A stretch of DNA of 40,872 bases from Deltaproteobacteria bacterium (GTDB lineage: Bacteria; Desulfobacterota; GWC2-55-46; DRQE01), in the NCBI GenBank assembly GCA_024278765.1, contig JAJRSM010000019.1, forward strand, positions 1-40,872, written 5' to 3'. The translations under genes and the position numbers were made by a program. Under the pieces are notes generated by a model. The model had not been told where the DNA came from. It saw only the letters and a list, made by a program, of their open reading frames with translations, and searched no databases. Every line of letters begins with the position of its first letter. The stretch's first letter is position 1. Shown here piece by piece: positions 1-40,872 of this stretch.

Positions 1-1
1 A

Positions 2-607
2 ATAGAGGCTGCGCGAGCCGGAGAACAAGGCAGAGGCTTCGCGGTTGTCGCCGATGAGGTAAGGAAGCTCGCAGAGAAGACAACCAAGGCGACAAAAGAG
101 ATCGCCGATATGATCAAGACGATCCAGAACGATACAAAGGGCGCGATGACCTCGATGCACGAGGGCACAAAACAGGTCGAAGAAGGCGTTCAGCTTGCCA
201 GCGAAGCCGGAGAATCGCTCCAGCAGATCGTATCAAGTGTGGATAGAGTCACCGATATGGTACGCCAGATCGCCACAGCAGCTGAGCAGCAGAGTGCGAC
301 GAGTGATGAGATAACCAGTAATATTACAGGTATCGCTGATATAGCCGGCGAAAACAGCAATGGTGTAAGGAATATCTCCAGTGCCGCCGAGGACCTGAAC
401 AGGGTGGCAGAAAACCTTAATAAGTTAGTAGGTACGTTTACCTTGGACAAGAGCGTGAGAGTCTTGTCTACAACAAATTCTCAGTCATCAGGCCGTGACG
501 ACTCACATGGGACAGGCAATAATGGGTCGGGTAATATAATAAGCTTTCAAGAGACGTCACAGTCTGAGCTGGAATCACAGGACAGAAAGGAAATCTTTGG
601 AGGATAG
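2..607 (+). CDS. Methyl-accepting chemotaxis protein, C-terminal part (5' truncated by window edge)
   Basis: Frame is open from base 2 ([38 protein letters not shown]...), the classic MCP signalling hairpin tip; the listed ORF at 110 is internal to this frame. Confidence 0.95.
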
Positions 608-623
608 TTTGATCTTGAGTTTC

Positions 624-660
624 AACCATCTGAGACTGCTCCCTACTGTCTTAGATGGTT
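624..660 (+). other. Hairpin: 13-bp stem with one G-U, 11-nt loop
   Basis: aaccatctgagac (624-636) / gtcttagatggtt (648-660). Confidence 0.7.
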
Positions 661-712
661 TGGGAACGTACAAAGCGGCGTAAGATATGCTGAAGACCCC
701 TGTTTCATCTCT

Positions 713-802
713 TCAGACGGATTAAATCGCCCCGTATTGAACTTTCTTAAAAGCTGTCTACAGCCTTATCCGTCTGAGGTGGTTCCCCGCTGTCTCAGGC
801 GG
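713..802 (+). other. Candidate alternative-pairing RNA structure
   Basis: tcagacggat (713-722) is perfectly complementary to atccgtctga (768-777), whereas ccgtctgag (770-778) also pairs with ctcaggcgg (794-802); the two pairings are mutually exclusive. Confidence 0.45.
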
Positions 803-810
803 TTTTGGTC

Positions 811-841
811 CCACTCGTGGTGTTTTTAACACCACGAGTGG
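811..841 (+). terminator. Perfect 14-bp stem, 3-nt loop hairpin (terminator-like)
   Basis: CCACTCGTGGTGTT-ttt-AACACCACGAGTGG. Confidence 0.6.
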
Positions 842-846
842 TTTAT

Positions 847-893
847 AAAAGGCATAGAATCGTAGATTTGATATTACGTTTCTATGCCTTTTT
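847..893 (+). terminator. Probable rho-independent terminator
   Basis: aaaaggcatagaa ... ttctatgccttttt inverted repeat ending in a T-tract (ttctatgcctttttgtgtttt). Confidence 0.6.
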
Positions 894-1097
894 GTGTTTT
901 GCCTTTTACGCTGAAGCAAGGTGGAGTTTTTCTTTGAGGTCGAGGTAGTCAATTGGATCGGTTACGAGGACGGCTATTTTTGCCTGGCAGGAGAAAAAAA
1001 TACCTAGCTGGAACAATATGACGTTCAAGATTTTGACACCTGAATATGGGCTGGTATGCAAGTACTTGTTTTGTAAGGCTATTTTTTTATTAGAAAG

Positions 1098-1114
1098 TTG
1101 GCACAGTTGTTGCA
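1098..1114 (+). promoter_or_regulatory. Sigma-54 (RpoN) -24/-12 promoter of the flgF operon
   Basis: TTGGCACagttgTTGCA matches the TGGCAC-N5-TTGCW consensus exactly, 35 nt upstream of the flgF start. Confidence 0.88.
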
Positions 1115-1148
1115 GTAGCAAGATAGTGACAGCAGGAGGGTGATTTAG

Positions 1149-1859
1149 GTGGATAGATCAATATTTGTAGCATTAACAGGTGCAATGGCTCAGCAGAAGA
1201 GGCTGGAGGTTGCCTCATACAATATAGCCAATGCTGATACTACCGGTTATAAGAAGCAGGCTAATCTCTTTCAGGCAACCTTCACAGATGCCTTGAAGGC
1301 CTATCCTGTTGATGATGGTATTGATATTGATATGACCCAGGGGGCTATTAGGAATACCGGCAACAAGCTTGATCTGGCGATGATGGGTGATGGTTTATTT
1401 GTTGTAAAGACCCCGCAGGGAGAGCGTTATACGAGGCAGGGGGATTTTACGATTAACCTTGACGGGATTCTAACGACCAAAGAGGGGTTTCCAGTGCTTG
1501 GCGAGGGCGGTGAGATCCGGATAACAGGAAAGGATACTGAGATAGTAGTAAACGATGCAGGCGGTATATCTACTAAAAATATGCCGCAGAAGATGATTCG
1601 TCTTGTCAGCTTTGGCGCGGATACAAAGTTTATAAAAGAAGGTCAGTTTTATACCGTTACAGAAGGTAGTGTTAATAAGAATCCGGCTCTTGGAGATCTA
1701 CAGATTGTGCAGGGCAACCTTGAGGTATCCAACGTAAATGCCGCAAAAGAGATGGTAAATCTAATCGAGATTATTCGTAACTATGATAGTCAGAGCAAGG
1801 TGATTCAGACCCTTGACGACATGACCAAAAAGACTATAAATGATGTCGGAGCTTTTTAA
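1149..1859 (+). CDS. flgF: Flagellar proximal rod protein FlgF (GTG start)
   Basis: DRSIFVALTGAMAQQKRLEVASYNIANADTTGYKKQ N-terminus, rod-protein C-terminus; upstream of flgG. Confidence 0.93.
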   Translation: MDRSIFVALTGAMAQQKRLEVASYNIANADTTGYKKQANLFQATFTDALKAYPVDDGIDIDMTQGAIRNTGNKLDLAMMGDGLFVVKTPQGERYTRQGDFTINLDGILTTKEGFPVLGEGGEIRITGKDTEIVVNDAGGISTKNMPQKMIRLVSFGADTKFIKEGQFYTVTEGSVNKNPALGDLQIVQGNLEVSNVNAAKEMVNLIEIIRNYDSQSKVIQTLDDMTKKTINDVGAF

Positions 1860-1911
1860 ATTAACTTATTAGATATTTGTTTTAAAGTGTTGTTTTAAAG
1901 GGGGTTTTATT

Positions 1912-2700
1912 ATGATGAGATCGTTGTGGACGGCGTCCACCGGAATGGATGCGCAGCAGTTTAGGATAGATGTTATTGCTCACAATCTGGCCAACGTAAA
2001 TACCGTTGGTTTTAAAAAGACTCGCGCCGATTACCAGGATCTGCTTTATCAGGAAATGAAATCGGCGGGTGCTTCTTCTTCGCCAAGTACGGTTGTACCG
2101 ACCGGCATTCAGGTCGGTCAAGGCGTAAAAATCGTATCGACCAGTAAGCTATTTACCCAGGGTAATTTTCAGCAGACCCAGAACCCTATGGATGTAACCA
2201 TTGAAGGCAAGGGCTTTTTTCAGATAACCATGCCTAATGGTGATATCGGTTACACAAGGGACGGTGCTTTTAAGTTGGATAACTTTGGTAATATAGTCAA
2301 CTCCGACGGTTACTTGCTGGAGCCGCAGATATCGCTGCCTACCGATACAATCGAGGTAACTATAAGCTCCGACGGGATCGTATCTGTTACGCAGCCCTCG
2401 ACTACAACTCCGACGCAGGTCGGTAACATTGAGGTGGCAAATTTTATAAACCCAGCAGGACTCAAGCCAACAGGTAAGAATATGTATCTGGAGACCGAGG
2501 CCTCGGGTAATCCGACGACCTCGGTGCCGGGTGAGGACGGTACCGGTACGGTTGCGCAGGGTTTTATCGAGATGTCCAACGTTAGTGTTGTCGAGGAGAT
2601 GGTTAATATGATTACCTCGCAGAGGGCCTACGAGCTTAATTCAAAGGCCATTCAAACCTCTGACGATATGCTTAGAACAATAAACGGACTTAAGAGGTAG
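1912..2700 (+). CDS. flgG: Flagellar distal rod protein FlgG
   Basis: [48 protein letters not shown]-terminal [23 protein letters not shown]. Confidence 0.97.
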
Positions 2701-2702
2701 TG

Positions 2703-3425
2703 ATGATTAAGCTTTTATTGGTAATTATATCGGTTTTAACTCTCGTAGTGGGCACTTCGTTTGTAGCCTACGCAGCTCCTGTTGGTAGTGCTCTGATTCT
2801 TGAGAGGGTTACCCTTGAGATAGAGTCTGATAGCCGTTGGGACGGGGCCTTTGTAGAGGTCAGTGAACTGGACCTTTCAGCTCTTTCACGCTCTGATAAG
2901 GGGGATCTTGTTGAGGGTTATGACGATATAAGGGTAAAGTTTCTTGGTCAGGTTCGTCCGGGTAAGAGATTTACCATGAAGCTTGTATTTTCCAAGGATG
3001 ATAAGCCCATGACCGAGGTCTTGGCAACGGCCCGTATAAATGCCTTTAAGGATGTTGTCGTTGCTATGCGCTCGCTCAGGATCAGAGACAAAGTAGGGTT
3101 TGGAGACGTGCGCGTAGAGCGTATGCAGCTGCGCGAGCTCGATGCATCTGTATTTGTCTCAGTCAAGGATGTTGTGGGCATGCGGGTGCGACGCCCGATC
3201 AGGGCCGGTGCTTATCTAAAGAGGAATTATATTCAGCCGGAGACGACTATACGTCGGGGCGATAAGGTAATTGTTGTGGCAGAAAGTGGCGTTTTAAGGG
3301 TCAGAAGCAAGGCCCGCGCGTTGGAAGATGGTTATCCGGGTAGTGTCGTAGAGGCCCGCACCGTTGGCGGTAAGGTAGTCTTTGGTACTGTCAATGAAAG
3401 AGGCGAGCTCTCTGTTGCCTTTTAG
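2703..3425 (+). CDS. flgA: Flagella basal body P-ring formation protein FlgA (SAF domain)
   Basis: Signal peptide; GMRVRRPIRAGAYLKRNYIQPETTIRRGDKVIVVAESG ... GSVVEARTVGGKVVFGTVNERGELSV; position between flgG and flgH. Confidence 0.88.
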   Translation: MIKLLLVIISVLTLVVGTSFVAYAAPVGSALILERVTLEIESDSRWDGAFVEVSELDLSALSRSDKGDLVEGYDDIRVKFLGQVRPGKRFTMKLVFSKDDKPMTEVLATARINAFKDVVVAMRSLRIRDKVGFGDVRVERMQLRELDASVFVSVKDVVGMRVRRPIRAGAYLKRNYIQPETTIRRGDKVIVVAESGVLRVRSKARALEDGYPGSVVEARTVGGKVVFGTVNERGELSVAF

Positions 3426-3455
3426 TTGGAACTTGGTCTTTTATGAGGTAGAGTT

Positions 3456-4181
3456 ATGAATAAAATGAATAAGACGAATAAAATATATTCCAAGGTTGTT
3501 TTTTCGGGGCTGCTTGTAATCGCAGTGGCCATTGCCGGTTGCTCTACGCCGACCCCTAAGAAGGTCGATACCTCGCGGATACCTATATATACTAAAACAC
3601 AGACGCCGGCTGAGGGCTCTTTATGGGCCGGCGAGACCTCGATGAATACGCTTTTTCAGGACTTTAGAGCAAGGAATGTCGGTGACATCCTGACCGTCCT
3701 TGTCTCTGAGAAGACCAGTGCCACCGAGGAGGCCACGACATCTACCACGCGCGAGACCGATGTCAGTGCCGGTATAACCGGGATGCTAGGGCTTCCGCTT
3801 GATTTTGGTATGAAGAATTTTCTCGGTCAGAACCGTCCTTTTTCACCAAGCTTTGGCGGCAATTATAACAATGACTTTGAAGGTGAAGGCGAGACAACAA
3901 GGAGCGGTTCTTTTAATACGACCATAGCGGTGCGCGTTACTGAGGTATTGCCTAATGGTAATCTTGTGATCGAGGGTAAGAAAGAGACCCGCCTCAACAA
4001 CGAGTTGCAGTATATCGTCCTTAGCGGGCTGGTCAGGCCCATCGATATAAGTACCGATAATACGGTGCTTTCCAGTAAGATTTCCGATTCAAGGCTTGAG
4101 TACTCAGGCTCTGGTGTTATCTCTGATGGGCAGAGCCCGGGATGGGCAAGGAGGGTTCTGGATAATGTATGGCCTTTCTAG
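3456..4181 (+). CDS. flgH: Flagellar L-ring lipoprotein FlgH
   Basis: Lipobox VAIAGCS; SLWAGETSMNTLFQDFRARNVGDILTVLVSEKTSATEEATTST; VIEGKKETRLNNELQYIVLSGLVRP. Confidence 0.95.
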   Translation: MNKMNKTNKIYSKVVFSGLLVIAVAIAGCSTPTPKKVDTSRIPIYTKTQTPAEGSLWAGETSMNTLFQDFRARNVGDILTVLVSEKTSATEEATTSTTRETDVSAGITGMLGLPLDFGMKNFLGQNRPFSPSFGGNYNNDFEGEGETTRSGSFNTTIAVRVTEVLPNGNLVIEGKKETRLNNELQYIVLSGLVRPIDISTDNTVLSSKISDSRLEYSGSGVISDGQSPGWARRVLDNVWPF

Positions 4182-5277
4182 ATACCTGATAATAATAACT
4201 TTTATAACAATTGTAGTCGTCTTTTCGGCTACTCCGGCGCAGAGTGCTCGTCTTAAAGACGTAGCCTTCTTCGAGGGGGTAAGGTCGAACCAGCTCCTGG
4301 GGTATGGCCTTATAGTCGGCCTTGATGGCACCGGGGATAAGAAGGGTGCTGTCTATACCAATCAGAGTGTTGCCAATATGCTCAATAAGCTTGGTATGAA
4401 GATAAAGCCGGAAGATCTTAGTCTAAAGAATACAGCAGCCGTCGTAGTTACGGCAGAGCTGCCGCCTTTCTCAAAGAAGGGTTCCAGGCTCGATGTCCTT
4501 GTATCGTCTATCGGTGATGCCAAGAGCTTGCAAGGCGGTACGTTGCTGGTCACTCCGCTCAAGGGTCCTGATGGTCAGGTCTATGCTGTAGCTCAGGGGC
4601 CTGTCTCAATGGGCGGTTTTGTTGCGGGAATAGGGGGTACGTCGGTCAGCAAGAACCATCAGACCGTCGCAAAGGTACCGGGCGGGGCTTTTGTAGAGAA
4701 GGAAGTGCTTTTTACCCTTGAGGGTAGGAGGGAGTTGTTCCTTACACTCCGCCACCCTGACTTTACAACGGCCAGAAGGGCCGCAGGAAAGATAAACAGT
4801 TCCTTTGGTGGACAGATGGCGATTGCACGTGATAGCGGTAGCGTCAGTATAATAGTACCTGCGGAGTATAGAGATAATATCGTTGTGTTTATTTCAAAGG
4901 TAGAGAGGCTTGTGGTTGTAGAGGATACTGTATCCAGGGTCGTTGTTAATGAAAGGACAGGGACCGTTGTTATTGGAAAAAACGTTATGATATCGACGGT
5001 TGCCGTCTCTCATGGTGATATCACAGTACAGATAAAAGCAGATATAGAGGTCTCGCAACCAGGGGCCTTCTCAGAAGGTGATACGGTAGTAGCCGTTAGT
5101 GAGGATATAGAGGTCTTTGAAAAGCCGGCCAGTCTGGTGCTCTTGGAGCAGACAGTGACCCTTGGTGAGGTCGTAACCGCACTAAATGAGGTAGGCGTTA
5201 CGCCCAGAGACCTTGTTGCGATACTGCAAGCACTAAAGTCAGCAGGGGCTATGCAGGCGGAGCTGTTGATAATCTAG
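4165..5277 (+). CDS. flgI: Flagellar P-ring protein FlgI
   Basis: ARLKDVAFFEGVRSNQLLGYGLIVGLDGTGDKKGAVYTNQSVANMLNKLGM; the start at 4165 (MYGLSRYLIIITF..) gives a signal peptide and overlaps the end of flgH. Confidence 0.95.
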   Translation: MYGLSRYLIIITFITIVVVFSATPAQSARLKDVAFFEGVRSNQLLGYGLIVGLDGTGDKKGAVYTNQSVANMLNKLGMKIKPEDLSLKNTAAVVVTAELPPFSKKGSRLDVLVSSIGDAKSLQGGTLLVTPLKGPDGQVYAVAQGPVSMGGFVAGIGGTSVSKNHQTVAKVPGGAFVEKEVLFTLEGRRELFLTLRHPDFTTARRAAGKINSSFGGQMAIARDSGSVSIIVPAEYRDNIVVFISKVERLVVVEDTVSRVVVNERTGTVVIGKNVMISTVAVSHGDITVQIKADIEVSQPGAFSEGDTVVAVSEDIEVFEKPASLVLLEQTVTLGEVVTALNEVGVTPRDLVAILQALKSAGAMQAELLII

Positions 5278-5317
5278 CTAGCCGCCGGATTTTAAAAAAC
5301 ATCAAGAGGAATTTGTA

Positions 5318-6130
5318 ATGGATATAAATAGTATAAATTCAAATGCACAGGCAGAGTTTTTTAAGAGCAGTGTGCTGCCAAGCGTTAGCCAGGTCGGGCG
5401 CAGCGGCATAAAAGAGGCTACCGAGAGCTTTGAGGCGATCTTTATTAAAGACTTGCTTACGGTCATGCGTAAGGCGACGAGCGAGGGCGGGCTCTTTAAC
5501 TCTGGAAACTCAGGCAAGATCTATAGCTCGATGATAGATACCGAGCTCTCTAAGAATCTGGCAAAGGGGCGCGGCCTTGGGCTTGGTCAGATGCTGCTTC
5601 GCCAGCTCGTAAAGGACGGTGTGACGGACGGCCCAAAAGGGATGAAGCCCTTAAAGGCCGAGCAGGCATTTGACCTGAAAGGCACTGGCTTATCAGAACT
5701 GAAAGGGGCGAAGGTCGTATCCGGTGACGCTGTTAAGGTACTTAAATATGAGATGCCGGTAGAGGGAACTGTAAGCTCAAACTATGGTATGGGGACTCAT
5801 CCGACCGGGCATTCCAATGAGTTTCATGAAGGAATGGATATCAGTACCTACGAGGGTGCACCGGTATATCCAGCAGCCGACGGGGAGGTTAGTTATATCG
5901 GAAAATCAGATCGTTATGGTAATTTTGTTGAAGTGAAGCATGATGATGGTATAGTATCAAGGTATGCAAATTTGCACAGTCATCTTGTAAAGGAAGGTGA
6001 TATTGTGAAGACCTCCAAACCTTTTGCCTTTGTAGGTGACTCGGGTAGCTCAACGGCTGCTCATCTGCACTTTGAGTTGCTGCGCGATGGCAAGGCACTG
6101 GACCCGGATTCGTTACTTGGTGGCGTCTGA
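5318..6130 (+). CDS. flgJ: FlgJ-type rod-binding protein with C-terminal M23 (LytM) endopeptidase domain
   Basis: N-terminal rod-binding region ESFEAIFIKDLLTVMRKAT..; C-terminal HEGMDIS and HLHFE zinc-peptidase motifs. Confidence 0.88.
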   Translation: MDINSINSNAQAEFFKSSVLPSVSQVGRSGIKEATESFEAIFIKDLLTVMRKATSEGGLFNSGNSGKIYSSMIDTELSKNLAKGRGLGLGQMLLRQLVKDGVTDGPKGMKPLKAEQAFDLKGTGLSELKGAKVVSGDAVKVLKYEMPVEGTVSSNYGMGTHPTGHSNEFHEGMDISTYEGAPVYPAADGEVSYIGKSDRYGNFVEVKHDDGIVSRYANLHSHLVKEGDIVKTSKPFAFVGDSGSSTAAHLHFELLRDGKALDPDSLLGGV

Positions 6131-6167
6131 AAAAGAGGTGAAATGTTGCACTCAAGTGCCTTGATAA

Positions 6168-6201
6168 CAGGAAAAAACCTTTAGATAACAAAGGCTTCCT
6201 G
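6168..6201 (+). other. Bipartite hairpin between the flgJ and flgM units
   Basis: CAGGA..CCTTTagataacAAAGG..TCCTG nested inverted repeat. Confidence 0.45.
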
Positions 6202-6203
6202 AT

Positions 6204-6231
6204 TAAAGTTTCCGGCAGTTTTTGCCGATAT
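6204..6231 (+). promoter_or_regulatory. Sigma-28 (FliA) promoter of flgM
   Basis: TAAAGTTT-N12-GCCGATAT versus the TAAAGTTT-N11-GCCGATAA consensus. Confidence 0.82.
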
Positions 6232-6279
6232 AAATACATGGCAAATACTACAGGAAGACCTTAAGGAGGAGCCAGAATT

Positions 6280-6600
6280 ATGAAGATAGGTGGACAAAAG
6301 CCCGGTGTCGGCAGAGACGGCGCAATCAAGACTTCAAAAAAGAAGGACGGCGGTAAGTCTGAGTCAATTTTAGGAGGTTCCAGTTCTCCGGCAGAGAGCG
6401 ATAGTGTGGAACTCTCCAGTAAGGCGCAGACTATGAAAAAGCTTAATACACTTATTGATTCTACCCCAGAGGTTAGGGAAGCAGTAGTGGTAAAATTCAG
6501 GACCGATATAGAGAACGGTAGCTATAGGGTTAATGTTGAGAAAGTAGCTGAGAGGATGTTGGAGAGGGCAATTAAGGACTCTATTTATAAAGACAGATAG
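6280..6600 (+). CDS. flgM: Anti-sigma-28 factor FlgM
   Basis: VELSSKAQTMKKLNTLIDSTPEVREAVVVKFRTDIENGSYRVNVEKVAERML. Confidence 0.92.
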   Translation: MKIGGQKPGVGRDGAIKTSKKKDGGKSESILGGSSSPAESDSVELSSKAQTMKKLNTLIDSTPEVREAVVVKFRTDIENGSYRVNVEKVAERMLERAIKDSIYKDR

Positions 6601-6613
6601 GTTAGGTGTTGTT

Positions 6614-7126
6614 ATGGATCTTCGCGGACTGATTAAAAAAATAGAGATTGAGATGCGTCTCTACAAAGAGTTTATAGCTCTTTTGCATGCCGAGACCGAG
6701 GCCGTCATCCAGAGGGATTACAAAGAGCTCTATACGGTGATTGGTCATAAGGAGCATGTCTTGGTTGCTCTGGAGCGGGCGATACGTGAGAGGATTGCTG
6801 ATCTGGACGAGGTGCTTGCCGATCAGGCCCATACCGGGGATCAGGCCCTTACCGGGGATCAGGCGACATTATCGGCCCTTATTTTGACCCTTCCGGGCTC
6901 ACCGATTAGGGATGAACTCAGCGGTGCTCGTATTAAGCTTCAGTCCTTGATCGATAGTGCCATAGAGGTCAATAGGGTCAACACCCATATAGTACAGAAG
7001 TCTTTGGATAATGTTAATAAAACACTGGGTTTTCTTGGTAATCTCTTTGTCCAGGATACCTACGGACCAAATGGCACCGTTGCAAGTATGGCGGTAAAGG
7101 GTTCACGTCTTTCTGAGGGAGTTTAG
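6614..7126 (+). CDS. flgN: FlgN-family flagellar export chaperone
   Basis: Helical about 170-aa protein (EFIALLHAETEAVIQRDYKELYTVIGHKEHVLVALERA) directly before flgK. Confidence 0.82.
   Translation: MDLRGLIKKIEIEMRLYKEFIALLHAETEAVIQRDYKELYTVIGHKEHVLVALERAIRERIADLDEVLADQAHTGDQALTGDQATLSALILTLPGSPIRDELSGARIKLQSLIDSAIEVNRVNTHIVQKSLDNVNKTLGFLGNLFVQDTYGPNGTVASMAVKGSRLSEGV
6821..6865 (+). repeat. In-frame 18-nt tandem repeat (2.5 copies) within flgN
   Basis: gatcaggcccataccggg / gatcaggcccttaccggg / gatcaggcg encoding DQAHTG DQALTG DQA. Confidence 0.9.
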
Positions 7127-7128
7127 AT

Positions 7129-8781
7129 ATGTCAGATATTACCTCGATGATGTCTATTGCAAGGACCGCGCTGATGACGGCTCAGAGATCAATGAGCATT
7201 GTATCGCATAATATCGCAAATGCTAATACCGAGGGGTATTCCAGGCAGCGTGCAGCACTGGAGACCAACAGCCCTGCTGAGTATGGGGGGATGCTATTCG
7301 GTCGTGGCGTTAGTATGGTCGATATCTCGCGGGTCTATGACCCTTTCATTGAGGCCAATCTACGGGATGCAAAATCTAACTTTGCTTTTTATGAGAGCAA
7401 GGGCACTATCTTGGCCAATGTAGAGGCCGTGGTAAATGACCTTGCTACCGAGTTTGGGCTTTCTTTTGCAATTAATGATTTTTTCAATGGTTTTCAGGAC
7501 CTTGCCAATGACCCGGCCTCTTCTACAGAGAGGGACTCATTGCTTGCCAAAGCCTCGGTAATGGCCGATACGTTCCAGCGAATAGATGAGCGTATCAAGC
7601 AAGAGCTTACCAGTGTTGCCGAGCAGATAGATGCCCTGGTTGTCGAGGTAAATAGTCTTGCCAATATGGTTGCCGATATAAATCAAGAGATAATCTTTAT
7701 GGAGAACCGTGGTCTCACCCCGAATGACCTGTTGGATACGAGAGATACATTGCTCAGAGATCTATCCGAGATAATCGACATATCTACCTTTTCCGATAGT
7801 GAGGGGACGATCAATGTCCTTATGGGCACAGGTATTAAGCTTGTCTCCGGCACTGATGTAACCGAGGTTACTCTGCAAGGGCCAAGCCTTACGACCGGCA
7901 GCTATCAGTTGATCTCAGGCGGGGTCGTTGAGTTTGCCGGCAGGTTAAGCGGCGGCAGTATTAAAGGGCTGATCGATGGTAGAGATCAAGCCGTAAAGAC
8001 CCTGACGGATATTGATGTTCTGGCTTCTTCAATATATCAGGAGATTAACGGGCTGCATTCTGCAGGGTACGGCCTTGACGGGACAACGGGTAATGACTTT
8101 TTCACCGGTATGCAGGTATATACCGAGGAAGATGTAGACAACACCGGTGGTTCCAAGGTTACCGCGTCAAGTATTACCAGCCTTAGCGCACTAACCCTGG
8201 ATGATTATACCCTAAGCTTCAGTGGCCCTGCTGTCTATAACGTTGTAAACTCAAATACAGGTGCTGTGGTTGTCTCGGCAGGGGCATATACGTCCGGTGC
8301 TGCGATTAACTTTGAAGGAATAAGTGTTACTATAACCGATACTACAGGGGCACCTGCTGTTGGAGATATCTTTGTGGTCAGTTCCACGCACGGTCTTACA
8401 GGCAATATGGAGGTCGCTATTACTGATACGGATCAGGTGGCTGCCTCCAGTACTCTGGTAGGGCTGCCGGGTAATAATATAAATGCACTTGCCATGTCCG
8501 CACTCAGGGACGCGAAGAATACCGATGGTAAGACCTTTGTTGATTTTTATACCAGTATCTTGACAGAGGTCGGGGTTGAGAGTAACTTCTTAAATGTTAA
8601 TCTGGAGTTGCAAGAGGCCGTTGTTCAAGAGCTATCGCTCAATCGTGAGTCGATCTCAGGGGTATCGCTTGAGGAAGAGGCCATTGAGATGATAAAGATA
8701 CAGCGTTCTTTCGAGGCGGCGGCAAAGCTCTTGAGCGTAGCCGATGAGATGTTTCAAACGCTCTTGAGTATTAAGCGTTAG
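7129..8781 (+). CDS. flgK: Flagellar hook-associated protein 1 FlgK
   Basis: MSIVSHNIANANTEGYSRQRAALETNSP; C-terminal EEAIEMIKIQRSFEAAAKLLSVADEMFQTLLSI. Confidence 0.96.
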   Translation: MSDITSMMSIARTALMTAQRSMSIVSHNIANANTEGYSRQRAALETNSPAEYGGMLFGRGVSMVDISRVYDPFIEANLRDAKSNFAFYESKGTILANVEAVVNDLATEFGLSFAINDFFNGFQDLANDPASSTERDSLLAKASVMADTFQRIDERIKQELTSVAEQIDALVVEVNSLANMVADINQEIIFMENRGLTPNDLLDTRDTLLRDLSEIIDISTFSDSEGTINVLMGTGIKLVSGTDVTEVTLQGPSLTTGSYQLISGGVVEFAGRLSGGSIKGLIDGRDQAVKTLTDIDVLASSIYQEINGLHSAGYGLDGTTGNDFFTGMQVYTEEDVDNTGGSKVTASSITSLSALTLDDYTLSFSGPAVYNVVNSNTGAVVVSAGAYTSGAAINFEGISVTITDTTGAPAVGDIFVVSSTHGLTGNMEVAITDTDQVAASSTLVGLPGNNINALAMSALRDAKNTDGKTFVDFYTSILTEVGVESNFLNVNLELQEAVVQELSLNRESISGVSLEEEAIEMIKIQRSFEAAAKLLSVADEMFQTLLSIKR

Positions 8782-8812
8782 TTTGGTGAGATAGAGATAT
8801 GAGGGGATACAT

Positions 8813-9694
8813 ATGAGGGTTACAGAGAATATCGTCTATAGTACGTATATCAATGATATACTCAAGCACCAGCGTTCTTTGTTTAAGCTTCAAGAGCAGT
8901 TGGCCTCGGGTAAGGCCGTAAACTCCCTGTCCGATGATCCTGTCAATGCCGGTAGAATACTACGCGGTAGAAGTACCTTATCGGCCTTTGATCAGTATAC
9001 GAGGAACTCTAATACCGGGTTGACCTATCTGAGTATCGCCGAGTCGACTATGGACAGGGTTAAATCCATTATAATGAGAGCTAAGGAGGTCGCGATAAGC
9101 GAGGCCTCCGGTACAGCAGGTACTGCATCGCGCTTGAATGCCGCCTTTGAGGTAAGCCAGTTGCATGACGAGCTTATAGCTCTGGGTAATAAGAACTTTC
9201 AGGGTAGCTTTATGTTTGGCGGCTATGAGAGCGGCACTGAACCATTCGATACAGTCGGGGCTTACTCAGGTGATACGGCAGAGTATGCAATTCAGGTCGG
9301 GCAGTCTAAGACCCTTGCCATCGGCATAAATGGTGGTAACGTATTAAAAGGGGTCGGCGGCGGTGTTGATATAATTCAGTTGGTAGAGGACCTGCGAACA
9401 GCACTGAATGCCGATGATACGGCCAGCATACAGTCCGCTGTTGATGATATGGATAACTCATTTGAGCAGGTCTCTCTGGCTGTATCCGATATCGGTGGGC
9501 GTATATCAAGGCTTAACTCGATTATAGCGGATATAGAAAACTCCAAGCTTAATGTTCAGGCCTCGCTCTCAGGCATAGAGGATGCCGATATTATCAAGGT
9601 TATAAGTGATCTCACAAGGAGACAGACGGCACTGGAAGCAGCCATTGTCTCGGCCTCAAAGGTCTTTAGTCTGAGTATCTTCAATAGAATATAA
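8813..9694 (+). CDS. flgL: Flagellar hook-associated protein 3 FlgL
   Basis: MRVTENIVYSTYINDILKHQRSLFKLQEQLASGKAVNSLSDDPVNAGRIL; flagellin-like C-terminus. Confidence 0.95.
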   Translation: MRVTENIVYSTYINDILKHQRSLFKLQEQLASGKAVNSLSDDPVNAGRILRGRSTLSAFDQYTRNSNTGLTYLSIAESTMDRVKSIIMRAKEVAISEASGTAGTASRLNAAFEVSQLHDELIALGNKNFQGSFMFGGYESGTEPFDTVGAYSGDTAEYAIQVGQSKTLAIGINGGNVLKGVGGGVDIIQLVEDLRTALNADDTASIQSAVDDMDNSFEQVSLAVSDIGGRISRLNSIIADIENSKLNVQASLSGIEDADIIKVISDLTRRQTALEAAIVSASKVFSLSIFNRI

Positions 9695-9747
9695 CACTAA
9701 TTCTGCGATAGACTGCTTCATATATCTTAGGCCACGGAGGGCGCGTA

Positions 9748-9975
9748 ATGTTAGTATTGACACGGAAGTCAGGTGAGGCAATTAGAATAGGTGATGATAT
9801 ACGCATCGTCATCGTCTCGATTAAAGACAACCATATAAAACTTGGCATAGAAGCACCACTGAGCAACCCTGTTCATCGTGAAGAAATATATCTGAGAATC
9901 CAGCAGGAAAATAAAAACGCATCCACTACTATGCCTGATGATATAGTAGATGCATTAAAGGGGTTTGATGTCTAA
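9748..9975 (+). CDS. csrA: Carbon storage regulator CsrA
   Basis: [51 protein letters not shown]. Confidence 0.97.
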
Positions 9976-10481
9976 TGAATGTTACTGCTAATGGGCCAAA
10001 GTCCATAAAGCTTGATACTAGCCGTTTTGGAGAGGTCGAGGTTACCGAGGATAAGGTGATATTATTTGCCAACGGCATACCTGGCTTCGAGACCAATAAG
10101 AGATACATACTTATTGACCATGATGAGGGAGGGATGTTTAAGTGGCTGCAAGCCGTTGATGACCCGCAGGTCGCCTTTCTTATGACAGACCCTTGCATCT
10201 TTAAGCAGGACTATAAGGTATCAATCTCCAGACCCGAGCTAAAGAGCCTTAAGGCCGAGAACCTCTCGACCATCGTAACGCTTGTGACCGTCTGCGTTGA
10301 GCCCGATAATAACCTTATGGCCCTTAACCTCAAAGGACCGATAGTCTTTAATTCAGCTAATATGACGGGTAAGCAGCTAATCGTTGATAAGGAAGATTAC
10401 TCTTGCCGTTTTGAGGTCCAGTTGAGAACGCCTGAAAAGGTCACGCCTGAAAAGGTCACGCCTGAAAAGGTCGTAAAATAA
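9975..10481 (+). CDS. fliW: Flagellar assembly factor FliW (CsrA antagonist)
   Basis: FGEVEVTEDKVILFANGIPGFETNKRYILIDHDEGGMFKWLQAVDDPQVAFLMTDP; TAATG overlap with csrA. Confidence 0.95.
   Translation: MNVTANGPKSIKLDTSRFGEVEVTEDKVILFANGIPGFETNKRYILIDHDEGGMFKWLQAVDDPQVAFLMTDPCIFKQDYKVSISRPELKSLKAENLSTIVTLVTVCVEPDNNLMALNLKGPIVFNSANMTGKQLIVDKEDYSCRFEVQLRTPEKVTPEKVTPEKVVK
10428..10472 (+). repeat. Three perfect copies of a 15-nt in-frame tandem repeat at the fliW 3' end
   Basis: acgcctgaaaaggtc x3, encoding (TPEKV)3. Confidence 0.95.
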
Positions 10482-10574
10482 AAGACTAAATAGTCATACG
10501 TATACCTTGGAATTATGTAAGGTTTATATACTATAATTTTTGTATTTTATATACGTCATTATTTCTGCCTTTAA

Positions 10575-10592
10575 ATGTCACTATTTTGACAT
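10575..10592. other. Inverted repeat ATGTCA-N6-TGACAT, possible regulator site
   Basis: Perfect 6+6 palindrome about 30 nt upstream of a sigma-70-like -35 element. Confidence 0.4.
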
Positions 10593-10620
10593 GTCGACTC
10601 TCTCCGCTTTACGAAAACAC

Positions 10621-10648
10621 TTGATAATTCAAGGATTTTAATTATAAT
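10621..10648 (+). promoter_or_regulatory. Sigma-70-like promoter for the glycan island
   Basis: TTGATA-N16-TATAAT in the 281-nt gap upstream of the dehydratase gene. Confidence 0.5.
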
Positions 10649-10762
10649 GAGATATATCTGATATGGTATGGATTTTGCATATTACTAAAGGTATATCTAA
10701 CTAACAGTACCGTTGTTTACGGCTCTGCATTGCTGGGGGCGTAAAGCAGGGAAGGTGATTTT

Positions 10763-11758
10763 ATGGCGTTAGAAGGCAGTACTATACTTATAACCGGCGG
10801 GACCGGTTCTCTGGGTCAGAAGTTGACTGAGATTATTCTGGCCAATTATAATCCAAAGCGTCTTATAATTCTCAGCCGTGATGAGCTTAAGCAGTACGAG
10901 ATGTGTCAGAGATTTAATGACCATCAGGCTCTCAGGTTTTTTCTCGGTGATGTAAGAGACCGTGACAGGCTTTACAGGGCTTTTGATGGTGTTGATTATA
11001 TCATTCATGCGGCTGCCCTTAAGCAGGTACCCGCTGCCGAGTACAATCCTTTCGAGGCCATCAAGACAAATATTTATGGTGCTAAGAATGTCATTGACGC
11101 TGCCGTTGATTGGGGTGTTAAGAAGGTCGTAGCACTTAGCACAGATAAGGCCGCTAATCCGATAAACCTATACGGAGCGACAAAGCTCTGCTCTGATAAA
11201 CTTTTTATCTCCGGCAATACCTATGCCGGCAGTAAACCTACGCGTTTTTCTGTGGTGAGGTACGGCAATGTTGTGGGGAGTCGCGGCAGTGTTATTCCGT
11301 ATTTTCTTCAGAGTCGAAAGAGCGGGGTGGTTACTGTAACCGATAAGCGTATGACGAGGTTCTGGATAACGCTTGATCAGGGGGCGCGAATGGTACTGGA
11401 TTCTTTTGAGAGAATGAAGGGGGGGGAGATCTTTGTCCCTAAGATTCCAAGTACCGGAATTATGGATGTTGTCGAGGCCATCGCACCTGATTGCGAGGTA
11501 AAGCTAATAGGGATAAGGCCAGGAGAGAAACTCCATGAAGTCCTTATCAGTGAGGATGACGGTAGGTTAACGCTTGAGTATGATGATTACTTTGTGATCC
11601 AGCCGCAGTTCCCTTGGTGGGGGCAGGAGCGCAAAGAAGGCGGCGTCCCTGTGAGGGACGGCTTTACCTATACTAGTGATAATAATAAGGTCAAGCTGGA
11701 TATCAAGGGTATTCAGGATCTTGTAGAGACGTGGCATGGTGGTGGCGATCACGACTGA
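10763..11758 (+). CDS. pseB: UDP-GlcNAc 4,6-dehydratase, PseB-like
   Basis: ILITGGTGSLGQKLTEIIL; HAAALKQVPAAEYNPFEAIKTNIYGAKNVIDAA; ALSTDKAANPINLYGATKLCSDKLF; RPGEKLHEVL. Confidence 0.9.
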   Translation: MALEGSTILITGGTGSLGQKLTEIILANYNPKRLIILSRDELKQYEMCQRFNDHQALRFFLGDVRDRDRLYRAFDGVDYIIHAAALKQVPAAEYNPFEAIKTNIYGAKNVIDAAVDWGVKKVVALSTDKAANPINLYGATKLCSDKLFISGNTYAGSKPTRFSVVRYGNVVGSRGSVIPYFLQSRKSGVVTVTDKRMTRFWITLDQGARMVLDSFERMKGGEIFVPKIPSTGIMDVVEAIAPDCEVKLIGIRPGEKLHEVLISEDDGRLTLEYDDYFVIQPQFPWWGQERKEGGVPVRDGFTYTSDNNKVKLDIKGIQDLVETWHGGGDHD

Positions 11759-11819
11759 TAATTTTAAGATTTAATACGGATCTGGTTGTTAAATATAGAA
11801 GCGCAGAGGTCTTGAAAAG

Positions 11820-12920
11820 ATGGCAGAGAAGGTTATTATAGGCAGCCGTGAGGTTGGCCCTGGTTTTCCTACTTATATTATAGCTGAGGTCGGTTCTAAC
11901 CACGACGCAAGTCTGGAGCGTGCGATGGAGCTTGCAAAGGCCGCTAGAGATGCCGGGGCCGACGGCGTTAAGTTTCAGTCTTTTACAGCCGAGGGGCTTA
12001 TAAATCCGCTAAGGCCGGATGGTGCCGGCGGTTGGGAAGACCACCACGCATACGAGGTGATAGATAAGCTTACCTTACCGGCGAAGTGGCACTATGAACT
12101 TAAGCGTTATTGTGATGAGCTTGGTATAGATTTTCTCTCGGCCCCGTTTGATCTGGGTCGTGCAGATCTCTTACATATGGTTGGGGTATCGGCCTACAAA
12201 ATCGCCTCCGGCGATATTACCTATGTCCAGCTCCTTCAGAGAGTCGCATCCTTTGATAAGCCTGTTATCTTATCGACCGGGGCGTCTTATCTGGAAGAGG
12301 TCGATGAGGCGGTAAAGGTCATTATGGCAGCAGGCAATAGCCAGATCGCGCTGATGCATTGTGTCTCGCTTTATCCGAGCAAGTTCGAGGATGCCAACCT
12401 TAAATGCATAACGACTATGAGAAAAGCATGGGGTGTGCCGGTTGGGTTCTCTGATCATAGTGCTGGTTCTTTACTGGCGATAGGGGCGGTCTCTTTGGGT
12501 GCTTCTATAATAGAGAAGCACCTGACCTTTAGTCGTGAACTCGGCGGCCCAGATCATTCATATGCAATGGAGATCGGTGAGTTTAAAGAGATGGTAGATG
12601 ACATTCGTTCTATTGAGATTGCTCTTGGTACAGGTCTTAAAAAACCAACTGAGCAGGAGATCGGCGAGCGAGTAGGGGCACGGAGAAGTATATATCTAAG
12701 GAAAGACGTAGCGGCAGGGATGGTCCTTACCAGTGATCTCTTTAAGGTTGTCAGGCACGCCCATGGTATGGAGCCGTGCCAGTTATCTGGTGTTATAGGT
12801 AAAGAGGCCGCACGTGATCTAAAGCAGAATATGCCGTTGCTGGTAGATGATATTAGTGAATTCGACAAAACTTCTGAGACTGGGGCGGCAGCGAAGAAGC
12901 CGGACTTTGCCGGTCGTTGA
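11820..12920 (+). CDS. NeuB-family nonulosonate (sialic/pseudaminic/legionaminic-type) synthase with SAF domain
   Basis: AEVGSNHDASLERAMELAKAARDAGADGVKFQ; KIASGDITYVQLL; GFSDHSAG; EKHLTFSRELGGPDH; C-terminal SAF-like RRSIYLRKDVAAGMVLTSDLFKVVR. Confidence 0.92.
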   Translation: MAEKVIIGSREVGPGFPTYIIAEVGSNHDASLERAMELAKAARDAGADGVKFQSFTAEGLINPLRPDGAGGWEDHHAYEVIDKLTLPAKWHYELKRYCDELGIDFLSAPFDLGRADLLHMVGVSAYKIASGDITYVQLLQRVASFDKPVILSTGASYLEEVDEAVKVIMAAGNSQIALMHCVSLYPSKFEDANLKCITTMRKAWGVPVGFSDHSAGSLLAIGAVSLGASIIEKHLTFSRELGGPDHSYAMEIGEFKEMVDDIRSIEIALGTGLKKPTEQEIGERVGARRSIYLRKDVAAGMVLTSDLFKVVRHAHGMEPCQLSGVIGKEAARDLKQNMPLLVDDISEFDKTSETGAAAKKPDFAGR

Positions 12921-12988
12921 TTTTTTTAAAATTTCCGTCTTTTACCTTTACTCTAAACCAGGATTGTCTGTAATAAGGCGAGGGGCCT

Positions 12989-13801
12989 TTGGGTACGAAC
13001 CTAGTCGATGAAAAAGGACCGGCTGGTAGCAGATCGGTCATCGCTATCATTCAGGCACGGATGGGCTCGACCAGATTGCCAGGGAAGGTCTTGGCAGATC
13101 TCTCTGGCAAGACCATCTTATGGCATGTCGTTAGTAGGGTCAGGCACGTGCGTGCTGTGGACCGGATCGTTGTCGCAACGACTCTGGGCGCATCCGACGA
13201 CAAGATCGTAAGGTGGTGTGATGACGAAGGGGTAGCCTGCTTCAGGGGTAGCTCCGAGGATGTTCTGGATCGTTATTACCGGGCAGCCCTTGAGTACGAC
13301 GCGGCTACTATTGTCAGGATTACATCTGATTGCCCTTTGCTGGACCCTTCGCTTGTTGATATGGCTATCGCTAAATTTCAGGCCGGCGGCTATGATCACG
13401 TAAGTGTCGGAGGTAATTACCCGGACGGTCTTGATACAGAGGTCTTTTCATTCGCAGCCCTTGCTAGCGCGTGGAAAGAGGCGGTACTTGGCTCAGAGCG
13501 CGAGCATGTAACGCCGTTTATTTGGAAGCAGCCCGAGCGTTTCAGGCTCTTTGGTTTTAGTGCGCAGGAAGACTATCGAGCGATGCGCTGGACCGTAGAT
13601 GACGAGCGTGACCTCAGATTTGTCCGTGCCGTCAGTGACGGGTTAGGCCGACGTGATAAGCCTTTTGGCATGCAGGAAATACTTGATTACCTCAAGCTTC
13701 ATCCGCAGCTCTTAGAGATAAACGGCGGCACTATGCGTAACGAAGGATACGCAAAGTCTCTTCGCCAAGACGCAGTGACTGCGGTTACTGAAAAGGACTG
13801 A
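12989..13801 (+). CDS. SpsF-like cytidylyltransferase (TTG start)
   Basis: VIAIIQARMGSTRLPGKVLADLSGKTIL; FRGSSEDVLDRYYRAA; VRITSDCPLLDP. Confidence 0.9.
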   Translation: MGTNLVDEKGPAGSRSVIAIIQARMGSTRLPGKVLADLSGKTILWHVVSRVRHVRAVDRIVVATTLGASDDKIVRWCDDEGVACFRGSSEDVLDRYYRAALEYDAATIVRITSDCPLLDPSLVDMAIAKFQAGGYDHVSVGGNYPDGLDTEVFSFAALASAWKEAVLGSEREHVTPFIWKQPERFRLFGFSAQEDYRAMRWTVDDERDLRFVRAVSDGLGRRDKPFGMQEILDYLKLHPQLLEINGGTMRNEGYAKSLRQDAVTAVTEKD

Positions 13802-13840
13802 GCTGCCGGGTTAGCTTAATAACTTTATATCAAGGATGAT

Positions 13841-15154
13841 ATGACTACAGGTAATGACTCTGCATTTCCAATATCAGATGAGCTCTGGCAAAGGGGGCGA
13901 GCCCTTATTCCGACCGGCACCCAGACGCTCAGTAAGGCCCCTAACCAGTTCGTTGGCGGGGTAACTCCTAAGTACCTGAAGCGTGGTGAGGGCTCTCACG
14001 TATGGGACGTAGATGGTAACGAGTACATTGATTACCCTATGGCCCTTGGCCCTATCCTACTCGGCTATAACTATCCTCCGGTCATAGAGGCCGTAACAAA
14101 ACAGATCAAAGAAGGCACTACTTTTACCCTTATGCATCCGCTTGAGGTCGAGGTCGCTGAGCTCATGAGAGAGCTTGTTCCTAGCTGCGATATGGTGCGT
14201 TTTGGTAAAAACGGTGCCGACGCGACGAGTGCTGCCGTCAGGGCAGCGCGCGCTTATACTGGTAGAGAAAACGTTGCTTACTGCGGCTACCATGGTTGTC
14301 AGGACTGGTATGCCGTGGTGACCCCTCGTAATATTGGTATTCCTAAGTACCTTGCGTCCTTAATGCATGCCTTTGAATATAATAAAATAGAAAGTCTTGA
14401 AAAGGTCTTTGTCGAAAATCCCGGAAAGATAGCTGCCGTTATTATGGAGGTCCCAGGTATTGAGCCTGCGATTAATCCAGAGACAGGCATGAATTTTTTG
14501 CAAGAGGTCGCCGAGCTCGCCAGTAAAAACGGAGCAGTCTTTATTCTAGATGAGATTGTAACTGGCTTTCGTTTTTCTATCGGAGGTGCGCAGCAGAAGT
14601 ATGATGTAATGCCGGATCTGTCCTGCTTTGGTAAGGGCATGGCAAATGGTTTTCCGATCTCTGCCGTAGTAGGTAAAAAAGAATTTATGAAAGAGTTTGA
14701 CGAGGTTTTTTTCTCTATGACTTATTCCGGTGATACAATCGGGCTTAGTGCGGCAAAGGCTACTCTAACGGAACTCATTGAAAAGCCTGTAATAGATTAT
14801 ATCTGGAAGACGGGCGCGCGACTTCACGCAGGGGTAAATAAGCTAGCCGAAGAACTCGAAGTGCCGTTTCGCTTTGGTGGGCAGCCGGTAAGAGGCCATT
14901 ACGTAATTGAAGCTGGTGATGAGGACCAAGTGTTAACGGTAAAGAGTCTTTTTTTGCAGGAGACCGTCAAGCGCGGTATATTATTTGGCGGTCCTGTCTT
15001 TATTTCTTACTCGCACAGCGAGGGTGATATCGATAAAACAATCAATGTCGTGGGCGAGGCCTTCAAGGTTATAAAGAAGGCTTTGGCAAGCGGTGATCCA
15101 GATGCCTTTATAGAGGGCGAAAAACCAAGTGTAGTCTTCAGGCAAAGGAAGTAG
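13841..15154 (+). CDS. Class III PLP aminotransferase (glutamate-1-semialdehyde 2,1-aminomutase-like)
   Basis: GTQTLSKAPNQFVGGVTPKYLKRGEGSHVWDVDGNEYIDYPMALGPILLGYNYPPV; PLP-Lys region CFGKGMANGFPISAVVG. Confidence 0.9.
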   Translation: MTTGNDSAFPISDELWQRGRALIPTGTQTLSKAPNQFVGGVTPKYLKRGEGSHVWDVDGNEYIDYPMALGPILLGYNYPPVIEAVTKQIKEGTTFTLMHPLEVEVAELMRELVPSCDMVRFGKNGADATSAAVRAARAYTGRENVAYCGYHGCQDWYAVVTPRNIGIPKYLASLMHAFEYNKIESLEKVFVENPGKIAAVIMEVPGIEPAINPETGMNFLQEVAELASKNGAVFILDEIVTGFRFSIGGAQQKYDVMPDLSCFGKGMANGFPISAVVGKKEFMKEFDEVFFSMTYSGDTIGLSAAKATLTELIEKPVIDYIWKTGARLHAGVNKLAEELEVPFRFGGQPVRGHYVIEAGDEDQVLTVKSLFLQETVKRGILFGGPVFISYSHSEGDIDKTINVVGEAFKVIKKALASGDPDAFIEGEKPSVVFRQRK

Positions 15155-15155
15155 C

Positions 15156-16148
15156 GTGGATATTAAGGATAAAACATTTCTTCTAATTGGTTGCGGCTCT
15201 ATAGGGAGAAGGCATATAAAAAACCTCGCCTCTATCGGAGCAAGAAGGTTTATGCTCTGCGACCTTAGCGAAGACCGTCAGGCTCAAGCAAGGGCCTGTC
15301 TGCCTGGCGACGCTGAGGTAGAGTCTTTTACAGACTACTGCGCAGCCCTAGATAAGGGGCCAGATGCGGCTCTAATATGTACACCGTCGAGTATGCACCG
15401 GGAGATGTCGGTAGCAGCGGCGCGTGCCGGGGTAAATCTTTTTATCGAGAAGCCGCTATCACATACTATAGACGGCGTGGCAGAGCTTATAGAGATAGTA
15501 ACTGAAAAGCAACTGATAGCTACGATGGCGATGTGTTACCGCTTTCATCCTGTTTTTAAAAGGCTTAAGCAGATGATGGATGATAATGTTATAGGCAGGC
15601 TTTATCACGCCAATTGTTACGGCGGTTATTATCTGCCGTATTGGCATCCTAATGAGGATTATAGAACCGAATATGCTGCGCAGAAAAAACTTGGCGGCGG
15701 GGTGATACTAACAAGCATTCACGGCTTTGACAACCTGCGTTGGCTCTTTGGTGAGGTAGAGCAGGTAACTGCGATTGTTGATAAGGTCGGCGATCTGGAG
15801 ATGGACGTCGAGGATATGGCTCTTGGGACATTTCAGATGCAGAGCGGCTTGTATATAAGTTGGCAGACGGATTTCCTGAGAAGGTCTGATGAGCATATGT
15901 ATGTTATCGTTGGCGAATTAGGCACGCTCAGGTGTAATGTGCTGGAAGGTTTGATTGAGGTTTATTCTGCAGAGGATCGCAGTTGGAGCACAGAGCGGAT
16001 CGCCTATAATGTGAATGCCATGTATATAGCCGAGATGGAGTCTTTTGTCAGTGCCATTACTACGGGCTCGCCTGTGGCCGTAGGGCTTGATGAGGGGCGC
16101 AAAACTCTAAAGTTAGCACTTGAGATAAAGGCGCAAGGCGGAGGTTAG
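15156..16148 (+). CDS. Gfo/Idh/MocA-family oxidoreductase (GTG start)
   Basis: FLLIGCGSIGRRHIKNL; ALICTPSSMHREMSVAAARAGVNLFIEKPLS. Confidence 0.9.
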   Translation: MDIKDKTFLLIGCGSIGRRHIKNLASIGARRFMLCDLSEDRQAQARACLPGDAEVESFTDYCAALDKGPDAALICTPSSMHREMSVAAARAGVNLFIEKPLSHTIDGVAELIEIVTEKQLIATMAMCYRFHPVFKRLKQMMDDNVIGRLYHANCYGGYYLPYWHPNEDYRTEYAAQKKLGGGVILTSIHGFDNLRWLFGEVEQVTAIVDKVGDLEMDVEDMALGTFQMQSGLYISWQTDFLRRSDEHMYVIVGELGTLRCNVLEGLIEVYSAEDRSWSTERIAYNVNAMYIAEMESFVSAITTGSPVAVGLDEGRKTLKLALEIKAQGGG

Positions 16149-16151
16149 GCC

Positions 16152-17174
16152 ATGGGTATGGGAATTGCAAAGAGGGTTACTATCTGGACCGAGGGTGGCA
16201 GCTCTATAGGTATGGGACATATCGCCAGATGTATTAATCTCTCCCGCGCCCTTAAGGATGTCGGGATAGATTCAATGTATTACGTCAATAACGATCTGAC
16301 GACGATGGAGATCCTTAAGAAAAACGACCTGCCCTACCGGGTAGCACCGCTGGAAGATGTTCAGGGGCTCTTAGATGAAGATGAGCTTATTGTAATAGAT
16401 ACTAAAAAAGACCTGCCTGGGCAGGTTGAGCTCTTAAGATGCAGGGGGCGAAAGATTGTCTTGATCGATAACAATACCGCTGCCGTAGAGCAAGCAGATC
16501 TTACTATTATGCCATCGATCTACTTTGATGCTGAAAAAGACTATGTTAGCCCGAGCTCCAGAGGAGGAGCTGAGTATCTTATTATAGGTGATAGTTTTCG
16601 CGCCAAGAGAGAAGAGAGTTTGCGTCTAGGATTTTCTCTGCCTTTGCAGGTGCTGGTCTCTATGGGAGGGGCCGATCCAAATCATATTACAGAGAAGGTC
16701 GTTTCTGCTCTGGTTGGGATGGATCAGGTAGAGGTGGATATCGTAATCGGTAATGCATCAAAGCCGACAGAGAGTCTCTATGAACTGGAGCGTGCAGGGC
16801 ATACGAACGTCAGGTTTCACAAACACCTGACCGATCTTGCTCCGCTGATGACCAAGGCGCATGTGGCTTTTACGGCCCTGGGGACAACTATAAATGAGTT
16901 GGTCTTTATGGGAGTGCCACCGATAGTTATCTCTAATTACTTTGATGATTCGCAAGACCTCGGTAGGTTGAGAGGTCTTGAGGTCGGCATTGCAATGGAT
17001 CATCACAGCGATTGTTCTGCCGTGGATATAAGGGGCGCGGTCAAGGGCTTTGTCGATGACCACGCAGGGTGGGAGATGATGAACATGAATGCCGCAGCCT
17101 TGACCGACGGGATAGGTGCTGTTAGGATCGCAGCACTTATAGCAGACCTTGGTTGGCCTGGCAGGAAGGGGTAA
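16152..17174 (+). CDS. PseG/SpsG-like nucleotide-sugar hydrolase or glycosyltransferase-fold protein
   Basis: SSIGMGHIARCINLSRALKDVGI; VSMGGADPNHITEKVV; ALGTTINELVFMGVPPIVI. Confidence 0.85.
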   Translation: MGMGIAKRVTIWTEGGSSIGMGHIARCINLSRALKDVGIDSMYYVNNDLTTMEILKKNDLPYRVAPLEDVQGLLDEDELIVIDTKKDLPGQVELLRCRGRKIVLIDNNTAAVEQADLTIMPSIYFDAEKDYVSPSSRGGAEYLIIGDSFRAKREESLRLGFSLPLQVLVSMGGADPNHITEKVVSALVGMDQVEVDIVIGNASKPTESLYELERAGHTNVRFHKHLTDLAPLMTKAHVAFTALGTTINELVFMGVPPIVISNYFDDSQDLGRLRGLEVGIAMDHHSDCSAVDIRGAVKGFVDDHAGWEMMNMNAAALTDGIGAVRIAALIADLGWPGRKG

Positions 17175-17269
17175 GGTTTTTTTACAGGCTTTGACCGTTA
17201 AGTGGGATATGCCTTTGTTAAGGGGAATTATTTGAAGAACTTGAAGAGTATTTGTAGTAGTGCCGGGCT

Positions 17270-18508
17270 ATGAAGATTATAGTTGCAGGTGGTTATGATA
17301 CAAAAAACCTGGGCGATCACGCAATGCTTAAGGTCCTTCTTCGCGATCTTTCTGCGAAGGTTCCTGATCTTGAGACTGTTCTTTTGTCACGCCATCCTGA
17401 TAAAGCTTTTGATAAGGTCTACGGGGTTCATTCTATTCGTAACCTTGATTATGATACTAAAGAGGCCAGTCTTGGTCATTGGTTCAATGGGCTTAACTAC
17501 GGCGATGATACCGAGCATCTGCGCGTAATTCGCAAAGAGCTTGAGAGTGCCGACCTGCTTATAATAGGCGGGGGTAGGTTGCTGGTTGATATCTCTCTTG
17601 GCCTTTACCGGGGGCCTTTGCCTTATTATGCTTTGCTGGTTACGCTGGCCCGTTTTTTTAATTTGCCGGTTGTGATATTCGGTATGACGATTATCTCGGT
17701 CGATACAGATGCTGGACGTGAATTGATTAGATATATCGTCTCTAACTCGGATGCCGTTATGGTTAGGGAAGAATCATCACGGCGCGAGCTTGAGAGGCTG
17801 GGGCTTGGCTCAGAGCGTGTTCAGGTGTTGCCGGATCCTGCATTAGATCTTGAGTGTGGTGATAGAAAAGACAAGGGAATAGAGATACTCAGAGCCGAGG
17901 GTATAGGACTCAAAACTGGAAGGTGTGTTGCCCTATCGGTAAGGTCTATCGCGACTCTATGGGATGGTAGAGCAGAGCAGGCCGGTAGTAGTTTTATAGA
18001 GGCTTTGAGCAGGTTTGCGGATAATCTGGCAGAGGCACTCGATGTGGATATACTCTTTGTTGCTCAGCAAACCTACTGCGTCGACGAAAAATTCGAAGAC
18101 GACCGTCAGGTCGCCATTGCGGTTAAAGCGGGGATGGCGCGTAAAGACCTGGCGCATATTGTTAGAGGTGATTATGATGTTGATGAGACGCTTGCTTTGT
18201 ACCAGCTCTCTGAGATGCTGGTAGCTACTAGGCGTCATGCGATAGTCTTCGCACTTACTCAGGGGATCCCTGTGGTAGCCCTGAGCGGAGACCCTAATAT
18301 CGAAGGCTTTATGCAAAGCGTTGGCGGTGCAAGCGAGGTGATAAAGCTTGAAGATATGAATACCCCGGCAGCAACTGAAAAGATCAAGCAGGTCTGGGCC
18401 GAGCGCGAGCAGAGGGGCGTGGCAATAGCAAAGTATATATCCGAGCTTAGTAAGAGCGTCGGCGGTTACGGCGAGACCATGATTAACATTAGGGGTAGTA
18501 AGGTTTAA
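17270..18508 (+). CDS. Polysaccharide pyruvyl transferase family protein (CsaB-like)
   Basis: MKIIVAGGYDTKNLGDHAML; LLIIGGGRLLVDIS; ATRRHAIVFALTQGIPVVALSGDPNIEGFM. Confidence 0.85.
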   Translation: MKIIVAGGYDTKNLGDHAMLKVLLRDLSAKVPDLETVLLSRHPDKAFDKVYGVHSIRNLDYDTKEASLGHWFNGLNYGDDTEHLRVIRKELESADLLIIGGGRLLVDISLGLYRGPLPYYALLVTLARFFNLPVVIFGMTIISVDTDAGRELIRYIVSNSDAVMVREESSRRELERLGLGSERVQVLPDPALDLECGDRKDKGIEILRAEGIGLKTGRCVALSVRSIATLWDGRAEQAGSSFIEALSRFADNLAEALDVDILFVAQQTYCVDEKFEDDRQVAIAVKAGMARKDLAHIVRGDYDVDETLALYQLSEMLVATRRHAIVFALTQGIPVVALSGDPNIEGFMQSVGGASEVIKLEDMNTPAATEKIKQVWAEREQRGVAIAKYISELSKSVGGYGETMINIRGSKV

Positions 18509-18584
18509 TTATATTACGGGTTGTTTGATCTAGCTGGTTTAGAAAGAAACAAGTTTTGTTATTGTTATAAAGCGGAGGGTCTGG

Positions 18585-19511
18585 ATGGCAGGTAGTGAGT
18601 CTGGTTTGAAGGTCAAGGACTGGAACGGCCATAGCGGCAGGGTTTTGGATACCGTTGGTGGCATTGATGTTATAGAGTGCACGGGCTGCGGTTTTAAGCA
18701 TATCGTACCGATACCGAGTGATGAGAAACTTAAGAGCTATTACGCAGAGGGCTTTGTGCAGGAACGTCCGCTGTATATTGAAAAACTCGAAGAAGACCTG
18801 GAGTGGTGGAATACCGTCTATGATGACCGTTACGGATTTTTAGAAGGACGTCTTCCAGAAGGTCGCAGGCGTGTCCTTGATATAGGTTGCGGTCTGGGGC
18901 ATTTTTTAAATAGAGGGAGCGAGCGAGGGTGGCAGACGCTTGGCATAGAGCCGTCGCGTCAATCATCGGCGCATGCGCAGAGTCTGGGGCTGGAGGTAGA
19001 GAATACTACATTCGATGCATTCGATTTAAAAGGCGAGCTCCTGGATGCGATTCATTTTTCTGAAGTATTAGAGCATATCGCCGATCCAGTCTGTTTTCTG
19101 GATAAGACAAAAGGTCTGCTAGCCGCTGACGGGGTGATCTGCGCGGTAGTTCCCAATGATTACAGCCCGGTGCAGAAAGTACTTAGAGAAAAAAAAGACT
19201 TCAAGCCCTACTGGGTCTCACCGAGCCAGCATATTAATTATTTCAGCTTTGACTCGTTGGCGGCACTGCTGGATAGGTCTGGCTTCAAGGTGATTGAAAA
19301 GACAGCTATGTTCCCTATGGGTTTTTTCCTTTTAATGGGTGACGATTACGTCTCGGACGGCCCGCTTGGCAGGCAGTGTCACGCAAAGAGAAAGTCTCTG
19401 GATATTATGCTTAGTGAGCCGGGGCTGGCTGATTTTAAAAAAGAGATGTACCTGTTGATGGCTCGCCATTCTATAGGGCGTGAGATGGTCGTCTATGCCG
19501 AGAAGAAGTAG
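18585..19511 (+). CDS. Class I SAM-dependent methyltransferase
   Basis: ECTGCGFKHIVPIPSDEKLKSYY; RRVLDIGCGLGHFLNRGSERGWQTLGIEPS; HFSEVLEHIADP. Confidence 0.85.
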   Translation: MAGSESGLKVKDWNGHSGRVLDTVGGIDVIECTGCGFKHIVPIPSDEKLKSYYAEGFVQERPLYIEKLEEDLEWWNTVYDDRYGFLEGRLPEGRRRVLDIGCGLGHFLNRGSERGWQTLGIEPSRQSSAHAQSLGLEVENTTFDAFDLKGELLDAIHFSEVLEHIADPVCFLDKTKGLLAADGVICAVVPNDYSPVQKVLREKKDFKPYWVSPSQHINYFSFDSLAALLDRSGFKVIEKTAMFPMGFFLLMGDDYVSDGPLGRQCHAKRKSLDIMLSEPGLADFKKEMYLLMARHSIGREMVVYAEKK

Positions 19512-19556
19512 TACCTATAATTATCTGCTGCGACTCTGCAATGGCACGGAGGGTTT

Positions 19557-20762
19557 TTGAAGAGAGATTGTTTTTTTTGCGATATTGAGGTCGAAGGTTT
19601 TACGACTCAGCGCTGGGAGCTTCCCGGTCTAGGCGCGGCTGAGATTGGTTTTGGCATTTGTCCCGGCTGCGGCATGGTTTTGCAGACTCAGTCGGCTACG
19701 CCAGAAGATGTCGTAAGGTATTATAACGAGACCGCTGTCTATAATAACCCGGGCAGGGATGGTCAGCCGACTAAGGGTAAGATAGATGGTGTGGCAAACC
19801 AGTTGCGTCTTATTAGAGATACCTGTGGCGAAGCGGCGCAGTCTGTTTTTCAGGTGGGATGTTCTGACGGTTATACGTTATCAAAGATGCGGGAGGCGGG
19901 GGCAAGCAGTGTCACAGGGCTTGATCCGGGCGTGGCAGCAAACAAACTTGCCGCCTCTTTGTATGGAGTGCAGACAATAGTCAGCACCTTTGAGGGTTTT
20001 GAGACTAGTGCTAAATATGACCTCATTATTATGACGCATATTCTGGAGCATCTTTTTGATCCCTTGCAGGCCGTGCGAAAGGCCGCGTCAATGCAGTCAT
20101 CCGGGCAGGCTGGCGGGCAGGCCGGCGGCGGCTGGCTTTTACTGGAAGTACCCCTGCTTGAACGCGCGGAGGCATTACCTCCGGGATATTTTACTTTTGA
20201 GCATCTTAATTATTTCTCTGAATCTACCGTGCTTAGGCTTTTGCGCGAGGCCGGTTATAAGGCGCATGCTACCGAGAAGATCTTTGAGTTTTGTGACTAC
20301 CCTGCGATAGCCGTTGTTGCAAGGAAGGAAAAATCAGAGGCCTGCGAACTGCCCTCTGATTATGCCAGTGATTATAAACGTGCACGGGTGATCATTACGG
20401 ATTATCTTGATAGAGATAGTGCTGCTTTTCAGGTGGTTGAGCAGCGCATAAAGAGGTCGATTGTCCCCGCTGCAGAGGTTTATATCTGGGGTGCCGGTGT
20501 GCACACGGCGCAGTTATTTGCCAATACAGATATAAAAGAATATTTAGATATAAAAGGGCTTTTGGATTCAAGCAAGTCACGCTGGGGTAAGCAGGTAGGG
20601 GGTTTTATCTGCTTTGAGCCCGCTCAGCTCGGCCTTGGTGCGAAAGATACTATCATTATTTCATCCTTTGCTTCGGAGGCCGAGATATACGATGCGCTAC
20701 GGCCGCTGAGAGATCGCGGTGTGAAAGTGGTAAGGCTTTACGCCAAAGAAGACGTGGCTTGA
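19557..20762 (+). CDS. Sugar C-methyltransferase-like protein (Zn-ribbon + SAM MTase + C-terminal Rossmann-like domain)
   Basis: CFFCDIE...ICPGCGMVLQ; FQVGCSDGYTLSKMREAGASSVTGLDPG; C-terminal VYIWGAGVHTAQLF. Confidence 0.82.
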   Translation: MKRDCFFCDIEVEGFTTQRWELPGLGAAEIGFGICPGCGMVLQTQSATPEDVVRYYNETAVYNNPGRDGQPTKGKIDGVANQLRLIRDTCGEAAQSVFQVGCSDGYTLSKMREAGASSVTGLDPGVAANKLAASLYGVQTIVSTFEGFETSAKYDLIIMTHILEHLFDPLQAVRKAASMQSSGQAGGQAGGGWLLLEVPLLERAEALPPGYFTFEHLNYFSESTVLRLLREAGYKAHATEKIFEFCDYPAIAVVARKEKSEACELPSDYASDYKRARVIITDYLDRDSAAFQVVEQRIKRSIVPAAEVYIWGAGVHTAQLFANTDIKEYLDIKGLLDSSKSRWGKQVGGFICFEPAQLGLGAKDTIIISSFASEAEIYDALRPLRDRGVKVVRLYAKEDVA

Positions 20763-20818
20763 CGATATATACCTGATCTTAAACTCTAGAATTTTTTTTA
20801 AACAGGCGGCTTTTTTTC

Positions 20819-22030
20819 TTGGAGTATTTTATTATTATAGGTGGTAGTACATCGCAGGTGCCCTTTGTCAGGGCTGCTCAGTCGTTGGGGTATTCTGTTG
20901 TCGTTTTTGACCGATACGCTGATTGTCCGTCGGCTGCATTGGCCGATAAGTTCTTCGCCCTTAGTACTCATGACTCTGAAGGAATTGAAAAGCTCTGCGA
21001 TAGCCTTAAAGAAGAAGCAGGTTTGGCCGGTATCATGACCTATAGCTCTGATAAAGAGCCGTTGTTGATAGTCGCGCGTCTGACGGCGAAGTACGGTCTG
21101 CCGTCTTTCTCGACTGAGGCAGTCGAGTGCTGCCTGGATAAAGATAAGATGATGAGTCTTTTTAAGGGGATTGTTCCAACGACCAAGTCTTTTGCCTTTG
21201 CAAAGCTAGATTCTGCGGCCCGTACGTTAGAGGATTTTTCTTACCCTGTTATTGTAAAGCCCTCTAAGGGGACACAGGGTTCTCTGGGCGTATCGTTTGT
21301 CCGGGGGCAGGCGCAGTTAAAGGATGCCTTTGCTGTTGCAAAGAGTTGTTCTCTGGACTCGGTCGTTATAATCGAAGAGTTTTGTGAGGGCCGCCAGTTT
21401 AGTCTGGACGGCGTGGTCGTAAATGGCGAACCGAGTATATTGTCTGTCTCTGAGAAGTTTACGCTTGGCAAGTGTGGTGGTTTTGTCATAAGTGGTTTTG
21501 CTGCTGGCAAGCCTTTGTCCTGTGATACCGAGTTGATATATAATAGACAGGTTATGGAAGATGCCGCAATAAAGGCCGCAGCGGCATTAAAGATCGACAA
21601 TTCTTTTTTCAATCTCGATCTGATACTGAACCAAGATGGCCCTGTCGTGATCGAATGCGGTTTGTTTTTGGATGCAAAGGTAGACAGGTTACTGAGTTTT
21701 GCAGGCGTAGATGTCTACGGACTCTTTTGTTCTATTGCAACCGGCGGGGCAATCGACAGGGCAGCAGGCAACGTTAACCGATTATTAGACTCTGCTGTGG
21801 CACTGGTATTCTTTTTCGCGGATAAGTCTGGAACTCTAGAGATAGAAGAAACTCGCAGCGACCAAGAAGTTTATAAAGTCGAGTGGGAAATGCGTAGCGG
21901 TGATAGTGTAAGGCCGCCCAAGTCTATCTCGGATACCCTTGGTTGGGTTATCGCCAGGGGGGCGGACCAGAGAGAGGCCTACGCTAAAGCCCAAGGTATA
22001 GCTGAGGGCTTGGCATTTAAGGTGGTTTGA
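20819..22030 (+). CDS. ATP-grasp ligase (CarB/PurK-like), copy 1 (TTG start)
   Basis: IIGGSTSQVPFVRAAQSLGYSVVVFDRYADCPSAALADK; FSYPVIVKPSKGTQGSLGVSFV; VIIEEFCEGRQFSLDGVV. Confidence 0.85.
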   Translation: MEYFIIIGGSTSQVPFVRAAQSLGYSVVVFDRYADCPSAALADKFFALSTHDSEGIEKLCDSLKEEAGLAGIMTYSSDKEPLLIVARLTAKYGLPSFSTEAVECCLDKDKMMSLFKGIVPTTKSFAFAKLDSAARTLEDFSYPVIVKPSKGTQGSLGVSFVRGQAQLKDAFAVAKSCSLDSVVIIEEFCEGRQFSLDGVVVNGEPSILSVSEKFTLGKCGGFVISGFAAGKPLSCDTELIYNRQVMEDAAIKAAAALKIDNSFFNLDLILNQDGPVVIECGLFLDAKVDRLLSFAGVDVYGLFCSIATGGAIDRAAGNVNRLLDSAVALVFFFADKSGTLEIEETRSDQEVYKVEWEMRSGDSVRPPKSISDTLGWVIARGADQREAYAKAQGIAEGLAFKVV

Positions 22031-22034
22031 TATT

Positions 22035-23228
22035 ATGAAAGAGAAGAGTGTAGTTTTAATCGGTGGTGGTGTCCAAGAGGTAGAGGCCGTACGCATCGCA
22101 AAAAAAGCAGGTTATCGGGTGATCGTTCTGGACCGTAACTCAGAGGCTCCGTGCTTTGAGCTGGCAGATAAAACGGCTGTAATTAACGGAACAAACCAAG
22201 AGGGCCTGAGCGATTTTGTGATAAGCAATAAAGATCAGGAGAATATCGTCGCTGTCTTTACACTCACCGAGCTTGTTGAGAGCGTGGCCTTTGTGAGTAA
22301 CGCCGCCGGCCTGCCGGGTGCATCTACAAAGAGTGCGCAAATATGTCAGGACAAGGCTCGTTTTAAAAAAGCCATGATCAAAGACTTAGTACCAACGCCT
22401 GCGGGTTTTATATTGGAGACTTATGAAGAGGCTATCCCGGCCTTAGAGGATCTGGGTGGCGCGGCCTTTATCAAGCCTGTAGTTGGCTTTGGTGGTAAAG
22501 GCGGTAGGCGAATAGAAAAACAGTCGCAGTTGGAAGATTACTTTAAGGACTATGATGATGGGCCTCTGCTTATGGAGGAGCTCACCCTTGGTACGATGCA
22601 TGACGTAAATGCTGTCTTTGATGCTGACGGTATTTTTCATTTGCTTGGCTGTTTTGACAGGTTTTTCAGTAAAGACTATCCTGTTGAGATCGGAGCTCGG
22701 TATCCGAGTCTTTTGCATGCTTCTTTGCAGAGCAGACTCGGTGAGGTTACGGAGCAGGCAGCGCGAGCAGTGGGGATAACGAGCGGGCCGGTAAAGGCCG
22801 ATCTCGTGATGACGGGCCAAGAGGTAAAGATTCTTGAGATGGCACCGAGGCTGCACGGGCCAAAGGGGACATTGTTTCTCTCTCAGATGGCAAGCGGGGT
22901 GAGCCATCTTGAGACTATGCTCAAAGTGCTTACAGGGGATCTGACAGAAGGTGATTTAGTTATAGAGCCGCAGCGTTCTGCGGCCTATCAGGCATTGCTC
23001 TCAACACCCGGTCGTATTAAAGAGGTAAATGGCATTGGAAAAGCCGAGGCACTGGAGGCAGTAGAGAAGGTTATGCTGCTAAAAGGTGTTGGCGATCTCG
23101 TGCCGGAGCACCGTGATTCACGAGGTGTGCCGTGTTACGTCTTTGCAACAGGTGCTACAGATGGTCAGGCCCGGGCCGTGACAGAAGATGCGTTGTCGTT
23201 AATTGATTTTGTGATACGAGATATCTGA
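22035..23228 (+). CDS. ATP-grasp ligase, copy 2
   Basis: LIGGGVQEVEAVRIAKKAGYRVIVLDRNSEAPCFELADK; AFIKPVVGFGGKGGRRI; LLMEELTLG; APRLHGPKG. Confidence 0.82.
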   Translation: MKEKSVVLIGGGVQEVEAVRIAKKAGYRVIVLDRNSEAPCFELADKTAVINGTNQEGLSDFVISNKDQENIVAVFTLTELVESVAFVSNAAGLPGASTKSAQICQDKARFKKAMIKDLVPTPAGFILETYEEAIPALEDLGGAAFIKPVVGFGGKGGRRIEKQSQLEDYFKDYDDGPLLMEELTLGTMHDVNAVFDADGIFHLLGCFDRFFSKDYPVEIGARYPSLLHASLQSRLGEVTEQAARAVGITSGPVKADLVMTGQEVKILEMAPRLHGPKGTLFLSQMASGVSHLETMLKVLTGDLTEGDLVIEPQRSAAYQALLSTPGRIKEVNGIGKAEALEAVEKVMLLKGVGDLVPEHRDSRGVPCYVFATGATDGQARAVTEDALSLIDFVIRDI

Positions 23229-23281
23229 TATTGTTCTGGTTAATATTGCCAGACGCTGACCTGTAAAAGGAGAATATACAA

Positions 23282-24454
23282 GTGAACTTTAATATTAATA
23301 TGCCGGTAAAGGTTCTGTTCGGTTCAGGTAGAGTCGTCGAGTTTGGTAAAGAGGTTACAGGACTTGGTCGTAAGGTCTTTCTGGTTACTATGCGCGAGAT
23401 ACTCGAGCTTGGTCTTTTGGATAAAGCTATTGCTTCGTTAAAAGCGGCGGGTTTTGAGTATGAAATCTTCTCGGATGTCTTGCCTGATCCGAAGTCTGGG
23501 GATATAGACTGTGCGGTAGAGAGGTTGCGCAGCTCTGGTTGTGACGTTATTGCAGGTATTGGTGGCGGCAGTGCGATTGACTTTGCAAAGGCACTTGCCA
23601 TCTGCTACGCCCATCCTCTGGATGTCTGGTCTTATGTGAATCTCTCTAATAGGCCGCCGGCACCGATTGACGCAAGTAAAGTGTTGCCGATTATCGCTTT
23701 ACCAACGACTTCAGGGACGGGCTCCGAGGTGACTCCGTACTCGGTCGTGACCAATACCGAGACCGTGCAGAAGGGGACTATAAAAGAGACTTCGATCTTT
23801 CCTAAGGTTGCGATTATAGATCCTGAACTGACTTTGACCCTTCCGCCAGAGCTTACTGCTATTATAGGTGTCGATGCTCTAGCGCACGCCGTAGAGTCTT
23901 ATTTTAATGTGCCTAACAGAACGCCTTATTCCGATATAGTCGTTGAGCAGTCGGTTGGTTGTATTGCTAAGTATCTTAAGCGTGCTTTTGATGACGGCGG
24001 TGATCTGGAGGCTAGAGTAGGTATGGCCTGGGGCAGTGCTCTGGCAGGTGTCGCGATCTCTCAGGCCGGTACGACAGTTGTTCATGCCCTTGCGCAACCT
24101 CTGGGTGCTCGCATGGGGCTTTCCCATGGTGTTTCCGTATCTATATTTTTTCTTGAGGTCCTGCGCCGGACGCTACCCGCTGAAAGCGCACGTTTTGCCC
24201 GTTTTGCTCGTATGCTCGGTGTCGATGATGCTGAAGCTAGCGAGCTTACTTTGGCAGGCAAGGGAATAGACGCGCTTTCTGAGTTATTGGCCGAGGTGAA
24301 GATGCCACCAAAGTTATCTGATTACGATGCCAAGCCTGAGCTTATTGATGAGCTTGCCTGTGACGTTGCTACTTATATGTCCAGACCTCTTAAGCAACAT
24401 CCAAAGGTCTTTACCGAGGATGAGCTGCGCGAAATAGTAAAGGCCTGTTTTTAA
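23282..24454 (+). CDS. Iron-containing alcohol dehydrogenase family protein (GTG start)
   Basis: VKVLFGSGRVVEFGKEV; GIGGGSAIDFAKA; ALPTTSGTGSEVTPYSVVTN; IGVDALAHAVESYF. Confidence 0.93.
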   Translation: MNFNINMPVKVLFGSGRVVEFGKEVTGLGRKVFLVTMREILELGLLDKAIASLKAAGFEYEIFSDVLPDPKSGDIDCAVERLRSSGCDVIAGIGGGSAIDFAKALAICYAHPLDVWSYVNLSNRPPAPIDASKVLPIIALPTTSGTGSEVTPYSVVTNTETVQKGTIKETSIFPKVAIIDPELTLTLPPELTAIIGVDALAHAVESYFNVPNRTPYSDIVVEQSVGCIAKYLKRAFDDGGDLEARVGMAWGSALAGVAISQAGTTVVHALAQPLGARMGLSHGVSVSIFFLEVLRRTLPAESARFARFARMLGVDDAEASELTLAGKGIDALSELLAEVKMPPKLSDYDAKPELIDELACDVATYMSRPLKQHPKVFTEDELREIVKACF

Positions 24455-24461
24455 AATAACC

Positions 24462-25337
24462 ATGGAGTTTGTGATGAATAATATTTTAGAGGCAGAAAGA
24501 ATTACCACTGCTGAGATTAAGGAGCTTAGGCAGAAGGCCTACGGGGCTCGTGCGCGTGTTTTGCAGATGGTCTACGACGGGGGTTCGGGTCACTGCGGAG
24601 GATCGTTATCGATTATTGATATTTTGTCTGTACTTTATTTTCGTGAGATGAAGTACAGACCTGATGACACGGAGTGGGCCGGTAGAGACAGGTTTGTTTT
24701 ATCTAAAGGGCATGCCTGCCCGGCCCTTTATGCCGTCCTCGCTATGAGCGGCGTAATAGAAGAGCGCGAACTTAAGGGGTTTCGCAGTGCCGGAAGCATG
24801 CTGCAAGGCCATCCCGAGTTTGGCACTCCGGGTGTAGAGGCCGTTGGCGGTTCTCTGGGCCAAGGTTTTTCAACGGCCCTTGGTATGGCACTAGGTGCTA
24901 GGCTTTCTAAAGGAGCGCAGCGAATCTTCACGGCAGTAGGAGACGGAGAGATTCAGGAGGGTATGGTCTGGGAGACGGCTATGGCAGCGGGGCACTTCGG
25001 GTTAGATAATTTTACTTGTTTTTTGGACCGGAATAAACTTCAGGGCGACGGTAAAACCGAAGACCTTATGATGGTCGAACCACTAAGGGATAAGTGGCTC
25101 GCCTTTAACTGGGAGGTCCGTGAGATAGACGGTCATGATATCTCTGAGATCGTCGCGGCCATCGAGTGGGCCAGAACCGTAAAGGGGCGACCACAGATGA
25201 TAATTGCTAATACCGTTAAGGGAAAAGGGGTTTCATTTATGGAAAATGTCGCTGCGTGGCACGGAACCGCCCCGCCGACAGATGATGAATTAGTGCAGGC
25301 CCTTGCTGAACTCAATGCCGTTTCGGAGGGCTGCTGA
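24462..25337 (+). CDS. Split transketolase, N-terminal (ThDP-binding) subunit, copy 1
   Basis: SGHCGGSLSIIDILSVLYF; GRDRFVLSKGHACPALYAVLA; VGDGEIQEGMVWETAM; ANTVKGKGVSFMEN..WHG. Confidence 0.93.
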   Translation: MEFVMNNILEAERITTAEIKELRQKAYGARARVLQMVYDGGSGHCGGSLSIIDILSVLYFREMKYRPDDTEWAGRDRFVLSKGHACPALYAVLAMSGVIEERELKGFRSAGSMLQGHPEFGTPGVEAVGGSLGQGFSTALGMALGARLSKGAQRIFTAVGDGEIQEGMVWETAMAAGHFGLDNFTCFLDRNKLQGDGKTEDLMMVEPLRDKWLAFNWEVREIDGHDISEIVAAIEWARTVKGRPQMIIANTVKGKGVSFMENVAAWHGTAPPTDDELVQALAELNAVSEGC

Positions 25338-25338
25338 G

Positions 25339-26301
25339 ATGAATAAAAACTCGCTCATGGATACCAGCGTAAAGATCTCCCTTAGAGAGGCTTACGGTAA
25401 TACTCTCGTCAAGATCGGCAAGGAGCGCGCGGATTTTATAACCCTTGACGCCGATATGTGCGGAGCGACCTCTGTTGGGATCTTCCGAGATGAATTTCCT
25501 GATCGTCATATTTGTTTCGGTATAGCCGAGCAGAATATGATGGGTGCCGCTGCCGGGTTGTCTACCTTCGGTTATACTCCGATTGTAAATACTATGGCCG
25601 TCTTTGCTTCGATGCGTGCAATCGAGCAGTTTCGTACATCGGTTGCTTTTCCAAACTTTAATGTGAAGGTCGTTGGGAGTCATCAGGGAATAGGTGTTGG
25701 TAATGACGGGCCGACGCACCAGTGTATCGAGGATATCTCGATAATGCGTGCAATACCCAATACCGTAATTTTAAGCCCCGGCGATGACGTAGAGCTGGAG
25801 GCGATGATGCGTTATATGCTCGACTATAAAGGCCCGGTATATCTGCGCACAGGTAGGTTGCCTGTGGTGCGTCTCTTTGACGGCGATTATTCTTTTAAGG
25901 TGGGGCGTTGGCCCGTACTTAGAGACGGCACAGACTGTACGGTTGTAGCAAACTCCGTGATGATCGAGTTCGCGTTAGAGGCAGCCGAGATAATGAAAGC
26001 CGAAGGTGTATCAATAAAGGTCCTTAACGCATCGACTCTAAAGCCGGTAGATGAAGAGGACTTTATCGTTAAGGTCGCCGCAACCGGGTGCGTGGTAACG
26101 GCAGAGGATCATAACACTATGGGTGGGGTAGGCTCTATTGTCTCGGATATTTTATGTAAGCATCATCCGATGCCACTGGAAAAGATAGGCGTTCAGGACC
26201 GCTTCGGTGAGTCCGGCGATGCCGAAGAGTTGTTTGTCAGGTTTGGTATGACTGCCGCTGATATATGCGTCAAAGTACGAGACATCATCTTGAGGAAATA
26301 G
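25339..26301 (+). CDS. Split transketolase, C-terminal subunit, copy 1
   Basis: FITLDADMCGATSVGIFRDEFPDRHICFGIAEQNMMGAAAGLSTFGYTPIVNTMAVFASMRAIEQFR; TAEDHNTMGGVGS. Confidence 0.93.
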   Translation: MNKNSLMDTSVKISLREAYGNTLVKIGKERADFITLDADMCGATSVGIFRDEFPDRHICFGIAEQNMMGAAAGLSTFGYTPIVNTMAVFASMRAIEQFRTSVAFPNFNVKVVGSHQGIGVGNDGPTHQCIEDISIMRAIPNTVILSPGDDVELEAMMRYMLDYKGPVYLRTGRLPVVRLFDGDYSFKVGRWPVLRDGTDCTVVANSVMIEFALEAAEIMKAEGVSIKVLNASTLKPVDEEDFIVKVAATGCVVTAEDHNTMGGVGSIVSDILCKHHPMPLEKIGVQDRFGESGDAEELFVRFGMTAADICVKVRDIILRK

Positions 26302-26303
26302 GT

Positions 26304-27512
26304 ATGAGGCTTTTAGCCGAGCAGGGAGTGGACTGCGCACTTTGTGGTTCAGAGAGGATCAGAGATTCTTTTCAGTGGAGAGAGTTTATTTCTACTCCAC
26401 CTGGTATCGAGTCGGTTGGTATGAATGTTTTTATCTGTGATGGCTGCGGTTTTATTTTTTTAAACCCACAGCCGGATGCGGAATTGCTGGATTATTACTA
26501 CCGTACAAATGAAAAAAAACTGATCGAAGGGCCGAGTCTTTATTATAGAGAACAACAGGTCGAGTTCATAGCATCATTGGTCAAGTCACGCGGTAATGCC
26601 TTTGACGCCGGGTGTTTTGACGGGACGTTTCTACATTACCTGAAGGAGGCGGGCTGGAGCGTCAGCGGTTGCGACCTTAATGAGGCGGCGCTTGAGGTGT
26701 GCAGGACCAGATACGGGATCGAGACGCAGAAAGGCGCAATAGATAATGTGGTGCTGGAGGACGGCAGCATTGACCTCTTGACCTTTGTTCATTTTCTTGA
26801 ACATGTGACGGACCCAAACAAGGTCTTTGAGTGGTCTCGTCGGAAGCTCGCCGAAGGCGGTCATCTGTATATTATGGTGCCGGACGCAGAGAGGATGTTC
26901 TCTAATTCTATCTACGGGTTTTTTAGTTTTCCGCATATTAATTATTTTACGCTGGTTTCGTTAAAGAATTACCTCGTAAAGCATGGTTTTGATATCGTCA
27001 GTGCAAGGGCAAAAGAAGACTTTGAGTTTATTGAACTCATAGCCAGAAAGAGCGGTGAGAATAAAGAAGTTAAATTGTTGAATGATTACGAATCAGCCTC
27101 TGTTTTTATGGCCAGGTATGCAAAAAAGTGGCAGAAGGGCCTGGATGATTTTATAGGTCGTTTCGTAGACGGTAAAAAGCGTTGGATTGAAAAAAAGTCT
27201 AAAGTCTTGTTGTGGGGCGCAGGTATTCATACCTCTAAAGTCTTTTCTTATCTACCGCTTGATGATGACGATTTAAAGCTTATCGGGATAATAGATAATG
27301 ATGATTCAATCCAGGGCGGGGAGTCCTGCGGGCTAATGGTCTATTCCCCTGCCGAGTTAGGTGTGTTAAAGCCGGATGTAATTCTTGTATCATCTTATTG
27401 GTACGCCGAGGAAATAGGGCGAGAGCTGCGCGAAGAGATGAACTATAAAGGTGAGATCTTTTATTTTTACGGCAGGCCTACAAAGGGGCATCCGATAGCA
27501 AGGGATTATTAA
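26304..27512 (+). CDS. Sugar C-methyltransferase-like protein (Zn-ribbon + SAM MTase + C-terminal domain), copy 2
   Basis: CALCGSERIRDSF..ICDGCGFIFLNPQPDAELLDYYY; AFDAGCFDGTFLHYLKEAGWSVSGCDLN; C-terminal VLLWGAGIHTSKVFSYL. Confidence 0.85.
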   Translation: MRLLAEQGVDCALCGSERIRDSFQWREFISTPPGIESVGMNVFICDGCGFIFLNPQPDAELLDYYYRTNEKKLIEGPSLYYREQQVEFIASLVKSRGNAFDAGCFDGTFLHYLKEAGWSVSGCDLNEAALEVCRTRYGIETQKGAIDNVVLEDGSIDLLTFVHFLEHVTDPNKVFEWSRRKLAEGGHLYIMVPDAERMFSNSIYGFFSFPHINYFTLVSLKNYLVKHGFDIVSARAKEDFEFIELIARKSGENKEVKLLNDYESASVFMARYAKKWQKGLDDFIGRFVDGKKRWIEKKSKVLLWGAGIHTSKVFSYLPLDDDDLKLIGIIDNDDSIQGGESCGLMVYSPAELGVLKPDVILVSSYWYAEEIGRELREEMNYKGEIFYFYGRPTKGHPIARDY

Positions 27513-27517
27513 TAATT

Positions 27518-28906
27518 ATGTCGGAGAAGAAATATAAATTCAAGGTCCTTCTTATCTGGCCTTACAACCAGCATGCACTGGATATTCTGGAGCTCTATCC
27601 GCTGGGGCTAGGATACATCTATGCCAATATAGATAAAGACCGGTATGAGGTCTCTGTGATGGACTGTACTATTGATGCCACCTCGCCGGACTCGGAGCGT
27701 TTTGCCGCAGATCTTCGCCAGCTAAAGCCGGATCTAGTTGGTATTTCATTTTGGAGTAGTAATACAGATGCCGTACGCACCACGGTAGATGCCGTGCGCA
27801 GGGAATGCCCTGGGGCTACCGTGGTCTTTGGCGGTCCGCATGCAACGACCTACGGTGAGTATGAGGTCAGAAACAATAACGTAGATTATGTTATAGCCGC
27901 TGAGGGTGAGAGGTCTTTTCCGATGCTGCTCGATGCGATCTCAGGCGGGGGCGAGGATCTTTCATCAATACCTGGGCTGGTCTTTAAAGATAAAAAAGGC
28001 GAGATCTGTTCATCTCCAGTAGACTTTGAAGATGACCTTGATCTGCTTGGCGATATTGATTACGAGGCTATGCGGCTTAAGGATTATCATAGGGCAGGCT
28101 ACGTATATTCCGGCCCTGCTGTCGTCCATCATGGGAGGTTGACGGCACTTATGCTTGCCACCCGTGGCTGTGCATTTAGGTGTAAGTTCTGCTCGGCGAC
28201 ATTGCTGAGCGGAAAAAAACTCAGGGTTCATTCTCCTGCCTATATAGTGAGGACTATAAAAAACCTTTATGACAACTTTGGCGTTAAGGTCGCAACCCTT
28301 GGTGACGATAATTTTACTCTAAATACCGGCTATGCTATAGAGCTCTGCGAGGCCATCATTGAGCTTGGTCTGGATGACCTTGTGATGACTGCTCCGAACG
28401 GGATACGTATGTCGGGGCTAACGCAAGAGTTGCTTGATAAGATGGTAGAGGCGGGCTTTGAAGAGGTAACGGTCGCCCCGGAGTCGGGTTCGCCAAAAAC
28501 TCTGGAGAGGATGCAGAAGGATGTAAGGTTAGAACTCGTAGCAGGTGCGGTGGATATGTGTCACGCAGCCGGGCTTAAGGTCAAGGCTAATTTCATTATC
28601 GGTTATCCCGGCGAGACAGAGGCTGATCTAAAGATGACCGAAGACTTAATTATGAACAATGACTTTGATCAGATAGGGCTTTGTTTTTTTCAACCGCTTC
28701 CGGGCACACCTATCTTTAACGAGCTGCTCGCTGCCGCTGAGATAGATGAATCTTTTATCCCGGGCCGTTACAATCAGTGTACGTATTTTCCACGTACCGT
28801 TGATAAGGTTATTCTCTGTGATGCCTTTAACCGCATAATGAATGGCTTTAGAGACAAGAAAGGCTGGAAATACGAGAACGCCAAGGTAGGTTCAATCAGG
28901 GTATGA
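27518..28906 (+). CDS. B12-binding-domain radical SAM protein
   Basis: N-terminal LYPLGLGYIYANI..LVGISFWSSN..VVFGGPHATTYGEYE; radical SAM CAFRCKFC; TVAPESGSPKTLERM; FIIGYPGETEAD. Confidence 0.92.
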   Translation: MSEKKYKFKVLLIWPYNQHALDILELYPLGLGYIYANIDKDRYEVSVMDCTIDATSPDSERFAADLRQLKPDLVGISFWSSNTDAVRTTVDAVRRECPGATVVFGGPHATTYGEYEVRNNNVDYVIAAEGERSFPMLLDAISGGGEDLSSIPGLVFKDKKGEICSSPVDFEDDLDLLGDIDYEAMRLKDYHRAGYVYSGPAVVHHGRLTALMLATRGCAFRCKFCSATLLSGKKLRVHSPAYIVRTIKNLYDNFGVKVATLGDDNFTLNTGYAIELCEAIIELGLDDLVMTAPNGIRMSGLTQELLDKMVEAGFEEVTVAPESGSPKTLERMQKDVRLELVAGAVDMCHAAGLKVKANFIIGYPGETEADLKMTEDLIMNNDFDQIGLCFFQPLPGTPIFNELLAAAEIDESFIPGRYNQCTYFPRTVDKVILCDAFNRIMNGFRDKKGWKYENAKVGSIRV

Positions 28907-28916
28907 GGAGGTGTTT

Positions 28917-29993
28917 GTGAAGATTAGATCTGCGGTCTTGGTCGCTCCGCGCAAGATTGAAATAATAGAAAATGACGCGCCGAAGCTTGCTGTTTCTGAG
29001 GTGATGGTAGAGGTCGTAGCAAGCGGGGTCTGCACCAGCGAGCTGCCTGTTTATACGGGAGCTAGCGCGGGTGCGGGCGGAGTGTCATTTAGATACGCAA
29101 AATACCCGTGCTCGCTCGGTCATGAGGTCTCGGGAGTCGTTGTTGATACCGGCCCTTGTGTTGACGCGCTTAAAGTCGGCGACAGGGTAACAGGTGTTGC
29201 CTATAGAAGTTCTGGTTTTGCAACGCACGTAATCGAAGACCAGGCCCTTTTTGTAAAGGCCCCTGATAGCGTGCCGCTAGAGCATGCCCTTGGTGAGCCG
29301 CTAATGGCCGTGACCAATATAGTAAGGATGGCAGAGGCAGGCTTCGGCGATTTTGTCTTGATCGTCGGTGACGGCTTTATGTCGCTGCTGACTATTGCCG
29401 CATTGAGTCGGTATCCTTTGAAAGAACTCGTTACAGTAGGCCATCATGACAGTCGACTTGAACTGGCCAAAGAGTTTGGCGCAACGCACGTGATAAACTC
29501 CAATAAGATAGATCCGTACTGGGAGGTAAGGCGCATGATCGACGGCGAGGGCCACGACCCGGACGAGACCCTGTGGCGGGCCGGGGTGGACGTAGCATTT
29601 GATTTTGCCGGTAATATGGCGGCACTGAAGCTATGCGCGAGCCTTTGTAAACCAAAGCAGCGTGCAAAGCTTATGATGCCGTCTTTCTATGGCCCGGAAC
29701 CATTCGATATCGGTCATTATCTGATGAACAGAGCCCCATCGCTTATTGCGTGCCATCCTGCTCATTCCAGGGATATTATCGATGATCTTGGCCGTGCCCT
29801 TTGGGCACTTGATAACGGTACATTTGATATGACCCCGCTTATCACGCATGCTTACAAGCTGGAAGAGACAGCCCTTGCCTTGGAGGCGAGTATTACAAGA
29901 GCCGACGGCTATATAAAGGGAATTGTTGTGCCTGATTTTTCAAGGCTTGAATCAAAAGGCACTTATAAAACAACAGGGGATGTTTTTGGTTAA
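28917..29993 (+). CDS. Zn-dependent alcohol dehydrogenase-like (MDR) protein
   Basis: VVASGVCTSELPVYTG; YPCSLGHEVSGVVVDTG; LKVGDRVTGV; MDR cofactor domain; RBS gaggaggt before the GTG at 28917. Confidence 0.85.
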   Translation: MKIRSAVLVAPRKIEIIENDAPKLAVSEVMVEVVASGVCTSELPVYTGASAGAGGVSFRYAKYPCSLGHEVSGVVVDTGPCVDALKVGDRVTGVAYRSSGFATHVIEDQALFVKAPDSVPLEHALGEPLMAVTNIVRMAEAGFGDFVLIVGDGFMSLLTIAALSRYPLKELVTVGHHDSRLELAKEFGATHVINSNKIDPYWEVRRMIDGEGHDPDETLWRAGVDVAFDFAGNMAALKLCASLCKPKQRAKLMMPSFYGPEPFDIGHYLMNRAPSLIACHPAHSRDIIDDLGRALWALDNGTFDMTPLITHAYKLEETALALEASITRADGYIKGIVVPDFSRLESKGTYKTTGDVFG

Positions 29994-31158
29994 GAATCTT
30001 TTGATACAGGTACACTGGACTGATCTTGAGGGTTATAGGGAACTTATTAAAGGCCCTGTCCTGGGACTTCTTGCAGAGGTTTCTGAAAAGTTTGATAATG
30101 TAGTACTGGTCTGTGCTGATACGCCTGAGAATAAAGCCGTAGAAGAGTTTGCCGCGCGTCATTCTTTAAAGTGTTTTAAGGGCGCGGATACAGATATTCT
30201 GAGGCGTTTTAAGGACTGCATGGACGAATATTCTATGGCCAGTGCCGCGCGGATCCTGCTTTACTGGTTTATGGTTGATGTGCCGTATCTGATTAGATGT
30301 CTGGATGCTCTGGAGGGGGCAAAGGCAGATTATCTCTCAATGCCCATAGACTTTGATGCCAAGTTCGGTGGCGACGTCTTTGCTTATTCTTTTTTATCTA
30401 AGGCAGAGGCCCTTCTTTCTGGCACAAAGAGCAAAGATCATGCTCGTTATCTTTTCTGTCCGTGGGCATTGACAGAGCTTAATCCTGAGGCCTTTGTTTT
30501 TGCGGACTCTCCAGAGGTCCCAAGCTACGGCAAGGAAAGGCTTGATGAAATTAGAAAGATTGTTGATGCCGCATACCCAGAGCGAGCACCGGGGACAGAG
30601 GTTAGTGATTATGAGTTTGCGGCGTCTTTTTTAGGTGAAGCCGCAGAAGATATCGCTGATATCTCATGCGGCTTTGGTGTCGGAACTGAGTACCTTGCAA
30701 TTCGTTTTAAGAGTGTAGTTGGTATAGATTATGATAAAGCGGTAATAGATAAGAATATAAAAAGGACGGGTGAGCTTGAAAACCTCGTTTTTCGCGCAGG
30801 CGACGCTACTGATCAGGGGCTTTTTAAGGCGGCGAGCCTCTCAGCGGTTATCTCTATGCACTCGATGGAGCATTTTCCGGATGACGAGGCCTTTTTAGAG
30901 AATTGCTCACGGTGGTTGCGCCAGGATGGCGTTATGGTTCTGGAGGTCCCGCTGCGCTATAAATATCCATTTGCAACGGACTGGGCTCCGATTGGCTCGG
31001 CCCATATACGTGAGTATACAAAGGCCGGGCTGCGGTCGTTATGCGAAAGGTATTTTAAGATAGAGAAGAGTTTTGGGGTTACTCGCGGGCTTTACCTGGC
31101 CCCGGAGATGGCCCGTAATGCAGTGCTTTTGGTGATGAAAAACAAGAGGTGCGACTAA
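29980..31158 (+). CDS. Degenerate SpsF-like nucleotidyltransferase domain fused to a SAM methyltransferase
   Basis: N-terminal half aligns with the SpsF at 12989 (KCFKGADTDILRRFKDCMDEY vs ACFRGSSEDVLDRYYRAALEY) but lacks the QARMGSTRLPGK motif; C-terminal half DISCGFGVGTEYLAIRFKSVVGIDYD. Confidence 0.75.
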   Translation: MFLVKNLLIQVHWTDLEGYRELIKGPVLGLLAEVSEKFDNVVLVCADTPENKAVEEFAARHSLKCFKGADTDILRRFKDCMDEYSMASAARILLYWFMVDVPYLIRCLDALEGAKADYLSMPIDFDAKFGGDVFAYSFLSKAEALLSGTKSKDHARYLFCPWALTELNPEAFVFADSPEVPSYGKERLDEIRKIVDAAYPERAPGTEVSDYEFAASFLGEAAEDIADISCGFGVGTEYLAIRFKSVVGIDYDKAVIDKNIKRTGELENLVFRAGDATDQGLFKAASLSAVISMHSMEHFPDDEAFLENCSRWLRQDGVMVLEVPLRYKYPFATDWAPIGSAHIREYTKAGLRSLCERYFKIEKSFGVTRGLYLAPEMARNAVLLVMKNKRCD

Positions 31159-32378
31159 TCAGTAAGAGGTTACTTATAATCGGCGGTGGTATTGAGCAGG
31201 TCCGTGCCTACGAGCTTGCCCGTGAGATGGGGTTGTTTCTGGTCGGCTCGGATAGATCGCCGGATGCACCGGCCTTGAAACTTGCCGATGATAAGATAAT
31301 CGCCAGTACAAGAGATCCGAGAGCGAGCCTTAAGGCAGTTTTAGAGTTTAATGAGGACCAAAAGATAGACGGCGTCATGACGCTAGCCAATGACGTACCG
31401 CTGACCGTTGCTACTATCGCTACCAGTCTTGGTCTGCCGGGTATATCAATTGCTTCGGCTCGGCTTGCAGCAGATAAACTTTTAATGAAGCAGGCTTTTA
31501 GCCGTGCTGGCGTGCCTGTGCCGGAGTTTAGAGAGGTTTTCTCAGCTGAAGACCTAAAGGTTGCGATAAAGGACTGGGGCTATCCCATCGTGATTAAGCC
31601 AAATGACGGTAGGGGCTCGCGTGGTGTCCTAAAATTAACCGCAGGGGTTGATCTTTCGTGGGCCTACGCACATGCAAAGGATAATTCCGATAGCGGTCGT
31701 GTTATCGTAGAGGATTTTATAGAAGGTACGCAGTATAGTACTGAATCTATGGTATATAAAGGTTGCTGCTATACGGCCTGTATCTCAGAGCGTAACTACG
31801 AACTTATCGATAAATACGCACCGAATATAATAGAGAACGGCGGGACCTTACCGGCTGATATTAATGAAGCCACCTCGCATGCGATAGAAGACGTTGTCGC
31901 CAGTGCTGCTTGCGCAATGGGGATTAATAACGGTACGGTAAAGGGTGATATAATAATGACCCCGGAAGGCCCGCTTGTCATTGAGCTAGCTGCAAGATTA
32001 AGCGGCGGCTATCTTTGTACTGATCAGATCCCGCTTGCCCGTGGTGTGGACCTTGTTCGCCAGACCATAAAGCTTGCTCTGGGGCAAGAACTGGATACGG
32101 CTGAGCTCGTGGCTGAAGATATCTGCAAGCTCGGGATAAGGTACTTCTTCCCTGAGCCCGGGTGTATTGAAAAAATAGAGGGCTTTGAAGAACTATCGGG
32201 TCTGGAGTGGGTCTCAAAGAAGATGCTATTTCTGGGCGTCGGTGATATAGTTGAGTCGCCCTCTAACCATACAAAAAGAGTTGGCTTTGTTCACGCAAAA
32301 GGCAATACATTTCAAGAGGCAACGCAGCGTGCAATAGAGGCCGCGGCGATGGTACGGATCGAGACCGTGCCTTTATAA
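31149..32378 (+). CDS. ATP-grasp ligase, copy 3 (GTG start)
   Basis: IIGGGIEQVRAYELAREMGLFLVGSDRSPDAPALKLADDK; YPIVIKPNDGRGSRGVLKL; VIVEDFIEGTQYSTESMV; ELAARLSGGYLCTDQIPLARGVD. Confidence 0.88.
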   Translation: MRLISKRLLIIGGGIEQVRAYELAREMGLFLVGSDRSPDAPALKLADDKIIASTRDPRASLKAVLEFNEDQKIDGVMTLANDVPLTVATIATSLGLPGISIASARLAADKLLMKQAFSRAGVPVPEFREVFSAEDLKVAIKDWGYPIVIKPNDGRGSRGVLKLTAGVDLSWAYAHAKDNSDSGRVIVEDFIEGTQYSTESMVYKGCCYTACISERNYELIDKYAPNIIENGGTLPADINEATSHAIEDVVASAACAMGINNGTVKGDIIMTPEGPLVIELAARLSGGYLCTDQIPLARGVDLVRQTIKLALGQELDTAELVAEDICKLGIRYFFPEPGCIEKIEGFEELSGLEWVSKKMLFLGVGDIVESPSNHTKRVGFVHAKGNTFQEATQRAIEAAAMVRIETVPL

Positions 32379-32580
32379 GGTCTTTTTAAGGGCGACTATG
32401 ATTAGTATTAAAGAGGAATAACTAAATAGTATTTATCAGCAGAGTTGCAGAAGATATGAGGTTTTGAAGAAATGACTTAAAGGCCTGAGGCCTGTGTGCT
32501 GAGCGAGAGATTTATTAAGTGGCAGGTACGGGGTAGCGGGTTTGATGGCGATCTTTATAAAAACAAAAGGAGTAAGATAA

Positions 32581-33429
32581 ATGACTTTACTAGATTTTAA
32601 TACAGGTAAGATGTTGAAAGAAAAAGCGGCTGAGCTGAGGCGACATATTATAGTTATGAACTGTTATGCTGGCTCGGGGCATCCGGGAGGTGCGCTCTCT
32701 GCCGTTGAAATTATAACGAGTCTTTTTCATGACGAAATGAACTTTACCGTTGCAAATAAAAACTCTCCCAGCAGAGATAGGTTTGTATTATCAAAGGGCC
32801 ATGCATGTATGGCTCTATACGGTGCTCTGGCTCAGTGCGGTTTTATCTCTACTGATGAGTTTAAAGGTCTTCGTCAGATCGGCGGTAAGTTACAGGGCCA
32901 TCCTGATATGCAAAAGACCACAGGTGTAGAGTTTAACTCTGGCTCGCTGGGCCATGGCCTGTCATTTGCCCTAGGGGTTGCGCTCGGTGCTAAGTTTAAA
33001 AGGGAAAAGTTTCGCGTCTATACCTTGCTTGGCGATGGTGAACTGAATGAAGGGCAAGTCTGGGAGGCTTTCATGTTCGGTGCGCATTATCAGTTGGATA
33101 ATCTGGTAGCCATTATTGATCATAATAAACTCCAGAGCGATGCTGAGTGCGATAAGGTAACGGCACTTTCTCCGCTTCTTGATAAGCTTACGGCATTTGG
33201 TTGGAATGTAATTGAAATAGACGGTCATGATTTTTCTGCTATATCTGCTGCTCTTTATACGGCACGTAGGGCTAAAAAACGCCCTACGGTTATAGTTGCT
33301 AATACAATTAAGGGAAAGGGGATATCATTTATGGAAAATGTGCCGAAGTGGCACGGCAGTCTTGCGCCTGAGGGAGAAGAGCGAGAGATTGCTCTGAAAG
33401 AATGCGGCTACGAAGGCGGTGATCTATGA
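32581..33429 (+). CDS. Split transketolase, N-terminal subunit, copy 2
   Basis: SGHPGGALSAVEIITSLF; RDRFVLSKGHACMALYGALA; LLGDGELNEGQVWEAFM; ANTIKGKGISFMEN..WHG. Confidence 0.94.
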   Translation: MTLLDFNTGKMLKEKAAELRRHIIVMNCYAGSGHPGGALSAVEIITSLFHDEMNFTVANKNSPSRDRFVLSKGHACMALYGALAQCGFISTDEFKGLRQIGGKLQGHPDMQKTTGVEFNSGSLGHGLSFALGVALGAKFKREKFRVYTLLGDGELNEGQVWEAFMFGAHYQLDNLVAIIDHNKLQSDAECDKVTALSPLLDKLTAFGWNVIEIDGHDFSAISAALYTARRAKKRPTVIVANTIKGKGISFMENVPKWHGSLAPEGEEREIALKECGYEGGDL

Positions 33430-34361
33430 TTTCGATGAGAGACGCTTTTGGCCAGGCTTTGGTCGAGCTTGGAAAGATAAGAAATGACTTTGTCGTGCTT
33501 GATGCGGACGTAGCCGGTGGCACTGGGACGTTGCCTTTTCGTGAGGCCTTCCCCAATAGATTTATTCAGTGCGGTATAGCCGAGCAGAATATGGTAAGTA
33601 TGGCAGCCGGCTTTTCAACAAGTGGTCTGATCCCTATCGTGACCTGTTACTCTGTCTTTGCATCTATGCGCGCCATCGAACAGGCACGTAACTCGGTAGC
33701 CTATCCAAAGTTTAATGTAAAGATAATCGCAAGCCACGTAGGCCTTGACGTCGGCCCGGACGGCCCCTCGCATCAGGCGATGGAGGACCTTGCTATATTC
33801 AGATCCATACCGAACTTCAGGGTCGTGTCCCCGGCTGATCCAACTGAGCTTAAAAAAGCTTTACCATCAATACTGAGCAGTGACGGCCCTGTCTATATGC
33901 GTACAGGGAGAAGCCCGCTACCGACGATCTTTGATGAGGATATAGGCTTTAGGATAGGTAAGGCAATGATTGTTCGCGACGGTGTGGATTGTACAATTAT
34001 AGCCGTTGGAGTTATGGTCGCACGCGCCCTTGTTGCGGCAGGAGAGCTTGAGGCAGACGGTATAAAGTGTCGAGTCGTTAATATGTCTACGATCAAGCCA
34101 ATTGATATGGCGGTTATTAAAGACTCAGCAGAGAAGACCGGTGCTATAGTTACGGCAGAGGACCATAATATTATAGGTGGGCTTGGCGGTGCTGTGGCCG
34201 AAGTGCTCGGTGAGATCTGCCCTGTGCCAATGCAGCGCGTCGGTATAAAAGACCGTTTCGCAGAGTCCGGCGATCCAGAGGCTCTGGCAACAAAATACGG
34301 CTTGGATAGCCGCACCATAAAGGCCGCTGTCCTGAGGGTGATAAAGAGAAAGAAAAGTTAA
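33426..34361 (+). CDS. Split transketolase, C-terminal subunit, copy 2
   Basis: FVVLDADVAGGTGTLPFREAFPNRFIQCGIAEQNMVSMAAGFSTSGLIPIVTCYSVFASMRAIEQAR; TAEDHNIIGGLGG; ATGA overlap with the upstream subunit. Confidence 0.94.
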   Translation: MISMRDAFGQALVELGKIRNDFVVLDADVAGGTGTLPFREAFPNRFIQCGIAEQNMVSMAAGFSTSGLIPIVTCYSVFASMRAIEQARNSVAYPKFNVKIIASHVGLDVGPDGPSHQAMEDLAIFRSIPNFRVVSPADPTELKKALPSILSSDGPVYMRTGRSPLPTIFDEDIGFRIGKAMIVRDGVDCTIIAVGVMVARALVAAGELEADGIKCRVVNMSTIKPIDMAVIKDSAEKTGAIVTAEDHNIIGGLGGAVAEVLGEICPVPMQRVGIKDRFAESGDPEALATKYGLDSRTIKAAVLRVIKRKKS

Positions 34362-34394
34362 AGACCTTTAAAAGCTAAAAGGAAGGCATCTGTT

Positions 34395-35147
34395 ATGGAT
34401 AATCTAGCTGGAAGGATAGCTCTTGTCACCGGCGGCTCTCGTGGCATCGGTAAGGGGGTAGCTCAGGCCCTTGGAAGGGCCGGGGCTACGGTTGTAGTTA
34501 CGTACAATAGCAATCAGGCTCTAGCCGGGCAATTAGTTGAGACCCTTACCTGCAGTGGTATTACGGCGCATTGCCTGAAGCTCTGCGCCCAGGATAGGGG
34601 GTCTGTCAGAGAGGTCATCGCTGAGATAAATAAAAGATTTGGCCAGATAGATATACTGGTAAATAACGCCGCTATATCGCAGGAAAAACCCTTTGATACT
34701 GTAACCGATAGTGACTGGGATAGTATGTTGGCGGTAAATCTACGAGGCCCTTTTGCATGCACCCAGGAGGTGTTGCCCGGGATGCGCAAGCAGGGTTACG
34801 GGCGTATTATAAATATAGCCTCGATTGGCGGGCAGTGGGGTGGCTTTAATCAGGTCCATTATGCCGCAAGCAAGGCGGCCCTGATAAGCTTTACGCATTC
34901 TATGGCCAAGATATATAGCAAGGACGGCATTACATCCAATGCTGTTTCGCCGGGGCTGGTCGCCAGTGATATGTCGGCGGCAGAGCTTCAGACTGAGGCC
35001 GGTGCTAAAAAGCTAAGCGGTATTCCTGTTGGAAGAATAGCCTCGGTTGATGAGATAGCTGCCGTGGTTGTCTTTCTTGCCGGTAATTCTGCTGCTTATA
35101 TTACAGGGCAGACGATTAATGTGAATGGTGGAATGTTATTTAGTTGA
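34395..35147 (+). CDS. SDR-family oxidoreductase (FabG-like)
   Basis: GRIALVTGGSRGIGKGVAQALG; NNAAISQEKPF; YAASKAAL; YITGQTINVNGGM. Confidence 0.93.
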   Translation: MDNLAGRIALVTGGSRGIGKGVAQALGRAGATVVVTYNSNQALAGQLVETLTCSGITAHCLKLCAQDRGSVREVIAEINKRFGQIDILVNNAAISQEKPFDTVTDSDWDSMLAVNLRGPFACTQEVLPGMRKQGYGRIINIASIGGQWGGFNQVHYAASKAALISFTHSMAKIYSKDGITSNAVSPGLVASDMSAAELQTEAGAKKLSGIPVGRIASVDEIAAVVVFLAGNSAAYITGQTINVNGGMLFS

Positions 35148-35164
35148 GAGAGGATTCCTTGAAT

Positions 35165-36397
35165 ATGAAAAAAGAGACCAGAACCATTCTGATAGTAGGC
35201 GCGGGTGTTGAGACGATTCCAGGTATCAGGCGTGCTAAAGAAATGGGGCTCTATGTTGTGGTAAGCGATATGAATCCGAATTCCCCGGGCTGTGCAATCG
35301 CTGATAAGAGCATTGTTGCAAGTACATATGATGTTCTGGCTACGGTCGAGGCAGCAAAGGACTTTTTTAAGAATGAAAGGCCTATTGACGGGGTAATAAG
35401 TGTAGCAACCGATGTCCCGGTGGCCGTGGCTAGTGTAGCCGCGGAACTAGGTCTGGTGGGCATTCCTGTAGAGGCTGCGCGTATCGCATCAAATAAGGTC
35501 TTGATGATGCAGGTCTTATCCGATGCTGGGATTCCTGTGCCGTGGTACTCGGTCGTCAACTCAGCTGAGGACCTGAAAGATATTGAGAGGCAGCGTTGCT
35601 GTGACTGTGTCGTAAAGCCCGTTGATAGTCGAGGTTCCAGAGGCGTTGTTATGCTCAGCAGCCTTGAAGAATGCGAGTTCTCTTATAACTATGCTTTGCA
35701 GTTCTCACCGAGCAAGCAGGTGATGGTCGAAGAATACGTCGAAGGCCCTCAGATAAGTACCGAGTCTTTGCTGCTTAAGGACGTGGCATATACCCCGGGG
35801 TTTTCCGACCGTAATTATAAGGATTTTAAGAGGTTCTCCCCGCACATTATTGAAGACGGTGGTCAGCAGCCTTCTTTTTTATTTGATCCGGATCGTCAAG
35901 CAGTCGCAGACCTTGCCGTCAGGGCGGGCCGTGCCATTGGTGTTGAGACAGGGATTATAAAAGGGGATATGGTCTTGTCGGCGCAGGGGCCAAAGGTCAT
36001 TGAGATAGCACCGAGACTCTCTGGCGGATGGTTCTGTACAGACCAGATACCGCTTGCCACAGGGGTTGATTTGATAGGTGCTGCTTTACGGGTAGCCCTT
36101 GGCGAGACTCCGAGCGCGCAGGAACTTACAAATAATAAAACAACGGCTGTCGCAATCCGCTATTTTTTCCCTGCTCCCGGCAAGGTTGTCGCAATCAATA
36201 ATCTATCTGAATTTGACAATACCGAGTGGGTTCATCGTATAGGCTTTTTTGTTAAGGTCGGAGATATTGTCGGCGAGGTATCTGATCATACGGGCCGCTC
36301 CGGCTACGTTATAACGACCGGGCGAACTCGTCAGGAGGCCGTCTCTAGAGCCGACGAGGTCGTAAAGGTCGTAAAGGTCGTAACGACAGCACTATAA
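35165..36397 (+). CDS. ATP-grasp ligase, copy 4
   Basis: IVGAGVETIPGIRRAKEMGLYVVVSDMNPNSPGCAIADKS; CVVKPVDSRGSRGVVML; VMVEEYVEGPQISTESLL; EIAPRLSGGWFCTDQIPLATGVD. Confidence 0.88.
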   Translation: MKKETRTILIVGAGVETIPGIRRAKEMGLYVVVSDMNPNSPGCAIADKSIVASTYDVLATVEAAKDFFKNERPIDGVISVATDVPVAVASVAAELGLVGIPVEAARIASNKVLMMQVLSDAGIPVPWYSVVNSAEDLKDIERQRCCDCVVKPVDSRGSRGVVMLSSLEECEFSYNYALQFSPSKQVMVEEYVEGPQISTESLLLKDVAYTPGFSDRNYKDFKRFSPHIIEDGGQQPSFLFDPDRQAVADLAVRAGRAIGVETGIIKGDMVLSAQGPKVIEIAPRLSGGWFCTDQIPLATGVDLIGAALRVALGETPSAQELTNNKTTAVAIRYFFPAPGKVVAINNLSEFDNTEWVHRIGFFVKVGDIVGEVSDHTGRSGYVITTGRTRQEAVSRADEVVKVVKVVTTAL

Positions 36398-36425
36398 TAC
36401 TACATAAGGATGGCTTAGTACTCAG

Positions 36426-38450
36426 ATGAGTAAGCTTTATTTATATAGTCTCTTTCATTTAAATCTTTCTTTTTCTGCTATTCCAGAGGCCGATTATCCC
36501 TATGTTTTAAAGAACTGCTATAGCCCTCTGCTCGATATGGCAGGGCAGGGGTTGCCGGTAGCCATCGAGGCCTCAGGCACAACCTTGTTGGAGATAAACC
36601 GGCTGAGTCCTTCTTTTATAGCGAGGCTCGCCCGGCTTTGGCGCGACGGTAAATGTGAGTTTATCGGCTCGGGGCTGAGCCAGGTCATAATGCCGCTTGT
36701 CCCGACCCAGGTGAATCGTTGGAATCTGAAGTACGGAGTTCAGGTCTATGAAGACCTGCTTGGTCAGCGCCCTATGGTTGCTCTGGTAAATGAACAGACT
36801 TATTCCAGAGGTGTGGTAGACCTCTTTGTTGAGGCCGGTTACTCTGCGATAATTATGGATTGGAATAATTGCTACAGGTATAACCAGTATCCCAAAGATC
36901 TTTTATACTCACCGCAGCGGGCAAGAGGGATAGAGGCTGATATAGATGTGCTTTGGAATAACTCCATTGCATTTCAGAAGCTCCAGCGTTTTGTCCATGG
37001 CAGCCTGCCTGCAACTGAGTATAAAGAATATCTTGCCAACCACCACAACAGTGATAAAGATACCTGCTTTGTTGTCTATGGAAATGACGCAGAGGTCTTT
37101 GACTATAGGCCGGGCTCTGGCCCTCTCGAGCGCAACGACGGTGAGAGCTCTGAACTGGAACGCTTAAAAGATATCTTGAGATCAATCGCTGGTAATGATG
37201 ATTTTGTATTTACGACCCCTACAGAGCTACTTGGTTACTTCAGAGGAAGCCCCGGTGCTTATGAGTTGCTAGGTCTTGAGTCGGTTGAGAGTCCGCTAGT
37301 CTGCAAGAAGCAGGAGAAGTACAACCCCGTGCGCTGGGCTGTGACCGGGCGCGACTCCGTTCATATGAACGGTGCGTGTTACGGTATATATAACAACCTT
37401 GAGTTGCTTAATAACAGCCTTGACCGGGTAGATAGGGATAGCTACCGTAAGACTCTTTGCGAGTTGTGGGGCAGTGACTTTCGTACCAACACGGTTGACG
37501 AGAAGTTTCTGGCCTATCAAAATAAGATGGGCTGGATCAAGGTTCAGACAGATAGGCTATTGAGTAATATCTATGGAACTGGCAAGACTAAGTGTTGTGA
37601 AGGTAGCTGCGGCTGCGCAGAGAGCCGCAAGCGTGGTCTGGATTTGAGACCGGAAGATGCGGTGATAGTTGATCAGACAGATAGGCTTCGGATTATCACG
37701 CCGCTTATAGAGGTCGAGTTCCTAAAGGAGAAGGGCTTTGCAATAAGCTCTCTTATCTTTCCTGAGGTCTCAGATCAGCCGCTGCTGGGAACACTTGAGC
37801 ACGGTTATTATGATGATATTGGATACGGGGTTGATTACTTTAGCGGGCATTTTATACGGCAGGCTCGCGACGGTGCTAAGACGACCGATCTGGAATGCGC
37901 AGAGCCAGTGATTGAGGATGGCCTGCGTGAACTTAGTATCTCTGTAAAGATACCGCTGGATATAGGTACGATCTTTAAGACCTATGTTATCTCAAAGGTT
38001 AAAGGCGAGCTGAGTATAAAGTATAGGCTTAAGGTATCGGGGCTAGAGGCGTCTTCGTTAAGGCTCGGTATCTTTACCTTTATGCCGGAGAGTTTTGATC
38101 AAGAGTCACTGTATTACGGCTCGGTAAATGGCGGTAGCGGCCCTGAGAACTTCTTGCTTCAAGGTAGCCACGTTACTCACGATGAACCGGTAAACCAGAG
38201 GGTCTCGGCCTCTGGGTGTCTCGGAGCTACCGAGGGTTGGGTAGCTGTCGGCGACAAAGATAAAGAGCTTCGTATTATGACCAATAAGAGCGAGCTTTAC
38301 TCTGTGCCCATGGTAAGCTACCGTCAGGTAGATGATAAGTTTTTTCTCCGCCTCTATCATTCTATAGGAGAGATAGATGAGACGGCTTGGTGGGTCTGGA
38401 GAGGGGATAATTATATCAGTTTTAAGATAAGTGCCTTTAATAAGGACTAA
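36426..38450 (+). CDS. Glycoside hydrolase family 57-like protein with C-terminal beta-rich domain
   Basis: GH57-like motif series: LFHLNLSFSAI; CEFIGSGLSQVIMPLVP; ALVNEQTYSRGVVDLFVEAGYSAIIMD; YGNDAEVFDYRPG. Confidence 0.72.
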   Translation: MSKLYLYSLFHLNLSFSAIPEADYPYVLKNCYSPLLDMAGQGLPVAIEASGTTLLEINRLSPSFIARLARLWRDGKCEFIGSGLSQVIMPLVPTQVNRWNLKYGVQVYEDLLGQRPMVALVNEQTYSRGVVDLFVEAGYSAIIMDWNNCYRYNQYPKDLLYSPQRARGIEADIDVLWNNSIAFQKLQRFVHGSLPATEYKEYLANHHNSDKDTCFVVYGNDAEVFDYRPGSGPLERNDGESSELERLKDILRSIAGNDDFVFTTPTELLGYFRGSPGAYELLGLESVESPLVCKKQEKYNPVRWAVTGRDSVHMNGACYGIYNNLELLNNSLDRVDRDSYRKTLCELWGSDFRTNTVDEKFLAYQNKMGWIKVQTDRLLSNIYGTGKTKCCEGSCGCAESRKRGLDLRPEDAVIVDQTDRLRIITPLIEVEFLKEKGFAISSLIFPEVSDQPLLGTLEHGYYDDIGYGVDYFSGHFIRQARDGAKTTDLECAEPVIEDGLRELSISVKIPLDIGTIFKTYVISKVKGELSIKYRLKVSGLEASSLRLGIFTFMPESFDQESLYYGSVNGGSGPENFLLQGSHVTHDEPVNQRVSASGCLGATEGWVAVGDKDKELRIMTNKSELYSVPMVSYRQVDDKFFLRLYHSIGEIDETAWWVWRGDNYISFKISAFNKD

Positions 38451-38465
38451 GGGGAAGCACCCAGG

Positions 38466-40376
38466 ATGACTGAGCAAAGTATCTTTGAAAAAAACATAGA
38501 AGCCCTTGAAGCCAACAACCCGGAACTCGTCGAAACTCTGCGCACTACAGATGTCTGTGGAGTGGAGCTGGAGCAGACAAAGAACGGGGAATATACGTTG
38601 CAGCATAAGGGGCTTTATTTTCATAGCCGGTATGATCCGACAAAAGAGGCAAAGGTCCAGCTTGAAGAGATCGTGGAGTCAAAGGCCGACTGGATGGTTT
38701 TATTCGGCCTTGGCTGCGGTTATCTTTTTAAGGAGCTCGCCATTGTAAGGCGAGAAAGAGATGCAGGCACTCAGGTCGTAGTCTTTGAGCCTTCAATCGA
38801 GATACTTGTGGGTGTATTAAAGCAGATAGATCTGAGCGAGTACTTCTCTGACCCAAGTGTTTATATCTATCACGATCTGCCCAGCCTTGAGGTCAAGATG
38901 TCCAGGGATATCGAGGGTATGGATGATATTTTAGGGTATCAGTCAAGGCCGTATAAGCAGATCTTCGCCCCTGAACTTTTGGATTTTATGGAGAAGGTCA
39001 GTAATGCCCGTATGGTAAGCAAGGTCTATATTAAAACAGATATAACCTCCAGACACGTATGGCTGGAGAATTACTTTGGTAATGTAGATAATTTTTTTGA
39101 GTACCCGGGGGTTGGTGTTTTAATAGATAAATTCAAGGGCATCCCGATGGTTGTCGTCGGGGCAGGGCCTTCTCTTGAAAAAAACGTCCATATACTGAAA
39201 GAGATGAAGGGTAAGGTTGTTATTATGGCTGCTATCTCGGCCTATATGCCGCTCTTGCACAATGGGATTATACCGGACCTTATCGTCTGTGGTGAAAAGA
39301 CAGACCTGCCCGGTCATTTTACAGGTGCGCCGGAGGATAAAAAGGTACGACTCCTGCTCTCCGATGTTGTCCATCCTAATATGTTGCGGCGTGAGGCTAA
39401 GGGTAAGTTTATCTTTGTCAGTACCTTTATGCGTCTTAGCCTGAGGCATGCCGGGCTCTGGGGGCAGAATTATTGCCCGGATGTCGGGGGCAGTGTGACT
39501 ACCACGGCATTGTCGATCGGGGTTGATTTTGGTTGCGACCCGGTCGTCATGATCGGTCAGGACCTTGCGTTCGGTGAGCACAGCACGCACGCAGAGGGGG
39601 CCGCGTACTCGGATCAAAGTCTGGAATTTGAGGATAACGGTACAGTAAAGGTCCAAGAAAGGTACGCAAACTCTGGTGAACGTGTTCAGAGTGAGTATAA
39701 GGTTCTGTGGCTCGACGGTATAAACGGGGAGCGCATCAGATCGAAGTTTGACTGGGTGACCTTCCATAGCTGGTTCATAGAGTATATGAGAAGGCATCAT
39801 GAGGCTGAAAGCACTACGCATGTAATTAATGCGACCGAGGGCGGCGCATATATAGAAGGCATGGAACATATGACCCTGAAAGAGGTTCAAGATAAGTATG
39901 TTACCAGGGACTATCCTATTGAAGAGATACTTTCAAAGGCCGATAGTAGCGTGCAAAAGGTAGATTACGACGGCCTTTTGAGTAACTACGGCGCAATCCT
40001 GACTTCTCTTAAAAAGATAAAGACCATGGCCTCATCTATAATTATGGATGTAAATAAAGTAAAGAAGATTTTTGATAGCAAGGGGCTTAGCCATGAGATG
40101 ATAGGGCATGTCGGAAGGATTCAGGAAAAAGAGAAAAAGCTCTTTAAAGAGAGTCACAACGTCATCTTTATGTGGGAGACCGTTGTTGAGTATACCTATA
40201 AGTTAAAGGAATACCTCAGAGAAGATATTGAGAAAGGTTCTGTGGACCAGATAGCCAGAGATCTAAAGAGCATAAAGACAACATATATAAATGTACGTGA
40301 GGCAGCAGAGAGGTTTATTCCTATTCTGGAGCATTCAATTGAGCGGATTGAGGTGCATAATAAGGGCGAAGCCTAG
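38466..40376 (+). CDS. Motility-associated factor (Maf) glycosyltransferase, DUF115 / MptE-like
   Basis: VLIDKFKGIPMVVVGAGPSLEKNVHILKEMKGKVVIMAAISAYMPLLHNGIIPDLIVCGEK; GSVTTTALSIGVDFGCDPVVMIGQDLAFG. Confidence 0.88.
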   Translation: MTEQSIFEKNIEALEANNPELVETLRTTDVCGVELEQTKNGEYTLQHKGLYFHSRYDPTKEAKVQLEEIVESKADWMVLFGLGCGYLFKELAIVRRERDAGTQVVVFEPSIEILVGVLKQIDLSEYFSDPSVYIYHDLPSLEVKMSRDIEGMDDILGYQSRPYKQIFAPELLDFMEKVSNARMVSKVYIKTDITSRHVWLENYFGNVDNFFEYPGVGVLIDKFKGIPMVVVGAGPSLEKNVHILKEMKGKVVIMAAISAYMPLLHNGIIPDLIVCGEKTDLPGHFTGAPEDKKVRLLLSDVVHPNMLRREAKGKFIFVSTFMRLSLRHAGLWGQNYCPDVGGSVTTTALSIGVDFGCDPVVMIGQDLAFGEHSTHAEGAAYSDQSLEFEDNGTVKVQERYANSGERVQSEYKVLWLDGINGERIRSKFDWVTFHSWFIEYMRRHHEAESTTHVINATEGGAYIEGMEHMTLKEVQDKYVTRDYPIEEILSKADSSVQKVDYDGLLSNYGAILTSLKKIKTMASSIIMDVNKVKKIFDSKGLSHEMIGHVGRIQEKEKKLFKESHNVIFMWETVVEYTYKLKEYLREDIEKGSVDQIARDLKSIKTTYINVREAAERFIPILEHSIERIEVHNKGEA

Positions 40377-40593
40377 ATCGTCAGGCGCAGGCCGCACTAA
40401 TTCGCCTGAAAAAGAGTAGTGAATCCTGATAAATATGTACCCTGATGTTGGTCGGTCAGTAAGTGTTATACTTTTAAGGGGGCTTGATTGGTTGGGGTCT
40501 TAGCGGGTAAGGCAGTGGTAGGGGACTAGTTTATTAAATCGTATCAGTGTAGAGACGGGTTTGCTTGGGTAATGTATAAGGGGTAACGCTTAG

Positions 40594-40732
40594 ATGAAAC
40601 AGTAAAGTGTATTTGAAAAGAATTTAGATGCTTTAAAGGAAAACAATCCAAGGTTAGCCAGAGAGTTACGTTCGATAACTGTTGATGCCGGTTGCGACCC
40701 TTCATGGATGGTTTGAGGAGTATATGGCCGCG
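40594..40732 (+). pseudogene. Decayed Maf (DUF115) paralogue with internal deletion
   Basis: ATGAAACAGTAAAGTGTATTTGAAAAG = MKQ*SVFEKNLDALKENNPRLARELRS, compare MTEQSIFEKNIEALEANNPELVETLRT of the intact gene; then in another frame VATLHGWFEEYM, compare WVTFHSWFIEYM from the middle of the intact protein. Confidence 0.82.
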
Positions 40733-40872
40733 TGTAACCATCCCGTATAATAGTACCATCAATAAATAGAGTTCTCCGTTATACTGATTAATCAGAAAGG
40801 AGGACATATTATGAAGAAGTCGCGATATACAGAGACGCAAATCGTTGGTATCTTGAAGGAGGTTGAGGCAGG
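40733..40872 (+). mobile_element. Left end of an IS3-family insertion sequence (truncated by window; exact boundary uncertain)
   Basis: Encodes the start of an IS3 OrfA; proposed terminus TGTAACC.. follows directly after Maf pseudogene similarity stops. Confidence 0.6.
40811..40872 (+). CDS. IS3-family transposase OrfA, N-terminus (truncated at window end)
   Basis: MKKSRYTETQIVGILKEVEAG, characteristic Transposase_8/HTH start, preceded by RBS aaaggagg. Confidence 0.88.
   Translation, partial: MKKSRYTETQIVGILKEVEA

Follow-up and report, generated by a model that had tools for sequence, protein, structure and literature searches.

The locus described here raises a simple question: what does an enzyme with a glycosidase fold do in a gene cluster for flagellin glycosylation? 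Nearly everything known about glycoside hydrolase family 57 (GH57) comes from enzymes of starch and glycogen and from a few alpha-galactosidases. The DNA we have analyzed, the window, is a stretch of 40,872 nt (contig JAJRSM010000019.1) from a Deltaproteobacteria genome. It contains the flagellar genes flgI, flgJ, flgK, flgL and fliW, followed by genes for nonulosonic acid (NulO) synthesis, modifying enzymes, a gene for a GH57-type protein at 36426-38450, for which we use the working label GH57x, and maf. The initial annotation had placed a GH57-like gene between ATP-grasp and Maf genes, a short gap before maf, and this description is accurate. The open reading frame is intact, it has exactly these limits and matches Pfam GH57 (E 4.2e-12). 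The upstream ATP-grasp gene ends 28 nt before it (36397), and maf starts 15 nt after it (38466). GH57x very probably works in the NulO/flagellin-glycan pathway, and we predict with moderate confidence that it is a dedicated retaining GH57-type enzyme of NulO glycan assembly on flagellin. The features of the gene and its surroundings are shown in Table 1.

Table 1. Features of the GH57x gene and its surroundings in the window. Residue numbers are those of GH57x.
Feature	Position	Strand	Evidence
PseB-like dehydratase, NeuB-type synthase, CMP-sugar synthetase (nonulosonic acid core)	10763..13801	+	Pfam
Class III aminotransferase, GFO/IDH/MocA oxidoreductase, PseG-like nucleotide-sugar hydrolase	13841..17174	+	Pfam; TIGR03590 for PseG-like
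Split transketolase-type TPP enzyme, N and C subunits	32581..34361	+	Pfam 3.2e-53, 2.9e-44
SDR oxidoreductase (FabG-like)	34395..35147	+	Pfam 1.9e-59
ATP-grasp carboxylate-amine ligase with LAL_C2 domain, directly upstream of GH57x	35144..36397	+	Pfam LAL_C2 4.2e-18
GH57x, 674 aa	36426..38450	+	ORF, ATG start; Pfam GH57 4.2e-12; model pLDDT 84, pTM 0.85
Catalytic (beta/alpha)7 barrel and helical bundle, residues 1-385	36426..37580	+	Domain model, fold search
H11-L12-N13, replacing GH57 HQP (CSR-1)	36456..36464	+	H and N in 47/47
Glu123, predicted nucleophile after beta-4	36792..36794	+	Aligns with TLGT Glu123; 47/47
K185-x-x-R188 of F-Q-K-[FL]-Q-R, part of basic set	36978..36989	+	K/R185 47/47; R188 46/47, absent in L118
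Asp221 (predicted acid/base, after beta-7), Glu223 and Arg228 in DAEVFDYR	37086..37109	+	D221 aligns with TLGT Asp214; D221, E223 47/47; R228 46/47
KKQxKYNxxRWAxxGR, residues 294-309	37305..37352	+	K294, K295, K298 46/47; R303, R309 47/47
Hypervariable linker with CCEGSCGC, residues 384-412	37575..37661	+	Unconserved; pLDDT 29-43
C-terminal beta-sandwich, residues 413-674	37662..38447	+	Secondary structure; full-length fold matches TLGT, GH38, Gal10
Maf-type flagellin glycosyltransferase (MptE-like and Maf_flag10_N)	38466..40376	+	Pfam 3.8e-35, 6.5e-7

The NulO segment of the window codes for PseB-like, NeuB and CMP-synthetase proteins, a class III aminotransferase, a GFO/IDH oxidoreductase and a PseG-like protein. 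The middle of the window contains genes for methyltransferases, four ATP-grasp proteins with LAL_C2, two split transketolases, a B12-radical SAM protein, alcohol dehydrogenases and an SDR. Besides Maf, no conventional glycosyltransferase family of Pfam is matched by the cluster genes in the window. The gene at 16152-17174 has no Pfam match at 1e-5, and its match to TIGR03590 (PseG, 7.8e-32) is below the curated cut-off; judged by its sequence, the product is a putative divergent PseG-like nucleotide-sugar hydrolase. The idea that GH57x is a missing UDP-sugar hydrolase is weakened by the presence of this gene. The four LAL_C2 ATP-grasp ligases in a single glycan cluster (20819-23228, 31149-32378 and 35144-36397) suggest that the sugar carries several amide-linked acyl or amino-acid groups. 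The two split transketolase-type TPP enzymes of this flagellin-glycan cluster (24462-26301 and 32581-34361) possibly serve branched or extended sugar side chains.

That GH57x has a GH57 fold is practically certain. The PF03065 (GH57) match covers residues 25-232, and its score of 46.4 bits is well above the cut-off (21.2). No model in NCBIfam or PHROGs fits GH57x, and a PDB search with this sequence alone gave no relevant match, so the protein is far from the characterised members of the family. A family profile built from 17 GH57x members and searched against solved structures finds the Thermococcus litoralis 4-alpha-glucanotransferase (TLGT) with an E-value of 7.4e-12. The alignment pairs Glu123 of GH57x with Glu123 of TLGT and Asp221 with Asp214, residues which we take to be the catalytic pair of TLGT. 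They are found in the segments ALVNEQTYS and NDAEVFDYRPG, proposed beforehand as the nucleophile and acid regions; the alignment and the conservation described below agree with both proposals.

AlphaFold models of the full-length protein (pLDDT 84, pTM 0.85) and of residues 1-385 (pLDDT 87, pTM 0.88) contain seven barrel strands (4-12, 45-49, 77-81, 118-121, 141-145, 173-178 and 213-218) followed by a helical bundle (helices 312-328, 334-349 and 358-383). Glu123 comes directly after beta-4 (118-121) and Asp221 after beta-7 (213-218), a statement about strand positions and not about side-chain geometry. This is the arrangement published for GH57, with the catalytic Glu at beta-4 and the Asp at beta-7 (PMC6037648). 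When residues 1-385 are used in a fold search, the first six PDB ranks are all GH57, the best being TLGT (1k1x, E 2.5e-16, TM 0.72), and GH38 comes next. With the full-length model TLGT is again first, GH38 alpha-mannosidases are second and Gal10 is among the matches. The C-terminal beta-sandwich is of the kind seen in TLGT, GH38 and mutarotase-like proteins. GH38 proteins, which are zinc enzymes with an Asp nucleophile, are similar to GH57x in full-length fold, but the catalytic part of GH57x matches GH57 first. TLGT (PDB 1k1w, 1k1x and 1k1y) shares the barrel, the helical bundle, the beta-sandwich and the aligned Glu/Asp pair, although the catalytic domains are only about 16% identical. The protein has no signal peptide-like start: Residue 4 is already the onset of the first barrel strand, and for this reason GH57x looks cytoplasmic.

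We have compared 47 GH57x homologues from several phyla. H11, N13, E123, D221, E223, R303 and R309 are invariant in all of them. The invariance of the first five places the motifs, as sequence features, far beyond chance, and we predict with good confidence that the enzyme is catalytically active. The departure of HLNLS from the usual HQP, pointed out in the initial annotation, is real and turns out to be a family signature: This position is H-x-N in 47/47 sequences, where x may be C, L, A, M, I or H. CSR-3 and CSR-4 of GH57 are clear, CSR-1 keeps its His as H-[LC]-N, and CSR-5 may correspond to SDFRT, placed by eye. FQKxQR, KKQxKYNxxRWAxxGRD and SDFRT are signatures of the subfamily; together with HxN and the NulO/flagellin gene setting, they distinguish GH57x from TLGT. 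The KKQxKYN loop (about 290-310) has a pLDDT below 50 in both models, even though it is the most characteristic part of the protein.

A set of basic residues is part of the signature. R188, R228, K294, K295 and K298 are conserved in 46 of the 47 homologues, and residue 185 is Lys or Arg in all of them. The single exception is L118 (genome G617, 8862-11357), which lacks these five residues and has ERFKA, NYNPA and WNPDEYN at the signature sites, while E123 and D221 are kept. The genes around it code for sugar-binding proteins, ABC permeases and a GH2 enzyme, as in a sugar-uptake locus. Since the basic set is lost in a homologue with this setting, we infer that it may belong to the role of GH57x in NulO clusters, a contrast provided by one sequence, L118. 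No second relative of this type in a sugar-uptake locus was found in the class of L118 (seven genomes) or in another phylum.

The region between the two domains is of a different nature. The initial annotation had noticed a cysteine cluster, KCCEGSCGCAE, as a possible metal or disulfide site. The motif is there, at residues 389-399 (37590-37622), and the cysteines span residues 390-397, exactly at 37593-37616 as given. We have looked for it in the other GH57x homologues and it is only found in this sequence, in a linker region which is unalignable. A metal or disulfide site is therefore rejected: The cluster is unconserved and part of a disordered linker with a pLDDT of 29-43.

The distribution of GH57x follows that of Maf. 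Among 59 related genomes, 33 contain both a strong GH57x match and a Maf above the cut-off, 26 contain neither, and there are no discordant cases; these genomes are not phylogenetically independent, and their kinship inflates the agreement. Flagellin is found in 41 of the 59, the 33 with GH57x and Maf and eight with neither. The initial annotation called a glycosidase-fold enzyme in a flagellin glycan operon unusual. This falls short of the finding, as GH57x is no odd addition: It is a constant member of the cluster (33/33 Maf genomes). Over whole phyla its distribution is patchy: Of the genomes sampled, 19 of 395 have it in the phylum of the window, 3 of 300 in the phylum to which L047 belongs and 2 of 297 in the one to which L044 belongs. 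No relatives were found in the viral contigs we scanned.

Gene order is also conserved. GH57x lies directly before maf, with flagellin after maf, in 23 of 25 loci of the same order (this set includes L072, which is of the same class only). There are two exceptions. In L064 GH57x is found inside the NulO genes, where a PseG-like gene and a gene for a methyltransferase flank it; L058 is a second copy, next to genes for SDR and ATP-grasp. In a scan of 41 loci, maf follows immediately in 25 and ATP-grasp is present in 35. Some distant loci have no Maf inside the stretch read. These loci and L064 indicate that a direct partnership with Maf is not obligatory. The upstream genes vary (transketolase-SDR-ATP-grasp, ADH-ATP-grasp-radical SAM, or SDR-ATP-grasp-KduI/IolB) and GH57x is constant. 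In other classes and phyla SDR and ATP-grasp genes precede it, and genes for TPP, NeuB and CMP-synthetase proteins are frequently present as well (L086, L114-L117, L119-L121). On plasmid pDCAR1 of Solidesulfovibrio carbinolicus, NeuB, pseF, methyltransferase, fabG, transketolase, ATP-grasp, a 'glycoside hydrolase', pseB and pseC follow each other almost without interruption, and an MptE-like gene lies 20 kb beyond this run.

Two variations in the surrounding genes are worth mentioning. In L053 a KduI/IolB isomerase gene (8060-8833; PF04962, 1.6e-66) is found between ATP-grasp and GH57x, and several relatives have an ORF of similar size in the same place; this neighbour is a hint that a side group of the glycan may involve chemistry of the deoxy-uronate or inositol type. 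In L113 (genome G237, from another family of the same phylum) the genes Fe-ADH, TK, B12-rSAM, Zn-ADH, MT and ATP-grasp come directly before GH57x. They are 43-62% identical to the same run in the window, which seems to be a cargo module moving as a unit.

A bacterial group described in a 2018 survey may correspond to GH57x. It comprises 15 'alpha-galactosidase-related enzymes' of GH57 with an intact catalytic pair and no assigned specificity, including A3D6T3 of S. baltica and A5MZ16 of C. kluyveri; the average length is 660 aa, and the pair is 99 (Glu126/Asp225) or 98 (Glu125/Asp223) residues apart (PMC6037648). GH57x homologues are likewise bacterial, of about 660 aa, and have the full pair, with a spacing of 97-99 in 42 of 47. 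Logo positions 35-36 are Thr and Lys/His in the published group; in our alignment to the logo, made by eye, GH57x has Thr (43/47) followed by Asn (28) or His (15). Position 23 is Phe in the published group, whereas GH57x, as we interpret the numbering, has Val, Ile or Leu at residue 224 (47/47) and Phe at 225 (46/47). GH57x probably belongs to this group, compared here through its published description and not its sequences: The two agree in length and spacing, and probably in how CSR-5 ends, but not in the Phe at position 23, so the identity is only likely. In C. kluyveri, NulO genes are found close to genes for Maf or flagellin (PMC13317340), and S. baltica OS155 is named as the second species with sfm genes (PMC3765264).

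The sfm genes offer a comparison. In S. oneidensis, sfmABCDE (NeuB, TPP, SDR, methyltransferase and ATP-grasp types) are needed for normal modification of flagellin, which carries a 274 Da NulO and a second, nitrogen-free unit of 236-264 Da (PMC3765264). The same types of genes (NeuB-type, TPP, SDR, methyltransferase and ATP-grasp) are neighbours of GH57x in the window and on pDCAR1, but no GH57 gene is described in the S. oneidensis operon.

We think, with somewhat better than even probability, that GH57x acts on an acidic substrate containing NulO; it is one exceptional sequence, L118, that ties the basic residues to such a substrate. Glu123 would form a covalent glycosyl-enzyme and Asp221 would be the acid/base. 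The target would be an alpha-linked sugar unit of a NulO-containing glycan or of an activated precursor, and the invariant Lys/Arg set may bind an acidic group, either the NulO carboxylate or a nucleotide phosphate. As cargo genes vary while GH57x stays, its substrate should be the common glycan core. For keto-acid sugars Glu would be an unusual nucleophile (sialidases have Tyr in this role), so GH57x probably cuts a bond other than the ketosidic one of NulO. The glycosyl unit would be passed to an acceptor, as in a transglycosidase, or to water; a transglycosidase is a tentative choice, somewhat favoured over a hydrolase, hydrolytic trimming being nearly as likely. This step would precede the transfer of the glycan to flagellin by Maf. 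Maf-dependent glycosylation is described as cytoplasmic and as preceding export (PMC4065374). If a second unit is present, as in S. oneidensis flagellin, its joining or remodelling could come from a transglycosidase.

The main alternative is a hydrolase that trims sugar off mis-assembled or intermediate NulO glycans in the cytoplasm, a form of quality control. Its probability is below one half, though close to that of a transglycosidase: The catalytic machinery is the same, and L118, in its locus with a GH2 enzyme, suggests hydrolysis in the wider family. However, an enzyme that only trims should be missing from some genomes, while GH57x accompanies Maf in all 33 of the related genomes that have Maf, and the nearest solved fold, TLGT, is a transferase, although such enzymes can hydrolyse too. 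It is improbable that GH57x acts during donor synthesis, on an alpha-linked UDP-sugar or a CMP-NulO conjugate and not on the finished glycan. The invariant basic set could bind phosphates, and in L064 the gene lies within the NulO synthesis genes, but the cluster already has a PseG-like hydrolase gene and we know of no GH57 enzyme that uses nucleotide sugars.

The remaining explanations are less probable still. GH57x might be catalytically dead or structural and serve Maf as a scaffold that binds the glycan; the GH57 family does include 'like' groups in which the catalytic pair is incomplete (PMC6037648), and HxN takes the place of HQP. These groups lose one or both catalytic residues, however, and the pair of GH57x is invariant in 47/47, which makes a scaffold quite improbable. 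An ordinary alpha-glucan enzyme (amylase, branching enzyme or glucanotransferase), in the cluster by accident, would agree with the GH57 domain and the TLGT-like architecture. Nevertheless, three further GH57 genes lie elsewhere in the genome (G000, 2.2 Mb), all of them scoring better than GH57x, which is 20% identical to the one that aligns. In addition, the synteny with NulO and Maf genes is strict and the signature motifs are invariant over phyla, so we give this explanation very little weight. Least probable of all is a barrel of the polysaccharide-deacetylase or another type: The NodB-type deacetylase 1z7a does appear in the fold search, but at rank 29 (E 3.9e-8), far behind the six GH57 structures, and the profile aligns the GH57 catalytic pair. 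Neither of the two results named in the initial annotation as counter-evidence, missing catalytic residues or a deacetylase or other barrel, was obtained.

A dedicated GH57-type enzyme of NulO glycan assembly would have some wider consequences. The link with flagellin NulO glycans suggests a role for GH57 outside starch metabolism, and it offers a testable function for a published bacterial group which has had none assigned since 2018. GH57x may also explain how clusters without a recognisable glycosyltransferase besides Maf produce flagellin glycans of several units. We suggest, as a speculative extension, that GH57x is a second glycosyl-transferring enzyme of flagellin glycosylation, which would build or remodel the cytoplasmic NulO glycan before Maf and give the 'alpha-galactosidase-related' group a role other than alpha-glucan metabolism. 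Within the collection of papers searched, glycoside hydrolase family 57 and pseudaminic acid were not linked by any paper, and among the seven with both 'GH57' and 'flagellin' none appears, by title or abstract, to connect the two.

The end of the contig shows some further features. In relatives flagellin is found downstream of maf; in this genome Flagellin_N matches flgL only. Just past maf, 40594-40700 resembles the beginning of another maf gene (SVFEKNLDALKENNPRL; for comparison, SIFEKNIEALEANNPEL) in which codon 4 is an in-frame stop. By eye, this reads like a putative broken tandem copy of maf; L065 and L072, two relatives, carry tandem maf genes. The last positions, 40811-40872, resemble by eye the start of an IS3-type transposase OrfA (MKKSRYTETQIVGILKEVEAG), and an IS3-type element at this end may explain the contig break.
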